A stretch of DNA of 64,000 nt from positions 434,001 through 498,000 of the forward strand of contig CANLVN010000002.1 in NCBI GenBank assembly GCA_947494705.1, read 5' to 3'. The notes under the pieces were generated by a model. The model saw nothing but the letters and a program-made list of their open reading frames with translations. It did not search any database and had not been told where the DNA came from. Below are positions 1 to 64,000 of this stretch, piece after piece. Every line of letters starts with the position of its first letter. Within the stretch, counting starts at the first letter, position 1. The stretch is from an uncultured Erythrobacter sp. (GTDB lineage: Bacteria > Pseudomonadota > Alphaproteobacteria > Sphingomonadales > Sphingomonadaceae). The translations under genes were made by a program, and so were the position numbers.

Positions 1-1
1 C

Positions 2-1258
2 GAGGACACCGCCTGCCTCATCTACACGAGCGGCACGGGCGGCGCACCGCGCGGGGTGAAGCAGCATCACGGATCGATCCTGTGTAACGTCGCGGGCGCG
101 GCGGACATCCTCATCAACGATTTCGGCATCGAAAACGAAAGGTTCCTCTCCTTCCTTCCGCTGAGCCATGCCTACGAGCATTCCGGCGGCCAATACCTGC
201 CGATCGGGGTGGGTGCGGAGATCTTCTATTCCGAGGGGCTGGAGAAGCTTGCGAGCAATATCGAGGAAACCCGGCCTACGCTGATGGTCGTGGTCCCGCG
301 CCTTTTCGAAGTGCTGCGCACGCGCATCATGAAGCAGATCGAGAAGCAGGGACGCGTCCCCAACATGCTGATGGATGCTGCGCTCAGGATCAGCGAGCAT
401 TCGCGCGATGGCAAGGTGCGCAAACGCGACATGCCCATGAACATGATGATCGAGCGCACCCTTCGGCCAAAGATCCGCGCCAAGTTCGGCGGGCGGATCA
501 AGGCGATGGTATCGGGCGGTGCGCCGCTCAATCCTGAAGTCGGCAATTTCTTCGACGCGATGGGTCTGACAATGCTGCAGGGCTATGGTCAGACCGAGGC
601 CGGGCCGGTGATCAGCTGCAACCGTCCCAGCGTCGGCCTGAAGATGGACACTGTCGGCCCGCCGATGCGCGGGGTCGACATCGAGATTGCCGAGGATGGC
701 GAGATCCTGTGTCGCGGCGAACTGGTGATGCACGGATATTGGCGCAACGAAGCCGAAACGGCGCGCACCATCAGGGATGGCTGGCTCCATACCGGCGATA
801 TCGGCCATCTCGACGACAAGGGCCGCATCGTCATCACCGACCGCAAGAAGGACATGATCGTCAATGACAAGGGCGACAATGTCGCCCCGCAGAAGATCGA
901 GGGGATGCTGACCCTGCAACCAGAAATCGCGCAGGCGATGGTGAGCGGCGACAAGCGGCCCTACGTCGTTGGCCTGGTTGTGCCGGATGCGGAGTGGGCC
1001 CTGGAATGGGCACGCGCGAATGATGAGCGCTTCGACATGAAGGCGCTACAGGACCTCCCCGCCTTCAAGAATGCAGTGCGCGCGGCGGTCGACCGGACCA
1101 ATGCCGAACTTTCCGTAGTCGAGAAAGTCCGCCAGTTCGCCTTTGCCGACGAGGCGTTCAGCATCGAGAACGAGGAAATGACGCCGAGCATGAAGATCAG
1201 GCGTCACAAGATCCGGGATCGGTACCAGGACAGGATCGACGGGCTTTATCGGGGTTAA
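2..1258 (+). CDS. fadD: Long-chain acyl-CoA synthetase (AMP-forming), 5' truncated by window edge
   Basis: This enzyme would activate a fatty acid with ATP to acyl-AMP and then to acyl-CoA. The start lies outside the window; the frame is open from base 2, already inside the adenylate-binding P-loop (TSGTGGAPRG, fragment residues 9-18). Downstream are GYGQTEAGP near residue 194 and GDIGHLDD followed by TDRKKDMIV near residues 262-287, the usual motif order of the AMP-binding superfamily. About 418 residues of a family that is often near 600 are present. The C-terminus is complete. The stop overlaps the end of the convergent minus-strand gene by 4 bases. Motif style fits FadD15/Faa-type ligases; chain-length preference cannot be told. 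Confidence 0.9.
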   Translation, partial: EDTACLIYTSGTGGAPRGVKQHHGSILCNVAGAADILINDFGIENERFLSFLPLSHAYEHSGGQYLPIGVGAEIFYSEGLEKLASNIEETRPTLMVVVPRLFEVLRTRIMKQIEKQGRVPNMLMDAALRISEHSRDGKVRKRDMPMNMMIERTLRPKIRAKFGGRIKAMVSGGAPLNPEVGNFFDAMGLTMLQGYGQTEAGPVISCNRPSVGLKMDTVGPPMRGVDIEIAEDGEILCRGELVMHGYWRNEAETARTIRDGWLHTGDIGHLDDKGRIVITDRKKDMIVNDKGDNVAPQKIEGMLTLQPEIAQAMVSGDKRPYVVGLVVPDAEWALEWARANDERFDMKALQDLPAFKNAVRAAVDRTNAELSVVEKVRQFAFADEAFSIENEEMTPSMKIRRHKIRDRYQDRIDGLYRG

Positions 1259-1752
1259 GCGTTCTTAAGCTGCTCGATCAGCTTGGTCTGCTCCATCAAG
1301 TTGGCGACTTGAGCCTGGATCGAGCGACCATCGCTCGAAGCAATCCGCCGCAGCTCATCGCGTTCTTCCTTCGTCCAGACACGATCAGGCGTCACATCAT
1401 TCTTATCACGAGGAAGGTGTCGGGTAACATAGGCCGGACTTCCGGACTCCTCGTAAAGAATACGAACCGTGCAATGAGCAAGGACGTGACGAACGGGGCG
1501 GAGCCGTTGCCAGCGACCGATGCGCTTCTCAAGGTTCCGACAGGAACGCTCCTCACTTCGAACCAAACGGTCTCTGAGTTCCTTGACACTGCCTAGTGCG
1601 CCACTTTTGATCGATAGATCGAGCTCACGACACAATTGTCCGATCGCTTGTTCAGCCGTGGCGAAGCTGACCAGAACTTGCGCGAGCCATTGATAGGCAT
1701 CAGCCAGATCCTTTTTGGCTCCGGCTGCGACGATCGGAACTTCTTGGGTCAA
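1255..1752 (-). CDS. Hypothetical protein with HEPN-like R-x4-H motif
   Basis: I do not recognise this 165-residue protein. It looks alpha-helical, with no signal peptide or membrane segment. The stretch RPVRHVLAHC around residues 85-94 gives R88-x4-H93, the spacing of the HEPN RNase/nucleotide-binding signature, where RN-x-x-AH is common. That is only a hint. The start is TTG at 1752, overlapping the TGA of the upstream gene (TTGA), so translation is probably coupled to it. Its 3' end overlaps the convergent acyl-CoA synthetase by 4 bases. Base composition seems slightly less GC-rich than that of its neighbours by eye. Confidence 0.6.
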   Translation of the reverse strand: MTQEVPIVAAGAKKDLADAYQWLAQVLVSFATAEQAIGQLCRELDLSIKSGALGSVKELRDRLVRSEERSCRNLEKRIGRWQRLRPVRHVLAHCTVRILYEESGSPAYVTRHLPRDKNDVTPDRVWTKEERDELRRIASSDGRSIQAQVANLMEQTKLIEQLKNA

Positions 1753-2279
1753 GCCGCCTCAACATCCTCGACATATTCGGGATAGAAACCCGGTGCGCGA
1801 TCCGACCAGCCCGGAGCTGTTGCCGCCGCTTCGCTCAGGCTTTGCAGCAGGGTCTTGCGGTGTTGCGGGCGGATCACCGGAAGCGCCGCCGCGGCGCAGA
1901 AGGCAGCGGGAAGGTAAGGGCGCGCCTGTGCGCCCAGCAGCCGTTCGTAGAGAAAACGGAAGGCGGAGAAGCTTTCCAGACGCTCCTGCTCGAGATCGAA
2001 AGCCGCCATGCGCACCAGCTTGCCGATAAAGCGCTCGATCTCTCCCATCGTGCCCTCGACCGGGACCATGGAGCGCAGCGCTTTCAAGTCCTGGTAAACG
2101 ACATATTGGCGACGGATTGCGGTGTTTTCGGCTTCGGTCCGCCCCCAGAGGCGAAATGCGTCGCAGCGAGCCATACCGATATCCAGACTGCGCTTGATAT
2201 AGCGCTGCTCGCACGGCTCGAAGCCTGCGAATTCGCGCATCTCAGCGATGGCCATGGTCGATGTGCTGGCAAGCGTCAC
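1749..2279 (-). CDS. Hypothetical protein, first gene of a two-gene unit
   Basis: This is an unrecognised 176-residue soluble protein, rich in aromatic and arginine residues, with no clear domain. The start is GTG at 2279, chosen because AAGGAG stands seven bases upstream. An internal in-frame ATG at residue 9 lacks such a site. The TGA stop overlaps the TTG of the following gene, so the two are probably translated together and may act together. An 83-bp gap separates it from thiSG. Confidence 0.6.
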   Translation of the reverse strand: MTLASTSTMAIAEMREFAGFEPCEQRYIKRSLDIGMARCDAFRLWGRTEAENTAIRRQYVVYQDLKALRSMVPVEGTMGEIERFIGKLVRMAAFDLEQERLESFSAFRFLYERLLGAQARPYLPAAFCAAAALPVIRPQHRKTLLQSLSEAAATAPGWSDRAPGFYPEYVEDVEAA

Positions 2280-2362
2280 AAGTCGTCTCCTTCAGTATCG
2301 AAGACGGTTGTCGGTTAGTTTGGTTAATACGCAGTAACCACGTGCCGATTTTTACGCGTGGA

Positions 2363-3355
2363 TCAGATCAGGCCCGCCAGGGGGCTGCTTGGATCGGCGT
2401 ATTTGCGACGCCCCATGCGGCCCGCGAGGTAAGCTTCGCGCCCGCCTTGGACAGCCAGTTTCATTGCGCGAGCCATGCGGATCGGGTCCTTGGCCTCGGC
2501 AATCGCGGTGTTCATGAGAATGCCGTCGCAGCCAAGCTCCATGCCGACCGCAGCATCGCTTGCGGTGCCTACGCCCGCATCGACCAGCACCGGCACGTTT
2601 GCGCCCTCGACGATCAGCCGAATGGTCACCTGGTTCTGGATACCCAGCCCCGACCCGATCGGCGCTCCCAAGGGCATGATCGCAACTGCACCTGCGTCTT
2701 CAAGCTGCTTCGCGGCGATGGGGTCGTCGACGCAATAGACCATCGGGTGAAACCCTTCCTTGGCCAGCACCTCGGTCGCCTTCAGCGTTTCGCGCATGTC
2801 GGGGTAGAGCGTGCGCGCCTCCCCGAGTACTTCCAGCTTCACCAGGTCCCATCCCCCGGCTTCTCGAGCCAGCCGCAAAGTGCGGACGGCCTCGTCACCG
2901 GTGAAGCATCCGGCGGTGTTGGGCAGGTAGGTGACCTTCTTTGGATCGATGAAATCGGTCAGCATCGGCGCCTTGGGATCGCTGACATTGACCCGGCGCA
3001 CGGCGACCGTGACGATTTCCGCGCCGCTTGCTTCGAGCGCGGCGGCGTTCTGCTCGAAATCCTTGTATTTGCCCGTTCCCACGATGAGGCGCGAGGTAAA
3101 GGTTCGTCCGGCGACGCTCCAGGTATCCTGCGATGCATCCTTGTGCTCGCCACCGCCGACGAAATGCACGATTTCGAGAGTGTCGCCCTCGCCCAGCTGC
3201 GCGTTCTCCAGCATCGAGCGCGGCACGATCTCGCCATTGCGCTCGACCGCGACCTTCTCCGGCGAGAGATCCAGTTCGCGCACAAGTTGCGCGATCGTCG
3301 CAGCGGGAGTGCGGCGGGTTTCGCCGTTGAGGGAAATGATCTTGGTGGTGGTCAT
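2363..3355 (-). CDS. thiG: Fused sulfur carrier ThiS - thiazole synthase ThiG
   Basis: This fusion makes the thiazole phosphate half of thiamine from deoxyxylulose phosphate, dehydroglycine and ThiS-bound sulfur. Residues 1-69 are a ThiS ubiquitin-like fold ending in VHFVGGG; residues about 78-330 are a full ThiG barrel ([22 protein letters not shown] with the Schiff-base lysine, and the [12 protein letters not shown] phosphate loop). Normally the ThiS glycine pair must be a free C-terminus to carry the thiocarboxylate, whereas here the chain runs straight on into ThiG. The gene lies 44 bp after the MerC-like gene on the same strand. There is no room for a TPP riboswitch directly upstream, so any thiamine control would act from farther away. 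Confidence 0.93.
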
Positions 3356-3399
3356 GCGCTCACGAAATAGTCACCTTGCCGATGAGCGCAAGCGTGTCC

Positions 3400-3783
3400 T
3401 TACCGGCGCCTCGCAGCACGCAGATTAAGGAAATGGCCAAGCGCGACCAGCGATACGCCGATCAGGGTAAGAACGAATTCGTCCTCCCCGTGAGGCACGG
3501 CAAGCGCGCCCCCCATGAAGCCGAGGCCCATCATCGCCACCAGGAACGGTGCGGCACGACGATGCTTCACCGCACCCCACCCAATCGCCGCGCCCGCGAT
3601 GATCAGGGCAATCACAAGCCCGTAGCGGTGCAGCTCAGGTGCCAGCAGGAAGTGGCTGCCCACGCCCATTCCCGCGACGAGAATCACCGCCAGCAGGCAA
3701 TGGACCGCGCACAGTCCAGCAAGGCCAATGCCAAGCTGGTCGAGGCGCTGGGAACTGCGCGGGAGGGAATCGGGTGCGGTCAT
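3400..3783 (-). CDS. MerC-domain inner-membrane protein
   Basis: This is a 127-residue, four-helix membrane protein of the MerC family, whose classical members bring mercuric ion into the cell. Chromosomal relatives have unproven metal roles. The paired cysteines sit in the first membrane segment (GLCAVHC, about residues 21-27), and three further hydrophobic stretches follow. The start is ATG 3783. A longer reading frame runs upstream, but it crosses the palindrome at 3799-3815 and has non-coding-like sequence, so I rejected it. thiSG follows 44 bp later and could be cotranscribed. The operator-like palindrome just upstream suggests metal-responsive control. Confidence 0.8.
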   Translation of the reverse strand: MTAPDSLPRSSQRLDQLGIGLAGLCAVHCLLAVILVAGMGVGSHFLLAPELHRYGLVIALIIAGAAIGWGAVKHRRAAPFLVAMMGLGFMGGALAVPHGEDEFVLTLIGVSLVALGHFLNLRAARRR

Positions 3784-3798
3784 TTGCTTGCCCCAACT

Positions 3799-3815
3799 AT
3801 GTAATAATATCACAT
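3799..3815. promoter_or_regulatory. Fur/Zur-like palindromic operator candidate
   Basis: ATGTAATAATATCACAT matches its own reverse complement at 14 of 17 positions. It lies 16 bp before the MerC-like start and 87 bp before ctaA on the other strand. AT-rich palindromes with ATGT arms are typical of Fur-family sites such as Zur boxes. The metal-protein neighbour supports this, but no regulator is encoded in the window. Confidence 0.4.
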
Positions 3816-3902
3816 TGCGCAAGCACCTTGCGCTTTTCGCAATGCGATTTTCTTTCAACGCCCTTGCATGGAGGCGCGCGGCTGGACATTTACGCCATTG
3901 CC

Positions 3903-4982
3903 ATGGCGAGTCTTGCCCAACCTTCTCCAGCAGATGCGAGCGATGCGATTTCGCGCGCTCGACCACTTGCGCTTGCGCGGTGGCTTGAACTGACGGCGGC
4001 GTTTGTCGTGCTGATCGTGCTGGTCGGCGGGATCACGCGACTGACCGAGAGCGGGCTGTCGATTACCGAATGGAACCTGGCAACCGGCATCCTGCCCCCG
4101 CTTTCGGACACGGCATGGCAGGCGGAATTCGCGAAATACCGCGCAACGCCCGAGTACCGGCTCGAGGCGAGCCTTGCGGGGATGACGCTGGCGGATTTCA
4201 AGTTCATCTATTTCTGGGAGTGGTTCCATCGGCTGCTCGCGCGAACCGTCGGCCTGATCTACGCCGCGCCGCTGGTGTGGTTCTGGGTAAAGGGCGCGAT
4301 ACCGCAGGGGTTCAAGCCGCGCCTTGTGGCGCTGTTGGCGCTTGGCGGACTGCAGGGCGTATTCGGTTGGCTGATGGTGCAATCGGGACTGGTCGGCGAC
4401 ATGACCGATGTCAGCCATTTCCGCCTTTCGCTGCACCTGCTTACCGCCTTGCTGCTGTTGGGCGCGCTTATCTGGACCGCGCGCGACATGCGGCGGGTGG
4501 CGCGCGAACCGGAAGCCGGGAAAACACCTTTGACGCGTGCGGCCATGCTGGTCGCAGGGGTTTTGTTCGTGCAACTCTTGCTCGGCGCGTGGGTCGCCGG
4601 GCTGAATGCCGGTCATGCCGCCTATGACTGGCCGTTGATGAATGGTCGTATCGTTCCTGAGACAGGGTTCTCGAACGGCGTGTTCTGGGCGCTGACGCAC
4701 GATCCGTTCCTGCTGCATTTCCTGCACCGCTGGTGGGCCTTCGTTGCGGTGGCGGCGTTGATTTTCCTCGCAAGGCGTGTCCGCAGCACCGATCGCCGTG
4801 CCGCGGTCGCGGTTCACATTGCTTATGGTGTGATGGTCCTGCTCGGTATTTCGACCGTGCTCAGCGGGGTCTCGCTGTGGATCGCTGCGGCACACCAGCT
4901 GACCGGTGCGTTGCTGGTCGCGGCGACCGCGTGGGCAATGCACACCGACGGCATAGCCCACGCCAAACGGATCGCGCGATGA
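3903..4982 (+). CDS. ctaA: Heme A synthase, COX15/CtaA family
   Basis: CtaA oxidises heme O to heme A for cytochrome aa3 oxidases in the inner membrane. The 359-residue protein has about eight hydrophobic segments. It carries the family elements GGITRLTESGLSITEW near residues 43-58, FWEWFHRLLAR with a heme-ligand histidine, VSHFRLSLHL, and FLHRWWAF near the end. ATG 3903 was chosen because it gives the usual length and a short soluble N-terminus; the longer upstream frame runs through the divergent promoter. The stop overlaps cutA (ATGA). It is the alphaproteobacterial type 2 form. Confidence 0.93.
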   Translation: MASLAQPSPADASDAISRARPLALARWLELTAAFVVLIVLVGGITRLTESGLSITEWNLATGILPPLSDTAWQAEFAKYRATPEYRLEASLAGMTLADFKFIYFWEWFHRLLARTVGLIYAAPLVWFWVKGAIPQGFKPRLVALLALGGLQGVFGWLMVQSGLVGDMTDVSHFRLSLHLLTALLLLGALIWTARDMRRVAREPEAGKTPLTRAAMLVAGVLFVQLLLGAWVAGLNAGHAAYDWPLMNGRIVPETGFSNGVFWALTHDPFLLHFLHRWWAFVAVAALIFLARRVRSTDRRAAVAVHIAYGVMVLLGISTVLSGVSLWIAAAHQLTGALLVAATAWAMHTDGIAHAKRIAR

Positions 4983-5320
4983 CCGAGCCGCAAGCCGCGC
5001 TCGCATGGTGTCCCTTCCCCGATGCCGAAACCGCACGAGACATTGCCGCCGAACTGCTGGGTCAGAAACTGATCGCCTGCGCCAATATCGTGCCCGCCAT
5101 CGAATCGGTATTCGAATGGGACGGCGCGATGTCGAGCGCGCAAGAGGTCGGCGTCCTGTTCAAGACCACCGCCGAAACGCTCGGCAGACTGGTCGAGCAG
5201 CTGGGAGAGCTTCACCCCTATGACACGCCCGCAATCATGGCCTGGTCATGCGATGCGTCGCATCCCTCCACCCTCGATTGGCTGGGCGAGGTTGTAGGGG
5301 CGAGCCGGTCGGGCGCGTGA
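4979..5320 (+). CDS. cutA: Divalent cation tolerance protein CutA
   Basis: This 113-residue small trimeric protein is of normal family length. CutA binds copper in vitro and is linked to divalent metal tolerance, though its true role is unclear. The family pattern is visible: LLGQKLIACANIVPAIESVFEWDG, then VGVLFKTT, then ELHPYDTPAI. The ATG overlaps the TGA of ctaA, so expression is probably coupled to heme A synthesis. The MerC-like gene lies just beyond the shared divergent region, so three putative metal or metallocofactor genes sit together. Confidence 0.92.
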   Translation: MTEPQAALAWCPFPDAETARDIAAELLGQKLIACANIVPAIESVFEWDGAMSSAQEVGVLFKTTAETLGRLVEQLGELHPYDTPAIMAWSCDASHPSTLDWLGEVVGASRSGA

Positions 5321-5598
5321 CGGACGCTTCGGGTGGCAATGGCCGGAATGAGTGACGCGCGGGGAATGGGTCGAACGCTCTGCCGGAGCAACCGAGAACA
5401 CGCAGCGCAGGCTTAGTGGTATTATTTTACCTCCACTCAAACCCGCACTATTGGTTGACTTACGCGGCTTTTGACGACAAATGCCCGCTCCGACCGGCCC
5501 GATCGGCGCTGCGCGTCTTCATGATTCGCAGGTGCCCGTGTTCGGACCCGCATTTTTCGTTCCCTTGCACCCAAACTGCATACAAGGATTTCATTGCC

Positions 5599-6078
5599 AT
5601 GAAGGCGCTCAGCAAACAGACCAAGTCGGTGAAGCCGGCAGAGGTCGAAAAGAAATGGCACCTGATCGATGCCGAAGGTCTCGTCGTAGGCCGTCTCGCC
5701 GCGATCATCGCCAACCACCTGCGCGGCAAGCACAAGCCGAGCTACACACCGCATGTCGATTGCGGCGACCATGTGATCGTTATCAACGCCGACAAGGTGA
5801 AGTTCACCAGCAACAAGGCCGAAACGAAGGTCTATTACAAGCACACCGGCCACCCCGGCGGCATCAAGGAAACGACCCCGGCCAAGGTTCTGGAAGGCCG
5901 CTTTCCTGAGCGCGTGCTGGAAAAGGCCGTCGAGCGCATGATCCCGCGCGGTCCGCTTGGCCGCGACCAGATGCGTGCGCTGCACCTCTACAACGGCACC
6001 GAGCATCCGCATGACGGCCAGAAGCCTGCCGTGCTCGACGTCGCTTCGATGAACCGCAAGAACAAGGTCACCGCATAA
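5599..6078 (+). CDS. rplM: 50S ribosomal protein L13
   Basis: L13 is an early-assembling 23S rRNA-binding protein. The 159-residue protein has the signature elements [19 protein letters not shown], the [12 protein letters not shown] block and [12 protein letters not shown]. The start is ATG 5599 with AAGGA eleven bases upstream. The family usually begins about 15 residues before the KWHLIDAEG segment, as here. It overlaps rpsI by one base (TAATG). A 278-bp untranslated stretch precedes it; TTGACT near 5454-5459 could be a -35 element, but no convincing -10 follows. Confidence 0.97.
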
Positions 6079-6599
6079 TGGCTGACGAGAACAACAGCTC
6101 CGTTTCCGATCTCTCGGATCTCAAGGACATCGCCGGTGACGCACCCGCTGCGGACGCCGCCGAAATCGCCCAGAACCCTGCAGCGCCTCTGCGCGAGCAG
6201 GAACTCGACGCCCAGGGCCGTGCCTATGCAACCGGCCGCCGCAAGGATGCTACCGCGCGCGTCTGGCTGAAGCCGGGCACCGGCAAGGTCACCGTCAACG
6301 GCAAGGACCAGGAAGTGTATTTCGCGCGTCCGACCCTGCGTCTGATCATCAACCAGCCCTTCGCAATCACCGAGCGTGAAGGCCAGTACGACATCGTCGC
6401 AACGGTTCGCGGCGGCGGTCTTTCGGGACAGGCTGGTGCGGTCAAGCACGGTATCAGCCAGGCTCTGACCAAGTACGAGCCCGCCCTGCGCAGCACCGTC
6501 AAGGCGGCTGGCTTCCTCACCCGCGACAGCCGCGTGGTGGAGCGCAAGAAGTATGGCCGTGCCAAGGCACGTCGCAGCTTCCAGTTCTCGAAGCGCTGA
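6078..6599 (+). CDS. rpsI: 30S ribosomal protein S9 with acidic N-terminal extension
   Basis: S9 contacts P-site tRNA through its C-terminal tail, which here ends in the invariant FSKR. The family core runs from [14 protein letters not shown] (about residue 49) through the [19 protein letters not shown] loop. Total length is 173 residues against about 130 in E. coli; the surplus is an acidic, serine/alanine-rich N-terminal extension of about 45 residues seen in many alphaproteobacteria. It forms the usual rplM-rpsI operon and is followed by a strong terminator. Confidence 0.97.
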
Positions 6600-6628
6600 T
6601 CGCTTCCGAAAACGATGCCTTCAAAAAG

Positions 6629-6656
6629 GGCGGTCCTTCGCGGGGCCGCCTTTTTT
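6629..6656 (+). terminator. Rho-independent terminator of rplM-rpsI
   Basis: GGCGGTCC (6629-6636) pairs with GGGCCGCC (6643-6650), with one G-T pair and a six-base loop, followed directly by six T residues. It lies 30 bp after the rpsI stop. Confidence 0.9.
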
Positions 6657-6768
6657 CTTGCACGTCGCGGAGGGCGTATGGACCGGCGAAGCCGGTATTC
6701 TCGCGGGCAGCGTCGCGCCGGGCCGGAGTGGCGAAAACAGACGCAAATCGGGTGAAAGGTTCAACGCA

Positions 6769-6966
6769 TTAGCGCTGAAGCAGCATGAGGCTCCAGGCCA
6801 GCCCAGTTCCGCCAAAGAAAACTGGCCACGACCAGTAGGCTTTATGTCCGGCCATCTTGACCGCAAAGATCGCCATCGGTCCGGCACTGGTTCCTTGCGA
6901 ACCGACCACCATGGCAATGCACCCGGTAAGGATCACCGCCAGGATCACGGATTTGAGCAGGTCCAT
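6769..6966 (-). CDS. Small two-helix membrane protein, function unknown
   Basis: This 65-residue protein consists of an N-terminal hydrophobic helix (about residues 5-23) and a second at about 45-62, with a short Gly/Ala-rich linker (SQGTSAGPMA). It is not recognised. I consider it real because AGGAGG lies eight bases before its ATG and the hydrophobic pattern is clean. It stands alone between the rpsI terminator and the phosphoesterase gene. Confidence 0.55.
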   Translation of the reverse strand: MDLLKSVILAVILTGCIAMVVGSQGTSAGPMAIFAVKMAGHKAYWSWPVFFGGTGLAWSLMLLQR

Positions 6967-7153
6967 GATTTCGCCTCCTGTTTGCCAAGCGCCTCAGCCG
7001 AATATGACGCAAGGCGGTTGTAACCCTCGCCAACCGGAGGACCGACCGGCGCACGCAGCCGAATTATGACCAACAAAGGGTTAAGGTGGCTCAGCCAATC
7101 ATGGTTAATAGGGGCGCAGCCCAGATTACCGGGCGCGTAAGCCCACGCACAGC

Positions 7154-8014
7154 CTAGTGGACGGGCGGATCGGTTGGAGGGACCTGCCGCACCGGCGCGA
7201 CGGGCTCGCCCTCCTTGCGCGGCGGCATCGCGTCCTGGGGAACGTCGTCGATCATCATGTCCTGCGTGTCGACATTGGCGAGGTTGCGAACGTTCACCTC
7301 AAGCCGCTCGCCGTCGAAAACAAGCTCGTTGAAGCTGGGTGGGGTCGAGCGGGTGCGCTTGGACAGGGTTCCTGCGCCGATCATCCGGACCGTGCCGTGA
7401 GGCGTCGGCTCGCTAATATCGAAAGCGTCGTGCACATGGCCCGACAGCACCGCGATGACATCGCGCTTGGCCAGCTCTTCCAGAGCCTTCGAGCCATTGG
7501 CGGTAAGCGCCGTCCCTTGCGTCCCTACTTCTCTAAGGGGATGATGGACCGTCACGATCACCTTGACCCCAGTCGGCAGCGCATCGATCGCCGAGAGGCA
7601 TTTTTCAAGCGCAGGGTCGGTCACCCACCCATTCGACCAGTTCAGACGCGGTTGCCAGCGCCTCACGGTCTTGAGCGGCACAATGGCGAGCCCGGGCAGG
7701 TCGATCTCTCGCTCGACGAGCGACTTCAACCCTTCGAAGCGCTTGTAGGGGGTCACGAAGCGCTCGATCAGGTTGAAATAGGGCATGTCGTGATTGCCGA
7801 TGCTGACCGTGACCGGTGCCGCGAGGCTTTTGATCCAGTCGGTTGCCGCGTCGAATTCGTGGTGACGGGCTCGCATCGTCAGGTCGCCGGTGATCGCCAC
7901 CGCATCGGGCTGTTGCTGTGCGATTGCATCATGCGCCCATGCGATTGCCCGCTCGTCAACGAGGCCGAAATGGATGTCGGAGAGGTGAAAAATGCGGATC
8001 GGTTCAGAATTCAT
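7154..8014 (-). CDS. Calcineurin-type metallophosphoesterase
   Basis: This 286-residue cytoplasmic phosphoesterase has the full two-metal motif set: SDIHFG (residues 12-17), GDLTMRARHHEF (about 43), IGNHDMP (about 71), VTVHHPL and LSGHVHD. The class includes cyclic-nucleotide, nucleoside-diphosphate and phospholipid hydrolases; the substrate here is unknown. The start overlaps the end of the lipid-kinase gene by 11 bp, so the pair is translationally linked and may act on related phospho-compounds. The C-terminal 35 residues are Pro/Glu-rich and probably disordered. Confidence 0.85.
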   Translation of the reverse strand: MNSEPIRIFHLSDIHFGLVDERAIAWAHDAIAQQQPDAVAITGDLTMRARHHEFDAATDWIKSLAAPVTVSIGNHDMPYFNLIERFVTPYKRFEGLKSLVEREIDLPGLAIVPLKTVRRWQPRLNWSNGWVTDPALEKCLSAIDALPTGVKVIVTVHHPLREVGTQGTALTANGSKALEELAKRDVIAVLSGHVHDAFDISEPTPHGTVRMIGAGTLSKRTRSTPPSFNELVFDGERLEVNVRNLANVDTQDMMIDDVPQDAMPPRKEGEPVAPVRQVPPTDPPVH

Positions 8015-8858
8015 GGCTGGTCACTAACAAATCCACCTCGCAGGGAGCCAGAACAAACGTGGTGCCATCCGCGCATTCGACCGGTTCGCCATCGAACAGG
8101 CACGGGAGAGCGGAATGGTCCATGCTTTCGAGAGTGACCTCCGCGACCATGCCAAGGTCGTCATGCGGCCCTTCCCGAAAGCGCCGACGCATGGTTGCCC
8201 ATGCCTGCTCGGCGTAATCGAGTGGTTCGCTCGCGTAATAGCCGCTCACCTGGATGCCGTGCTCTCCGGGAGTCAATTCGATCAACGGGTAACCCTCGTC
8301 GCGGGCCAGTGCGCTGCCGACCATGCGAACGGGTGGTCCGCTGGCCGTTCGATTGAGTGCATCGAGCGCGCCTGAAGCGACTTCGGCCAGAGCGCCACTG
8401 CGCATGGCTTCGCGCACTTCATGCCAGCAGGTCCCCGGCCCGACCAGCAATCCGGCCAGTGCGGTGCCGTTCTGTGTCTGGATGCAAATGGGTCGTCGCG
8501 CCCGCGCGCCACCCTTGGCTACAAGCGGGATGATCTGCTCGGTCGCGTAGCCGCAGTGCAGCCGGCATGCCAGCAGGTTCATGGTGCCACCCGGTAGGAC
8601 AAGGACTTTCCCTCCCCACCCCGCAAGTCCGGTAATCAGCGTGTTGACGGTGCCGTCGCCCGCGAAGACGGCCACAAGGTCGATACCGGCACGGTCCAGG
8701 TCTTCAGCAGTCGGCAGCGCGTCGTTCGGGAATTCGAAGGTCCGCTCGACCGAGATGCCGTGCGTGCCGAATTCCGCCTCGAGATGCTTTGCCGCACCAT
8801 CGGCGTTGCCTCCACTTGCCGGATTGACCACCAGCCAACAGCTTGAAAATCCACTCAT
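8004..8858 (-). CDS. Diacylglycerol/lipid kinase family protein
   Basis: This 284-residue member of the DAGK catalytic superfamily (YegS/BmrU-like) would phosphorylate a lipid hydroxyl using ATP. It shows VNPASGG near the N-terminus, the nucleotide loop AGDGTVN (family GGDGT) and LPGGTMN (family PLGTxN). The first glycine of GGDGT is alanine, a tolerated variant. The C-terminal beta domain holds FVLAPCEVDLLV. It lies upstream of and overlaps the metallophosphoesterase, and the two form a small operon. Confidence 0.82.
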   Translation of the reverse strand: MSGFSSCWLVVNPASGGNADGAAKHLEAEFGTHGISVERTFEFPNDALPTAEDLDRAGIDLVAVFAGDGTVNTLITGLAGWGGKVLVLPGGTMNLLACRLHCGYATEQIIPLVAKGGARARRPICIQTQNGTALAGLLVGPGTCWHEVREAMRSGALAEVASGALDALNRTASGPPVRMVGSALARDEGYPLIELTPGEHGIQVSGYYASEPLDYAEQAWATMRRRFREGPHDDLGMVAEVTLESMDHSALPCLFDGEPVECADGTTFVLAPCEVDLLVTSHEF

Positions 8859-8914
8859 GCTCGATAAATCGCGCGAGCCCTAGAGACGTTCCCAAAGCGT
8901 TGGAACGAATTCGC

Positions 8915-9196
8915 TCAGATCTTGCCGCTCAGGATCAGCCACGCCGAGACCGCGTTAAGCGCGCTGTATGCGGCATAGGCCCACGCCAGCCCCGCCCAGC
9001 CATTCGCAGCGAGCAGCATTGCGGCCAGCAGAACCAGAAATTCCGCAACGAGGGTCAATCGCCCTCCCAGAAGCCTCACGAAGCTTGGCATCTGCTCCAT
9101 CAGCGGATGATTGCTGTCCAGCACGGCGCAATGAAGCACGAAATTGCCTACGCCGAGTACAAATATAACAAGAATCGCCAGAAACACGTGTGACAA
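8915..9196 (-). CDS. Small three-helix membrane protein, function unknown
   Basis: This 93-residue, strongly hydrophobic protein has helices at about residues 4-26, 48-66 and 69-89, with a short acidic loop. It is not recognised. The start is TTG at 9196, preceded by an AGGT-like site; the next in-frame ATG at residue 33 would lose the first helix. It lies 56 bp before the lipid kinase on the same strand and could be the first gene of that operon. Confidence 0.5.
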   Translation of the reverse strand: MSHVFLAILVIFVLGVGNFVLHCAVLDSNHPLMEQMPSFVRLLGGRLTLVAEFLVLLAAMLLAANGWAGLAWAYAAYSALNAVSAWLILSGKI

Positions 9197-9416
9197 TATG
9201 ACCTAAACGCGCGTCCGATGAAATATGCCGTTCGTCGGCAAAGATGCGCCATCGGTCATTTTGCTTGTCGTCAATCGACCGGTTGAGTGGGGTTTGTCGA
9301 CCCACGAATGACGCGACACGCGCGCTGCCCTATCTAGATAACACAGCAGGGCGAAGGGACATCCCCGGTTCGACACCCCGATCGAACACCTTCGTTCTGC
9401 TGACAGGAGAGAAATT

Positions 9417-9737
9417 ATGAAAACCCCGATGAAAACTTTCGCGCTTGCCGTCGCCAGCCTCGGCCTTGCCGCCACCTCTGCCCCGGCCTTCGCCGGTACG
9501 ACAGATGCGCGGAGCGTCGAGATCAGCGCAGCCGGACTCGACCTTTCGACCCCAGAAGGTCAGCGCATGCTCGACCAGAGAATCAACCAGGCCGCGCGCA
9601 AGGTCTGCGGATATGACAAGGTCCGCACCGGCACGCGTATCCGGTCGCACGAATCTGTCGAGTGCCTTGCGAAGGCCCGCGCGAGCGCAAAGAGCCAAGT
9701 CGCTACCCTAATCGCAGATCAACAGCGCGGCGGCTGA
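9417..9737 (+). CDS. UrcA-family secreted protein
   Basis: This 106-residue exported protein has a signal peptide at about residues 1-26 (cleavage after APAFA). The mature part contains the family pattern: LDLSTPEGQRML, then a repeated basic helix with two cysteines (ARKVCGYDK and SVECLAKAR) that probably form a disulfide. UrcA proteins are common in sphingomonads and have no known biochemical role. AGGAG lies 11 bases before the ATG. The gene is followed by a long terminator hairpin and converges on the LytTR regulator gene. Confidence 0.8.
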   Translation: MKTPMKTFALAVASLGLAATSAPAFAGTTDARSVEISAAGLDLSTPEGQRMLDQRINQAARKVCGYDKVRTGTRIRSHESVECLAKARASAKSQVATLIADQQRGG

Positions 9738-9776
9738 ACCGCGTCACTGACCTGCGCTCCCCGTAGCGCAGGAATT

Positions 9777-9820
9777 GCGGCTCGAACCCTACCAGTCCCG
9801 GGGTTCGGGCCGCTTCTTTG
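9777..9820 (+). terminator. Terminator after the urcA-family gene
   Basis: A 13-bp stem (9777-9789 with 9801-9813, one G-T pair) with an 11-base loop is followed by TTCTTTG. A second perfect 8-bp hairpin (9751-9758 with 9765-9772) lies just before it without a T run. Together they close the transcript and may also protect its 3' end. Confidence 0.75.
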
Positions 9821-9872
9821 TGTCCGCTGTATTGGTAGCCGTAGTGGGTACGTCGCGCGAGAAGCCAAGCGC

Positions 9873-10640
9873 CTACCGGCCCGCCATCGCTTTCACTTTC
9901 GACAGATATGTACGTCCGATCCTTAGAGCGTCGCCGTTCTGCAACTCGGCAGACCAAACGCCCAGTCCATCATGGCGCAGCCCCCGGATGTTGTCTCGGC
10001 GCAGGATCGTAGAGCGGTGAATGCGAATGAATTGTTCCGGATCGAGCCGCGCTTCCAGCCCGGCAATGGTCTGTAGCAACAGGTAGGACCGCGATGGCTC
10101 GTCCGGGTCCGCCGGATTGCCGACATGGAGCCGCACATAATCGCGCTCTGCATCGATCTGGTGCACTTCGCTGACCGCAATGCGCAGCAGCTCGCTGCGA
10201 TGCGGGACCCACAACTCGTCCAGCCACTTGCCCGGGGTTTCCTTGCGCTCGCCACGACGGGCGATAGCGCGTTCGATCGCCCGTTCCAGGCGATCGGCGG
10301 CAACGGGCTTGAGCACATAGTCGACCGCCTCGAGATCGAAGGCCTCGACAGCGAAATGATCGTGAGCGGTGACAAAGATCACCGCAGGCGGTTCGTCGTA
10401 TTCGGCAAGTTTGCGCGCGACGCCAAGCCCATCGAGCTCGGGCATGGTCATGTCGAGCAGGACGAGGTCGGGGTTGAGCTTTTCCGCGAGACGCAGGGCG
10501 GCAGCCCCGTCGCTGGCCGTGCCGACCACCCGGATCGCGGGCAATTCCGCGCAGATCACCTGGATGCGCTCGACCGCGAGCGGTTCGTCGTCGACGATCA
10601 GGGTGCGCAATTGCTGGGTCGGGGTTTCGGTATTGGGCAT
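9873..10640 (-). CDS. LytTR-family response regulator
   Basis: This 255-residue regulator has an N-terminal receiver domain (VDDEP at about residues 16-20, phospho-acceptor in LVLLDMTMPELDG near 62, and VTAHDHF and LKPV later). A C-terminal LytTR DNA-binding domain begins near residue 145 (VSEVHQIDAERDYVRLH and FIRIHRSTILRR). It lies three bases after the cognate histidine kinase, so the two form a two-component system. LytTR regulators in this order often act on nearby genes, but no repeat pair typical of a LytTR operator was seen here, and the target is unknown. Confidence 0.9.
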   Translation of the reverse strand: MPNTETPTQQLRTLIVDDEPLAVERIQVICAELPAIRVVGTASDGAAALRLAEKLNPDLVLLDMTMPELDGLGVARKLAEYDEPPAVIFVTAHDHFAVEAFDLEAVDYVLKPVAADRLERAIERAIARRGERKETPGKWLDELWVPHRSELLRIAVSEVHQIDAERDYVRLHVGNPADPDEPSRSYLLLQTIAGLEARLDPEQFIRIHRSTILRRDNIRGLRHDGLGVWSAELQNGDALRIGRTYLSKVKAMAGR

Positions 10641-10643
10641 GGA

Positions 10644-11930
10644 TCAGCGTTTGTAATTCACCGGCCGGGACAAGGGAACGCGGATTTCGGTTTTGTACCC
10701 GCCGGGGATGGGCGTCGAGGTGAAACCGATATCGCTGCCGAAGCGCGCCTCGAGCCGATCGCGGACATTGGCAAGGCCGATGCCGAAGCCGTGCTGGCTG
10801 CCCTCGGGCACGCCGGGACCGTCGTCGCTGACCGTGATGACCAGCCGATCGAATTCCTCGCGCGCGCCGACAGTGATGGTCACCGGGCGGCCGACCGCGG
10901 AGACTGCATATTTGACCGAATTTTCGACGAGCGGCTGAAGGATCATGCCCGGCACACGGGCTTTTTCGAGGTCTTCGGGCAGGTCGAACACCGGGATCAA
11001 CCGTTCGGGAAAACGCACCGCCTCGATATCGAGATAGAGTTTCTGAAGATCGAACTCGTCTTTCAGCTGCACGTCGCTGGTTGGTTCGTCGGCAAGGCTG
11101 TGGCGGTAAAACCGGCTCATCGTCTGAATCATCCGCTCGGCCCGCTCGGCCTTGCCGGTCATCACCAGCGCCGAGAGTGAATTGAGCGTGTTGAATAGGA
11201 AATGCGGATTAACCTGGTATCGCAATGACCGCAGCTCCGCAGCTTTCGCGGCCGAGCGAAATTGCTGTTCGCGGCGTTCGGCGGCGCGCGCCTGATAGCC
11301 CGCAAGCAATGCGAAATAGGTCGAAGCCCAGGCGAGCAGGAGGAAATAGCGGCCCAGCGCGATGTCCAGCACGGCGCGCCAGCCATTCTCGCGCACCGAT
11401 GCAGGCGCGATCACGAGCGACTCCGAAATGATGGTCGCGCCATCCCCTTCGGGGCCCGGCGCCTCGATCTCCACCCCGTCGGGCAGGTCGTAGAGCAAAT
11501 TGCCCTCGTCATCGAAGCGAAAGCCGCTTTCCTCGGCATAGCGCTGTTCGATCTGCTTCTGGATGTCGAGGAAGGCGTACTGGTTGATCTGGCCGATCGC
11601 CATGGCAATCGGGATCGAGAACAGGCTGGCCGCGCCGATCTTCATCCACAGCGATTGCCGGTCGACCAACCGCAAGAGCCCCCACAGCACGATCGTCAGC
11701 CCGAGGCCCGCCAGCGTCACCAGCAAGCGGCGAACCAGCATTTCGGACTGCATGTCGAGATCGTGGATGACGCTGCGCAGGCTTATGAGGACGAAATACG
11801 CCGCCCACATTCCCACCATCGACAGCAGCACCACTCTGAATGGTACCGTCGGCCGGGCCGGCTTTTCGAATGTCAGATCCTGATTGCGTGTCACATCAGC
11901 CAGATAGCGCCTTGCGCGGGAAAGCGCCAA
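10644..11930 (-). CDS. LytS-type sensor histidine kinase
   Basis: This 428-residue inner-membrane kinase has hydrophobic segments at about residues 33-55, 69-90, 97-115 and 190-210. An acidic loop of about 70 residues between the third and fourth is probably the sensor region. The His_kinase domain follows with YQVNPHFLFNTLNSLSAL near residue 240, and the ATPase domain with MILQPLVENSVKYAV, DDGPGVP and GFGIGLANVRDRL. The start is uncertain: TTG 11930 has GGAG 11 bases upstream, and GTG 11894 is an alternative. The response regulator follows after three bases. Confidence 0.88.
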   Translation of the reverse strand: MALSRARRYLADVTRNQDLTFEKPARPTVPFRVVLLSMVGMWAAYFVLISLRSVIHDLDMQSEMLVRRLLVTLAGLGLTIVLWGLLRLVDRQSLWMKIGAASLFSIPIAMAIGQINQYAFLDIQKQIEQRYAEESGFRFDDEGNLLYDLPDGVEIEAPGPEGDGATIISESLVIAPASVRENGWRAVLDIALGRYFLLLAWASTYFALLAGYQARAAERREQQFRSAAKAAELRSLRYQVNPHFLFNTLNSLSALVMTGKAERAERMIQTMSRFYRHSLADEPTSDVQLKDEFDLQKLYLDIEAVRFPERLIPVFDLPEDLEKARVPGMILQPLVENSVKYAVSAVGRPVTITVGAREEFDRLVITVSDDGPGVPEGSQHGFGIGLANVRDRLEARFGSDIGFTSTPIPGGYKTEIRVPLSRPVNYKR

Positions 11931-11999
11931 CCGGTCGTCGTCTCCCGTATTCGCTTGGTCGAACAGACTACGCCGCCGAACGAGCGACGAACATCGCTA

Positions 12000-13460
12000 T
12001 CAGTCGCGCGGCTTGATCATGTCCGCCGGGACAACCCACTGCGCGAACTGCTCTTCGGTCAGCAGGTCGAGTGCCAGCGCGGCCTCTTTGAGCGTCGTAC
12101 CCTCGGCATGCGCCTTTTTCGCGATCTTGGCCGCATTATCATAGCCGATATGCGGATTGAGCGCGGTTACCAGCATGAGGCTTTCGTTCATCAGCTGGTC
12201 GATCCGGCCGCGATTGGCCTCGATACCGGTGACGCAATTGTCGGTGAAGCTGCGCGAGGCATCGCTCAGCAAACGGATCGATTGCAGGACGTTGTAGATC
12301 ATCACCGGCTTGAAGACATTGAGCTCCAGATGGCCATGCGACCCGGCTACGCTGACGGTCGTGTTATTTCCCATCACCTGCGCGCAAACCATGGTCAGCG
12401 CCTCGCACTGGGTCGGGTTGACCTTACCCGGCATGATCGACGAGCCCGGCTCATTCGCGGGCAGCGCAATCTCGCCAAGGCCGGAACGCGGGCCGGAGCC
12501 GAGCAGCCGGATGTCGTTCGCGACCTTCATCAGGCTGACCGCGATGGTGTTGAGTGCGCCGGAAAGTTCGACCAGCGCATCGTGCGCGGCAAGCGCTTCG
12601 AACTTGTTGGGAGCGGTTACGAAATCGTGGCCGGTATAGTCTGCGACATGGGCGGCGAACTTTTCGGCAAATCCGGCCTTGGAATTGATACCGGTGCCCA
12701 CCGCCGTACCGCCCTGAGCCAGTTCAAGGACGCGCGGCAGGGCATTCTCCAGCCTCTTGATCCCGTATTCGACCTGTTTGGCGTAGCCCGAAAACTCCTG
12801 CCCCAGCGTCAGAGGCGTTGCGTCCTGCAAATGGGTACGGCCAATCTTGACGATGTCGGCGAAATCTCTTGCCTTCTCGTCCAATGCGCCATGCAGATGC
12901 TGGAGCGCCGGAATCAACTGTTCGATCGTCTCGCTCGCGGCGGCGATATGCATCGCAGTGGGGAACGTGTCGTTCGAGCTTTGCCCCATATTGCAATGAT
13001 CGTTGGGGTGGACGGGGTCCTTGCCGCCAAGCTTGCCGGTGAGAATCTCGTTCGCGCGACTGGCGATTACCTCATTGGCATTCATGTTGGACTGCGTGCC
13101 CGAACCGGTCTGCCACACACTCAGCGGGAACTGGTCAGCGAGGGTTCCGTCGATGACTTCGCCGGCTGCCGCGACAATTGCCTCACCGAGTTTATCGGCA
13201 AGCACGCCCAGTTCCATATTGGCTTTGGCCGATGAAAGTTTCTGTATCCCCAGTGCCTTGACGAGCGGTGCGGGCATCGTCTCGGTACCAATCGCGAAGT
13301 TATAGAGGCTGCGCTGGCTTTGCGCGCCCCAGTGCGCGTCGGCCGGAACCGCGACGTCGCCAAGCGAGTCAGCCTCGATCCGAACCTTGCCGGTCGCGCC
13401 GAAAATGCTGCCATCGTTATGCACGGTTTCGCCCGCGCCGGTTTCGGTCATGTCACTCAT
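12000..13460 (-). CDS. fumC: Fumarate hydratase class II
   Basis: This enzyme catalyses reversible hydration of fumarate to malate in the TCA cycle, as an oxygen-stable, iron-free homotetramer. The 486-residue protein shows [43 protein letters not shown] and the superfamily signature [15 protein letters not shown]. It has about 20 more residues at the N-terminus than the usual form. ATG 13460 was chosen because AAGGAG lies nine bases upstream; a longer in-frame start at 13547 has no such site. Confidence 0.95.
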
Positions 13461-13625
13461 CGAAGCACTCCTTGTCTCGGTCGATACGATATCGCGGGTC
13501 CGGGCCGCTGCCCATAAGACGCAGTCTATCCGTTGGTCAAAGGCCAATGTCTGTCATTCGCATGATGCACCGGGATCAGCAAAGCTCTTGGAACCGGGGG
13601 CTTCGATAGGTAGGAAGGGTTGACG

Positions 13626-13651
13626 GGCTGTATTGTGATACTAATACAGCC
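13626..13651. promoter_or_regulatory. Perfect inverted repeat upstream of the pcm-like/tolC unit, operator candidate
   Basis: GGCTGTATT (13626-13634) and AATACAGCC (13643-13651) are exact reverse complements separated by eight bases. The repeat ends 12 bp before the chosen start of the pcm-like gene. The layout matches operators of dimeric TetR- or MarR-type repressors, which often control efflux genes. It could also fold as an RNA hairpin. Confidence 0.5.
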
Positions 13652-13663
13652 ATGGGAGTCCGC

Positions 13664-14266
13664 ATGAGCAACACCACCATGACACGTGATAGTTCGAGCG
13701 CCAGGCGCGCCATGATCGACAGCCAGCTGCGCACCAGCGGCGTGAATGAAGAATATGTGCTGGCTCGCATGATGGCGGTCCCGCGCGAAGATTTCGTACC
13801 GCAGGACAAGGCGAGCCTTGCCTATATCGACCGCTCGATCGCGATCGGTCCGGGGGCCTTCCTGGCGGCTCCGCTTTTCTACGGCAAAGCGCTTGCCGAA
13901 GCCTCGCCACGCCGCGACGACCGCGTGCTCGTGGTCGAAGGCGGAACGGGCTATCTTGCCGAGCTGATCGGCCCGCTCGTCTCGCAGGTCGCCACGGTTT
14001 CAGCCGAGGACGCTGCCAACGGAAAGCTTCCCGAGGGCACTTTTTCGCTTATTGTCGTCGACGGAGCTATCGAGGACTTGCCCGAGCCCTTGGCAGCAGC
14101 GCTTGAGGAAGACGGGCGAATCGTTTCCGGGCTCGTGTTGCGCAAGGTGACCCGGCTTGCCTCAGGTCGCAAGATCGCCGGAACGCTTTCGCTGCAGCCC
14201 GTGGAAGACCTCGGCATTCCGGTGCTTCGCGCCTTCGAGAAAACGCAGGGCTGGACCTTCTCGTGA
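13664..14266 (+). CDS. Protein-L-isoaspartate O-methyltransferase family protein
   Basis: This 200-residue SAM-dependent methyltransferase homolog begins with MIDSQLRTSGV and VPREDFVP, as PCM proteins do. The SAM loop reads VVEGGTGYLAELIG rather than the usual glycine-rich EIGTGSGY, and the protein lacks a clear catalytic TxSxP-type segment. It may therefore be a divergent or non-catalytic relative. ATG 13664 was preferred over 13652 because GGGAG lies upstream of it and the earlier ATG overlaps the palindrome. Its stop overlaps the tolC GTG (GTGA), so the pair forms an operon. Confidence 0.75.
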   Translation: MSNTTMTRDSSSARRAMIDSQLRTSGVNEEYVLARMMAVPREDFVPQDKASLAYIDRSIAIGPGAFLAAPLFYGKALAEASPRRDDRVLVVEGGTGYLAELIGPLVSQVATVSAEDAANGKLPEGTFSLIVVDGAIEDLPEPLAAALEEDGRIVSGLVLRKVTRLASGRKIAGTLSLQPVEDLGIPVLRAFEKTQGWTFS

Positions 14267-15747
14267 AACCCACCTCAGGTCGATTGCGGGTTGCCGCGCG
14301 CACGTCGTCATGTCTTGCGGCGTTGATGCTGGCTGGCGCCGCGCCCGCCGTGCAGGCGGAAACGCTGCGCGATGCCCTGGCTGCGGTTTATAATACGAAT
14401 CCAACGCTCGAAGGCGCGCGTGCAACGCAGCGCGCGACCGATGAGAATGTGCCGATCCAGAATGCACAGGGCCTGCCGAGCCTGAACGCCACGGCCACCT
14501 ACGTCGAGTTCGTCAAGCAATCGGCTAACGCCTTCACCGCTCCGGACCGCAACCTCACTGTCGATCCGACACTGACCGTCCCTCTCTATTCGGGTGGTGC
14601 GATCCGCAACGGCATCAAGGCTGCCAAGGAGCGCGTTGCCGCCGGACAGGCCGATCTTCGTGCGACCGAAAGCGCGGTTTTCAGCCAGGCGGTGGCGGCC
14701 TATATGGACGTATTGCGTACCGAGGCGCTTGTCGCACTGGCCGCGAATCAGGTCGAAGTTCTTGATGTTACGTTCCAGTCGACCAGCGACCGGTTTGAAA
14801 TCGGAACCCTGACCCGCACCGACGTGGCGCAAGCGCAGTCGCGGCTCGCACTGGCGCAGGGCGACCTGCAAAGTGCCTATGCGAACCTCATCAGCGCACG
14901 CGAAGCCTATATCGAGCTCGTGGGTCGCGCGCCAACGGATCTGGAGGCACCGCCTCCCCTGCCCAACCTGCCTGAAAACGTCGGAATGGCGGTCGTCACT
15001 GCGCTGGAAAGCAATCCTGACCTGATCGCGGCCAAGGAACGCGCCCAGGCCGCCGGTTTCGACACAGAAGTCGCCGGCTCCGGTCGACTGCCGACCTTGA
15101 GCGCGTTCGCAAATGCCTCGTACAGCAACTTTTTCGGCACGCTCGGTGGTTTCGGGCAGAACCTCGTCCAAGCTGAAATCACCGGCAATGCGGGCCTTCG
15201 GGTAACGATTCCGATCTTCCAGGGCGGTATCGTTGCCGCTCGCCAGCGCCAGGCGGGGGCACGCGAGACAGCAGCGCTCGAACAGGTGATCGCAGCCGAG
15301 CGCGACGTGATCCAGCAAACCCGCGCAGCTTATGCAAACTGGCAAGCGGCCAACGCGGTCATCGAAAGCTCGCAAGCCGCCGTATCCGCCGCAGAACTCA
15401 GCCTCGAGGGCGTGCGCGCGGAAAACTCCATCGGCAATCGCACGATCATCGATGTGCTCAACGCCGAGCAGGAGTTGCTGTCTTCCCGCGCACAATTAGT
15501 GACCGCACGCCGCAACGCCTATGTGGCGGGCTTCACCCTGCTCGCCGCGATGGGCAAGGCCGAAGCGCGTGACCTCAATCTCGATACAGGCGGTCCGCTC
15601 TACGACCCTCAGGTCAATTATGAGCGGGTGCGCGGCAAGTTCTGGGACTGGGATCGTGATCCCGAACCGGAAGCGAATTCAACGAGAACCGTTGACATCG
15701 AGGCGGCTGACGCACTTATTGGCCCGACTCTCGAACCGGGCGAATGA
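14263..15747 (+). CDS. tolC: TolC-family outer-membrane efflux/secretion channel
   Basis: This 494-residue TolC-type protein forms the outer-membrane and periplasmic tunnel of type I secretion and multidrug efflux systems. The signal peptide spans about residues 1-27. The mature part shows the typical twofold repeat: ETLRDALAAVYNTNPTLEGARA and then a second copy ending ENSIGNRTIIDVLNAEQELLSSRAQLV. GTG 14263 overlaps the TGA of the pcm-like gene. No inner-membrane pump or adaptor gene lies beside it, so it probably serves several distant systems. Confidence 0.9.
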   Translation: MKPTSGRLRVAARTSSCLAALMLAGAAPAVQAETLRDALAAVYNTNPTLEGARATQRATDENVPIQNAQGLPSLNATATYVEFVKQSANAFTAPDRNLTVDPTLTVPLYSGGAIRNGIKAAKERVAAGQADLRATESAVFSQAVAAYMDVLRTEALVALAANQVEVLDVTFQSTSDRFEIGTLTRTDVAQAQSRLALAQGDLQSAYANLISAREAYIELVGRAPTDLEAPPPLPNLPENVGMAVVTALESNPDLIAAKERAQAAGFDTEVAGSGRLPTLSAFANASYSNFFGTLGGFGQNLVQAEITGNAGLRVTIPIFQGGIVAARQRQAGARETAALEQVIAAERDVIQQTRAAYANWQAANAVIESSQAAVSAAELSLEGVRAENSIGNRTIIDVLNAEQELLSSRAQLVTARRNAYVAGFTLLAAMGKAEARDLNLDTGGPLYDPQVNYERVRGKFWDWDRDPEPEANSTRTVDIEAADALIGPTLEPGE

Positions 15748-15796
15748 CGCGCATTCCCCGATTCGCAATGGTTAACGGGCTGAATGGGGAATAAGT

Positions 15797-16303
15797 GTGG
15801 CAGGCAGTAACGAGGCTTCGGTCGAAGAAATCCTCGAATCGATCAAGAAGGTAATCGCCCGCGACAGCCGCGATGTGGGCGCAAATGCCTCCACGCGCAA
15901 AAGCACCCCGGCCAAATCGGCTCAGGCAGATGAGGAAGAGCAAGTCGAAGACGAAGTGCTCGACCTGTCCGAGATGGAGCTTTCCGAAGTGGTCGAGTTC
16001 GACGAGGACTCGGGCGAGGACGACTCTTACGAAGAGAGCGCGAGCGAAGAGGAAGAAGAAGACGCCCCTCTGCTGGCTGAGAACATCCGCGGTGCGATGC
16101 AGGACAATCTCGCCGCGCTCGCCATGCTCGCTGAACCGGGTGCACGGCCTCAGATCGTGCGTTCGGGTGAAACTTCGCTCGAAGGTCTGACTCGCGAATT
16201 GCTTCGACCAATGCTTGCCGAATGGCTCGACAAGAATTTGCCCGGCATGGTCGAAAAGATGGTGCAGGCGGAAATCGCACGAATCGCGGGCAAGCGCGGC
16301 TAG
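15797..16303 (+). CDS. DUF2497/PopZ-like polar organizing protein
   Basis: This 168-residue protein has the three-part build of PopZ, the alphaproteobacterial polar scaffold that captures ParB-parS and cell-cycle proteins. It has an N-terminal helix (ASVEEILESIKKVIA, residues 7-21) and a long Glu/Asp-rich linker (about 40-95). A C-terminal oligomerisation region follows (TRELLRPMLAEWLDKNLPGM and VQAEIARIAGKRG). The start is GTG 15797 with GGGGA upstream. It follows tolC by 49 bp. A functional link with the parABS genes about 15 kb away is inferred, not shown. Confidence 0.8.
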   Translation: MAGSNEASVEEILESIKKVIARDSRDVGANASTRKSTPAKSAQADEEEQVEDEVLDLSEMELSEVVEFDEDSGEDDSYEESASEEEEEDAPLLAENIRGAMQDNLAALAMLAEPGARPQIVRSGETSLEGLTRELLRPMLAEWLDKNLPGMVEKMVQAEIARIAGKRG

Positions 16304-16363
16304 AAGCTGCTTATTGGCGCTTGCCGGTTGACGCGAGCGCTTCGCAACCTGACTTAGACGCGC

Positions 16364-16759
16364 ATGAGCGATCAGGACCTATTGGCCGCACAGACGGCTT
16401 TGGCGAAGAAGTACGAGAGCGTAGAGCGCCACATTTTTCTGTGCGCGCTATCCGAAAAGCAAAAGTGCTGCTCACGCGCCGAAGGCGAAGTTGCGTGGCA
16501 ATTTCTCAAGGACCGGCTCAAGGAGCTGGGTCTAGCCGGGCCCAAGCGCTCCGATACTCACCGCAAGGGAGCGGGTGGCGGCATCCAGCGGACGAAGGCG
16601 GACTGCCTGCAGATATGCTCCGCCGGACCGATCGCGGTCGTGTGGCCTGAGGGCGTCTGGTATCACTCCTGTTCACCGCAAGTGCTCGAGCGGATTATCC
16701 AGGAACATCTGATCGGTGGGAATCCAGTGGCGGAATACCGGCTTTCGCCGCCTGCCTAG
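16364..16759 (+). CDS. Thioredoxin-like [2Fe-2S] ferredoxin
   Basis: This 131-residue protein fits the thioredoxin-fold [2Fe-2S] ferredoxin family (as in NuoE/HoxE C-termini and Shethna-type proteins). The likely cluster cysteines are in [12 protein letters not shown] (residues about 26-37) and [13 protein letters not shown] (about 79-91). The closing [19 protein letters not shown] segment is typical. It probably carries electrons; the partner is unknown. It converges with the next minus-strand gene, overlapping it by four bases. Confidence 0.82.
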
Positions 16760-17079
16760 TCGCCGTCCTTGCTGGACCACAATTCGTCGCGGCTTGGCAA
16801 ACGGTTGTCGACCGATTCGTCATGACCCGTGCCGTTCGAAAGAAAAACCAGCCCCATCAAACCGCCGCCCAGCAGCATCGTGAAGCTGATCCCAAGCGCG
16901 ACCGCTATGTAGAAATGCACCGATATTGCGCCATTAAAGGCATAAAGCAGCCCCACGGCCAAAAGGACCGTGGCCACAGTAACGGCCATCAACAGGCGCA
17001 TGATCTTGCGAAAACGTGCCCACGCGTGAGCGGCGTTTTCGGGATCATCCAAAGGCGATTTCTTGACCACGGGCACCAC
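16756..17079 (-). CDS. Two-helix membrane protein, function unknown
   Basis: This 107-residue protein has membrane helices at about residues 28-47 and 56-80 and charged termini. It is not recognised. The start is GTG at 17079 (two GTG codons in tandem). It converges with the ferredoxin gene and diverges from the CBS-domain gene, leaving 130 bp for both promoters. Confidence 0.6.
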
Positions 17080-17209
17080 ATGCGGATCGCTTCGTGGTTT
17101 TGCAATGGGTAACCGGGCCGAGGCGGGATGAACCGGCGTAGGTTAGCGAGAAGATTCGCCTTTTCCTCAAATTGGTGGCAGTTTTCTTTTCGGAGAGAGG
17201 AGATCTGCA

Positions 17210-17638
17210 ATGACCATCGCCCGCATCATCGAGGACCGCGATCCATCTGACATTATTTCCTGCGATGTCTCGACCCCGGTAAGCGAGGCCGTGGCTATGC
17301 TGTCCGGCAAGCGGATCGGGGCGCTCCCGGTGATGAATGGAGGCCAAGTCGCCGGAATCGTTTCCGAGCGCGACATAATCTACTGCCTTGCGGATCGCGG
17401 TCAGGATGCGCTCGATCTGACGGTCGGCGACCTCATGACAGCGCCTGCGATCACCGTGGAACCGGGCACCCGCATAGACGACGCACTCGCGCTGATGACC
17501 AAGCGCCGTTTTCGCCACTTCCCGGTTATCGATCGCGGCAGGATCGTCGCGTTCATCTCGATCGGCGATCTCGTGAAGCACAAGGTCGCGGAAATCGAAA
17601 ACGAGGCGGCCGCATTGCGCGATTACATCAAGATGTAA
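17210..17638 (+). CDS. Tandem CBS-domain protein
   Basis: This 142-residue protein is made of two CBS motifs and little else (about residues 8-62 and 75-130). Each repeat has the expected pattern: GALPVMNGGQVAGIVSERDI and HFPVIDRGRIVAFISIGDLV. Stand-alone CBS pairs bind adenine nucleotides and can regulate enzymes or channels; the partner here is unknown. GGAG lies about ten bases before the ATG. erpA follows after 44 bp on the same strand. Confidence 0.88.
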   Translation: MTIARIIEDRDPSDIISCDVSTPVSEAVAMLSGKRIGALPVMNGGQVAGIVSERDIIYCLADRGQDALDLTVGDLMTAPAITVEPGTRIDDALALMTKRRFRHFPVIDRGRIVAFISIGDLVKHKVAEIENEAAALRDYIKM

Positions 17639-17682
17639 GCGTCTCCCTTGAGGATCGCCCTCGTGACGCTTAGATCATAGGC

Positions 17683-18012
17683 ATGGCAGACACTCTCACA
17701 CTGACCCCCGCCGCAGCAAAGCGCGTTGCATGGATCGCCGACAAGCAGGCGAAGCCAGCCGTTCTGCGACTTTCGGTCGAAGGGGGCGGGTGCTCGGGCT
17801 TTCAGTACAAGTTCGACCTCGCCGAAGCGCCGGATGGCGATGACAAGGTCAGCGAAACCGATGGAGTGAAGCTGGTCGTCGACCCTGTAAGCCTCGATCT
17901 TGTCAGCGGCAGCGTCGTCGATTTCGTCGAATCGCTGGGCGGCGCGGCGTTCCGTGTCGAAAACCCCAATGCCGCTGCCGGTTGTGGCTGCGGATCGAGT
18001 TTCGGGATTTAG
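17683..18012 (+). CDS. erpA: Iron-sulfur cluster insertion protein, ErpA/IscA family
   Basis: A-type carrier of 109 residues that delivers Fe-S clusters to target proteins. The three conserved cysteines are in GGGCSGFQY (residue about 37) and the C-terminal GCGCGSSF. The pattern LVVDPVSLDLVSGSVVDF is typical of the family. It lies between the CBS gene and xthA; these are probably independent functions sharing a transcript. Confidence 0.92.
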   Translation: MADTLTLTPAAAKRVAWIADKQAKPAVLRLSVEGGGCSGFQYKFDLAEAPDGDDKVSETDGVKLVVDPVSLDLVSGSVVDFVESLGGAAFRVENPNAAAGCGCGSSFGI

Positions 18013-18049
18013 GTTTTACCCGCAAGGCGATCTGGGGCAGTAAGCCCGC

Positions 18050-18856
18050 ATGAAAATCGCCACCTTCAACATCAACGGTATCAAGGCACGCCTCCCTCGC
18101 CTCAAGGAATGGCTCGAGGAAACACGCCCTGCTGTCGCTTGCCTGCAAGAGATCAAGAGCCAGGATGACGGATTTCCCGCCGACGAGTTCGAAGCAATCG
18201 GATATCAGGCGATCTGGCACGGTCAGAAGGCCTTTAACGGCGTCGCGGTGCTGGCAGATACAAATGCGGGGTACTCGATAGAAGAGGTCCAACGTGGACT
18301 GGGCATCGATGGTCCCAAGGACGGTGAGGGCGAACAGGCCCGCTATCTCGAAGTCGATGCACTGAAGGACGGCGGCAGGACCCGGATCGTTTGCATTTAC
18401 CTGCCCAACGGCAACCCGCAACCGGGGCCCAAATTCGACTACAAACTCGCCTGGATGGAGAAACTGCGCGCCCGCATGGGAGCGATCTGGGCCGAAGAAG
18501 TGCCAGCCGCGGTGCTCGGCGACTACAATGTCATTCCTGAAGACACGGACGTTTATTCGGTCAAGGCAATGGCATCCGATGCGCTGATGCAACCCGAATC
18601 GCGCGCTGCCTACAATCGCCTGCTTGCCGATGGATGGACCGACGCGGTCCATACTCTCAATCCACGTGGGGGAGTATGGACCTATTGGGATTACCAGGCC
18701 GGGGCGTGGCAGCGCGATCATGGCTTCCGCATCGACCACATCCTGCTCTCCCCCGAACTGGCGGACAAGTTGCAAGCCGTTGGCGTCGACCGCGAGCATC
18801 GCGGGCGGGAAAAAGCGAGCGATCACGCCCCGACCTGGGCGATACTGGCTGACTGA
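18050..18856 (+). CDS. xthA: Exodeoxyribonuclease III
   Basis: AP endonuclease/3'-exonuclease of base-excision repair, 268 residues. Catalytic motifs of the ExoIII/APE1 fold are in place: FNINGIKARLPRL, CLQEIKSQD with the metal-binding Glu, VCIYLPNGNP, GDYNVIPEDTDVY, and DHAPTWAIL at the C-terminus with the catalytic Asp-His pair. ATG 18050 is the natural start of the fold. It is followed by a bidirectional terminator shared with the convergent cell-wall hydrolase gene. Confidence 0.95.
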   Translation: MKIATFNINGIKARLPRLKEWLEETRPAVACLQEIKSQDDGFPADEFEAIGYQAIWHGQKAFNGVAVLADTNAGYSIEEVQRGLGIDGPKDGEGEQARYLEVDALKDGGRTRIVCIYLPNGNPQPGPKFDYKLAWMEKLRARMGAIWAEEVPAAVLGDYNVIPEDTDVYSVKAMASDALMQPESRAAYNRLLADGWTDAVHTLNPRGGVWTYWDYQAGAWQRDHGFRIDHILLSPELADKLQAVGVDREHRGREKASDHAPTWAILAD

Positions 18857-18870
18857 CCCCACAAACGAAA

Positions 18871-18894
18871 ACCCCCGCCGGAATGGGCGGGGGT
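18871..18894. terminator. Bidirectional terminator between xthA and the SleB-like gene
   Basis: ACCCCCGCC (18871-18879) pairs perfectly with GGCGGGGGT (18886-18894) around a six-base loop. The T-rich tail is better on the minus strand (TTTCGTTT), where it would end the hydrolase transcript. On the plus strand it closes xthA. Confidence 0.8.
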
Positions 18895-18920
18895 CTCGAA
18901 GTTTGGCTTAGCCTATCGGA

Positions 18921-19601
18921 TCAACGATAGAAGACATGCGTGTCGATCTGGGCAAGGCGCGTCTTGCGACGGCTCCAGCTCGGACGGACGTAGTTCGCGT
19001 GGAAGTAGACTGCGTCGGATGCTTCCGATTCCCACAGCCCCTCATGCGCGATCTTCGCGACAGCCTTGGCACGGGTCCAGGCGGCGGAAGACGAGCGGAT
19101 CTGCGGCATGCGGCCACCGCGCACGAAGGAGAATTGCGCGCGCTGGTACACGACGCCGCAGTAGCTCGCCGGCCAGCGGCGATCTTCGGCGCGGTTGATG
19201 ACGACCTGCGCCACTGCCAGCTGTCCCGAAAGCGGTTCGCCGCGCGATTCAAAATAGACCGCACCGGCAAGGCAGCGCATTTGTTCGGTCAGTTCGGTAT
19301 CGTCGCCGACCTTGGAAACCAGTTCGTGAAGCGATCCGGCCTGAAAATCTTTGTCGTTTGCGTCATCTTCGCTCGTTTCGGGGAGCGTCTGGACGACTTC
19401 TTCGGAAACGAAGACCGGCTGCTCTGGCACAATCTCGACCGATTGGCTGTTATCGGCCTCGGGGGCCTTCTGGATAACGGACCCGGGAGCTGCATCGATT
19501 GCATCCTGGGCGAAAGCTTCGACGCCATCGGCGCTCGAGAGGCTGATTGCGGCTGTCGCGATGACTGCGGCAGCACTCAGGGAGTAAGTCTTACGACCCA
19601 T
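18921..19601 (-). CDS. SleB-type cell wall hydrolase
   Basis: This 226-residue secreted peptidoglycan hydrolase (Hydrolase_2 family) has a signal peptide or anchor at residues 1-31. A low-complexity acidic stretch follows, then the catalytic domain from about residue 108: CLAGAVYFESRGEPLSGQ with the catalytic glutamate, VAQVVINRAEDRRWPA, and AVYFHANYVRPSW near the end. Such SleB/CwlJ homologs in alphaproteobacteria are likely lytic transglycosylases for wall remodelling. It is the left-most member of the long minus-strand run that ends at the putative origin. Confidence 0.88.
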   Translation of the reverse strand: MGRKTYSLSAAAVIATAAISLSSADGVEAFAQDAIDAAPGSVIQKAPEADNSQSVEIVPEQPVFVSEEVVQTLPETSEDDANDKDFQAGSLHELVSKVGDDTELTEQMRCLAGAVYFESRGEPLSGQLAVAQVVINRAEDRRWPASYCGVVYQRAQFSFVRGGRMPQIRSSSAAWTRAKAVAKIAHEGLWESEASDAVYFHANYVRPSWSRRKTRLAQIDTHVFYR

Positions 19602-19803
19602 TGCGTGTTCTTCTTGTGCGGTGAGCGAGCTCCGACGCAGGGTGGGATCTTTTGCACTTTTTGTGCGTAGGAGAGTTAGATTCCAAGTGGCCTGCCGGCT
19701 GCCCCCCGTCTGCGTGCCATCCCGTCTCGGCCGAATTGCCGCCCCGATGGCCTGCGCATTTGGAAGCTCGCGGCCAAATAGTCACAAATGAAACTACGTC
19801 AAG

Positions 19804-20139
19804 CTAACGCGGCATAAGTGCGATGAAGCGTTCTGGATCTGCGATGTCGATCTCAAGAATCCAGATATCGGGATCCTGGCGCCGCCGACGGTCGAGATAC
19901 TCTTGGAATTCATAAGGCTTTTCAGGGTCTTGAGCCTTACTGACCACAAACGGTCTCGTGCCGTCCAGCTGCGGCATCCTTTCGTAAAGGGTCGCATTTC
20001 CGCCGCGGAACACGTGGACGATCAACACTGTTCCCGCGTCGCGCTCTCCCTTGCCAAGAACCATCGCACTGCCGCCATTCGATTCGGCGAGACGGATCAT
20101 GCTCGCGATTTCGAGGTGCGTGGGAAGACGCTCGCTCAA
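19804..20139 (-). CDS. DUF1491 family protein
   Basis: This small protein of about 111 residues is of unknown function and restricted mainly to alphaproteobacteria. The family frame is visible: RLPTHLEIASMIRLAES, then GTVLIVHVF, then EFQEYLDRRRRQDPDIWILEI, and a C-terminal PERFIALMPR. There is no in-frame ATG before the conserved RLPTHL, so TTG 20139 is taken as the start; CTG 20160 is a weaker alternative. It begins 13 bp after the thioesterase stop and is probably coupled to it. Downstream 202 bp up to the hydrolase gene hold nothing I recognise. Confidence 0.75.
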   Translation of the reverse strand: MSERLPTHLEIASMIRLAESNGGSAMVLGKGERDAGTVLIVHVFRGGNATLYERMPQLDGTRPFVVSKAQDPEKPYEFQEYLDRRRRQDPDIWILEIDIADPERFIALMPR

Positions 20140-20152
20140 GAAAGGGCCTGTT

Positions 20153-20608
20153 TCATTCAGAGTATCCCGGCAGGCCAGAGAGCGCGATATGCGAGCGCAT
20201 GAAAGTCCCGGTGCCGCGCCCGATCTCATCCCCCTCGGCATCGATCAGGCGCGATTCGGCGACGAAGACGCGCCGCTTGCCACTCACCCATGTCCCCTCT
20301 GCTACCACTTCGCCGGCACGGACGGGCTTTGTGAAATGGAGGTTGAACCCGGTCGTCAACAAGAAGCGATCGCTGACCAAGGTGTTCGCCGCATAGAACG
20401 CCGCATCGTCGAGCATCTTGAAATAGATCGTACCATGCGCGGCGCCAGCTGCGTGGTAGACGTCTTCGCTGACAGTGAAGACGAGGCGCGCGCGCCCTTC
20501 GCCCGGTATGGTCAGCTTCGAATTGAACAGCGAATTGACCGGCGCCGACTGGTACAACCGTTCGAGCGCGCGGTGGTGCAGTTCGGCTCCTGCTGCTTCA
20601 GGCGGCAT
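20153..20608 (-). CDS. PaaI-like hotdog-fold thioesterase
   Basis: This 151-residue hotdog-fold protein probably hydrolyses an acyl- or aryl-CoA thioester. The core reads AAGAAHGTIYFKMLDDAAFY (the long helix, with HG and the following D in the active-site region), then TTGFNLHFTKPVRAGEVVAEG, as in PaaI/DUF4442 proteins. The start overlaps the ptsN stop by 11 bp, and DUF1491 follows, so the three are cotranscribed. The natural substrate is unknown. Confidence 0.85.
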   Translation of the reverse strand: MPPEAAGAELHHRALERLYQSAPVNSLFNSKLTIPGEGRARLVFTVSEDVYHAAGAAHGTIYFKMLDDAAFYAANTLVSDRFLLTTGFNLHFTKPVRAGEVVAEGTWVSGKRRVFVAESRLIDAEGDEIGRGTGTFMRSHIALSGLPGYSE

Positions 20609-21059
20609 CGCGCAGGAATTGGTTGGTCAGCACCCCAAACAGCGCATCTGCATCGGGTGCATCGCTGAGCGCCGAAAGCCTCGCCTCGTCGCGAACCATG
20701 CGCGAAACCGCTGCGAGCGCGTGAAGATGGGTCGCGCCAGCATTCTCGGGCGAGACAAGTCCGAAGACCAGCGAGACTGGGGTGGCATCGGCCGCCTTGA
20801 AATCGACCGGCTTTGACAGGCGAAGCACCGCCATCGTGGGTCGGGTGACACCCGAATTGCGGCAATGGGGAATAGCTACCCCGCGACCGAAGCCAGTGCT
20901 GCCCAGCAACTCACGCTGCTCGAGCCCTTCTAGTATCTCGTCGGCATCGAGACGATAAACGTCCGCGTAAAGACGCGAGAGGTGTTGGAGAACCTGTTGG
21001 GCACTATTCACCTGCGCAAAAGCGACAGCGTGCGGTACCACAGAAATATTCACATCCAT
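20598..21059 (-). CDS. ptsN: Nitrogen PTS enzyme IIA (PtsN)
   Basis: EIIA-Ntr is the terminal phospho-acceptor of the nitrogen PTS and controls targets by its phosphorylation state. The 153-residue protein has the phosphorylated histidine in GVAIPHCRNSGV (about residue 69) after EQRELLGSTGFGRG, the family context. ATG 21059 gives the usual length. A longer frame upstream is not supported. It follows hpf by 170 bp on the same strand, the common hpf-ptsN order downstream of rpoN, though rpoN itself is absent here. Confidence 0.92.
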   Translation of the reverse strand: MDVNISVVPHAVAFAQVNSAQQVLQHLSRLYADVYRLDADEILEGLEQRELLGSTGFGRGVAIPHCRNSGVTRPTMAVLRLSKPVDFKAADATPVSLVFGLVSPENAGATHLHALAAVSRMVRDEARLSALSDAPDADALFGVLTNQFLRDAA

Positions 21060-21229
21060 TTCGAACTCTTGATCCCGAGCAAGAATTGTCGATCGATTAA
21101 AGGGCCACTGCCCCGGCAAAAGCAAATGTAAAGCCGCAACGATGCAGCTTGCAGGCGCCTTATATGGTTTGAGCCTCCCCCGGATTTGCTGACATAACGG
21201 TCTGGGCCGTTCGCCGCGTCACCTCGGCC

Positions 21230-21793
21230 TTAATGCGGTTCAACCCAGCCGATCGAACCGTCCGCGCGGCGATAGACCATATTATGCCGTCCAGTGCCAG
21301 CATTTTTGAAAAATAGTGCCGGAGTATCGCGCAAATCGAGCATCATCACCGCGTCGGCAACACTGCTTTCCGGGATGTCGACTTTTGTTTCCGCAATGAC
21401 GGGAGGTGCGTCCGCAGCGATCTCTTCCTCAGGCTCTTCGGCGGCGAAAATAGTATAGGCAGCCTCCTCTTCCGCGCGCACGTGGGAGGCCCGTTCGTGG
21501 CGGTCGTTCAGGCGGCGCTTGTAGCGGCGCAGCTGCTTCTCGATCCTGCTCGCGGCTTCGTCGAGCGCGTGATGCGCGTCATGCGCGGTACCCTGCGACT
21601 TGAGGATCAGCCCTTGTGTCACGTGGGTCACGATATGGCAGGAAAATGCACCGCCCGCCGCTTTGCCGAAGGTGACATGCGAAGACAGCGCCCGTTCGAA
21701 ATGTTTGTCGACAATGGCACCCAAACGCTCGGAAGCGTGCTCCTGAAGTGCTGCGCCGGTTTCCACCTGGTGGCCGGAAATTCGGATATCCAT
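21230..21793 (-). CDS. hpf: Ribosome hibernation promoting factor, long form
   Basis: Binds the 30S decoding site and dimerises 70S ribosomes into inactive 100S particles in stationary phase. The 187-residue protein has the N-terminal S30AE domain (residues 1-105, MDIRISGHQVETGAAL and the basic helix EKQLRRYKRRLNDRH) and an acidic linker. The C-terminal dimerisation domain includes the segment RHNMVYRRADGSIGWVE. ATG 21793 is preceded by AAAGGAG. It lies 22 bp after dnaQ, so it may be read from the same transcript. Confidence 0.95.
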   Translation of the reverse strand: MDIRISGHQVETGAALQEHASERLGAIVDKHFERALSSHVTFGKAAGGAFSCHIVTHVTQGLILKSQGTAHDAHHALDEAASRIEKQLRRYKRRLNDRHERASHVRAEEEAAYTIFAAEEPEEEIAADAPPVIAETKVDIPESSVADAVMMLDLRDTPALFFKNAGTGRHNMVYRRADGSIGWVEPH

Positions 21794-21815
21794 CGCATTC
21801 ACTCCTTTACTGGTT

Positions 21816-22529
21816 TCAACGTGTCCAGATTGCGCCTTCGATCTTCGCGACAAACTCGGCATGGCGCTGCAGCTCCATCGCCGACGCGCTATGCGGCCGC
21901 GGTTCGCGGCGTGGGCGATCGGCCTTATCGCGGAATGCGAGGACATTGTCGCGCTGCGCAACTTCATCGTTCAACCCTGGTGCCGCAGAGCCCGTGGCCG
22001 CAAGTTCCAACCCGATCTGGCGCCCGCCGGTCAACTCGACATAGACCTGCGCGAGCAATTCCGCATCGAGAAGTGCGCCGTGCTTCACGCGGTGACTGCG
22101 ATCGACGCCATAACGCGAGCACAGGGCGTCGAGCGATAGCTTGGCGCCGGGATGCTTCTTGCGTGCCAGGGCAACAGTGTCGACCATGCGGTCCATCGCG
22201 ATCGGTGGGCGACCGATGCGTTCAAGCTCAGCATTCAGAAAGCCGAAATCGAAGCCGGCATTGTGCGCAACCAATGGCGCATCGCCAATGAACTCCAGCA
22301 GTTCATCGACCGTCTCGGCAAATTTCGGCTTGGTCTCGAGGAAAGAGATCGACAGACCATGCACCGCCTCCGCTGCGGCGGGCATGTCGCGTTCGGGATT
22401 GTAATAAGCGTGGTAGCTGTTTCCGGTCTCGACCCGACCGACCATTTCGACACAACCGATTTCGACCATGCGGTCCCCGGTCTTGGGGTCGAGTCCGGTC
22501 GTTTCGGTGTCGAAGACAATCTCACGCAT
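21816..22529 (-). CDS. dnaQ: DNA polymerase III epsilon subunit (proofreading exonuclease)
   Basis: 3'-5' proofreading exonuclease of the replicative polymerase, 237 residues. The DEDDh motifs are complete: FDTETTG (residues 6-12), HNAGFDFGFLN, and HGALLDAELLAQVYVEL with the catalytic histidine. It follows coaE by 48 bp in the ori-proximal minus-strand cluster, the place it holds in many alphaproteobacteria. Confidence 0.95.
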   Translation of the reverse strand: MREIVFDTETTGLDPKTGDRMVEIGCVEMVGRVETGNSYHAYYNPERDMPAAAEAVHGLSISFLETKPKFAETVDELLEFIGDAPLVAHNAGFDFGFLNAELERIGRPPIAMDRMVDTVALARKKHPGAKLSLDALCSRYGVDRSHRVKHGALLDAELLAQVYVELTGGRQIGLELAATGSAAPGLNDEVAQRDNVLAFRDKADRPRREPRPHSASAMELQRHAEFVAKIEGAIWTR

Positions 22530-22577
22530 TTCGCGGACTATTCACCGATGCGCGGCCAAGCGCAAGAGGCGCCGCGA

Positions 22578-23177
22578 TCAATCGCGTGCAGCGAGGAGCG
22601 TTTCCACAAGCTCGCGCACCTGCTTCTCGGTTTCCTCGAGCGAAGTACCGGTGTCGATGACATGGTCGGCGCGCTCACGTTTCTCGGTATCCGGGGTCTG
22701 CAAACCCAGGATGTGTTCGAATTTCTCAACGGTCATACCCGGCCTTGCGAGAACCCGTTCCCGCTGAGTTGCCTCCGGAGCGGATACAACCACCACGACG
22801 TCGACGGCCTCGTGACCTCCACGCTCGAACAGGAGAGGGATATCGAACAGCACGAGCGCCTTGTCGGCGTTTTCGGAAAGGAAGGCAGCGCGTCTGGCAC
22901 CGACGGCCGGATGGACGATCGCTTCGAGACGGCCGAGCTTTTCCTTGTCGGCAAAAACCAGCTTGCCCAAGGCGTCGCGATCAACCCCGTCGGGGCCGGT
23001 CGATCCGGGAAAGGCCGCTTCGATCGCATCGATCAATTCGCCGCCGGGCCCCTGCATCGCACGCACCTGAGCGTCGGCATCGAATACCGGCACGCCGGCG
23101 CGTTCGAACATGGCCGCGACCGTCGACTTTCCCATGCCAATTGATCCGGTGAGGCCGATGATGGTTGGACGAGTCAT
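22578..23177 (-). CDS. coaE: Dephospho-CoA kinase
   Basis: Last step of coenzyme A synthesis, phosphorylating the 3'-hydroxyl of dephospho-CoA with ATP. The 199-residue protein has the P-loop GLTGSIGMGKSTV (residues 7-19), FDADAQVRAM with the catalytic Asp, and DIPLLFERG, all standard. Its ATG overlaps the TGA of aroE by four bases, so the two are translationally coupled. Confidence 0.95.
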   Translation of the reverse strand: MTRPTIIGLTGSIGMGKSTVAAMFERAGVPVFDADAQVRAMQGPGGELIDAIEAAFPGSTGPDGVDRDALGKLVFADKEKLGRLEAIVHPAVGARRAAFLSENADKALVLFDIPLLFERGGHEAVDVVVVVSAPEATQRERVLARPGMTVEKFEHILGLQTPDTEKRERADHVIDTGTSLEETEKQVRELVETLLAARD

Positions 23178-24028
23178 GCGCTGAGAATTCCCATGAGTTC
23201 GGCATCATGTTGGCGCGGTGGAGATTGGCCGAAGAATTTCTCGAAGGCGATGGCAGCCTGCCCGATCAGCATGGCGAAACCATCAATTGCCCGATGCCCC
23301 CTCTCTCGCGCGGATTTCAGGAAAGGCGTGTCGATGGGGCTTGTGACGATATCGTAGGCGATACTGCCGGGCGGTGCATGGCTCCAGTCAAAGGCGAGCG
23401 GCATATTTCCAACCATGCCCAAAGATGTCGCGTTGACGACGAGGTCGAGACAACCTTCGCGGTCGTCGAAGGCGAAATCGGTTGGTTCGGCGAAATGCGC
23501 GATATGGACCGCGTGATGCTCTCCCTTCGGGGCCAGTTCGTCGAGCAGGGCGCGCGCCTTCGCAGTATCGCGCCCGGCAACGACGAGGGTGAAGCCTTCC
23601 TGCGCGAGTGCAAAGATGATCGCGCGCGCAGCGCCGCCCGTTCCCAAGATGCGAGCCATGCGAAAATAGTGTGTCTGGGCAAGCTCTTCGCGCAGCGGCT
23701 CAAGAAACCCTGCGGCATCGGTGTTGGTGCCTGCCAAGCCCCGGTCGGGGCCCGGATAGATGGTGTTCACCGCGCCGATCCGCGATGCGACATCGTCGAC
23801 ATCTGCGAGATGCTCGATCACCGCTTGTTTGTGCGGCATTGTCACGTTGCATCCGCGCCACTCAGGGTCCCGACCTTGCCGCGCCAGATATCCCTCAAGC
23901 CCCTGGCCCAAGACATGCTGGGCCTTGTAATCGGCGTCGATCCCCAGCTTCTTCAACCAAAAGCCGTGGATCAGAGGGGATTTCGACTGCGCAATCGGGT
24001 CGCCGATCACGTGAGCTACGGCGGTCAT
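23174..24028 (-). CDS. aroE: Shikimate dehydrogenase
   Basis: NADPH-dependent reduction of 3-dehydroshikimate in aromatic amino-acid synthesis. The 284-residue protein has the substrate site QSKSPLIHGFW (residues 13-23) and the catalytic lysine in NVTMPHKQAV. The NADP loop GTGGAARAIIFAL and the NATSLGM segment follow. ATG 24028 was chosen because it starts directly before the conserved VIGDPIAQSKSP; the longer frame upstream overlaps maf. It overlaps both maf and coaE by four bases. Confidence 0.94.
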   Translation of the reverse strand: MTAVAHVIGDPIAQSKSPLIHGFWLKKLGIDADYKAQHVLGQGLEGYLARQGRDPEWRGCNVTMPHKQAVIEHLADVDDVASRIGAVNTIYPGPDRGLAGTNTDAAGFLEPLREELAQTHYFRMARILGTGGAARAIIFALAQEGFTLVVAGRDTAKARALLDELAPKGEHHAVHIAHFAEPTDFAFDDREGCLDLVVNATSLGMVGNMPLAFDWSHAPPGSIAYDIVTSPIDTPFLKSARERGHRAIDGFAMLIGQAAIAFEKFFGQSPPRQHDAELMGILSA

Positions 24029-24621
24029 GCCTGGAGGACGCCCTGTTCCCGGAGTGCGCCGAGCAGCGGAAGCAGCGGCATGCCGAGAACTGTAAACTGG
24101 TCGCCTTCTATCCGTTCGAACAATTGCACGCCCATGGCTTCGATCCGGAAGCACCCGACAGTGTAGCCCACCTGAGGCCATTCGACCTCGAGATAATCCT
24201 CGATGAACGCATCGGACAATTCGCGCACATGCAAAAGCGCGATCTCGGCGTGGCTCCATTCGCAGGTGTCGTCACGTACAAGCGCGGCGGCGCTGTGGAG
24301 CTCCATCACCTTGCCCGAAAAGAAGGCGAGATGTTCGCGTGCATTCTCGCGCGAAGTCGGTTTGTCGAACCTGCGGCCCTCGACACAGATAAGTGAGTCG
24401 CTGCCGAGGACCAGCGCGCCCTTGTGCTCGCGGGCGACCGCGGCAGCCTTTGCTACACTAAGCGCCTCGGCGACTTCCGAAGGTTTGGCGTCGGTCAGGC
24501 TGTCTTCGATTGCGCGCTCGTCGAGATCGGCGGGAACGGATTCATAAGAGACACCTGCCGCATCGAGCATTTCGCGGCGCGAAGCGGACTTGGAAGCGAG
24601 GACGAGGGATGGCGCGGTCAT
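24025..24621 (-). CDS. maf: Maf-family nucleotide pyrophosphatase
   Basis: House-cleaning enzyme that hydrolyses non-canonical nucleoside triphosphates. The 198-residue protein has the signature LASKSASRREML near the N-terminus, VLGSDSLICVEGR in the middle, and VGCFRIEAMGVQLFERIEGD, typical of the Maf fold. Start and stop overlap ppsR and aroE by four bases each, so it is embedded in a coupled operon. Confidence 0.93.
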   Translation of the reverse strand: MTAPSLVLASKSASRREMLDAAGVSYESVPADLDERAIEDSLTDAKPSEVAEALSVAKAAAVAREHKGALVLGSDSLICVEGRRFDKPTSRENAREHLAFFSGKVMELHSAAALVRDDTCEWSHAEIALLHVRELSDAFIEDYLEVEWPQVGYTVGCFRIEAMGVQLFERIEGDQFTVLGMPLLPLLGALREQGVLQA

Positions 24622-25463
24622 ATCGGTTTTGAAATCCCGTCGACCGGACGGTCCTTGCGTTGACGCTCCTGCACCAACCGGATCACGGCGGCCGCGCTTT
24701 CCTCGATCGAGCGGCGGGTGACATCGATCACTGGCCAGCCATTATCGGCGAACATCCGGCGCGCATATTGCAGCTCGCTCTTTACCTTCTCACCGTCGAC
24801 ATAGGAAGTTTCGGTCCCCTCGTTGAGGGAGAGCAATCGGTTGCGGCGGATCTGGACAAGCCGTTCGGGCGCAGTGGTCAACCCGACGACCAGTGGATGG
24901 CGCAAGTCGTAGAGCGCATCGGGCGGCGGGCTTTCAGGCACGATGGGAATGTTCGCGACCTTGTAGCCGCGATTGGCGAGATAGATCGACGTGGGTGTTT
25001 TCGAGCTGCGCGAAACCCCTGCGAGGACGACATCGGCCTCTTCCCAATCCTCGTGAGCGATGCCGTCGTCATGCGCGATCGTGTACTGGATAGCATCGAC
25101 GCGCTTGAAATAGTCGGCATCCATCGTGTGCTGGCGTCCGGGTCGACCGTGCGCCTCCTGTCCCAGCTGAGATTCCAGGGCAGCGGTCACCTGGTCGAGA
25201 ACCGGCACGGCGGGCAGGCCGAGATGACGACAATGTTCTTCCAGCCGCGAGCGGGTGTCGGGATTGACGAGGGTGAACAGCACCAGCCCGGGATTTTCGG
25301 CAAGGTCGGGGACAATCCGGTCGAGATGCTGACGCGAACGCACCATTGGCCAGAAATGACGGCTGACACTGGGATCGTCGAACTGCGCAAGCGCAGCTTT
25401 CGCAATCATTTCAAGCGTTTCACCGGTTGAATCCGAGACGAGATGCAGATTCAGTCGGTTCAT
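24618..25463 (-). CDS. ppsR: PEP synthase/PPDK regulatory protein (DUF299)
   Basis: Bifunctional kinase/pyrophosphorylase that switches pyruvate phosphate dikinase or PEP synthase off and on. The 281-residue protein has LHLVSDSTGETLEMIAKAAL at the N-terminus, the GVSRSSKTPTSIYLANRG phosphate-binding loop, and the C-terminal DVTRRSIEESAAAVI. ATG 25463 is chosen because family members begin just before the LHLVSDSTG segment. It is the first gene of the ppsR-maf-aroE-coaE series and borders the putative origin. DUF299 next to hemE across the origin is the arrangement known in Caulobacter and Rickettsia. Confidence 0.92.
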   Translation of the reverse strand: MNRLNLHLVSDSTGETLEMIAKAALAQFDDPSVSRHFWPMVRSRQHLDRIVPDLAENPGLVLFTLVNPDTRSRLEEHCRHLGLPAVPVLDQVTAALESQLGQEAHGRPGRQHTMDADYFKRVDAIQYTIAHDDGIAHEDWEEADVVLAGVSRSSKTPTSIYLANRGYKVANIPIVPESPPPDALYDLRHPLVVGLTTAPERLVQIRRNRLLSLNEGTETSYVDGEKVKSELQYARRMFADNGWPVIDVTRRSIEESAAAVIRLVQERQRKDRPVDGISKPI

Positions 25464-25726
25464 GGATCGATTCGCGCAGGCTCGCTTGGGACTTGTGGAC
25501 AGGCAGGGGCATAAACCACGGGAGAGAACGGTCGACAAGCATGGGAGTGTTTTTCCTCCTCGCTATCAGCCCTGTGGTGCGGATTTCTTTCGACACGGGA
25601 CAACAGATATAGACAGGCTGGGAAGATCGGGGACAAGTCCCGCTTGACCGCGCAGCGTGGCGGAGTCGCAGAGCAGAAAAATTGCTTGCCTGAGCGGCAA
25701 AATCGGGCAGGGCCCGGTAATTCCCG

Positions 25727-25735
25727 CTATCCACA
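25727..25735 (+). promoter_or_regulatory. DnaA box candidate
   Basis: CTATCCACA matches the consensus TTATCCACA at eight of nine positions. It sits about 16 bp before the AT-rich segment, the usual order of box and unwinding element. Confidence 0.5.
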
Positions 25736-25750
25736 GGGCCAACAGACTCC

Positions 25751-25790
25751 ATCAATCCTTTTAAAATTACATTATATTTGATTAGAGGAA
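25751..25790. promoter_or_regulatory. AT-rich segment: unwinding element and/or hemE promoter, with CtrA-like site
   Basis: Thirty-two of 40 bases are A or T in an otherwise GC-rich chromosome. Inside, TTAA (25761-25764), seven bases, then TTAT (25772-25775) is one base short of the CtrA consensus TTAA-N7-TTAA. The segment ends in AGAGGAA, the ribosome site of hemE. Confidence 0.45.
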
Positions 25791-25794
25791 CGCC

Positions 25795-26814
25795 ATGCCC
25801 GGTCCGCTGCTCGATACCCTCAAAGGGTCCACCCAGAATGTCGCTCCCGTATGGCTCATGCGCCAGGCGGGGCGTTATCTCCCTGAATACAGGGAACTTC
25901 GCGCTGAAAAAGGCGGCTTTCTCGAGCTTGTTTATGACAGCGAGGCCGCGGCCGAGGTCACGGTGCAGCCGATCAGGCGTTTCGGGTTCGACGGGGCGAT
26001 CCTGTTCTCGGATATCCTGATCGTACCGCATGCGATGGGGCAGGGGCTGGAATTCCTTGCAGGCGAAGGGCCCAAGCTCAGCCCGACCCTGCTCGAAACC
26101 GAACTCGATAGCTTCGTCCACGCCTATGAGCGCTTCGATCCGGTTTACGAAACCGTCAGACTGACCAGAGCGCAGATCGCCGATACGGTTACCATGCTGG
26201 GCTTTGCAGGTTCGCCATGGACGGTTGCGACCTACATGATCGCCGGCGAAGGCTCGAAGGATCAGGGGCCGGCGCGCCTTCTGGCCTATCGCGATCCATC
26301 CCGCATGCAGGCAATTTGTGACGCGATTGCCGAGGTTTCCATCGAGTATCTGCGCGGACAGATCGATGCCGGTGCCGAAGCGGTGCAGTTGTTCGACAGC
26401 TGGGCAGGCAGCCTTGCTCCGGACGAATTCGAGCGCTGGGTCGTTGCCCCCAATGCGAAGATCGTCGCCGCCATCAAGCAATCGCACCCGGATGTGCCGG
26501 TGATCGGCTTTCCGAAGGGTGCCGGCGCGAAACTTCCGGTCTATGCTCGAGAAACAGGCGTGGACGCGGTTGGTCTCGATGAAACGCTTGATCCGGCATG
26601 GGCCAATTCGGTTCTACCTGACGGAATGCCGGTTCAGGGCAATCTCGATCCGCTTCTTGTCGAGGCAGGGGGCGACGCGCTTCCCAAGAGGGTCGAGACC
26701 ATCCTGGAGGCATTCAAGGGGCGTCCGCACGTGTTCAATCTCGGTCATGGCATCGGTCAATTCACCCCGATCGAGCATGTCGAGCAATTGCTCCGGGCGG
26801 TGAGGGGCGAATAA
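25795..26814 (+). CDS. hemE: Uroporphyrinogen decarboxylase
   Basis: Decarboxylates the four acetate side chains of uroporphyrinogen III to give coproporphyrinogen III in heme synthesis. The 339-residue protein has the signature PVWLMRQAGRYLPEYRELR (residues about 17-35), the catalytic-site aspartate in ILFSDILIVP, and FAGSPWTVATYMI. The C-terminal NLGHGIGQFTPIEHVE is also typical. AGAGGAA precedes the ATG. It overlaps hemJ by one base (TAATG). Confidence 0.96.
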   Translation: MPGPLLDTLKGSTQNVAPVWLMRQAGRYLPEYRELRAEKGGFLELVYDSEAAAEVTVQPIRRFGFDGAILFSDILIVPHAMGQGLEFLAGEGPKLSPTLLETELDSFVHAYERFDPVYETVRLTRAQIADTVTMLGFAGSPWTVATYMIAGEGSKDQGPARLLAYRDPSRMQAICDAIAEVSIEYLRGQIDAGAEAVQLFDSWAGSLAPDEFERWVVAPNAKIVAAIKQSHPDVPVIGFPKGAGAKLPVYARETGVDAVGLDETLDPAWANSVLPDGMPVQGNLDPLLVEAGGDALPKRVETILEAFKGRPHVFNLGHGIGQFTPIEHVEQLLRAVRGE

Positions 26815-27257
26815 TGCAATCTGTGATCCTCGACATCGCGATCTGGCTGAAGATCGGCCATGTGGTCTTCATGGTGTTCTGGCTGGCCGGGCTGTTCATG
26901 CTGCCGCGCCAGTGCATCTACATGCTCGACCATGCGCCCGGCTCCGCTGGCGAGGCGAAGTGGGCCGAGCGGATGGGCAAGCTGCGCAAGATCATCCTGA
27001 CGCCGAGCCTCATCGTGGTTTGGCTGCTTGGATTGGTGATGGCCTATGGCCTCGGATATTTTTCGCAAGGGTGGCTGCATGCCAAGCTGACGCTGGTGCT
27101 GATCCTGACCGGTTATCACGGCTGGCTGGTTGCCCAGACCAAGAAGATGGCGCGCGGAGAACGACCGCTCAGCGAGAAGACGCTGCGGCTGGCAGGCGAA
27201 GTCCCCGGACTGCTGCTCGTTGCGATCGTGGCGCTGGTTTACCTGCGGCCCTTCTGA
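26814..27257 (+). CDS. hemJ: Protoporphyrinogen IX oxidase HemJ
   Basis: Membrane enzyme that oxidises protoporphyrinogen IX to protoporphyrin IX, replacing HemG/HemY in many alphaproteobacteria and cyanobacteria. The 147-residue protein has four hydrophobic helices. Its conserved histidine is in LKIGHVVFMVFWLAGLFMLPR (family heme-ligand region, about residues 11-31). KIILTPSLIVVWLLG and the closing LAGEVPGLLLVAIVALVYLRP are family hallmarks. It starts on the last base of hemE. Confidence 0.92.
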   Translation: MQSVILDIAIWLKIGHVVFMVFWLAGLFMLPRQCIYMLDHAPGSAGEAKWAERMGKLRKIILTPSLIVVWLLGLVMAYGLGYFSQGWLHAKLTLVLILTGYHGWLVAQTKKMARGERPLSEKTLRLAGEVPGLLLVAIVALVYLRPF

Positions 27258-27490
27258 CTCTTGTTTCCTTTGGTCGCTTTGCGATTGACCTCGGCGCTCG
27301 CGAATCTTATTTCGGCATTCGCTATCCGGCATCTGTCTCGCATCTGTGCGTGACGAGGTCTGCTTTCTCCAAGCCCCAGCCTTTTGCCGATTGATGTAAC
27401 GACTGCGGTCTTGCTCGAATTGCTCAAAGGCGTGCCTCGTCCAAAGAGGCATTGACCCGCCGGCCACACCCTCTATTGGACTGATTACCT

Positions 27491-28756
27491 ATGCATCTCA
27501 AAGACTTGAAAGCTCGCACACCGGCGGACCTAGTGGCCATGGCCGAAGAACTCGGTGTCGAGGGCGCATCGACCATGAGGCGCCAGGACCTGTTCTTCAG
27601 CATCCTGCGCGAACTGGCCGAGGATGAGGAATACGAAGAGAAGATCATGGGTATCGGCACCATCGAGGTGCTGCAGGACGGTTTCGGCTTCCTGCGTAGT
27701 CCCGAGGCCAATTACCTTGCCGGCCCGGACGATATCTACGTTTCGCCCAACCAGATCCGTAAATGGGGCCTGCGCACCGGCGATACGGTTGAAGGCGAAA
27801 TTCGCGCTCCCAAAGAAGGCGAGCGCTATTTCGCGCTGACCAGCCTTGCCAAGGTCAATTTCGAAGACCCAGCGGCGGTGCGGATGCGCACAAATTTCGA
27901 CAACCTCACGCCGCTTTATCCGGAAAAGAAGCTCAATCTCGACAGCAACGACCCGACCGTAAAGGACAAGTCGGCGCGCGTGATCGATATCATTTCGCCG
28001 CAAGGCAAGGGCCAGCGCGCGCTGATCGTTGCGCCGCCGCGTACCGGTAAGACCGTCCTGTTGCAGAATATCGCCAAGGCGATCACCGACAATCACCCTG
28101 AGGTATTCCTTCTGGTGCTGCTCGTCGACGAGCGTCCCGAGGAAGTCACCGACATGCAGCGCAGCGTGAAGGGCGAGGTGATTTCCTCGACCTTCGACGA
28201 ACCGGCCAATCGCCACGTCCAGGTCGCCGAAATGGTGATCGAGAAAGCCAAGCGCCTCGTCGAGCACAAGCATGATGTCGTGATCCTGCTCGATTCGATC
28301 ACGCGCCTCGGCCGTGCCTACAACACCGTCGTTCCGAGTTCAGGTAAGGTTTTGACCGGTGGTGTCGATGCCAACGCGCTCCAGCGTCCCAAGCGTTTCT
28401 TCGGCGCGGCGCGTAACATCGAGGAAGGCGGATCGCTGTCGATCATCGCAACCGCTTTGATCGACACCGGCAGTCGCATGGACGAGGTCATTTTCGAAGA
28501 GTTCAAGGGCACCGGCAACTCGGAAATCGTGCTGGACCGCAAGGTTTCCGACAAGCGTATCTTCCCCGCGCTCGATGTCGGCAAGTCCGGCACCCGCAAG
28601 GAAGAACTGCTGGTCGAGAAGGACAAGCTTTCCAAGATGTGGGTTCTTCGCCGCATCCTCATGCAGATGGGCACAATCGACGCGATGGAGTTCCTGCTCG
28701 ACAAGATGAAGGACTCGAAGACCAACGAAGACTTTTTCGACACCATGAACCAATAG
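27491..28756 (+). CDS. rho: Transcription termination factor Rho
   Basis: Hexameric RNA helicase that ends transcription. The 421-residue protein has the N-terminal Rho-N helix bundle ([21 protein letters not shown]) and the RNA-binding cold-shock-like domain ([22 protein letters not shown]). The Walker A region [41 protein letters not shown] and the R-loop segment follow. It is preceded by a 233-bp gap after hemJ, long enough for an autoregulated leader. The ori-proximal position after hemE is conserved in alphaproteobacteria. Confidence 0.97.
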
Positions 28757-28768
28757 GGGGAAATGGTT

Positions 28769-28794
28769 GCGGACCGAGGTGGTGGTCGGTCCGC
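28769..28794 (+). other. Perfect 9-bp hairpin between rho and the BLUF gene
   Basis: GCGGACCGA (28769-28777) pairs with TCGGTCCGC (28786-28794) around an 8-base G/T loop. No T run follows, so it is not a classical terminator. It ends 13 bases before the BLUF ATG, which lacks a clear ribosome site, so it could affect initiation there. Confidence 0.5.
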
Positions 28795-28807
28795 GACAGT
28801 TTGAGTT

Positions 28808-29200
28808 ATGATCAAACAATATCTTTATATCAGCACTGCACCAGGCCTGTCGGATGAGCAGGTAGAAGCGATTGTAGACGAAAGTGCGCGGAACAATACG
28901 GCGAATGCCGTGACGGGCCTGCTGTTTTACAACGGCCGCAACTTTCTCCAGCTTTTTGAAGGTGATGGGGAAACGGTTGATGCGCTCATGGTGCGCATCA
29001 AGAATGACCCTCGTCACGATGGTTTCTCCGTTCTCTACGAAGGGGAAGCCTCGGGCCGGGCCTGTCCGGGCTGGGCTATGAAGCGGATCAAGACTGCCGA
29101 TAGCGCACCCATTCGTCGTGAGACGCTCGAAGAGATACTGCCCGGCAATCTCAAGGACGATCTGCGCAAGATGGTCCTGAATTACGCGACGTTGAACTGA
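28808..29200 (+). CDS. Stand-alone BLUF-domain blue-light photoreceptor
   Basis: This 130-residue flavin-binding photosensor has the BLUF fold at about residues 1-95. The photoactive tyrosine is probably Y7 in LYIST, the flavin-contacting asparagine N30 in ARNNTANAVTGLL, and the glutamine Q48 in FLQLFEG. KNDPRHDGFSVLYEG and GWAMKRI complete the pattern. No output domain is attached; short BLUF proteins act by protein contacts. It begins 51 bp after rho on the same strand, with a strong hairpin between, and the partner is unknown. Confidence 0.9.
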   Translation: MIKQYLYISTAPGLSDEQVEAIVDESARNNTANAVTGLLFYNGRNFLQLFEGDGETVDALMVRIKNDPRHDGFSVLYEGEASGRACPGWAMKRIKTADSAPIRRETLEEILPGNLKDDLRKMVLNYATLN

Positions 29201-29303
29201 AGGGCGACGCATGGCCGCGCGGGTCGCGGTCGACCCCGCGGTTTCGCGCGTCGATTCTATGCTCGCCATGGGCCGAGGCAATCTCGCCCGCCCCGGCAGG
29301 CGA

Positions 29304-29708
29304 TTAGCTTTTCTGCCGCTCCAGCTGGGCGGCCATCATTTCCCAGACCTTGTTGACCGCCTTCAGCGGACGGACCATCACCTTGAAATCGGTGATGAGC
29401 CCGTCCGCATCGAAGGTGATCATGTCGATCCCGTTGATCTGGATGCCGTCCATTTCTGTCGCGAATTCGAGCACGACGGTGTCTTCGCCAACCACTTCGC
29501 GCAAATACCGAAAGCTGTCATTGCCCAGCGTCTGTCCAGCGGCGGTCAGATATGCAAGCACGATCGGGCGGCCCCGCTGCGGCGTGTGGACGACTGGCGA
29601 GTGAAACACGGCCTCTTCGTGCAACAGCGCGCCCAGATCCTCCGGCTTGCTGCCTGAAGACATAACTTCATGCCACTTTTCAAGACCTTGCCTGACTGCA
29701 ACGGCCAT
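29304..29708 (-). CDS. NTF2-like (SnoaL-type) fold protein
   Basis: This 134-residue protein has the cone-shaped NTF2-like fold: an N-terminal helix, LLHEEAVFHSPVVHTPQRGR, an edge strand VVLEFATEMDGIQINGIDMITFD and a last strand ITDFKVMVRP. Members are small isomerases, hydrolases or binding proteins, and the role here is unknown. ATG 29708 lies four bases after the TGA of the dienelactone hydrolase, so the two are coupled; a longer frame through that gene is a shadow. Confidence 0.75.
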   Translation of the reverse strand: MAVAVRQGLEKWHEVMSSGSKPEDLGALLHEEAVFHSPVVHTPQRGRPIVLAYLTAAGQTLGNDSFRYLREVVGEDTVVLEFATEMDGIQINGIDMITFDADGLITDFKVMVRPLKAVNKVWEMMAAQLERQKS

Positions 29709-29712
29709 TGCG

Positions 29713-30411
29713 TCAGCCCAGATGCTTGGCAAAGAATTCCGCGCTGCGCGCGTCTGCTTTGGTCGCGGCAACTTCGTCGCGTCGCTTGCCGACTTCCGTG
29801 GCGAAGCCGTGATCGAGGCCTTCATAATCATACAGCGTAACCTTGGGGTGGTCATCGAGCCCCTTGTGCATCGCAGCCTGCGTTTCCTTGTCGACAAAGC
29901 CATCCTCGGTTGGAATGTGGAGCATGAGGGGATTGGCAATGGCTTCCTTTTCATCGAGCAAGCCATCGATCCCGACACCGTAATATCCAACGGTTGCGTC
30001 GATGTCCGTTCGCGAGGCGGTCATATAGGCGAGGCGCCCACCAAGGCAGTAACCCACCGCACCGACTTTCGCGACATTCTCCTGCTCGCGCACGAAATCG
30101 ATCGTCGCCTGGATATCGCGGATACCCTCATCCTGATCGAACTTGTTCATCAGATCGAGCGCGCGTTCGAATTCGGGCTCGATATCGGGGTCGAGCTCGA
30201 CACCCGGTTCAAGCTGCCAGAACAAGTCCGGAGCGATGGCCAGATAGCCATCCTCGGCCAACTTGTCGCATTTACGGCGGATGCCCGCATTCACACCGAA
30301 GATCTCTTGGATGACAACGATCGCCGCTTTGGGCGTATCAGCCGGGCGCGCGACATAGGCCTTGAAATTCGCGTCCTTGTCGAGGTTCTGGATGGAAATC
30401 GTATCGGTCAT
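29713..30411 (-). CDS. Dienelactone hydrolase family protein
   Basis: This 232-residue alpha/beta hydrolase has the DLH triad: nucleophilic cysteine in GAVGYCLGGRLAY (about residue 124), aspartate in IPTEDGFVD and histidine in LDHGFA near residue 206. IQEIFGVNAGIR near the N-terminus is the family oxyanion region. Canonical members open dienelactones in chloroaromatic breakdown, but most homologs act on unknown esters. No aromatic-degradation genes accompany it. With the NTF2-like gene it forms the only minus-strand interruption of the run right of the origin. Confidence 0.88.
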   Translation of the reverse strand: MTDTISIQNLDKDANFKAYVARPADTPKAAIVVIQEIFGVNAGIRRKCDKLAEDGYLAIAPDLFWQLEPGVELDPDIEPEFERALDLMNKFDQDEGIRDIQATIDFVREQENVAKVGAVGYCLGGRLAYMTASRTDIDATVGYYGVGIDGLLDEKEAIANPLMLHIPTEDGFVDKETQAAMHKGLDDHPKVTLYDYEGLDHGFATEVGKRRDEVAATKADARSAEFFAKHLG

Positions 30412-30548
30412 AGGGGCAAGTCTCCTGTTTCTGGCCCTGATTCGGGGTCAGGGTGTACTCAACAGGCCTAGCCATTGCGTGCAGGGTGGGGCAAACCCAA
30501 ATAAGCCAATACCGCGCAGCGACAGGACGGGAAGAGGGAGCAAGCCCA

Positions 30549-30824
30549 ATGAAGATCAACGTGGAAATCGACTGCACACCCGAAGAGGCGCGCAGCTTCT
30601 TGGGTTTGCCCGACGTGACGCCGGCGAACGAGCTCTATGTCGAGAACATAACCAAAGCGATGAGCGGGGTGAGCAATCCGGCGCAGTTGCAGGAATATGC
30701 GCAAGCCCTCGCGCCCATGGGTCAGATGGGTATGAAACTGTTCCAGAGCTTCGTTGAAGGCGGATTGCGCGCGGGCGCAGCAGCGACAGGCGGTGGATCG
30801 CGCAAGGCCGACAAGCCCGACTGA
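30549..30824 (+). CDS. DUF6489-like small protein
   Basis: This 91-residue acidic protein begins KINVEIDCTPEEARSFLGLPDV and ends in a Gly/Lys-rich tail. I believe it belongs to DUF6489, a family seen in sphingomonads and relatives, with no known function. ATG 30549 is preceded by GGGAG. Its stop is one base before the mnmE GTG start, so the two are translated together. Confidence 0.65.
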   Translation: MKINVEIDCTPEEARSFLGLPDVTPANELYVENITKAMSGVSNPAQLQEYAQALAPMGQMGMKLFQSFVEGGLRAGAAATGGGSRKADKPD

Positions 30825-30825
30825 A

Positions 30826-32112
30826 GTGAGTACCCCGGTGCAGACCATATTCGCGGTCTCCAGCGGGTCGCCACCGGCGGCTATCGGGGTCATACGGATC
30901 AGCGGCCCGCAGGCAGGTTCGGCTCTGCGCAGTCTTGCGGGGAGGGATATCCCCGAGCGCAGGGCCTCGCTTGCGCGATTGCGGTCCAGCGACGGAAGGG
31001 TTCTCGACGAGGCGCTCGCGCTGTGGTTCCCCGGACCTGCCACCGCGACCGGTGAGGATCTGGCTGAGCTGCACTGTCATGGCGGGCGTGCCGTTCTGGC
31101 GGCCGTATGTCGTGAGCTCGACCGGTTTGAGGGTCTGCGTCCAGCTGAAGAAGGGGAATTCACGCGCCGGGCTTTTGCGAATGGCCGGATTGACCTGGCC
31201 GAGGCTGAGGGTCTCGCCGATCTGCTGGAGGCGGAGACCGAGTTGCAGCGCGCCGCGGCCATGGCTCAGGCGGGGGGAGTGCTCTCACGCAAGGTAGAGG
31301 CGTGGCGCGATGAGGTTTTGCGGCTCTCGGCGCAGGTGGAAGCGGCGCTCGACTTTTCGGATGAGGACGATGTCAGCGACTTGCCTGAAGGCTTCAAGAT
31401 CGACCTCGACACTTTGCGAGACGAGCTTGCTTCGTTTCTTTCGCGTCCCCGCGCCGAAAAATTGCGGGAAGGGTTCCGCGTGGTTCTCGCTGGTCCGCCA
31501 AATTCGGGAAAGTCTACTCTATTCAATGCCTTAGTAGAAGCGGAAGCCGCAATTATCTCGCCGATAGCGGGCACAACGCGCGATGTGATCGAGCGCTCGG
31601 TGTCTATCGCTGGAATACCATTCAGCTTTATAGACACAGCCGGCCTGCGCGATGAAGGCGCCGAGGAAATCGAGGCAATCGGCATCGAACGCGCGCGCGG
31701 CGAACTGGAACGTGCCGATGTGGTCCTCTGGTTGGGAGCGGAAGGGGAAGGGCCGGCCGGAGGCTGGGAAATCGCCGCGCGCAAGGATGCAGCGGACTTC
31801 GTGCCAAAGGAGAACGCGCAGCATGTTGTCAGTGCGGCAACCGAGGAGGGGCTGAACGGTCTCAACCACGCCTTGATAGAGACCGCGCGGGACGCAATGC
31901 CCAAGCCAGGCGAAGCAGCACTCAACGCCCGCCAGTCCGCCCGGCTCGCGCAGGCGCATGCCGGAATTGTCGGGGCAGGGGAGGCTAAAGATCTCCTGCT
32001 TGTTGCCGAAGACCTGCGCCAGGCGCGGCGCGCATTCGACCAGCTGATCGGGCGCTCGACGACCGAGGATATGCTCGACGCACTTTTCGGACGGTTCTGC
32101 ATCGGAAAGTAG
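30826..32112 (+). CDS. mnmE: tRNA modification GTPase MnmE
   Basis: With MnmG, MnmE installs the cmnm5 group on wobble uridine U34 of several tRNAs. The 428-residue protein has the folate-binding N-terminal domain ([21 protein letters not shown]), a helical domain and an embedded G domain ([14 protein letters not shown], then GTTRDVIE, then [14 protein letters not shown]). It ends in the invariant FCIGK. The start is GTG 30826 directly after the upstream stop. The C-terminus is followed by parS site 1. Confidence 0.95.
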
Positions 32113-32127
32113 CGCGATTGGCTTCGG

Positions 32128-32143
32128 TGTTTCACGTGAAACA
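32128..32143. promoter_or_regulatory. parS site 1
   Basis: TGTTTCACGTGAAACA is a perfect 16-bp palindrome identical to the canonical ParB-binding sequence. It lies in the mnmE-mnmG gap, about 2.6 kb before parA. Confidence 0.92.
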
Positions 32144-32182
32144 TCTTTGACCTCGCGCCGCGGAAGTCCTATTTGCCGGGCC

Positions 32183-34036
32183 ATGCAGAATTTCGATGTC
32201 CTTGTGATCGGCGGCGGGCATGCCGGTGTCGAGGCGGCGTGCGCCGCCGCGCGCATGGGTGCGCGCACCGGGCTTGTCAGTTTCGACCTCGAAGCGATCG
32301 GCGCTATGAGCTGCAACCCGGCGATCGGCGGGTTGGGCAAAGGTCATCTGGTCCGTGAGGTTGACGCTCTAGACGGCGTTATGGGCCGCGCAGCGGATGC
32401 CGGGGCCATCCATTATCGCATGCTCAACCGCTCGAAAGGGAGCGCCGTCTGGGGTCCGCGTGTCCAGGCTGACCGGGTGCTGTTCAAGGCCGAGGTCCAG
32501 CGGATCGTTCACGCGCAGGACAAGCTGACCCTGATCGAAGGCGAGGCTGCAGCGCTAGTTCTTTCCGGGGGTCGCGTCGCGGGGCTTGAGCTTGCCGACG
32601 GGATGCGATTGGATGCTGAGCGCGTGATCCTTTGCACCGGTACATTCCTCGGCGGAGTTCTTTTCAGGGGTGAGGAGCGGTTCGAGGGCGGCCGTGTCGG
32701 TGAGAACGCCGCCGCGCGCCTTGCCGAGCAATTGCGAGGGGCGGGCCTTCCGATGGCACGTCTAAAGACGGGCACTCCCCCCAGACTGGATGGGCGCACG
32801 ATCGATTGGGCGATGCTGGATGAGCAGGCTTCGGATAGTGAAAACTGGACGATGTCCCCGATGACAAATGCCCGCCGGAATCCTCAGATCTTTTGTGCAG
32901 TAACCCGAACAACTCAGGCATCGCACGATATTATTCGCGCAAATCTCCACCGCTCGCCGCTTTTTTCCGGCGCGATTGGAGCCGCCGGACCGCGCTATTG
33001 CCCCTCTATCGAGGACAAAATCCACCGCTTTGGCGACAGGGATGGACATCAGGTCTTCCTTGAGCCGGAGGGACTGGCAACGCATCTCGTCTATCCGAAC
33101 GGGATCAGTACCTCGCTTCCAGTCGACGTCCAGTTGGCGATGCTGCGCGCCATGCCGGGGTTGGATCACGTGGATATGGCGGTGCCTGGCTATGCGGTTG
33201 AGTATGACCACATCGATCCGCGAGCGCTGACGCCCGATCTTCAGTTGCGAGCGATACCCGGTCTCTATTGCGCTGGGCAGATCAATGGGACGACCGGTTA
33301 CGAGGAGGCCGCAGCGCAAGGCTTGATTGCAGGTCTTGAGGCAGCAGGCGCCGCCCTTGGCATGGCGACCCCGAAGCTCGACCGATCCAATTCGTACATC
33401 GCCGTCATGATCGACGATCTGACACTTCAAGGTGTGAGCGAACCCTATCGGATGCTCACATCGCGCGCCGAGTACCGCCTGCGGCTGCGCGCCAACAATG
33501 CAACGACGCGCCTCACCGGCTTGGGAGTATGTGCGGGCTGCGTTGGCGATAAGCGGCGCCAATGGTTCGAAAAGCGCAGTGTTTCACGTGAAACATTGTC
33601 CGAGGCACTCGCTCGTCGGGTTCATTCCCGCGAATTGGCTGATCACGGCATTGCGGTTCGCCGAGATGGTGGAGAGAAACCGATTGCTGAGTGGCTCCGC
33701 CATGATGGGATCACGTTGCAAACGCTCGACCGCTGGATCGGCGATGTTGCGGATACTGACCCGGCGTTGCTTGAGGAAATGGCCGAAGATGAAGCCTATG
33801 CCCCTTATCTTGCGCGGCAGGATGCCGAATTGCGCGATTTGAGGGCCAGTGAGGAATTACCCCTACCTCCGGACTTCCCTTACGATTCCGTACCCGGTCT
33901 CTCCAATGAAATGGTTGAACGCCTCTCCGCCGCTGCGCCATCCAGTCTCGCTGCGGCGGGCCGCGTGGCTGGGGTAACGCCTGCCGCTCTTTCGGCGTTG
34001 CTTGTGCATGCCCGCCGCTGGCAGCGTGCCGCGTGA
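32183..34036 (+). CDS. mnmG: tRNA uridine-5-carboxymethylaminomethyl modification enzyme MnmG
   Basis: FAD- and NADH-dependent partner of MnmE in U34 modification. The 617-residue protein begins with the dinucleotide loop [19 protein letters not shown] and continues with [22 protein letters not shown]. The cysteine-bearing YCPSIEDKI and [20 protein letters not shown] follow, all conserved. ATG 32183 fits the fold; an upstream in-frame start would run into the region beside parS 1. It holds parS site 2 inside its coding sequence and overlaps rsmG by four bases. Confidence 0.95.
33580..33595. promoter_or_regulatory. parS site 2, inside mnmG
   Basis: A second copy of TGTTTCACGTGAAACA lies within the mnmG coding sequence, where it is read as part of SVSRET. 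A perfect palindromic site inside a gene suggests selection for ParB binding. Confidence 0.92.
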
Positions 34037-34674
34037 AGGAATCGACACTGATCTCTGGCGAGGAAGAAGCGCGGGCCTATGTCGAGCGCTGGGCATCGGA
34101 TGATGCGATGTCAAAGCTCGACCGTTATGCCGCCATGCTTCTTCAAGAGAACGGGAAGCAGAACCTCATCAGCAAGCCCAGCGAGGCGAGCCTCTGGGAG
34201 CGCCATATCGCCGATAGCGCGCAGTTGCTTGAGCATGTTCCACGTGAAACATATGCGAGCGCAGCCCCCGGCCCATGGCTGGATCTGGGCACCGGCCCGG
34301 GCCTTCCGGGCCTGGTAATCGCAATCCTCTGCCCCACCATACCTGTGGTCCTAGTCGAATCTCGCGCTCGCAGGGTGGAGTTTCTGCAAAGCTGCGTCAC
34401 CGAACTCGGTCTCGATAACTGCGAGGTCATCGGACAGCGGCTGGAACGAACCAATCCGTTTGAATCATGGGTCATTTCGGCACGAGCGTTTGCTCCGTTA
34501 GAGAAACTCCTCCGTTTATCCGCACCCTTTTCCACAAAGCAAACACGCTACCTGTTGCCCAAAGGCCGCTCGGCAGCGCACGAATTGGAAGGGACGAAAC
34601 GGTCGATTCGGAAGATGTTCCACGTGAAACAGTCCTTGACCGACGCCGATGCGGGAATCATCGTGAGCCAATGA
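34033..34674 (+). CDS. rsmG: 16S rRNA 7-methylguanosine methyltransferase RsmG
   Basis: Methylates N7 of G527 in 16S rRNA using SAM. The 213-residue protein has [20 protein letters not shown], the SAM loop [17 protein letters not shown] (about residues 81-97) and [12 protein letters not shown], typical of GidB/RsmG. The start is GTG 34033, overlapping the TGA of mnmG. Two parS sites (3 and 4) lie in the coding sequence and are read as VPRET and MFHVKQ. Confidence 0.94.
34236..34251. promoter_or_regulatory. parS site 3, inside rsmG
   Basis: TGTTCCACGTGAAACA matches the canonical parS except for one base in the left arm; this variant is common in other chromosomes. Confidence 0.9.
34616..34631. 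promoter_or_regulatory. parS site 4, end of rsmG
   Basis: A second copy of TGTTCCACGTGAAACA lies 111 bp before the parA start, close enough that ParB bound here could also influence parAB transcription. Confidence 0.9.
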
Positions 34675-34741
34675 GTTCGCCGCAAAGCTTGCGAGCCGGG
34701 AAAACGCCCTCGATTTGCGAGGGAAAACAAGGAAATGCGCC

Positions 34742-35518
34742 ATGCTGACCATTGCTATTGCCAATCAGAAGGGCGGGGTGGGTAAGACCACGACAGCTAT
34801 CAACATGGCGACCGCCATGGCCGCCACGGGATGGCGAACATTGCTGATCGACCTCGATCCCCAAGGCAATGCTTCGACCGGACTTGGCGTCGATGCGAGC
34901 GAACGCGAGATGTCGAGCTACGATCTTCTCGTCGAACAGGCTCCGATCGAAGACACGGTCGTGCAAACCGGTATTCCGGGCCTCGAGATCGTTCCGGCAA
35001 CGGTGGATCTGAGTGGCGCCGAGGTCGAGCTTGTCTCGGTCGAAGAGCGCACGACACGGCTGAAAAGTGCTCTTGCAAGCCATGGGGGTCACGATGTCTG
35101 CTTCATCGACTGCCCGCCCTCGTTGGGGCTGCTTACACTCAACGCCCTGTGTGCGGCCGATACGCTCCTTGTGCCGCTGCAATGCGAGTTTTTCGCGCTT
35201 GAGGGGCTTAGCCAGCTGCTCAAGACCGTTGAGCAGGTTCAGCAGCGCCTCAATCCCTCTCTGGGCATCATCGGGGTCGTTCTGACGATGTTTGACCGGC
35301 GCAACCGGCTCACCGACGAGGTTTCCGAAGAGGTGCGCGATTGCTTGGGGTCTCTGGTGTTCGACACCGTGATCCCGCGTAATGTTCGCCTTTCCGAGGC
35401 GCCGAGCCACGGTCTGCCTGCACTTGTTTACGACCATTCGTGCCTTGGTAGCCGCGCCTATATTGCTCTTGCGCGCGAATTGATCGGTCGTTTTCCACCT
35501 GAAAGGCAGGCAGCATGA
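34742..35518 (+). CDS. parA: Chromosome partitioning ATPase ParA
   Basis: Walker-type ATPase that binds DNA nonspecifically and moves ParB-parS complexes apart. The 258-residue protein has the deviant Walker A motif ANQKGGVGKTTTAINMA (residues 6-22), LLIDLDPQGNASTGLG, and CFIDCPPSLGLLTLNAL. Without an N-terminal DNA-binding extension it is the chromosomal (type Ib-like) form. ATG 34742 starts directly before the conserved LTIAIANQKGG. It overlaps parB by four bases. Confidence 0.96.
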   Translation: MLTIAIANQKGGVGKTTTAINMATAMAATGWRTLLIDLDPQGNASTGLGVDASEREMSSYDLLVEQAPIEDTVVQTGIPGLEIVPATVDLSGAEVELVSVEERTTRLKSALASHGGHDVCFIDCPPSLGLLTLNALCAADTLLVPLQCEFFALEGLSQLLKTVEQVQQRLNPSLGIIGVVLTMFDRRNRLTDEVSEEVRDCLGSLVFDTVIPRNVRLSEAPSHGLPALVYDHSCLGSRAYIALARELIGRFPPERQAA

Positions 35519-36510
35519 GCAGCAAGGCAAACGATTCGGCCCAGACTTCGGCCCCTCAGCGTGGCGTTGCAGATCGCAAGAAGAAGCTCGGCAAGGGCCT
35601 TGGCGCTTTGCTGGGCGAAACGAACCGCGAAGAGCCGCTGGTCCGTTCGGGCGAAGGGCAGGACAAGGATGCGAACGCCGCTCCAGCGGTCGCGGCATCC
35701 GATTCGCCGCTCAAATCGCTTGCGATCGCCAAAATCGACCCGCTCGGAGACAACCCGCGCAAGCATTTCGACGAGAAAGCGCTCGACGAACTTGCCGCGT
35801 CGATAGCAGCGCGCGGGGTGATTCAGCCGATCATCGTGCGTTCCAAGGCGCACGGGCGCTACCAACTGGTCGCAGGTGAACGCCGCTGGCGCGCTGCTCA
35901 GAAAGCCCGTCTGCACGAGATTCCGGCGCTCGTTCGTGAGTTGAGCGACCGTGAAGTTACGGCGCTTGCGCTGATCGAGAACCTCCAGCGCGAGGACCTC
36001 AACCCGATCGAAGAAGCGCGCGCCTACCAGAAGCTGTCCGACGACGAAGGCATGACCCAGGCCGAAATCGCCCGCATGGTGGAAAAATCGCGCAGCCATG
36101 TCGCGAACATCCAGCGCCTGCTCGCGCTGCCGCCTGCGGTGCTTGATCTGGTCGAGGCGGGGAAGTTGACCATGGGCCACGCCCGCGCCCTTATCGGGCA
36201 GGATGATGCAGCAAGTCTCGCTCGCAAGGCTGTTAACGACAATCTCTCGGTCCGCGATATCGAGAAGATGGTTCGGAAATTGGCCAGGACGGCAAAGGGT
36301 GAAAGCTCGAAACCGGAAGCTGGCGGTGCGGCTGCGGCCCAGGACAACGCCGATATCGCGGCTGTTCAGCGGCATCTGGAGGACTATCTGGGCCTCAAGG
36401 TCCGAATCAAGGCCGATTCTGACCCCCGTTCTGGCGAGATCTCGATTCGGTACACCACTCTGGACCAACTCGATCTCGTTTGTCAGCGGCTAACAGGCGG
36501 CGAAATTTAA
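35515..36510 (+). CDS. parB: Chromosome partitioning CTPase/DNA-binding protein ParB
   Basis: CTP-dependent clamp that loads at parS and spreads along DNA. The 331-residue protein has KKKLGKGLGALLGE at the N-terminus (the ParA-stimulating arm follows this kind of segment), NPRKHFDEKALDELA, and the CTP-binding box GERRWRAAQKA (about residue 122). The parS-reading helix-turn-helix MTQAEIARMVEKSRSHVANIQRLL spans about 180-203 and a C-terminal dimer domain closes the protein. It is cotranscribed with parA through an ATGA overlap. Confidence 0.96.
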   Translation: MSSKANDSAQTSAPQRGVADRKKKLGKGLGALLGETNREEPLVRSGEGQDKDANAAPAVAASDSPLKSLAIAKIDPLGDNPRKHFDEKALDELAASIAARGVIQPIIVRSKAHGRYQLVAGERRWRAAQKARLHEIPALVRELSDREVTALALIENLQREDLNPIEEARAYQKLSDDEGMTQAEIARMVEKSRSHVANIQRLLALPPAVLDLVEAGKLTMGHARALIGQDDAASLARKAVNDNLSVRDIEKMVRKLARTAKGESSKPEAGGAAAAQDNADIAAVQRHLEDYLGLKVRIKADSDPRSGEISIRYTTLDQLDLVCQRLTGGEI

Positions 36511-36562
36511 CCGAGACTGTCCGAGCGGTAAACGGTATTAAGCCCTTGATAAGACGGCAATC

Positions 36563-36669
36563 GCGCGGGCTACGGCGTTAGCCCTACCGCGCCGTTAACC
36601 CTACCTGCCAACGAAACCGGAACTCCGGGTCTTTACCTAGGCGATCCGAACGGACCGCAATCTGTTCGG
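36563..36669 (+). other. Structured leader of the DUF4402 gene
   Basis: Two hairpins lie between parB and the subunit gene. The first pairs GCGCGG and GGCTA of 36563-36572 with 36579-36592 through a small bulge. The second pairs CCGAACGGA (36646-36654) with TCTGTTCGG (36661-36669). Neither has a T run. They may end parB messages by Rho-independent-like pausing or stabilise the subunit mRNA. Confidence 0.4.
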
Positions 36670-36754
36670 CAGTCGTAATCAGTGAGGCGCGCTTGGATCG
36701 TCAAACTGGTCACGCCTGCAACGCGAAAAGACCACGCTTGGAAGGACCACTGAA

Positions 36755-37297
36755 ATGACCAAGACCATTCGTTTTGGCGCCGCGGCGATCGCCATGGCTG
36801 CCGCTATGGGCATGAGCTCGGTTGCTCACGCCGACACCGCCACCGCAGATGCCACGGCAGAAGTGCTCGACGCACTTGTGCTCAACAATGACTCCGCTCT
36901 CGACTTCGGCACCATGATTGTAAGCGGCACGGGCGGATCGGTTATCCTGTTCGCCGACGGCTCGCTCGATTGCACGGCTGCGGACGTTGTTTGCTCGGGT
37001 ACGACCAGCGTTGCAGGCTTCTCGGTCGAAGGCACCGCGAACAAGGCCGTGACGATCAACCTGCCGACGAGCAATGTCGAGCTGCGCCACCCCAGCTACA
37101 CGACCGCAACTGCAGCCCAGCACTCGATTATCCTCAACACCTTCACCTCGAGCGAAAACGGCGGCAGCGGCCCCGAAGTGACGCTCAACGGTACGGGCGA
37201 CGCGACCTTCGACGTGGGTGGCACGATCACCCTCGACGGTAGCGAAGAAGCCGGCGTTTTCGAGGCTACTTTCGACGTTTCAGTCGAATATTCGTAA
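36755..37297 (+). CDS. Secreted DUF4402 protein, probable pilin-like subunit
   Basis: This 180-residue exported protein has a signal peptide at residues 1-26 (cleavage after SVAHA). The mature part is beta-rich and Thr/Gly/Ala-rich, and begins with ATAEVLDALVLNNDSALDFG, the DUF4402 pattern. Two cysteines (C73 and C80) could form a disulfide near the N-terminus, as in chaperone-usher subunits. It ends in alternating hydrophobics (FEATFDVSVEYS), resembling a last beta strand. GAAGGA precedes the ATG. The chaperone and usher-like genes follow after a terminator-like hairpin, so this is probably the abundant surface subunit. Pilus formation is inferred. Confidence 0.72.
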   Translation: MTKTIRFGAAAIAMAAAMGMSSVAHADTATADATAEVLDALVLNNDSALDFGTMIVSGTGGSVILFADGSLDCTAADVVCSGTTSVAGFSVEGTANKAVTINLPTSNVELRHPSYTTATAAQHSIILNTFTSSENGGSGPEVTLNGTGDATFDVGGTITLDGSEEAGVFEATFDVSVEYS

Positions 37298-37346
37298 GCC
37301 TTTCTGGCTTGGTGGCGTCTAGCCACCGACCATCGCGAAATCGGTT

Positions 37347-37386
37347 CGAGCCGTGTCCTGTCCGGGGCGCGGCTCGACTGCTTTTT
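37347..37386 (+). terminator. Terminator/attenuator between subunit and chaperone genes
   Basis: CGAGCCGTG (37347-37355) pairs with CGCGGCTCG (37368-37376), with one G-T pair, followed after five bases by a run of five T and later TTTT. Placed after the first gene it would allow much more subunit mRNA than chaperone-usher mRNA. Confidence 0.75.
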
Positions 37387-37439
37387 GATGTTTTGCATGT
37401 CCCGAAAATGGCGCGGATTTAATGGTTCTTAACCCTATT

Positions 37440-37508
37440 CGCTTACCAAACTCCGTGAAACCACGCAGGTAAGCGGGGCCGCTCCCGCGCTGCGTCTCAG
37501 GGAGTTTG
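37440..37508 (+). promoter_or_regulatory. Possible translation-control structure before the chaperone gene
   Basis: CGCTTACC (37440-37447) pairs perfectly with GGTAAGCG (37468-37475). In addition CAAACTCC (37447-37454), mostly in its loop, is the exact complement of GGAGTTTG (37501-37508), which holds the presumed ribosome site. The pairings share one base and would compete or form a pseudoknot. Confidence 0.4.
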
Positions 37509-37515
37509 TGCGGCG

Positions 37516-38355
37516 ATGTCATTCAAAACATTTCGGAAAATCGTCCGTCATTCGGCGGCGGCCCTGGCTCTTACAGCTTCGGCCTTCGGTGCCACCTCTG
37601 CGATGGCGCAGGGCGATCTGCTGGTCGCGCCGACCCGCGTAATCCTCGATGGCTCACGTGGAACCGAAGTCATTCTCAGCAATATCGGCTCCGAGGAAGC
37701 AACCTATCGCATCGGACTCGAATTGCGCCGGATGCTCGACAATGGCCGCCTCGAGCCGGTCGAACGAGTGGACGCAAGTGACGCAGAGGAGGCGGCGCTC
37801 GGCATGATCCGCTATGCACCTCGCCGCATCACGCTGCCGCCAGGCCAGCCCCAGGCGGTCCGGCTTGCCGCGCGACCTGGCGCCGAGCTGCCCGACGGTG
37901 AATACCGTGTCCATATGTCGTTCAAGGCGATCCCGCGCCCGCGCGAAGTCACCAACAGCGATGAGCCGGCGGAAGGCGTATCGATCCAGCTGATACCGAT
38001 CTACGGCGTAACCATCCCCATAATCGTTCGCCACGGCCGGCTTGAAGCGCAGGTTGCCCTGACGCAGCCCGCAATCCTACAGGGTGAGGAGGGCCCGGAA
38101 TTCTCCATGACCATCAACCGCTCGGGCGACAGCTCGACATATGGCCTGCTCGAGGTGACGAAGCCCGGCGTCGACGATCCGCTGCTGACTCTGCGCGGAG
38201 TGGCGGTTTATCCCGAAGTGTCCGAACGCGAAGTGCGCGTGCGGCTGACACCCGAACAAGCCGCACTCTTCAATGGCCAGATCCGCATCGAGTATCGCGA
38301 AATGCCCGATGCCGGGGGCGGTCTGATCGCCGCGGTAGACAGCTTCGTCGGCTGA
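37516..38355 (+). CDS. PapD-like periplasmic fimbrial chaperone
   Basis: This 279-residue protein has a signal peptide at residues 1-31 (cleavage after AMA). It has the two-domain PapD build. The first domain starts DLLVAPTRVILDGSRGTEVILSN, with the conserved basic residue on the first strands. It includes IRYAPRRITLPPGQPQAVRL, the segment before the subunit-binding G1 strand, and LIPIYGVTIPIIV with alternating hydrophobics for donor-strand complementation. It would hold the DUF4402 subunit in the periplasm and hand it to the usher-like protein. The usher-like gene follows after 28 bp. The spacing between GGAG and the ATG is rather long (11 bases). Confidence 0.82.
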   Translation: MSFKTFRKIVRHSAAALALTASAFGATSAMAQGDLLVAPTRVILDGSRGTEVILSNIGSEEATYRIGLELRRMLDNGRLEPVERVDASDAEEAALGMIRYAPRRITLPPGQPQAVRLAARPGAELPDGEYRVHMSFKAIPRPREVTNSDEPAEGVSIQLIPIYGVTIPIIVRHGRLEAQVALTQPAILQGEEGPEFSMTINRSGDSSTYGLLEVTKPGVDDPLLTLRGVAVYPEVSEREVRVRLTPEQAALFNGQIRIEYREMPDAGGGLIAAVDSFVG

Positions 38356-38383
38356 ACCCGGATAGCCTGACGGCTGACAGAAA

Positions 38384-41155
38384 ATGCTTCGGATGCGCCA
38401 TCACACCTTGAGCGCCGTTGCGGGTATCGCAGCGGCGTTTGGCGTGCTTGCGGGTGCTCCAGCTCAAGCTGCTGAGCAGAACGAAGCTGTCGCGACGTCG
38501 AAGACCTCGACCTGGCAGGCAAATGACGACGATTTCCTGTTCCTCCAGCTGGTAATCAATAATTACAAGCTGACTTACGATGTGCGCGGCTACCAGACCG
38601 ATAAAGGCGTCTGCCTCGACCTCGCCGATGTGATCCAGTCGCTCGACCTGCCGATCCGTATCGACAAGAAGTCGCGCCGCGCAACCGGCTGGTTGTTCGC
38701 GGAGGACCAGGAATTCTCGCTCGACCGTGATTCCAATACGGTACAAAACATGAACATTGGCCGCGCGCCGGTGGCCAGCGACATCCACGACACGCCCGAA
38801 GGGTGGTGCGTCGACACCGATGCGCTCTCAAACTGGTTTGGCATCACTTTCAAGCCCGATTTGTTCAACGCGGTCGTCAAACTGGAGACCGATCGCGACT
38901 TGCCCTTCATGCAGGCGATCGAGCGCAGAAGTCGCGCCGCGCGACTTCGCTCGAAGCCAGCGACTTTCGATTTGAGCAAGTTCCCCAGCGCGGACATGGA
39001 ATACCGATCATGGCGGACCCCGTCGCTCGACGTGGTCGCACAGGCTAGCGTAAACGGCGGCGAAGGCGGGCGCGAGGGCGTCGAGGGGCGGGTTGAACTT
39101 TACGCCGCCGGAGAAGCGCTCGGCGCGAGCTATTTCGCGCGCGTCGCGACGGATAGCCAACTCGAGCCGCAGACAGTGCGGCTTCGTGCCTATCGAAACG
39201 ATCCTGAAGGCAACCTGCTCGGCCCGCTCCAGGCGACACAGGTCGCGATCGGCGATGTTGAAACGCTTCCCGGCCGCCTGACCGGACAGACGGCGGTGGG
39301 GCGCGGTGCCTTCATCAGCAATCGCCCCCTCGGCCAGGCCACGAATTTCTCGACGACCACTCTACGCGGTGTCCTTCCCGCCGGATGGGACGCGGAATTG
39401 TATCGCAACGGTCAGCTGCTCGCCTTTCAGGACGATCGCGGCGACGGACGCTATGAGTTCATCGATGTCGAACTCTTCTTCGGCCGCAACGATCTCGAAG
39501 TCGTGCTCTATGGTCCGCAGGGGCAGATCCGGCGCGACGTGACTTCGGTTCCGGTTGGCTTCAACCAGATCGAGCCCGGAAAGACCTATTACTGGGCCGG
39601 GGTGCTGCAGAACAATCGCGACCTCATCGATCTGGGTGGAGGTATTCGCGACGGGCCGCAATCTTGGCGCTGGGGCATGGGGGTTGAGCGCGGGCTCGAC
39701 CAGAGGACCAGCGCTGCCGTCGGCGTCCAGAACCTGTTAGTCCGGGGCGAGCGCCGCACTTATGCGGAGGGTGCCGTCATGCGTTCACTGGGAGCGGTGC
39801 AGCTGGAAATGGTTGCTGCACACGAATTTGGCGCGGGCTCAGCGCTCGAAACCACCGCGCTCGGTCGTGTTGGGAGGTTCAACCTGGGCGCTAACGCTTT
39901 GGTCTCCTTCGGTAACTTCACCAGCGAGTTCACGGATGGCCAGTTGGACTACCGTGCGGGCTTCAACTTCGACACGTCGCTCAGCCTGGGGAAAGTCACT
40001 CTCCCGGTCCAGGGCGACTTCGCACATTCGAAGTTCACCGACGGCTCGGAAGTTAACGAATTCCTAATGACGACCTCGCTCACGGCGGGGCGCGTGGCGC
40101 TTTCGGCGCAATTGGGGCACCGGATGCGAACCGCGGGCGCGCTTGCTTCGGCGGACAGCGAGACGCGCGTGCGGTTACTCGCCAATGCGCGCTTCAAGGG
40201 CTTTCGCATGCGTGGCAACGCGACTTTCCTGACCGATGGGCCGGACAAGGGACTGGAGAGCGCGAATGTGCGCGTGGATACCGGGCTTGGCGAAGATGCC
40301 GAGTTGCAGGGACAGCTCGACTACACCGCGCGGACCGACGAATTTCGCTTGTCGGCGGGATACACGCACCGCTTCGACACGCTTTCGCTGCGCGGGGACG
40401 CCTTCGTAACGTCGCGCGGCGGGGTTGGAGCGACCGTGCAGCTCGCCTTCAGTCTTGGACCGGATCCCGTTTCGGGCGGGGTGCGGGTCACTTCCAACAA
40501 ACTGGCGCGCAACGGACAGGCGGCGGTCACGGTTTTCCGTGACGACAACGGCAATGCGCGCCGGGACCCGGGCGAGGAATTGATGCCGGACATCTCGGTC
40601 GAGGCTGGTCTGCGCACGACCGATGCGATCACCGCCGAAAATGGCCGGACTGTCGTCGACGACCTGCGTCCGTTCCGCCCGGTCCTGGTCGGCATCGACG
40701 TGAGCACCCTGAGCGACCCGTTCCTCGCCCCTGCAAGCAAGGGCATTGTCGTCGTCCCTCGGCCCGGTGTCATCGCGGAGATAGAGTTGGCGGTGTCGCC
40801 CACCGGAGAGGTGGAAGGAACCCTGCTAAGTCCGTCGGGCGTAGAACAGCCGGGGGTGAAGCTCGAGCTGATCGATCCGCGCGACAATGTCGCCGCCGAG
40901 ACCGTCAGCGAGTTTGACGGGTTCTTCCTGTTCCAGCGCGTGCCTTATGGCGAATACCAGCTCCGCGTCGGCAAGGATGCGGCGACAAAGCTCGATGTCG
41001 TGCGCAACATCTCTCATTCCGACGGTCGGCGCTCGGTCACGCTCGACCGCGACGAAGATGTCGTGCGATTTGGAACTGTTCGCTTGAAAGGCGAGGACCG
41101 CGAAGAGTCGCCGTTCGAAGACGGGCCCACGATCGCGGCGGCTCGCCCGGAATAG
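38384..41155 (+). CDS. Usher-like outer-membrane protein with SdrD-type and carboxypeptidase-regulatory-like C-terminal domains
   Basis: This 923-residue exported protein has a signal peptide at about residues 1-29. The N-terminal part (FLFLQLVINNYKLTYDVRG, then a pair of cysteines in GVCLDL and GWCVDT) resembles an usher N-domain. The middle third alternates short amphipathic strands ending in turns, as in an outer-membrane barrel, and contains NGQLLAFQDDRGDGRYEF and VPVGFNQIEPGKTYYWAG, which recall usher plug regions. Around residue 720 is an FRDDNGNARRDPGEEL calcium-loop-like motif. Near 845 DGFFLFQRVPYGEYQLRV looks like a carboxypeptidase-regulatory (CNA-B-like) fold. It probably exports the DUF4402 subunit. 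It is not a textbook FimD/PapC. Confidence 0.65.
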   Translation: MLRMRHHTLSAVAGIAAAFGVLAGAPAQAAEQNEAVATSKTSTWQANDDDFLFLQLVINNYKLTYDVRGYQTDKGVCLDLADVIQSLDLPIRIDKKSRRATGWLFAEDQEFSLDRDSNTVQNMNIGRAPVASDIHDTPEGWCVDTDALSNWFGITFKPDLFNAVVKLETDRDLPFMQAIERRSRAARLRSKPATFDLSKFPSADMEYRSWRTPSLDVVAQASVNGGEGGREGVEGRVELYAAGEALGASYFARVATDSQLEPQTVRLRAYRNDPEGNLLGPLQATQVAIGDVETLPGRLTGQTAVGRGAFISNRPLGQATNFSTTTLRGVLPAGWDAELYRNGQLLAFQDDRGDGRYEFIDVELFFGRNDLEVVLYGPQGQIRRDVTSVPVGFNQIEPGKTYYWAGVLQNNRDLIDLGGGIRDGPQSWRWGMGVERGLDQRTSAAVGVQNLLVRGERRTYAEGAVMRSLGAVQLEMVAAHEFGAGSALETTALGRVGRFNLGANALVSFGNFTSEFTDGQLDYRAGFNFDTSLSLGKVTLPVQGDFAHSKFTDGSEVNEFLMTTSLTAGRVALSAQLGHRMRTAGALASADSETRVRLLANARFKGFRMRGNATFLTDGPDKGLESANVRVDTGLGEDAELQGQLDYTARTDEFRLSAGYTHRFDTLSLRGDAFVTSRGGVGATVQLAFSLGPDPVSGGVRVTSNKLARNGQAAVTVFRDDNGNARRDPGEELMPDISVEAGLRTTDAITAENGRTVVDDLRPFRPVLVGIDVSTLSDPFLAPASKGIVVVPRPGVIAEIELAVSPTGEVEGTLLSPSGVEQPGVKLELIDPRDNVAAETVSEFDGFFLFQRVPYGEYQLRVGKDAATKLDVVRNISHSDGRRSVTLDRDEDVVRFGTVRLKGEDREESPFEDGPTIAAARPE

Positions 41156-41175
41156 GTCGTGCCTGCGCGCTTGAC

Positions 41176-42114
41176 TCAGTTGCCCTTGATCGGGATCGGC
41201 TGCGTCTTGATCGGACGAGGAGCCGGGGGCGGGGCAGGAATGACGCGCCTCGCACCGGGGATGACCTCTTCACGCACGGTTTCGCGCACGATCACCCGCT
41301 GTTGCTGCTGGTAGGTCACCGGCACGTAGACGATCTGCTGTGGCGGGGCGTAGCTGTAGCCGTAACCGTAGGAGGGATAGGCCTGCCCATATCCGTACTG
41401 AACCGGCGGGGCGTAGGCCGGAGCCGGGATGGTGCGCGCCGCGACACGATAGGGCGGGGCGTACGCGCCGGGGTGGCCATATTGCGACAGGTAGCTGTCG
41501 AGTGCAGCCTCGCAGTCATAGTCTCCATCACGGTCACGGCCGCCTCCGATCAGCGATCCAATCAGCAATCCGCCGAGACCGCCGACACCGGCCCCGATCA
41601 GGGTGCCGCCAAGGCGATCGCCGGCATCCGCAATGCGGTTACCCGCGATTCCTCCGGCAATAGCGCCAAGAAGCCCACCGATGATCCCGCCCTTCTCGCG
41701 GTCATCATAGCCATTGGTGCGCCTTTCGCATTCGTCGATCCATTCCTCGCGCTCGAAGACGGTGCTGGTGGGCGAGTAGCCATAGTTCTGCGCATAGGCA
41801 GGATACTGGGTCCCGGCTTCGTAATAGCCTTCGCTGCCAGCATAGTCCGGACCCCGGCTTTCGATCCTGCGAGTGCGAGTGATCGTCTCAACGCCGTCGG
41901 GGCCGACAATCGTCTCACTATCGCGGTAAACCGCCGGGCCGGTACGGTATTCGGGCGGCAGGGCACGAACGTCGGCCTCGTCCATGGGAGCCGGGTCGAG
42001 AGGGCCAGCTTGCGGATAGGCATCCTGAGCCTGGGCGGAAGCGGGCGCCGCCGCGGCGACGGCGGCAAGGCCGAGACCGGCAAAAAGGGTGCGCGAAAAA
42101 GCAGAGACAGTCAT
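41176..42114 (-). CDS. Glycine-zipper surface-antigen-like protein
   Basis: This 312-residue exported protein has a signal peptide at residues 1-27. A glycine-zipper 2TM segment spans about 142-190 (GGIIGGLLGAIAGGIAGNRI, then GTLIGAGVGGLGGLLIGSLI), as in 17-kDa Rickettsia surface antigens. The C-terminus is low-complexity and rich in Tyr, Pro, Gly and Gln, ending in a proline-rich tail. It is probably an outer-membrane or envelope-associated protein of structural role. GGAGG precedes the ATG. It converges with the usher-like gene, 20 bp apart, and has its own promoter. Confidence 0.78.
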   Translation of the reverse strand: MTVSAFSRTLFAGLGLAAVAAAAPASAQAQDAYPQAGPLDPAPMDEADVRALPPEYRTGPAVYRDSETIVGPDGVETITRTRRIESRGPDYAGSEGYYEAGTQYPAYAQNYGYSPTSTVFEREEWIDECERRTNGYDDREKGGIIGGLLGAIAGGIAGNRIADAGDRLGGTLIGAGVGGLGGLLIGSLIGGGRDRDGDYDCEAALDSYLSQYGHPGAYAPPYRVAARTIPAPAYAPPVQYGYGQAYPSYGYGYSYAPPQQIVYVPVTYQQQQRVIVRETVREEVIPGARRVIPAPPPAPRPIKTQPIPIKGN

Positions 42115-42268
42115 CGAAATCCTCCGGGCGAGGCTGCGGACACGACTCGCACCCGGTTTGGCGCGAGGTGATGGTTAGCTAATCGTTACCATCGCGCCTT
42201 CCGACCGGCCAAGCGTGGAGGGCAGGCTGTCTCGTTTCGGGGCGATTACGGGGAGAGAGGTGATGAGC

Positions 42269-42766
42269 CTAGATCCGGTCGGCCAGCAGGGCGGCCAGCT
42301 TTTCCAGTCCTCGCGCATCGGCCTCATTGAAGCGGGCGGGCCTGGGGCTGTCGAGATCGATCACGGCTACCACCTCGCCCGCGCGCAAAACCGGCACGAC
42401 CAGTTCCGACCGGCTCGCCGCGTCGCAGGCAATATGGCCCGGGAAGGCATGAACGTCTTCGACCAGCTGCGTTTTGCCCTCGCTGGCTGCGGCCCCGCAC
42501 ACGCCCTGGCCAAGCGGGATGCGAATACACGCCGGACGCCCGACGAATGGCCCCAATACGAGTTCCGATGACCCGTCCGCACCTTCTCCCATGCGATAGA
42601 AACCCGCCCAATTGAGATCGGGTACGAACTCCCACAGCAACGCGGCGACATTCGCCATATTGGCAATACCGTCGCTCTCGCCCGAGGTCAGCGCTTCGGC
42701 AGCATCGCATAACTGGCGATAGCGCTCAGCCGGGTCGAGGTCTGGGTCGGGTTTGAAATCGTACAC
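42269..42766 (-). CDS. Free methionine-(R)-sulfoxide reductase (GAF domain)
   Basis: This 165-residue GAF-fold enzyme reduces free Met-R-sulfoxide, protecting against oxidants. The fRMsr pattern is clear: LNWAGFYRM, LGPFVGRPACIRIPLGQGVCG with two catalytic-region cysteines, and DVHAFPGHIACDAASRSELVVPV with the third. The start is GTG at 42766 with only a weak ribosome site. It diverges from the sugar-dehydrogenase gene with 49 bp between the starts. Confidence 0.92.
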   Translation of the reverse strand: MYDFKPDPDLDPAERYRQLCDAAEALTSGESDGIANMANVAALLWEFVPDLNWAGFYRMGEGADGSSELVLGPFVGRPACIRIPLGQGVCGAAASEGKTQLVEDVHAFPGHIACDAASRSELVVPVLRAGEVVAVIDLDSPRPARFNEADARGLEKLAALLADRI

Positions 42767-42815
42767 TGAGTCTAATCCTGTTGTCGGCAGCGATTGGCTG
42801 ACTTATCTGACCTCT

Positions 42816-44297
42816 ATGGCCTTTCTCCGCAAACTCGCAATCGCTCTCGTCGTTTTCGTGCTCGTCGTGGGCGCGGCGCTATTCTTCCTCTCGCGTGGCG
42901 ACACCGCCGATCTGTCGGTCGAGGCGGTCGCCGGCACCGATCCGACGCTCCAAGAGCCCGAGCCCGAAAGCTTTCCCACGGTGCAGATTGCCGAGCCGGT
43001 CGGCTGGGAAGAGGGCGACGCTCCAGTCCCGGCTGAGGGGTTGAGCGTTAATCGCTTTGCCGAAGGGCTCGACCATCCGCGCGTGCTCTATTCGTTGCCC
43101 AATGGCGACGTGCTGGTCACGTTGACACGCGCTCCGGCGAAAGAGGGCGGGAATGACGGCATCATGGGAACGATCCGTGGCTGGATCGAAGGCCTGTTGT
43201 TTGCGCGCGCCGGGGCCGCCGGCGAATCGGCGAACCAGATCGTCCTGCTGCGCGATGCCGACGGGGATGGCGTTGCCGAAATCCAGCGCGTCATCCGCAG
43301 CGAAGGGCTTGATTCGCCATCGGGCATGAGCTGGCATGACGGCACGCTCTACGTCGCCAACCACGATGAAGTGCTCGCCTTCGACTACGAACTGGGCGAC
43401 GACCAAGTAACGGGCGACCCGCGCAAGCTGATGGACCTGCCGGCGGGTGGCGGGCACTGGATGCGCAACATGGAGATCAATCCCGAAGGCACACTCATGT
43501 ACATTGCGGTGGGATCGGTCAGCAATATCGGCGAATCCGGCATGGCGGTCGAAGAAGGCCGCGCGATGATCTGGGAATACAATCTCGAAGACGACACCGC
43601 ACGCCAGTTCGCCGCGGGGCTGCGCAATCCGAATGGACTGGATTTCAGCCCATGGAACGGCGAGCTGTGGACGACGGTCAACGAACGCGACATGCTCGGA
43701 TCGGACCTCGTGCCCGATTATCTGACCAACGTGCCGGTCGGCGCGCAGTATGGCTGGCCGTGGGTGTACTACAAGGACACGATCGATCGGCGGGTCGAGG
43801 CTCCGATGCCGCGCTTCCTCACCGAATATACGCGCTATCCTGAATATGCGCTTGGGCCCCACGTAGCCGCGCTTGGCTTTGTCTTCACCAAGGAAGGCCA
43901 TCGCATGGGCGAAAAATTTGACAGCGGCGCGTTCGTCGCGCGGCATGGGTCGTGGAACCGCAAGCCGCCTTCCGGCTACGACATGGTCTATGTCGATTTC
44001 GACGAACGCGGCAATCCGCAGGGCGCGCCTGTTCCGGTGCTCGGCGGTTTCCTCAAGGAAGATGGCACAACCAAGGGACGCCCGACCTGGGTCGAGTGGG
44101 CTGGCGACGGATCACTGCTGATGTCGGACGATACCGCCGGGATCATCTGGCGCGTTCTCGACAGTGGCGCGGAGCCGGGTTCGGGAATCGAACGGTTGCG
44201 CGGAGAGCCGCTGAGGCCGCAACGCGAACTGGTCGACCCACGCGCAAGCTTCGAAGAGGATTACCTGCGCAATCAGGCTGGCCAGCAGGTCGACTAG
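42816..44297 (+). CDS. Membrane-anchored sorbosone dehydrogenase/PQQ-sugar-dehydrogenase-like protein
   Basis: This 493-residue protein has an N-terminal hydrophobic anchor (residues 4-24), a short acidic linker, then a six-bladed beta-propeller of the GSDH/sorbosone dehydrogenase superfamily. Visible blade motifs are LDHPRVLYSLPNGDVLVTLT, LRDADGDGVAEIQ, GLRNPNGLDFSPWNGELWTTVNERD, and GSWNRKPPSGYDM near the end. It would oxidise an unknown alcohol or aldose in the periplasm if PQQ is available. ATG 42816 is chosen because it starts the hydrophobic anchor. It converges with the DUF815 gene, overlapping by four bases. Confidence 0.82.
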   Translation: MAFLRKLAIALVVFVLVVGAALFFLSRGDTADLSVEAVAGTDPTLQEPEPESFPTVQIAEPVGWEEGDAPVPAEGLSVNRFAEGLDHPRVLYSLPNGDVLVTLTRAPAKEGGNDGIMGTIRGWIEGLLFARAGAAGESANQIVLLRDADGDGVAEIQRVIRSEGLDSPSGMSWHDGTLYVANHDEVLAFDYELGDDQVTGDPRKLMDLPAGGGHWMRNMEINPEGTLMYIAVGSVSNIGESGMAVEEGRAMIWEYNLEDDTARQFAAGLRNPNGLDFSPWNGELWTTVNERDMLGSDLVPDYLTNVPVGAQYGWPWVYYKDTIDRRVEAPMPRFLTEYTRYPEYALGPHVAALGFVFTKEGHRMGEKFDSGAFVARHGSWNRKPPSGYDMVYVDFDERGNPQGAPVPVLGGFLKEDGTTKGRPTWVEWAGDGSLLMSDDTAGIIWRVLDSGAEPGSGIERLRGEPLRPQRELVDPRASFEEDYLRNQAGQQVD

Positions 44298-45109
44298 AGC
44301 GCGAGCCCGGCCCTCCCGGCCAGCTCGCAGGCATATTGATAGGCTGTGCGGCCCGAGCGATTGCCACGGCCGATCGCCCAGCCCAGCGCCTCTTCCTCGT
44401 CGAATTCCAGGCCGAGCGGCTCGGTGTAGGCACGCAGGATCTCCAGATAGGTCGCGCGGTCGCACGGGTGGAAAGCCAGTGTCAGTCCGAACCGGTCCGC
44501 CAGTGCGAGCGCGTTGTCCCTCTCATCACGCTCATGCAGCGCTTCGCTTTCGGACACGTCGCGCCCGACGATAGCCCTGCGGTTCGAGGTGACGGCAAGG
44601 CGTATGTGCGAAGGACGCGCGACCAGCCCGCCATCGAGCAGGCTGCGAAGCGCGAGGTTGGCGTCGGTTTCGTCAGGACCGAAACCCAGGTCATCGATGA
44701 ACAGGACGAAAGCGCGCTCTTGCGGCGCGAGCTGTTCGACCAGTTGCGCAAAGCTGGGAAGCGTGCCCGGAGCGAATTGGACAACGGCAATGTCGTCGGC
44801 TGCCAAGGCCGCGACCGATGCGCGGATCAGCGCCGACTTGCCCATGCCGCGCGCGCCCCATAGCAGCATGTCATGTGCTGCCGCGCCCCCTGCAAGTCGC
44901 TTCAGGTTGTCGAGAACGGCCGCCTTTTGCGTGTCAATTCCACGTAGTCGTTCGTGGCCGACGGTCTGGATGCTCTCCACCGGACGGGCCGTTTCGCCCT
45001 CCCAGATATAGGCCGGATGGGTCATCCAGTTGGCTGACTCGGCCCGCTCCGGCGCGATCCGTTCCAGCGCAGCGGCAATCCGCTCCAGCGCCTCGTTTTG
45101 TTCAGCCAT
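44294..45109 (-). CDS. DUF815 AAA+ ATPase
   Basis: This 271-residue P-loop ATPase has Walker A GARGMGKSALI, Walker B FVLFIDDLGFG and sensor-type AVTSNRRAIVGR. These match DUF815, a common but poorly studied bacterial family. ATG 45109 was chosen because the upstream in-frame ATG would overlap the acyl-CoA dehydrogenase stop. It starts seven bases after that stop, so the two are likely one operon. The function is unknown; DnaC/ORC-like ATP-driven remodelling is possible. Confidence 0.85.
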   Translation of the reverse strand: MAEQNEALERIAAALERIAPERAESANWMTHPAYIWEGETARPVESIQTVGHERLRGIDTQKAAVLDNLKRLAGGAAAHDMLLWGARGMGKSALIRASVAALAADDIAVVQFAPGTLPSFAQLVEQLAPQERAFVLFIDDLGFGPDETDANLALRSLLDGGLVARPSHIRLAVTSNRRAIVGRDVSESEALHERDERDNALALADRFGLTLAFHPCDRATYLEILRAYTEPLGLEFDEEEALGWAIGRGNRSGRTAYQYACELAGRAGLAL

Positions 45110-45116
45110 GCCGATC

Positions 45117-46859
45117 CTATCCCGCCAGCGCGGCGGCTTCGAGCGCATAGAGCGGGTCGGCGCCCGCCATCGCTCCAGCCTTCAACCCGGTGGCTTCGGG
45201 GACAATCCGGTCGAGGAAGAAGCGCACGGTTACCGGCTTCGTTTCGGCCAGCGCAGGGGCGGCCCCTTCGGTGACGGCGCGGGCCTGTTTGAGCAATTGC
45301 CATCCGGCGACGGCAACCGCCGCCATGGTGCAGAAGGGCACGCTTCCGGCAAGCCGATCGTCGAGGCTCGCCTCGTCGCGCATCCAGCGCGCGACATCGG
45401 CGCATTCCTGAGCAAGATTAGCCAGCGTCGCTTCGTCCTTCGCATCGCCTGCGATCTCATCGAACAGCGCGATTATCGCATCGCCCCCTTCGAGCCCGAG
45501 TTTGCGGGTCACGAGGTCGGCGGCCTGAATACCGTTGGTGCCTTCATAGATCGGGGCGATCTTCGAATCGCGCCAATGCTGCGCTGCGCCGGTTTCCTCG
45601 ACGAAGCCCATGCCGCCATGGACCTGCACGCCGATCCCCGCGACCTCGACACCGACATCTGTGCCCCATGCCTTGAGCAGCGGGACGAGGATTTCCGCGC
45701 GCGTCTTGGCGTCGGCATTGCCGAGCGCCCCGCGGTCGACCTGTCCCGCGCAATAGTAAAGGAGCGCGCGCGCGCCTTCGGTCAGCGCCATCATGCGATA
45801 GATCATGCGACGTACATCCGGATGCTCGATGATCGCGACCGGCGTCTTGTCCGGGGAGCCAGCGCGGGCCGATTGCACGCGCTCCACGGCATAGGCCAGT
45901 GCCTGTTGCGTCGCGCGTTCGCCGATCTGGACGCCTTGGTTGCCAACATTGATGCGCGCATTGTTCATCATCGTGAACATTGCCATCAACCCGCGATTCT
46001 CCGCACCCACCAGCTCACCAATGCATTCGCCATTGTCGCCGTAGGACATGACGCAGGTGGGCGAGGCATTGATGCCCAGCTTGTGTTCGAGGCTGACCGG
46101 GCGCAGGTCGTTGCGTGAACCGAGCGAACCGTCAGCATTGACGTGATACTTGGGCACGAGGAACATCGAGATGCCGCGCGACCCTTCCGGTGCGTCGGGC
46201 AGGCGCGCAAGGACGAGGTGGATGATGTTCTCGGCCAGTTCGTGATCGCCCCACGTGATGTAGATCTTCTGTCCTGCGATCCGGTACTTGCCTGCGTGCT
46301 CGCCTTCGGTGATCGGTTCGGCGGTCGAACGAAGGGCGCCGACATCGCTGCCCGCAGCGGGTTCGGTCAGGTTCATGGTGCCCGACCACTTGCCGCTGAC
46401 GAGATCGGGGAGGTAGCGCGCCTGCTGGTCCTTGCTGCCGTGATGTTCGAGCGCTTCGATCGCGCCGACAGAGAGCATCGGCAAAAGGTTGAACGCCATA
46501 TTGGCCGCGCCGAGATTTTCCAGCACGTTGCACGACAGCGTGAAAGGCAGTCCCTGACCGCCATGGTCAACTGAACTTCCAATCGAGTTCCAGCCCTGCT
46601 CGACATAGGCATCATATGCATCCTTGAAGCCATCGGGCAGGCGCACGACACCGTTTTCCAGCTTCGCTCCTTCAAGGTCGCCAACGCGATTGAGCGGAGC
46701 GAACTCTCCGGCAGCGAACTGGCCGACGCCTTCGACGATGGCCTCGACGAGGTCGGGCTCCGCATGAGCGAACTTGTCGGTGGCGGCGAGCTCCTCGATC
46801 CCTGCATTGACGCGGATGGCGAGCAGCTGGTCCTGGGTCGGCGGGGTATAGGGGGTCAC
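45117..46859 (-). CDS. Acyl-CoA dehydrogenase, long DmdC-like form
   Basis: This 580-residue FAD enzyme would introduce a trans-2 double bond into an acyl-CoA. Core motifs are TMNLTEPAAGSDVGALRSTA, KIYITWGDHELAENI, GLMAMFTMMNNARINVG and GIGVQVHGGMGFVEETGAAQ. PIYEGTNGIQAADLVTRKL carries the catalytic glutamate. The extra C-terminal domain of about 150 residues is typical of DmdC-type (methylthiopropionyl-CoA) and related long forms; the real substrate is open. GTG 46859 is preferred because AGAGGA lies nine bases upstream. The much longer frame to 47402 runs antisense through the Sua5 gene. Confidence 0.92.
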   Translation of the reverse strand: MTPYTPPTQDQLLAIRVNAGIEELAATDKFAHAEPDLVEAIVEGVGQFAAGEFAPLNRVGDLEGAKLENGVVRLPDGFKDAYDAYVEQGWNSIGSSVDHGGQGLPFTLSCNVLENLGAANMAFNLLPMLSVGAIEALEHHGSKDQQARYLPDLVSGKWSGTMNLTEPAAGSDVGALRSTAEPITEGEHAGKYRIAGQKIYITWGDHELAENIIHLVLARLPDAPEGSRGISMFLVPKYHVNADGSLGSRNDLRPVSLEHKLGINASPTCVMSYGDNGECIGELVGAENRGLMAMFTMMNNARINVGNQGVQIGERATQQALAYAVERVQSARAGSPDKTPVAIIEHPDVRRMIYRMMALTEGARALLYYCAGQVDRGALGNADAKTRAEILVPLLKAWGTDVGVEVAGIGVQVHGGMGFVEETGAAQHWRDSKIAPIYEGTNGIQAADLVTRKLGLEGGDAIIALFDEIAGDAKDEATLANLAQECADVARWMRDEASLDDRLAGSVPFCTMAAVAVAGWQLLKQARAVTEGAAPALAETKPVTVRFFLDRIVPEATGLKAGAMAGADPLYALEAAALAG

Positions 46860-46925
46860 GGTCGGAATTCCTCTGTTGGCGCAATGGCGCTTGGCATGTT
46901 GGGGCATCAGATATAGCGCGCAGGG

Positions 46926-47873
46926 ATGGCCCGCAAGAACGCACCGGAACTGCTGTCGCCCGATGATGCCGGATTGAGCCGCGCGGCGGCTATCCTCGCC
47001 TGGGGCGAGCTCGTCGCGGTGCCTACCGAAACGGTTTATGGCCTCGCGGCGAGAGCGGACAGCGCGCAAGCGGTCGCGAGGATATACGCGACCAAGGGCC
47101 GTCCGGATTTCAATCCGCTGATCGTGCATGTCCGCGATCTCGATCAGGCACAGGGCCTTGCCGTGTTCGATGAGCGCGCTCTCGATCTTGCGGACAGGTT
47201 CTGGCCAGGCCCGCTGACACTGGTGCTGCCCTTGCGGGTGGATGCCGGCCTTGCTGGCGCGGTGACAGCAGGACTGCCAACGCTTGCATTGCGACAGCCA
47301 GAGCACAAGGTCATGCGCGCGCTGCTGGAGCGCACCGGGTTCCCGCTCGCCGCGCCCTCGGCCAATCGTAGCGAGGAAATCAGTCCCACCCGGCCCGACC
47401 ACGTCGCGGCGTCATTTGGCGAAGATTGTCCTGCGATTCTCGATGGCGGTGCGAGCCGCGACGGGCTGGAATCGACCATCGTGGCTCTGCGCGATGACGG
47501 CGAGTGGTCGTTGCTGCGTCCCGGTCCCGTCACACTTGAGACGCTCACTCGCATCCTCGGGCCGCAAAGCGAAATGGATAGCGCTGCCATCGAAGCGCCG
47601 GGCCAGCTCGCGCGGCATTACTCGCCGGGCAAGCCGATGCGGCTCGATGTCGGGCAGCCCGATGCGGACGAGTATTTCATTGGTTTCGGCGCACAGGAAA
47701 GTGACTGCAACCTTTCGCGCGATGCCGATCTTAATGAAGCCGCCGCGCATCTCTACGATTGCCTTCACCGCGCGGCCGCATCCCCCAAAGCGCGCATTGC
47801 GGTGGCCCCTATCCCCGACGATGCCATGGGCCGTGCGATAAACGATCGATTGCGACGCGCCGCAAGTGACTAA
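46926..47873 (+). CDS. tsaC: L-threonylcarbamoyladenylate synthase, Sua5 type
   Basis: First step of t6A37 tRNA modification, condensing threonine, bicarbonate and ATP. The 315-residue protein has the YrdC-like core (LVAVPTETVYGLAARA at about residues 29-44, and KGRPDFNPLIVHV). The SAPSANRS-type segment APSANRSEEISPT follows, plus the C-terminal Sua5 domain (GQLARHYSPGKP), so it is the long form. It diverges from the acyl-CoA dehydrogenase gene with 66 bp between. It overlaps the convergent lipoprotein gene by four bases. Confidence 0.94.
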   Translation: MARKNAPELLSPDDAGLSRAAAILAWGELVAVPTETVYGLAARADSAQAVARIYATKGRPDFNPLIVHVRDLDQAQGLAVFDERALDLADRFWPGPLTLVLPLRVDAGLAGAVTAGLPTLALRQPEHKVMRALLERTGFPLAAPSANRSEEISPTRPDHVAASFGEDCPAILDGGASRDGLESTIVALRDDGEWSLLRPGPVTLETLTRILGPQSEMDSAAIEAPGQLARHYSPGKPMRLDVGQPDADEYFIGFGAQESDCNLSRDADLNEAAAHLYDCLHRAAASPKARIAVAPIPDDAMGRAINDRLRRAASD

Positions 47874-48199
47874 TCGTCCGGTTCTGCCGGGATGGTTGGG
47901 AGCAGCGCGGAGATCTCCTCGCGGATTTCGCGCGCTTTTCTGCAGCTCCTGCGATCACCGTTTGCGCAGTCTTCGCTTTCCTCGCGATATTCACGCTCGA
48001 GCTGGCCCAGGCGTTCTTCTCGCCTGCGAATCTCGCGTCCGCGCGCCTCGTCCGCTTCGGACTGGCTCGTGGTGGCGAGATCGACCGCCTTGCTCGCAAC
48101 CTTGATCGGCGCCGTCGCGACATCGGCAGCAGCGCGCACCAGGCAGCCCGACAGCGTCATCGAGAGCGGGACCAGTCCGAGAAGCAGAATAGCGCGCAT
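47870..48199 (-). CDS. Small envelope lipoprotein with coiled coil
   Basis: This 109-residue protein has a signal peptide and a lipobox LSGC near residue 18. The first half is Ala/Val-rich; a charged coiled coil rich in Arg and Glu follows (REIRRREERLGQLEREYREE). A C-terminal pair of cysteines (ESEDCANGDRRSCRKAREI) resembles spacing seen in other DUF6726-like proteins; the family call is tentative. ATG 48199 begins the signal peptide directly. It follows the head-GIN gene by 57 bp on the same strand, so the two surface proteins may be coexpressed. Confidence 0.7.
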   Translation of the reverse strand: MRAILLLGLVPLSMTLSGCLVRAAADVATAPIKVASKAVDLATTSQSEADEARGREIRRREERLGQLEREYREESEDCANGDRRSCRKAREIREEISALLPTIPAEPDD

Positions 48200-48256
48200 G
48201 GGAAAACCTACGCGCGCTATTCGTTTGCGTGCAAGCCGGATCAACCCGGATTGTGC

Positions 48257-49033
48257 TTATTCAGCGGCGGCGTCCTCGGCCTCAGTGGCAGCGGCGCTGG
48301 CCGGGGCCGGGCGGCAGGTGAGTGTGCCCGATCCCGCATTGTCCAGTGAGCAGGTCGCGTTGCCGGTCACGCGGATATCGCCCGATCCGGCGATTTCGGC
48401 ATCGACCGTGCCGTTCGACGCAACGTCGACATCGCCCGATCCGGCGATTTCGACGGAAACCGTATCGGCGGTCAGGCCGGCGAACTCTACGTCGCCCGAT
48501 CCAGCGATCTCGATGTCCAGCGTGGTGGCTGTTCCCGAGGCGCGTGCCGTGCCCGATCCAGCGATCTCGACCTCTACCTCCTCGGCGTCCAGCGTCTCGA
48601 CCGAGATATCGCCCGCACCCACGATTTCGATGTTGGCAACGCTCGCCATGGTGGATGCCTGGATCGATCCGCTACCGGCGACGCCGAGCGTTGCGGCCGG
48701 CGGCATCGTGATGCGCACTGTCGCCTCTTGCGAGCCGTCGAAGATCTTACTGTCTCGTGCGATCGTCAGACGTTCGCCGTCGCGATCGAAACGCAGGGCG
48801 TCGCTGGCTTCGCCATTACCCTCGACAGTGATCGTCAGCCCATCGCCTTCGGTGATAACGATGCGATCCGGTCCGGCCAGAACCACTTCGCTAGGTGGCG
48901 CGCCGCTCGTATCGAATTCGGCCAGCGGCACACCTTCGACCTCGCCCCAGTCCATTGCCATCGAACATCCGGTGAGCGCCGTACCCAATGCCAGCGTGGC
49001 AATCGGTGCGAGGCGCTTGAAACTCACGAACAT
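48257..49033 (-). CDS. Head-GIN/DUF2807 beta-helix lipoprotein
   Basis: This 258-residue exported lipoprotein has a lipobox LTGC after a signal peptide. It has seven AGSG-type turns, each followed by a short strand (for example EIAGSGDVEFAGL and EIAGSGDVDVASN), the mark of a right-handed beta-helix. Family members are of unknown function; an adhesin-like role is only inference. ATG 49033 is taken as start because CGGAGG lies seven bases upstream; ATG 49036 is equally readable. The C-terminal 20 residues are Ala/Glu-rich. Confidence 0.82.
   Translation of the reverse strand: MFVSFKRLAPIATLALGTALTGCSMAMDWGEVEGVPLAEFDTSGAPPSEVVLAGPDRIVITEGDGLTITVEGNGEASDALRFDRDGERLTIARDSKIFDGSQEATVRITMPPAATLGVAGSGSIQASTMASVANIEIVGAGDISVETLDAEEVEVEIAGSGTARASGTATTLDIEIAGSGDVEFAGLTADTVSVEIAGSGDVDVASNGTVDAEIAGSGDIRVTGNATCSLDNAGSGTLTCRPAPASAAATEAEDAAAE
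48365..48630. repeat. Imperfect direct repeats encoding AGSGD turns
   Basis: The unit CGCCCGATCCGGCGATTTC recurs with one to three changes, at about 45-66 bp intervals, five times in this stretch. It encodes the repeated turn of the head-GIN protein. It is protein-coding repetition, not a mobile or CRISPR repeat. Confidence 0.7.
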
Positions 49034-49111
49034 CATCAATCCTCCGTATAAGCGTGTTGCTGACATAATACACCACGAGGGCTAGTGCAATATCGAACTG
49101 TCAGAAACGCA

Positions 49112-49139
49112 AAAGGGCCACCCTTGCGGGCAGCCCTTT
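49112..49139 (-). terminator. Terminator after carD
   Basis: On the minus strand AAAGGGC (49139-49133) pairs with GCCCTTT (49118-49112), with an inner CCC/GGG stem. TTTTGCGTTTC follows. It lies 24 bp after the carD stop. Confidence 0.75.
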
Positions 49140-49162
49140 GAGGATTGCGTTGGAAGGCGCGC

Positions 49163-49696
49163 TTAAGCGTCTTCGTCGTTGTCGTAATATTGCGGTGCGT
49201 GTTCGCGCAGCACTTCGAGAATCTTTTCCAGAGCGGTCGCTTCGTCGGTTTCCTCCATCGCGCCAAGTTCGCGCGCGAGGCGGCTGGAGGCCGCTTCGAA
49301 AATCTGGCGTTCCGAATAGCTCTGCTCGGGCTGGTCTTCAGGACGGAACAGGTCGCGAGTGACTTCGGCGATCAGGACGATCTCGCCCGAATTGATCTTC
49401 GCCTCGTATTCCTGCGCCCGGCGCGACCACATGGTGCGTTTCACCTTGGGCTTGCCCTTGAGCGTGTCCATCGCTTCCTTGAGCGTCTTGTCGCTGGAAA
49501 GCTTGCGCATCCCGATCGATTCGACCTTGTTGACCGGCACACGCAGGGTCATGCGCTCTTTCTCGAACCGCAGAACGTAGAGTTCCAGCTGCATGCCGGC
49601 GATTTCTTCGTTCTGGATTTCCGTGACACGGCCCACGCCGTGCTTGGGGTAAACAACATAATCGCCAACGGTGAAGGCGGGCGCATTGCTTGCCAT
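49163..49696 (-). CDS. carD: CarD-family RNA polymerase-binding transcription regulator
   Basis: CarD/CdnL proteins bind RNA polymerase beta and stabilise open complexes, mainly at rRNA and growth genes. The 177-residue protein has the Tudor-like RNAP-interaction domain FTVGDYVVYPKHGVGRVTEIQ (residues 8-28) and VPVNKVESIGMRKL. A C-terminal helical DNA-binding region follows (RDLFRPEDQPEQSYSERQIFEAASSRLAREL, broken here into known blocks). It has a 227-bp upstream region carrying the palindrome at 49881-49900. It is part of the conserved helicase-S4-fdxA-carD neighbourhood of alphaproteobacteria. Confidence 0.94.
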   Translation of the reverse strand: MASNAPAFTVGDYVVYPKHGVGRVTEIQNEEIAGMQLELYVLRFEKERMTLRVPVNKVESIGMRKLSSDKTLKEAMDTLKGKPKVKRTMWSRRAQEYEAKINSGEIVLIAEVTRDLFRPEDQPEQSYSERQIFEAASSRLARELGAMEETDEATALEKILEVLREHAPQYYDNDEDA

Positions 49697-49880
49697 GCGA
49701 TATCCTTTCTTGTGGCCGCCCCGCAGAGTTTAAAAACGGACAGTTTTCCATAACCGAACCCCGCGTCTCAAGGAGTGCAGGGGCCGGGAAGGTACCGTTT
49801 TCTAGCTGTCTTGCTGGGTGAGGCCTTCCTGATTTTCGTCGCCAGCGCAGAAGGCTAAACAGGAAGCCTGCAGCGCGGTT

Positions 49881-49900
49881 GATGTATTATATAACACATC
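49881..49900. promoter_or_regulatory. Palindromic operator candidate upstream of carD
   Basis: GATGTATTATATAACACATC equals its own reverse complement at 18 of 20 positions. Read on the minus strand it contains TATAAT, a possible -10 for carD. Its ATGTG/TACAT arms resemble the palindrome at 3799-3815, so one Fur-family protein might bind both. Confidence 0.4.
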
Positions 49901-49923
49901 GGCAACAAAATTGCGAGTCTGAC

Positions 49924-50724
49924 TTATCGGTCATTATCGACGACGCTCGCGGATGCCAGATGCGCTCCGATCAGGAGCAGGTAGGCGCTGAGATACATCC
50001 AAGTCAGGAACACGACGATCGCGCCTAACGAACCATAGGTCGCATCGTAATTGCCGAAATTGGCGGTGTAGAAACCGAATCCCGCGCTTGCGATCATCCA
50101 GCCGACGGCAAAAGGGATCGCGCCGCGCATGGCGGCGGCGAAGCTGATGTCGTCGCGGTTGGGAACGATGCGATAGGCAAGCGCCGCCCCGCCGATGCCA
50201 GCCAGTCCGATCACTGCGAAGCTCGTAAATGCGCCGCCAGCCCCGTCCAGAACCAGGGCAACCAGCGCGGTCGCGCCCCCGACGAGCGCAATTGCAAGCA
50301 CGGCACCGACCGTGATTGCCAGCGCGAGCAGGTTCGCTTTCAGGAAACCGCGGGTATTGTCGACCCCGAAGGCTATGTTGATGGCGGTGATGGTCGCCCC
50401 GGCAGCAACGCGCGCACCGAACAGCGACAGCGCGAGCGCGAGGATCAGGCCCAGCCCGCTTGTGCCGGAGCGTTTATCGGTAACGCTTTCGAGCTGGCCG
50501 CCTACAAGCTCTGCGGCTGCGGCCGGAAGTGCGTCGGACAATTGATCGATATGGCGCGCGACGAGCACGGGGTCGGCCACCAAGCCGTAGGTCAGTACCA
50601 CGGCCGCGAGAAGCGGCATGAAGGACAAAAAGGCATAATAGGCGATGCCGGCGGCCAGCAATCCGGCGTTGTTGTCATTGGCGCGCGTCCAACCGGATTT
50701 TAGCGATTCGAGAAGTGGGGGCAT
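49924..50724 (-). CDS. YihY/BrkB-family inner-membrane protein
   Basis: This 266-residue polytopic protein has about six hydrophobic helices. It has the family opening NNAGLLAAGIAYYAFLSFMPLLAAVVLTYGLV (given here only as position, residues 18-49) and the later LGAIVVFLTWMYLSAYLLLIGAHL near the C-terminus. The family was once called ribonuclease BN by mistake and has no proven function. The gene lies between fdxA and carD on the same strand. Confidence 0.88.
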   Translation of the reverse strand: MPPLLESLKSGWTRANDNNAGLLAAGIAYYAFLSFMPLLAAVVLTYGLVADPVLVARHIDQLSDALPAAAAELVGGQLESVTDKRSGTSGLGLILALALSLFGARVAAGATITAINIAFGVDNTRGFLKANLLALAITVGAVLAIALVGGATALVALVLDGAGGAFTSFAVIGLAGIGGAALAYRIVPNRDDISFAAAMRGAIPFAVGWMIASAGFGFYTANFGNYDATYGSLGAIVVFLTWMYLSAYLLLIGAHLASASVVDNDR

Positions 50725-50782
50725 ACAATTCCAACACCTCGCGAGGTGGCGTGTTCCGGCCTACCGGAACATGAGTCGCAGA

Positions 50783-51121
50783 TCAGTCGCCTTCGCCCGG
50801 CTCCGCGCTGAAATACTTCTCGAACTTGCCCTTTTCGCCCTTGTGATCGTCGGCGTCGGCGGGCGGATCCTTCTGCCCGGTGATGTTGGGCCATTCGGCG
50901 GAATACTTGGTGTTGAGCTCAAGCCATTTTTCCAGGCCATCCTCTGTATCGGGGAGGATCGCCTCGGCCGGGCATTCAGGCTCGCATACGCCGCAGTCGA
51001 TGCATTCGCTGGGGTTGATGACCAGCATGTTCTCGCCTTCATAGAAACAGTCGACCGGGCACACTTCGACACAGTCGGTGTATTTGCATTTGATGCAGTC
51101 ATCGGTGACGACGTAAGTCAT
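50783..51121 (-). CDS. fdxA: 7Fe ferredoxin FdxA
   Basis: Small electron carrier with one [3Fe-4S] and one [4Fe-4S] cluster, 112 residues. Cysteines C9, C17, C21 and C50 and the set C40, C43, C46 and C25 follow the 7Fe ferredoxin pattern ([18 protein letters not shown] and [13 protein letters not shown]). The acidic C-terminal tail of about 50 residues is characteristic of FdxA proteins. ATG 51121 gives the normal start [10 protein letters not shown]. It sits between the S4 and YihY genes. Confidence 0.95.
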
Positions 51122-51208
51122 GAAAAGGCGTCTTTCACAGTGGTTGGCCGGCATGACAGGCCGACATTGCATTTGAGCGGGGCTGCTAAGGGCAATTGGG
51201 GTTGCAGG

Positions 51209-51508
51209 TCAAGAAACCGTTCCTTTTGACGGGCCAAGCTCGCGATAATGGCTTTTGGCGAGCGCCGGCGATGCGCGCCGTCCCGGCAGCGAAACAATTT
51301 CCACCACGCGCACTTCGCCTGCCACCATCAATGTCAGCACATCCCCGACCTCGATCATCTCGCTGACGCGCGTGACATGCTTGCGATTGCAGCGAACCGC
51401 GCGAGTCTCGATCATAGCGCGGGCAGCAGAGCGGGTACGGGCAAAGCGCAGGTAGACGAGCAGCCGGTCGACCCGCATCGACTGCGCGCCCTGCCCCTCG
51501 GCGGTCAT
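51209..51508 (-). CDS. RNA-binding S4-domain protein (Hsp15-like)
   Basis: This 99-residue protein consists of an S4 domain (MRVDRLLVYLRFARTRSAARAMI, followed by GDVLTLMVAGEVRVVEIV). It resembles Hsp15, which rescues stalled 50S subunits carrying peptidyl-tRNA. Its ATG overlaps the stop of the upstream helicase (ATGA), so translation is coupled and the two may act on the same RNA. Confidence 0.9.
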   Translation of the reverse strand: MTAEGQGAQSMRVDRLLVYLRFARTRSAARAMIETRAVRCNRKHVTRVSEMIEVGDVLTLMVAGEVRVVEIVSLPGRRASPALAKSHYRELGPSKGTVS

Positions 51509-54183
51509 CCCTTGAGCAGGTCCGCCAGTTTGTCGAAGGCGCCGCTTGCGCGCGCTGGACCGGTATCGGGGGCATTGCGCGGTTTGCCGGGGCCTTTCTT
51601 GCGGTCGGGACGGTTCTTGCGATCTTGCGGTTTCCCTTTGCCGTGCGCGGGCTTTCTGCCCTTGCGCTCCGATCGCTTGGACTCTTGCCCCTTACCCTCT
51701 TGTCGATTGCGAGGGCCGCGACGTCGTTCCTCCGCCCTGCGCGGGCGCCACGTCCAGCTGTCCGGCGCTGCCGGGCCGAATGCCCCTTCGGGCAGTTGGC
51801 GCGCCCGCTGGAGCCGGAAGCCTGCGCTGCCCAGAAGGCGGCGCGCGTTCTCTTCCTCCAGTCCGATCGATACCGGGAGCGCGAGGTCGAGCCGGAAGCG
51901 CGGATTGCGATCCTTGCTCGTCTTGTCGGTAGCCTTGGCCCGCGCGTCGAACGCGGCACGCAAGATCTTTTCGGCGAGGTCGACGCGGATCAGCTGCCCT
52001 CCGGCAAGGCGATAGCCCGCCGGGATCGCTTTCGCCTCTGGCAGGACCGGCAGCATCGCCTCCTGCAAGGGACGCGTGTCGAGGCCCAGCGCGTGCAGCA
52101 ATTGCCGCGGTGCGGGTTTGAGAAGGTCGCGTGCAAAGATGTCGAGCGCGCCGAACGTAACGCCGAGCTTGCGCAGGAAGGGCCGCATTTCCTTGGGCAG
52201 GTGTTCAAGACCCGCCTTCTCGCGCCCCACCACGCCGCGCGCTTCGATCAGCGTCACGAGCAGAGCGCGCGCCTGGCTTCCTGCCTCGGGGTCGCGAGCT
52301 GCCTCGGCCAGCTTGCGCAAGGGTTCGAGCGGTGCAAGCTGGGTCGCGAGCCAGGCCTTCAAGCCCTCTTCGAGCTTTGCCTTTGCAGCCTCGGGCAGGG
52401 CGGCGACTTCGCGCGCAAATTCCAGCCGGGCCTCGGCGAAATCTTCGGGCATCACGATCTGCGCGAGCGGCTGGTCCTGCCAGACCACCGCGCCATTCGA
52501 GATGGCAAGGTCGTCCATCCCGGCGGCGAGCAACTGCTCCGCGCGCTGTGCGAGAATGCCGGGCAGCGCCTTTTCGCCCGCAGCGAGCAGCATCTTGCGG
52601 TCGGCCACCCCGGCGTCGGGATCGACCGAAAAGCGGAATCCGTCCAGCCGCCCGATCGTCTCGCCTTCGACGCTGACCCGGCCATCGGCCTCCAGCGTAA
52701 CGGGCAAGGAGCCTCCATCCTGTCCGAGCGATTTCATCAGTATTGTCGTCCTCCGATTGACGAAACGTTCCGTGAGCCTTGCGTGGAGCGCATCTGATAG
52801 CCGCGCTTCCACGGCGCGCGCGCGCGCGGCCATCTCGTCGCGGGCCAGCACCCAGTCGGGTCGCTGGCAGATATAGGCCCACGAGCGAATCGCCGCGATT
52901 CTTCCCTGCAGCGTGTCGATGTCGCCGCCCGTGCGGTCAAGCTCAGCGATGCGCGCGGCGACGAAATCCGCGCCGAGATACCCTTCGCGCAGGTCCTGCC
53001 AAAGTCGCGCGACAAAGCGGGCATGCGGATCGACACCGACCTGGCGGAAATCGGGCAGGCAGCACGCTTCCCAGAACCGACGCACACTTGCCTTGCCCCT
53101 GACCGTGTCGGCCAGCGGTTCGCTCGCCAATCGCTTGAGCACGGCGAGGTCGATGGCTTCGGGTGCGGCGCGCAGCACTTCGTCCTGCGGGCGCGCCTCG
53201 AGATCGGCGATGAGAACGCCGAGTGTATCGAACCGCGGCTCCGCCTCGCGCCAGTACAGCTTGGTCAGCGGCGCAAACTTGTGCTCTTCGATGGCGAAGA
53301 TCTCCTCCTCGGAAAACTCCACCGGCACGCCCGACCGCGACCCGCCGCCGGTGAGGGTCCCGAAGCTGCCGTCGCGCTGGTGTCGTCCGGCGCGCCCGGC
53401 GATTTGCGCCATTTCCGCCGGAGTGAGACGCCGCTTGCGCCGCCCGTCATATTTGCTGAGCGCGGCGAACGCGACATGGGTCAGGTCGAGGTTCAGCCCC
53501 ATCCCGATCGCGTCTGTCGCGACGATGTAATCGACTTCGCCGTTCTGGAAGAGCTCGACCTGCTTGTTGCGCGTTTCGGGCGAAAGCGCGCCCATCACCA
53601 CCGCCGCCCCGCCGCGAAACCGCCGCAGCGCCTCGGCCATCGCGTAGACCTGCTCGACCGAGAACGCGACAACCGCGCTACGGGGAGGCAAGCGGGAGAG
53701 CTTGGCGGTTCCGGCATGGGTGAGGGTCGAGAAACGCGGCCGCTCGACCAACTCCGCACGAGGGATCAACGCCCTGACGATCGGCTCGAGCGTTGCCGAG
53801 CCGAGGATCATCGTTTCCTCACGTCCGCGCGCATGGATCAGGCGGTCGGTGAAGATATGCCCGCGTTCGGGGTCTGCGCCGATCTGTGCCTCGTCGATAC
53901 CGACAAAGGCGTGCCCGCCTCCCAGTCGATCCATCGCCTCCATCGTGCACAGAAAATAGCGGGCATTGGGAGGTTCGATCCGTTGCTCGCCCGTGATGAG
54001 CGCGACCGCATCGTCCCCCTTGATCGCACGCACCCGGTCGTAAACCTCGCGCGCCAGCAGGCGCAGCGGGAAGCCCATCATCCCGCTCGAATGCGCGCAC
54101 ATCCGCTCGATCGCGAGATGCGTCTTCCCGGTATTGGTCGGACCGAGGACTGCCTTGACGTTGGAGTTGGAGGTGGAGATCAC
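51505..54183 (-). CDS. SUV3-like ATP-dependent RNA helicase
   Basis: This 892-residue DExH/D helicase is related to mitochondrial SUV3. It has Walker A LGPTNTGKTHLAIERM (residues 13-28), DEAQIGADPERG, the helicase C domain (DYIVATDAIGMGLNL and QIAGRAGRHQRDGSFG), then a long alpha-helical region. The tail of about 75 residues is rich in Lys, Arg and Pro, likely RNA-binding. Bacterial homologs are found mainly in alphaproteobacteria, in line with the origin of mitochondria. The start is GTG at 54183. It is the first gene of helicase-S4-fdxA. Confidence 0.9.
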   Translation of the reverse strand: MISTSNSNVKAVLGPTNTGKTHLAIERMCAHSSGMMGFPLRLLAREVYDRVRAIKGDDAVALITGEQRIEPPNARYFLCTMEAMDRLGGGHAFVGIDEAQIGADPERGHIFTDRLIHARGREETMILGSATLEPIVRALIPRAELVERPRFSTLTHAGTAKLSRLPPRSAVVAFSVEQVYAMAEALRRFRGGAAVVMGALSPETRNKQVELFQNGEVDYIVATDAIGMGLNLDLTHVAFAALSKYDGRRKRRLTPAEMAQIAGRAGRHQRDGSFGTLTGGGSRSGVPVEFSEEEIFAIEEHKFAPLTKLYWREAEPRFDTLGVLIADLEARPQDEVLRAAPEAIDLAVLKRLASEPLADTVRGKASVRRFWEACCLPDFRQVGVDPHARFVARLWQDLREGYLGADFVAARIAELDRTGGDIDTLQGRIAAIRSWAYICQRPDWVLARDEMAARARAVEARLSDALHARLTERFVNRRTTILMKSLGQDGGSLPVTLEADGRVSVEGETIGRLDGFRFSVDPDAGVADRKMLLAAGEKALPGILAQRAEQLLAAGMDDLAISNGAVVWQDQPLAQIVMPEDFAEARLEFAREVAALPEAAKAKLEEGLKAWLATQLAPLEPLRKLAEAARDPEAGSQARALLVTLIEARGVVGREKAGLEHLPKEMRPFLRKLGVTFGALDIFARDLLKPAPRQLLHALGLDTRPLQEAMLPVLPEAKAIPAGYRLAGGQLIRVDLAEKILRAAFDARAKATDKTSKDRNPRFRLDLALPVSIGLEEENARRLLGSAGFRLQRARQLPEGAFGPAAPDSWTWRPRRAEERRRGPRNRQEGKGQESKRSERKGRKPAHGKGKPQDRKNRPDRKKGPGKPRNAPDTGPARASGAFDKLADLLKG

Positions 54184-54376
54184 AGCGCCCTATGTGTCAG
54201 CATGGCCGCGCCGGGGCAATGGGTGGCTCTGCCTGAGAGGGCTCTTGATGGCTACTTCCTGCCCCTTGGCTTTTGAATGAAACGCCTTATCGCAGTTGGG
54301 ACTCGCTTTGCCGCGAGTTAAGTGGACATTTACCCTGTTTCGACATGGTACGTCGCCACGAGCCGAGAAAGATACT

Positions 54377-56107
54377 TTGGATCATTCAAGCGACCTTCCC
54401 GAGCCAAATCCCAAAAATGCGTCCGATGATACCGGTGCGCAGGACAGCCGTGCGCCCCGCCGCCCCGGTTCACGTGAGCAAGATATTGACCAGGACGCGG
54501 CGCGCGGGATTGCGACTTACCTGAAATCATCGCGCAAATATGCGCCGCCTACCAGGCAAGAGCAGGTCAAGCGTCAGGTTCTTGCCCGTGTTCGCGGATG
54601 GGGTGAGCGCTATGACGAGTGGAAGCTCGGTATCGGGCAGAAACTCGACACGCTGGACCTTGCCCCCGACCTTGCCGAGGATATCGGCAGCCGTCGGTGG
54701 TTTCGCGGTCTCGGCACGATGGTCGCGCTGGGGGCCGTGGCCTTCGCTTTCTGGCCCAGCCTCACTCCGCTCGAGGCGCGCAGCGCGATGCCCGTCGGCG
54801 AGGATATCCGCGACGAATATCGCAGCCAGATGATCATGCCGCTGGCGCTGGGTGCGGATAGCGGACGGCGAATGGGGCCGACCGCCGATGTGATCCCGCT
54901 TGCCAGCGCACCGGAACGTCCACGCATCGACCTCGTCGCGACGCTCGCTCCGGGCGACAGTTTCGAGAGCATGCTGCGCCGCGCCGGGGTTTCCTCTAGC
55001 GATATCTCACGCGTCAGTGCGCTGGTCGGCGATGCGATGCCGATCTCCGAGATCGAGCCCGGCACACAGATCGACATCGTGCTTGGCCGACGTCCAGAAG
55101 CGGAATCATCGCGACCGCTCGACATGCTCAAGTTCCGCGCGCGATTCGATCTGGAGCTTGAAGTCGAGCGTCAGGGAGCCGACGCGGCGAGCGGTCAGGG
55201 CGGCATGCTCTCGCTGTCGCGCAATGTCATCCGCGTCGACGACACGCCGCTGCGAGTGCGCGGGCCGGTCGGAACCAGCCTCTATCGCTCGATGCGACAG
55301 GCAGGCGTTCCGGCGAGCGCCGTGCAGGATTACCTGCGCACGCTCGACGAACATGTCGATCTCGATCGCGAAGTGCGCAGCACCGACCAGTTCGACGTAA
55401 TAATCGCCTATCGCCGCGCAGCCACGGGCGAGCGCCAGGCGGGACAATTGCTCTATGCCGGGATCGACCGCGCAGGAGAGCCGAAAGCTCAGCTCATGCG
55501 GTGGGGGTCGGAAGGGCGATTCTACGAAGCCTCCGGGGTGGGGGAGCAGCGGCGCGGTCTCGTTGCGCCGGTCCCCGGTCCGATTTCGTCGCGCTATGGT
55601 ATGCGGCGTCACCCGATCCTTGGCTACCGGCGGATGCATGCCGGGCTCGATTTCCGTGCGCGGCACGGAACGCCAATCGTCGCCGTGAGCGACGGTCGGG
55701 TTGTTTCCGCCGGGCGCGCAGGCGGTTGCGGTAATGCGGTCAAGCTCAATCACGGCGGCGGGCTTGAAACACGTTACTGCCACATGAGCCGGATGTCGGT
55801 GAACCGGGGCCAGCAGGTTCGCCGGGGGCAGGTGATCGGCTATGTCGGTTCGACCGGCCTTTCGACCGGCCCGCACCTGCATTACGAGATGTATCGCAAC
55901 GGTCGCTCGATCAATCCGGCCAGCGTCGCTTTCGTCACCCGCGCAGTGCTTTCGGGCACCGAGCTGCTCGATTTCAAGCGCAGGCTGATCGACCTGAAGC
56001 AGATCGAAGTCGGCGCTGCGCTCGAAGAGCTTGAGCCGATGGCCGGCGAGGTCGAGGAACCGCAGCGCGAGATCGAGAAGATCGACCTTGCGCGCCGTCT
56101 CGATTGA
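54377..56107 (+). CDS. M23-family murein endopeptidase with N-terminal membrane anchor
   Basis: This protein of about 576 residues has a disordered N-terminal 80 residues, a hydrophobic segment near 120-140, a LysM/OapA-like periplasmic region, and a C-terminal LytM domain. The metal-binding motif reads RMHAGLDFRARHGTPIVAV, with later RYCHMSRM and TGPHLHYEMYRNG. It cuts peptidoglycan cross-bridges; DipM/EnvC-like cell-separation roles are possible. There is no ATG before residue 130, so TTG 54377, with GAGAAA upstream, is taken as start; TTG 54296 is an alternative. It diverges from the helicase gene. Confidence 0.82.
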   Translation: MDHSSDLPEPNPKNASDDTGAQDSRAPRRPGSREQDIDQDAARGIATYLKSSRKYAPPTRQEQVKRQVLARVRGWGERYDEWKLGIGQKLDTLDLAPDLAEDIGSRRWFRGLGTMVALGAVAFAFWPSLTPLEARSAMPVGEDIRDEYRSQMIMPLALGADSGRRMGPTADVIPLASAPERPRIDLVATLAPGDSFESMLRRAGVSSSDISRVSALVGDAMPISEIEPGTQIDIVLGRRPEAESSRPLDMLKFRARFDLELEVERQGADAASGQGGMLSLSRNVIRVDDTPLRVRGPVGTSLYRSMRQAGVPASAVQDYLRTLDEHVDLDREVRSTDQFDVIIAYRRAATGERQAGQLLYAGIDRAGEPKAQLMRWGSEGRFYEASGVGEQRRGLVAPVPGPISSRYGMRRHPILGYRRMHAGLDFRARHGTPIVAVSDGRVVSAGRAGGCGNAVKLNHGGGLETRYCHMSRMSVNRGQQVRRGQVIGYVGSTGLSTGPHLHYEMYRNGRSINPASVAFVTRAVLSGTELLDFKRRLIDLKQIEVGAALEELEPMAGEVEEPQREIEKIDLARRLD

Positions 56108-56140
56108 TTGAACGCGATAATTGAGGCAAGCCTCTCGCCC

Positions 56141-57136
56141 ATGAGAGGAAGCTATCCCAACACCCGCCTGCGCCGCCCGCGCGCAACCGCGTGGAGCCGC
56201 GCGCTTCATCGCGAGACGATCCTGACGCCAGCTGACCTGATCTGGCCGCTCTTCGTAACCGAAGGCAAAGGGGTCGAAGAACCCATTGCGAGCCTGCCCG
56301 GCGTGTCGCGCTGGTCGGTGGACGGCATCGTGGCACGCGCGAAGGAAGCGGTGGAACTGGGCATTCCGGTGGTCGCACTGTTCCCCAACACGCAACCCGA
56401 CCGGCGAAGCGATGACGGGGCAGAGGCGCACAATCCCGACAATTTGATGTGCCGGGCGATTCGCGCGATCAAGGACGCCTGCGGCGATGACATCGGCGTC
56501 CTGACCGACGTCGCGCTAGACCCTTATACCAGTCACGGTCAGGACGGCCTGCTCGACGACAACGGCTATGTCACCAACGACGATACCGTCGCGGCGCTCG
56601 TCGATCAGGCACTCAATCAGGCCGAGGCAGGCGCGGACATCATCGCTCCGTCGGACATGATGGACGGGCGAATCCGCGCGATCCGCATGGCGCTCGAAAT
56701 GGGCGAGCATCACAACGTCCAGATCATGAGCTACGCCGCCAAATATGCGAGCGCCTTTTACGGCCCGTTCCGCGACGCGGTGGGTTCAGGCGGTTTGCTC
56801 AAGGGCGACAAGAAAACCTACCAGATGGACCCGGGCAATTCGGACGAGGCCCTGCGCGAAGTCGAGCTCGACATTGCAGAGGGTGCCGACAGCGTGATGG
56901 TCAAGCCGGGCCTTGCCTATCTCGACATCATCTATCGTGTGCGCGCCGAGTTCCTTGTGCCCGTCTTCGCATACCAGGTTTCGGGCGAATACGCGATGAT
57001 CGAGGCTGCCCAGAGCGTGGGCGCGGGCGATCGCGACGCGCTTTTGATGGAGAAGCTGCTTGCCTTCAGACGCGCCGGTTGCAGCGGGATTCTCACCTAT
57101 CACGCGCCGGTCGCCGCTCGTCTCCTGAATGGCTGA
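56141..57136 (+). CDS. hemB: Delta-aminolevulinic acid dehydratase (porphobilinogen synthase), metal-site variant without zinc cysteines
   Basis: Condenses two 5-aminolevulinate molecules to porphobilinogen in heme synthesis. The 331-residue protein has the active-site lysines in SYAAKYASAFYGPF (about residues 195-208) and the MVKPGLAYLD segment. The stretch DVALDPYTSHGQDGL replaces the three zinc-binding cysteines by A, D and D, the magnesium/potassium-type site known from other alphaproteobacteria. ATG 56141 was chosen because it fits the family N-terminus; an upstream TTG at 56108 is a weak alternative. It overlaps the first acetyltransferase by eight bases. Confidence 0.94.
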   Translation: MRGSYPNTRLRRPRATAWSRALHRETILTPADLIWPLFVTEGKGVEEPIASLPGVSRWSVDGIVARAKEAVELGIPVVALFPNTQPDRRSDDGAEAHNPDNLMCRAIRAIKDACGDDIGVLTDVALDPYTSHGQDGLLDDNGYVTNDDTVAALVDQALNQAEAGADIIAPSDMMDGRIRAIRMALEMGEHHNVQIMSYAAKYASAFYGPFRDAVGSGGLLKGDKKTYQMDPGNSDEALREVELDIAEGADSVMVKPGLAYLDIIYRVRAEFLVPVFAYQVSGEYAMIEAAQSVGAGDRDALLMEKLLAFRRAGCSGILTYHAPVAARLLNG

Positions 57137-57686
57137 CTTTCGGCATCAAACCGAAAGACTGCTCCTGCGTGATTGGCGCCAAGAGGATTGGGCGCCATTC
57201 TGGGAAGGCACCAACACGCCTGCGGTTATGCGATGGCTGGGTGGGGTTCTGGACGGCAAAGGCAGGGAGGCCACTCAAGAGCGGCTGATCTCCTATGCCC
57301 GCGAACATGGACACACGTTCTGGGCCGTTGAGCGCAAGGAGGACAACGCCGTGCTGGGCTTTTGCGGCCTCAAGCGCTGCACTTCAAAAGGCGGCCCGAT
57401 CGGCGCGATGGAAGCCGGTTGGCGGCTGCGCGAAGATGCCTGGGGGCGTGGATATGCGAAGGAAGCTGCCGTCGCCTCGTTGAATCTGGCTTTCGGCCAA
57501 TTCGGTGCGGAAGAGGTTATCGCGCTCACCGTCGAAGGCAACGCGGCGAGCCGGGGTCTGATGGAGCGTTTGGGCATGCGACGCCGCGAGGAGCGTGACT
57601 TCGTCGAGCAGCATTGGTCTGGCGAGGACCGGCCTGCCATAGTCTATGCAATCACCCGTCACGAATGGGATCAGGTGGATGGCTGA
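57129..57686 (+). CDS. GNAT N-acetyltransferase (RimJ/RimL-like), first of two
   Basis: This 185-residue acetyl-CoA-dependent transferase opens with TERLLLRDWRQEDWAPF and has GYARKEAAVASL-like GYAKEAAVASLNLAF at the CoA loop (about residues 117-131). GNAASRGLMERLGM follows, the RimJ/RimL pattern. The acceptor is unknown. It overlaps hemB upstream and the second acetyltransferase downstream by eight bases each. Confidence 0.88.
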   Translation: MADFRHQTERLLLRDWRQEDWAPFWEGTNTPAVMRWLGGVLDGKGREATQERLISYAREHGHTFWAVERKEDNAVLGFCGLKRCTSKGGPIGAMEAGWRLREDAWGRGYAKEAAVASLNLAFGQFGAEEVIALTVEGNAASRGLMERLGMRRREERDFVEQHWSGEDRPAIVYAITRHEWDQVDG

Positions 57687-58242
57687 AACCATCATCGAAA
57701 CCGAACGCCTGCTCTTGCGCACCGAGGCACCGGGCGACTTCGATGTGTGGATGGCCGAGATCAACACGCCGCAAGTCCGCGAATATCTGTGCGGACCGGA
57801 AACATCCGAAAATGTGCGCGATACCTTCGACAAGACCGCGAAGAACCAGCGCGAAGAGGGTTTCAGTTTCTGGTTCATCGAAGATCGCGCTTCGGGCCAG
57901 TTGCTAGGCTGCGCGGGGCTCAAGCGTGCCAATAGCGATGGCTTGCCGCGCGAACTGCGAGGGGAGTTGGAGATCGGCTGGCTCCTGCGTGAAAATGCCT
58001 GGGGCAGTGGGATTGCGACCGAAGCTTCGCAAGCGGCTCTGGACTATGCTTTCGAGAAATGCTCTGCGACGCGGATCGTCTCGCTCACCAGTCGCAGCAA
58101 TGTCGCGAGTTGGCGGATCATGGAGAAGCTGGGCATGACCTATCGCCCTGAATGGGACTTCACCGATCCCGACTTCCCGCCGCGCGACAATCCGACGATT
58201 ATCTATGAACTGACCCGCGAGGATTGGAAGAACCCGAAATGA
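57679..58242 (+). CDS. GNAT N-acetyltransferase, second of two
   Basis: This 187-residue protein has the same RimJ/RimL layout as its neighbour: IIETERLLLRTEAPGDFDVW, then GIATEASQAALDYAFEK and SNVASWRIMEKLGMTYRPEWDF. The two are similar in plan but differ clearly in sequence, suggesting an old tandem duplication. The ATGA junction with the carbonic anhydrase gene indicates one operon. Confidence 0.88.
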   Translation: MAETIIETERLLLRTEAPGDFDVWMAEINTPQVREYLCGPETSENVRDTFDKTAKNQREEGFSFWFIEDRASGQLLGCAGLKRANSDGLPRELRGELEIGWLLRENAWGSGIATEASQAALDYAFEKCSATRIVSLTSRSNVASWRIMEKLGMTYRPEWDFTDPDFPPRDNPTIIYELTREDWKNPK

Positions 58243-58805
58243 CCGCACATCCCGGCGCAAACATCATCACCATCCACGGCAAGACGCCCAAGATCCACGA
58301 GACCGCGTTCATCGCGCCCGGCTGCACGATCATCGGCGATGTCGAGATCGGGGCAGGCAGTTCGATCTGGTACAATTGCGTACTGCGCGCCGATGTCTCG
58401 CAAATCCGCATTGGCGAGCGGACCAACGTACAGGATGGCAGCGTGCTGCATTGCGACGGCCCTCATCCCGGCGACCCGGACGGTTGCCCGCTCATCATCG
58501 GCGACGATGTTCTGATCGGCCACATGGCGATGGTCCATGGCTGCACGATCCACGACCGCGGCTTTGTCGGGCTGGGCGCGATTGCCATGAACAAGGCGGT
58601 GATCGCGAGCGAGTCGATGCTGGCGGCGGGCGCAATGCTGACCGAGCGCAAAGTGATGGGCGAGCGTGAGCTGTGGGCCGGACAACCGGCAAAAAAGCTA
58701 AAAGAGCTGAACGATTCCGCCATCGCGGGCATGAAGATGGGCACCGCGCATTATGCCGAAAACGCGCAGCATCACCTTGAGGCGGTGCGCGAGGCACTGG
58801 GCTGA
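58239..58805 (+). CDS. Gamma-class carbonic anhydrase family protein
   Basis: This 188-residue left-handed beta-helix trimer protein (CaiE/YrdA/PaaY type) has repeated hexapeptides such as IIGDVEIGAGSSIW. Metal-ligand histidines are in VLHCDGPHPG and LIGHMAMVHGC, so a zinc or iron site is likely. The loop before IGDDVLIGH is longer than in YrdA. The start overlaps the upstream TGA. It could hydrate CO2 or transfer acyl groups; the exact reaction is unknown. Confidence 0.9.
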   Translation: MTAHPGANIITIHGKTPKIHETAFIAPGCTIIGDVEIGAGSSIWYNCVLRADVSQIRIGERTNVQDGSVLHCDGPHPGDPDGCPLIIGDDVLIGHMAMVHGCTIHDRGFVGLGAIAMNKAVIASESMLAAGAMLTERKVMGERELWAGQPAKKLKELNDSAIAGMKMGTAHYAENAQHHLEAVREALG

Positions 58806-58809
58806 CGCC

Positions 58810-59451
58810 TCACTCGCGTGCGCTTTCGATCCTCATTGCAAAAACCCACACTGCCAATGCCAGTAGGAACGCCGCGCCTGCGGCATATCGCGGCGAAAGC
58901 ACGCAAAGCGCGCCGCCCGTCGCAGCGCCCAGGGCAAGCGCGCCCCACAACAGGCCATAGCCTCGTGTGGCGGCAAGCGATTGGCCCGACAATCTGGCCG
59001 CCAGCCCTTGCCCGAAACGCACCAGCGCGCCGGTCATGTAGGTGACGCCGACCGTGACCTCGCCATCGCGCGTAAAAACGTTGTTGGCAACTCCCATCGC
59101 AACCGCTGTCGTCGCGAGAAAGAGCAGTGGCAAGTTGGCGACAAGCAAAGCCGCAGCGAGGCCGAGCAGTCCGGTCACGCACCCCATCAGAACCCGCTTG
59201 TGCCGCCCGGCAGACCGGCGAGCGATCAGCGCCCCGCCGATCACACCGGTCACAAAACCGGCGATCAGACCCAATGGCTTCAGTGCAAGCGAGGGGTCGA
59301 GCAGAAACTCAGCGCCCATGCGCGTCGTGTTGCCCGACATGAAGGAGGTGAAATAGCCCCCGGTTACGATGAAGCCCGTCGCATCCGCCAATCCAGCCAC
59401 GGCGGCGAGACCAAGGGCAAGACGCTGGCGGGCGGAATCGTAGCGATGCAT
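58810..59451 (-). CDS. DUF1275/YoaK-family inner-membrane protein
   Basis: This 213-residue protein has five or six hydrophobic helices. It has the family opening AAVAGLADATGFIVTGGYFTSFMSGNTTRMG near residues 16-46 (given as position) and TYMTGALVRFGQGLA in the middle. The function is unknown across the family. The reading ends four bases after the carbonic anhydrase stop on the other strand (convergent). Confidence 0.88.
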   Translation of the reverse strand: MHRYDSARQRLALGLAAVAGLADATGFIVTGGYFTSFMSGNTTRMGAEFLLDPSLALKPLGLIAGFVTGVIGGALIARRSAGRHKRVLMGCVTGLLGLAAALLVANLPLLFLATTAVAMGVANNVFTRDGEVTVGVTYMTGALVRFGQGLAARLSGQSLAATRGYGLLWGALALGAATGGALCVLSPRYAAGAAFLLALAVWVFAMRIESARE

Positions 59452-59481
59452 CCTTTCGTCATGCGCGCGGAGGCGGCTACG

Positions 59482-61077
59482 TCAATCCCTGATCAATGCG
59501 CGAAGGCTCTCTATTCGGTCCGCTTCATGCACCGGCTTGTCCCAACGGATGCGGTGGATGCGGGGAAAGCGCATTGCGAGGCCGCTTTTATGACGCTTGG
59601 ACGTGTGGACGCTGTCGAAGGCGACTTCGAAGACCAGAGTCCGCTCGACCTCGCGCACAGGGCCGAAGCGGTTGAGAGTGGTCTGGCGCACCAGCTTGTC
59701 GAGCTTTTTCAATTCCGCATCGGTGAAACCTGAGTAAGCCTTGCCCACTGGAAGCAGTTCCGCGCCTTCGTCCGGGTCGCCGTCCCAGCAGCCGAAGGTG
59801 TAGTCGGAATAGAAGCTCGATCGCTTGCCCGATCCGCGCTGCGCATACATCAGCACCGCGTCGATCAGCAGCGGGTCGCGCTTCCACTTGTACCAAAGCC
59901 CGACCTTGCGTCCGGCGATGTAGGGGCTGTCCTTTGCCTTGAGCATCAGGCCCTCGATGGCATCGTCTCGCGCGCCTTCGCGGATCTGGGCAAGGTGATC
60001 GAAATCGCGCGCCTCGACGATCTGCGAAATGTCGAAATGGCTGTCGGGCAGGCGCTCGACCAGCGCTTCCAGAGCTTTGCGTCGCTGCGTCCACGGCTTC
60101 TCGCGCTGATCCTCGCCCTCGATGATGAGGGCATCGTAGAGCCGAACGAAGGCCGGCGCTTCGGCAAGCATCTTCTTGCTCACCGTCTTGCGCCCGAGCC
60201 TTTGCTGCAGCGCATTGAAACTCGCCGCACCGCCGGTTTCGCCGCCCTGCACGTCGCCGCGCACCAGCAATTCGCCGTCGAGCACCGCATCCAGCGGCAG
60301 AACATCGAGCAATTCGGGGAAAGTGGCCGAAATATCGTCGCCCGAGCGCGAATAGAGCCGGGTTTCGCCCGCAACGCGCACCAGCTGGATGCGAATACCA
60401 TCCCACTTCCATTCGGCGGCGTAGTCATCGAGATGGACGACCGTGTCCTCAAGCGGGTGCGCCAGCATGAACGGGCGAAAGCGCGGAGTGTTCGACACGT
60501 CCGGCGGGTCGGTACCGTCGGCAGCCCAGGCAAACAGGTCGGGATAGGGCGCTTCGAGCGCGTGCCAGTATTCCTCAACCTCCTCCACCGCGACATCGAA
60601 GGCCTGCGCGAATGCGGTCTTCGCAAGCCGCGCCGAAATGCCGATGCGCATGCCCCCGGTCGCCAGTTTGATAAGCGCGAACCGGCCATTGGCATCGAGC
60701 CGATCCAGCAGGTGGGGCAGTTCCTTGGGCGCGGTGGTGCGATTGAGGCCTGCCAGCAGGTCCACTGTCTCAGACAGCGAGAGCGGCTCGTCCTCGGTGC
60801 GGTCTGGCGCGGGCCACAACAGGCTCGCGGTCTCGGCCGTATCGCCGACGAAATCGCGGCTAAGCGTCCACAATACCGGGTCGACCCGGTCTTTCATGAG
60901 GTTGCGGATCGTCGAGCTTTTTACGGCGGGAAAGTCGAGCTCACCCGTCAACGCCGCCAGCGCCCAGCCACGGTCGGGATCGGGAGTCGAACGCAGGTAG
61001 TCCGCAATCAGCGCCAGCTTACGATTGCGGCTGGAGGTGTAGACCAGCGTGTCGAGAAGGGTGGCGAAGTCTTTCAT
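59482..61077 (-). CDS. ATP-dependent DNA ligase
   Basis: Joins nicks in DNA using ATP; distinct from the NAD-dependent replicative LigA. The 531-residue protein has an N-terminal DNA-binding domain, the adenylation motif EWKWDGIRIQLV with the catalytic lysine (about residue 226), DGELLVRGD and EGLMLKAKDSPY. The C-terminal OB-fold motif VEVAFDS-like VFEVAFDSV comes last. It resembles LigC/LigB-type enzymes that pair with the exonuclease encoded 0.4 kb upstream. ATG 61077 is chosen because the longer frame has no ribosome site. Confidence 0.92.
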   Translation of the reverse strand: MKDFATLLDTLVYTSSRNRKLALIADYLRSTPDPDRGWALAALTGELDFPAVKSSTIRNLMKDRVDPVLWTLSRDFVGDTAETASLLWPAPDRTEDEPLSLSETVDLLAGLNRTTAPKELPHLLDRLDANGRFALIKLATGGMRIGISARLAKTAFAQAFDVAVEEVEEYWHALEAPYPDLFAWAADGTDPPDVSNTPRFRPFMLAHPLEDTVVHLDDYAAEWKWDGIRIQLVRVAGETRLYSRSGDDISATFPELLDVLPLDAVLDGELLVRGDVQGGETGGAASFNALQQRLGRKTVSKKMLAEAPAFVRLYDALIIEGEDQREKPWTQRRKALEALVERLPDSHFDISQIVEARDFDHLAQIREGARDDAIEGLMLKAKDSPYIAGRKVGLWYKWKRDPLLIDAVLMYAQRGSGKRSSFYSDYTFGCWDGDPDEGAELLPVGKAYSGFTDAELKKLDKLVRQTTLNRFGPVREVERTLVFEVAFDSVHTSKRHKSGLAMRFPRIHRIRWDKPVHEADRIESLRALIRD

Positions 61078-61166
61078 GCGGTCACGACGCTTGCTTCGTG
61101 ATGCGAATTTGTAGAATGCTTGGAGACAGGGCCTGAACGACCTGCCCAATATCGGAGACTCACTCG

Positions 61167-61472
61167 ATGAAATTGCTTTCTGCCGCCATTATCGCGCTGA
61201 CCCCCGTGGCCGCCTTGACCGCAGCTCCCGCGCTCGCCGATGCGCATGCCGAAGCCAAGACTGCCGCGCTGACGATCGATTCGCCGATCTCCACTCTTAT
61301 GGAGAACGAAGCGACGAAGGCCGTAGTGGTGAAGCATCTCGGCGCTCTCGACCAGCATCCGATGTACGATCAGTTCAAGGCGATGAGCCTGGTCGAGGTC
61401 CAGCCATGGTCGCAGGGTGCGATCACCGAAGAGGCGCTCGCCAGCATCAAGGCGGATCTCGCCAAACTTTGA
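61167..61472 (+). CDS. Small secreted protein, function unknown
   Basis: This 101-residue exported protein has a signal peptide (residues 1-24, cleavage after ALA) and then an Ala/Lys/Glu-rich helical sequence with no cysteine. It is not recognised. It sits on the plus strand between the minus-strand ligase and exonuclease genes, so it splits that repair pair. The start has no strong ribosome site, but the signal peptide and the clean end support a real gene. Confidence 0.6.
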   Translation: MKLLSAAIIALTPVAALTAAPALADAHAEAKTAALTIDSPISTLMENEATKAVVVKHLGALDQHPMYDQFKAMSLVEVQPWSQGAITEEALASIKADLAKL

Positions 61473-61494
61473 TGAACGGGCGAAGGCGGGGGTG

Positions 61495-62526
61495 CTACTC
61501 ATCCTCGTCTTCCCTCCCTACCAGAGCCAAGGCGCGCGCCTTGCGCTGGTGCAGTTCGTGCCAGCGTAGCAGCGCTTCCTCGCGCCCATGGGTGATCCAT
61601 GTCTCGCGCGGGTCCACTTCGCGGATCGTGTCGGTGAGCTCGTTCCAGTCGGCATGGTCGGAAATGATCAGGGGCAATTCGACCCCGCGCTGGCGCGCCC
61701 GCTGACGCACGCGCATCCAGCCGCTCGCCATCGCGGTGATCGGATCGGGCAGGCGGCGCGACCACCGGTCGTTGAGCGCCGAGGGCGGGGCGATGATGAT
61801 TGCCCCGCGCATATCGTCCTTTGCATGGTCGCTGACGAGCCGCAATTCGCCAAGTTCGACGCCATGATCTTCGTATAACCGGCACATCTTCTCCATCGCG
61901 CCGTGGAGATAGATCGGCTGGTGATGGCCTGCCGCCCTCAACTCGGCGATGACGCGCTGCGCCTTGCCCAGTGCGTACGCTCCGACCAGCACGCATTGAT
62001 CGGGATGTTCGGCGAGGGCGCTAAGCAGTTTCGCCATCTCGTCCGCAATCGGAGGATGGGTGAAGAGCGGGAGGCCAAACGTCGCCTCGGTGATGAAGAT
62101 GTCGCAGGGCGTCACCTCGAAAGGCGCGCAGGTCGGGTCGGGGCGGCGCTTGTAGTCGCCGGTGATGACTACGCGCTCGCCCGCATGTTCGAGCAGGATC
62201 TGCGCGCTGCCCAGCACGTGCCCCGCCGGGATATAGGTCGCATCGACGCCGCCACCCAGTCGGATGGTCTCGCCATATTCGACCGGCACGGCCTTGTGCG
62301 GTATCTCGCCCGCGTCGTCCTGCGCCCCGGTGCGGTAGCGCAGTTCCATGATCGCCAGTGTTTCGGGCGTGGCGACGGTCTCGCCATGTCCGCCGCGCGC
62401 ATGGTCGGCATGGCCGTGGGTGACGAGTGCCCGGTCGACCGCGCGGCCCGGATCGATCCAGCAATCGGCGGGCACGACATGCACGCCCCATGGCTCGGGC
62501 CGGATCCAGGAGAAGGGGGCGCTCAT
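61495..62526 (-). CDS. Ligase-associated DNA exonuclease (metallo-beta-lactamase fold)
   Basis: This 343-residue enzyme of the SNM1/artemis-like metallo-beta-lactamase group is found beside ATP-dependent ligases in a known repair cluster. The first metal motif reads THGHADHARGG (residues 36-46). Later come HVLGSAQILL, GDYKRRPDPTC and ISDHADWNEL. It probably trims ends before ligation. The usual Lhr-like helicase and phosphoesterase of that cluster are not in the window. Confidence 0.9.
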   Translation of the reverse strand: MSAPFSWIRPEPWGVHVVPADCWIDPGRAVDRALVTHGHADHARGGHGETVATPETLAIMELRYRTGAQDDAGEIPHKAVPVEYGETIRLGGGVDATYIPAGHVLGSAQILLEHAGERVVITGDYKRRPDPTCAPFEVTPCDIFITEATFGLPLFTHPPIADEMAKLLSALAEHPDQCVLVGAYALGKAQRVIAELRAAGHHQPIYLHGAMEKMCRLYEDHGVELGELRLVSDHAKDDMRGAIIIAPPSALNDRWSRRLPDPITAMASGWMRVRQRARQRGVELPLIISDHADWNELTDTIREVDPRETWITHGREEALLRWHELHQRKARALALVGREDEDE

Positions 62527-62539
62527 GCCCTACCAACGA

Positions 62540-62576
62540 AAAGGGCGCGATAAAGTTGCCCTTTCCCGCGCCCTTT
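62540..62576 (-). terminator. Terminator after clpA
   Basis: AAAGGGCGCG (62540-62549) pairs perfectly with CGCGCCCTTT (62567-62576), with a 17-base loop. On the minus strand it is followed by TTCGTT. It lies about 40 bp after the clpA stop. The loop is long, so this is moderate. Confidence 0.55.
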
Positions 62577-62614
62577 CGGTTTTGCGTTTCATCAGCCCTT
62601 CAAAGGCTTCCCGA

Positions 62615-64000
62615 TCAGCTTTCCTTGTCGCTGTCCGATGCTTCGGGCTTCTGGTCGCCGTCCTGCTCGGGCGGAGCCTTCTTAGCGGCCGGCTTCTTGC
62701 GCGGCTTGCGCTTGGGCTTGGCCTTGGGCGGGGCGGGGGTGAGTTCGAAGGAAGGCTTGCCGTCCTTCATCGACACCGCGACCTCGCCGCCATCGGCAAG
62801 CTTGCCGAACAGCAGTTCCTCGGCAAGCGGCTGCTTGATCTTGTCCTGGATCAGGCGGCCCATCGGGCGCGCGCCATAGAGTCGGTCGTAACCCTTATCC
62901 GCCAGCCAGCTCCTCGCATCGCTGTCGAACTGGATGTGGACGTTCTGTTCGGCGAGCTGCAGTTCGAGCTCGAGGATGAACTTGTCGACCACGCGGGCAA
63001 CGGTGCTCTTGCCGAGATAGGCGAAGGGCACGATCGCATCGAGGCGGTTGCGGAATTCCGGCGTGAACATCTTGTTCACTGCCTCGGTCCCGGCGTCTTC
63101 CTTGGACACGTCGCCAAAGCCGATACCGCTGCGCGCCATGTCGGCCGCGCCCGCATTGGTGGTCATGATGAGGACCACATTGCGGAAATCGACCGTCTTG
63201 CCGTGGTGGTCGGTCAGGCGACCGTTATCCATCACCTGCAACAGGATGTTGAACAGGTCCGGATGCGCCTTCTCGATCTCGTCGAGCAGCAGCACGCAAT
63301 GCGGGTTCTGGTCGACCGCATCGGTGAGCAGTCCGCCCTGGTCGTATCCGACATAGCCCGGAGGCGCACCGATCAGGCGCGAAACGCTGTGACGCTCCAT
63401 GTATTCGGACATGTCGAACCGCTTGAGTTCGATCCCCATGATCGAGGCGAGCTGACGCGCGACCTCGGTCTTGCCCACACCGGTGGGGCCGGAGAACAGG
63501 AACGAGCCGATCGGCTTGTCCGGATCGCGCAGGCCCGCACGGCTCAGCTTCATCGCGGTGGCGAGGCGGGTGATGGCCTCGTCCTGGCCGAACACGACAT
63601 GCTTGAGGTCGCGGTCGAGGTTTTCGAGCGCCTTCTTGTCGTCCTTGCTGACCGATTTCGGCGGGATGCGCGCCATCGTCGCGATCACGGCTTCGATTTC
63701 CTTTGCCGTGATCTTCTTCTTGCGGCGGCTGGGCGGGACCAGCATCTGCATCGCGCCGACTTCGTCGATCACGTCGATCGCCTTGTCGGGCAGCTTGCGG
63801 TCGTTGATGTAGCGTGCCGACAGCTCGACAGCGGTCTTGAGCGCATCGGGCGTGTACTTGACGTTGTGGTGCTCTTCGAACGCGCTGCGCAGACCCTTGA
63901 GGATCTTCACCGTGTCGTCGATGGTCGGCTCGTTCACGTCGATCTTCTGGAACCGGCGCAGCAGCGCGCGGTCCTTTTCGAAGTGGTTGCGGAATTCCTT
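62615..64000 (-). CDS. clpA: ATP-dependent Clp protease ATP-binding subunit ClpA, 5' part beyond window
   Basis: ClpA unfolds substrates and feeds them to ClpP. The window holds the last 461 codons. The frame is open to base 64000 and reads KEFRNHFEKDRALLRRFQKIDV at the edge, in the first AAA module. It contains the second AAA domain with FSGPTGVGKTEVARQLA, CVLLLDEIEKAHPD and the arginine-finger region RNRLDAIVPFAYL. The C-terminal 40 residues are a Lys/Pro-rich tail, longer than in E. coli. The terminator-like hairpin follows. Confidence 0.96.
   Translation of the reverse strand, partial: KEFRNHFEKDRALLRRFQKIDVNEPTIDDTVKILKGLRSAFEEHHNVKYTPDALKTAVELSARYINDRKLPDKAIDVIDEVGAMQMLVPPSRRKKKITAKEIEAVIATMARIPPKSVSKDDKKALENLDRDLKHVVFGQDEAITRLATAMKLSRAGLRDPDKPIGSFLFSGPTGVGKTEVARQLASIMGIELKRFDMSEYMERHSVSRLIGAPPGYVGYDQGGLLTDAVDQNPHCVLLLDEIEKAHPDLFNILLQVMDNGRLTDHHGKTVDFRNVVLIMTTNAGAADMARSGIGFGDVSKEDAGTEAVNKMFTPEFRNRLDAIVPFAYLGKSTVARVVDKFILELELQLAEQNVHIQFDSDARSWLADKGYDRLYGARPMGRLIQDKIKQPLAEELLFGKLADGGEVAVSMKDGKPSFELTPAPPKAKPKRKPRKKPAAKKAPPEQDGDQKPEASDSDKES

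Follow-up and report, generated by a model that had tools for sequence, protein, structure and literature searches.

A probable chromosomal replication origin between ppsR and hemE in the draft genome of an Erythrobacter-like alphaproteobacterium

The stretch of DNA analysed here, which we call the window, is 64 kb long and corresponds to C2:434001-498000 of a 10-contig draft genome of 3,391,363 bases; positions without a contig prefix count from its first letter. Within it, a gap of 331 bp (25464-25794) separates ppsR, a DUF299 gene (COG1806) on the minus strand at 24618-25463 (PF03618, E 1.6e-95), from hemE on the plus strand at 25795-26814 (PF01208, E 2.1e-111). These Pfam matches confirm the two boundary genes named in a preliminary description of the locus, which had called the gap the longest in the window. 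That is not strictly so, since 30412-30753 measures 342 bp by ORF ends, a measure in which the start codons are uncertain. The strand pattern in that description was correct on both sides. To the left, between 18921 and 25463, all eight Pfam-named genes tested lie on the minus strand, including Maf, shikimate dehydrogenase, CoaE and a DnaQ-like exonuclease, and the automatic ORF list also places three short plus-strand ORFs there. To the right, the plus strand carries the genes for UPF0093 (HemJ), Rho, a BLUF protein, MnmE, GidA, GidB, ParA and ParB, and the one minus-strand exception named is a dienelactone-hydrolase-family gene at 29713-30411. Within the origin cluster, the BLUF blue-light-sensor gene (PF04940, 28808-29200) is flanked by rho and mnmE, and no counterpart to it was listed for the Erythrobacter sp. 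NAP1 stretch in an automatic gene comparison. No tRNAs were found in the window.

The arrangement is widely kept. Among the loci listed, ppsR and hemE form a divergent pair around a gap in 70 of 80, and the gap spans 291-536 bp by aligned ends; the gap counts exclude the other ten, for which ppsR was not matched at 1e-10, and at least two of these (L062 and L071) end short upstream of hemE. By Pfam and across these relatives, the gap therefore has the location of a hemE-type origin, between hemE and a DUF299/COG1806 gene. Among the matches listed, the nearest HemE proteins with a named source, at 88% identity, belong to Erythrobacter, strain NAP1 included.

A search of the gap with the DnaA box consensus TTATCCACA recovers both boxes of the preliminary description: CTATCCACA at 25727-25735, one mismatch away, and the weaker CTGTCCACA on the minus strand at 25494-25502, with two mismatches. 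Because six sites with at most one mismatch occur in the 64-kb window, the presence of one in 331 bp, taken alone, has a probability of only about 3%. It had been a worry that a single strong box is few for an origin, and there is indeed just one within one mismatch here, but five candidate boxes emerge once conservation of position is considered. We aligned 17 close rows, the window included, over the gap with 60 bases added on either side, and scored each 9-base block against TTATCCACA on both strands wherever at least 15 rows had letters, giving 852 blocks. The best block of all is box 5 (CTATCCACA, 25727-25735, plus strand), which matches 8 of 9 bases here, averages 7.47 and reaches at least 7 of 9 in 17 of 17 rows. 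Box 4 (25628-25636, minus strand) ranks second with a mean of 7.24; it matches only 6 of 9 here and reaches 8 in 7 of the 17 rows, so that some relatives have a one-mismatch box at this place. Third is box 1 (CTGTCCACA, 25494-25502, minus strand), with 7 of 9 here and a mean match of 7.06 of 9 over the 17 rows, followed by box 2 (CTTTCGACA, 25587-25595, plus strand; 6 of 9 here, mean 6.88) in fourth place and box 3 (ATATAGACA, 25607-25615, plus strand; 6 of 9 here, mean 6.65) in fifth, the last scoring at least 7 in 9 of 17 rows, some relatives again matching better than the window. Below these five, whose means run from 7.47 to 6.65, the sixth block falls to 5.88, and the overall mean is 2.19. 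With these five heading all 852 blocks, the most likely reading is an origin with five weak putative DnaA boxes, four of them hard to spot in this genome alone.

The same enrichment is seen more widely. A set of 50 gaps was made up of the window's and those of 49 loci selected by HemE identity (about 60% or more), a few of whose titles name no sphingomonad. DnaA boxes with at most one mismatch occur in 45 of the 50 gaps, 90 sites in total, while random stretches of the same length from the same loci averaged 4.5 sites, spread over 3.6 rows, with maxima of 11 and 7 over 20 draws. Another 21, more distant gaps hold 39 such sites in 15 rows, against control means of 3.65 sites and 2.4 rows.

Beyond box 5 lies the 40-bp stretch with 32 A/T that had been remarked on earlier. 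It was found again at 25751-25790 as the most AT-rich 40-mer of the window, and is a probable DNA unwinding element of the kind that hemE-type origins carry; in the 20 rows listed, the best 40-mer has 28-33 A/T and falls at about the same position. Three blocks stand out in the 17-row alignment, all given on the plus strand: GCATAAACCACGGGAG (25509-25524) and TCCACAGGGCCAACAGACTCC (25730-25750), in which no column has fewer than 15 of 17 rows in agreement, and GGTAATTCCC (25716-25725), which is invariant in 17 of 17. Of these, TCCACAGGGCCAACAGACTCC shares bases with box 5 and reaches up to the AT-rich stretch.

Several elements known from other origins were looked for and not found. The CtrA pair TTAA-N7-TTAA of the Caulobacter-type Cori is absent from the window's gap, and occurs in 1 of the 50 near gaps and 2 of the 21 distant ones. 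The exact sequence WATCAANNNNTTR, which we take to be the IHF consensus, is present in none of the 50 near gaps (the window's included) and in 4 of the 21 distant gaps; these are exact matches only, and degenerate sites may exist. DnaA-trios, the mark of the basal unwinding system, were sought as at least three trios within 16 bp after a DnaA box (as set out in the available part of PMC8287927), the strand reading and the mismatch limit being our own. In the window no such run lies within 16 bp after box 5, and a NAN-type run appears in 2 of the 17 close rows (L008 and L016). Over the 50 gaps, trio runs are not enriched relative to shuffles (NTN 11 against a mean of 24.4, NAN 24 against 26.2).

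To the right of the gap, a genome-wide search of the 3.39-Mb draft for the parS pattern with at most two mismatches returned four palindromic sites, and all four lie in the window at 32128-34631, that is, 6.3-8.8 kb from the gap. Those at 32128-32143 and 33580-33595 have no mismatch, and those at 34236-34251 and 34616-34631 have one each. They stand beside parA (34715-35518, plus strand, PF13614/PF01656) and parB (35515-36510, plus strand, PF02195, PF17762 and PF23552), and a control search with the reversed pattern found no site genome-wide. Near the end of gidB, two one-mismatch DnaA-like boxes, TTATCCGCA and TTTTCCACA, lie 12 bp apart at 34516-34536, not far from parS-like sites.

Strand polarity was scored on sampled stretches covering about one fifth of the draft genome, with the four contigs C7-C10 (305-1,498 bases) excluded from the skew and octamer tallies. 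The octamer GGGNAGGG, which we take to be the FtsK-orienting motif of E. coli, is used here only as a strand-biased word. On sampled C2 (n=54), its best single change of orientation falls between C2:448957 and 459705, which is 14957-25705 of the window, with 5 forward and 18 reverse octamers to the left and 24 forward and 7 reverse to the right. The gain of 8.66 lnL is just above the maximum of 8.58 in 1000 shuffles. Rightward of the change, the first forward octamer (25705) already falls within the gap, and across the window four reverse octamers lie left of the gap, with seven forward and one reverse (51489) in or right of it. The sampled octamers of C1 (2 forward, 34 reverse) and C3 (14 forward, 1 reverse) are biased in opposite directions, consistent with two replication arms; with C1 attached on the left and C3 on the right, a contig order that we infer, the arms would measure about 1.7 and 1.4-1.7 Mb. 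An octamer change on C1 near 0.4 Mb was considered and rejected, reverse octamers being present in stretches there.

GC skew is weak and gives a coarser picture. A skew minimum at the gap had been proposed as a check, and in the sampled stretches only part of that expectation holds: there is a coarse difference of sign across the gap, the 15 C2 stretches on its left averaging -0.0049 and the 15 on its right +0.0132 (Mann-Whitney p 0.034), but the local minimum is elsewhere. Over the 124 kb of C2:394001-518000, cumulative G-C skew reaches its lowest value at C2:418529, which is some 41 kb to the left. On C3 the skew is near zero. We rejected GC skew as a sharp locator of the origin, its minimum being flat over tens of kilobases.

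Erythrobacter sp. NAP1, a single scaffold of 3,265,065 bases sampled in the same way, allows both arms to be followed. Before 1.17 Mb, each of its 15 stretches has positive skew; from there to hemE, 19 of the 20 are negative; and beyond hemE five of the six are positive, the sixth lying directly beside the gap. The octamers, fitted for sites beyond 1.17 Mb only, change best at 2680286-2685539, 3-8 kb from the gap (the hemE start is near 2677045), and this position is favoured by 3.5 lnL over the octamer interval within which the gap falls; the opposite polarity change falls between the samples at 1.12 and 1.20 Mb. Cumulative skew over 2600001-2720000 reaches its minimum at 2711166, on the ppsR side of hemE and some 34 kb away from it. 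The change of polarity expected at a hemE-type origin is thus seen in the octamers, and GC skew is coarse, with local minima 34-41 kb off.

The preliminary description had named a skew minimum next to dnaA as an outcome that would speak against an origin at the gap. C2 also carries dnaA, about 400 kb right of the gap, with its domain at C2:859684-860166, and the samples around it (C2:760001-930000) show no change of polarity, with positive skew in six of six stretches and octamers 6 forward and 2 reverse. In NAP1, dnaA (2295593) is inside the negative arm, 380 kb from the hemE gap, and the sampled stretches around it show no change either. Of the six places in the genome where TTATCCACA occurs exactly, one is near dnaA, at C2:860992-861000, and possibly reflects dnaA autoregulation. 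As for ribosomal genes, the rplM-rpsI pair does point toward the gap, as had been objected; it is on the plus strand within 5416-6599, about 19 kb to the left, head-on to a leftward fork. Both rpoB (C2:700687, plus) and rplB (C3:488768, plus) are co-oriented with the forward polarity of their sampled arms, so that rplM-rpsI may be an exception to ribosomal co-direction, although three loci are a small sample. A search for 16S rRNA (RF00177), meant as a further orientation marker, gave no match in the genome, which is rated 100% complete; a control search was likewise empty in 5 of 14 genomes, and the missing match may reflect the search. For orientation, rplB and rpoB took its place.

Because the parS-like sites cluster within 9 kb of it, the octamers change at its edge, the samples around dnaA show no change and DnaA-like boxes are kept in position across relatives, we regard the gap at 25464-25794 as very probably the chromosomal oriC, of the hemE-DUF299 type known from Caulobacter and Rickettsia, in an Erythrobacter-like alphaproteobacterium. 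The origin call of the preliminary description is in this way upheld by the parS sites, the octamer polarity and boxes that hold their positions.

The best of the other explanations, and still an improbable one, is that the gap is conserved merely as a promoter region from which ppsR and hemE diverge, with the origin a few kilobases off in the same cluster. In the 17-row alignment CTTGAC at 25643-25648 is invariant, resembles part of a -35 element, reads toward hemE and may be a hemE promoter element. The gap, moreover, is 73% identical between the window and NAP1 (unrelated stretches average 53%), which places it only fourth among the 21 gaps compared, not singled out, some of the other "gaps" perhaps holding missed coding sequence; and the octamer change in NAP1 is offset from the gap by those 3-8 kb. 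Against this reading stand the boxes within one mismatch in 45 of 50 gaps, the five boxes kept in position, the AT-rich stretch that comes after box 5, and the first forward octamer falling inside the gap. It is less likely again, indeed very unlikely, that the conserved blocks, which are non-coding and upstream of hemE, represent a structured leader RNA or riboswitch of that gene, no Rfam family having matched in the window at gathering thresholds. An origin beside dnaA is hardly credible, since the exact box there is outweighed by the constant polarity of the samples around dnaA in both genomes and by the lack of any parS-like site near it.

The hemE-side origin is a type already known, and the origin in the window is a further example of it. 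The Cori of Caulobacter crescentus was identified experimentally at the hemE/DUF299 boundary, an arrangement that the preliminary description had named, and shares with the window the hemE and COG1806-DUF299 flanks, a 40-bp AT-rich region and five DnaA boxes; five sites for CtrA and one for IHF are also reported there (PMC1914354, as far as its available text goes), whereas the window's gap has neither a CtrA pair nor an exact IHF site. The boxes of Cori are of moderate and very weak affinity, much as those of the window are weak matches, and mutations that raise their affinity can reduce replication (available text of PMC4468827). Closer to the window, DoriC places the predicted origin of most Sphingomonadaceae next to hemE, and Sphingopyxis granuli TFA and the DoriC entries share the hemE-side location, the conserved cluster, conserved putative DnaA boxes and an unwinding element that is likewise putative (PMC4741004, in the part available). 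TFA belongs to another genus, and the five-box map and conserved blocks of the window were derived independently. In Novosphingobium sp. PP1Y the chromosome origin is likewise predicted beside hemE, with three DnaA boxes, but is described as also close to a DnaA gene (PMC4059872, in the part available), while the dnaA of the window's genome is some 400 kb away. With the Bacillus-type basal unwinding system, the window shares the layout of a box (box 5), GGGCC and then the AT-rich stretch; that system has DnaA-trios (PMC8287927, in the part available), and the window lacks a run of three after box 5.

From this layout, a sequence of events at the origin can be proposed. DnaA-ATP would occupy the five weak, position-conserved boxes over about 240 bp, and the complex would nucleate at box 5 (25727-25735) and open the adjacent AT-rich stretch (25751-25790). 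Helicase would then load at the opened stretch and forks would depart in both directions, after which ParB bound to the four parS-like sites to the right of the gap would segregate the new origins. More tentatively, and with the odds rather against it, the origin of this lineage might be opened without DnaA-trios, by way of GGTAATTCCC and then of box 5 within TCCACAGGGCCAACAGACTCC where it abuts the AT-rich stretch, while GCATAAACCACGGGAG might be bound by some other regulator that replaces CtrA and IHF.

These results place the origin within a draft genome. They also indicate that counting boxes understates origins of this kind, whose boxes are singly weak yet kept in position, and the conserved blocks offer targets for learning how opening and its timing are achieved at a low-affinity origin in which neither CtrA nor IHF sites are recognisable.
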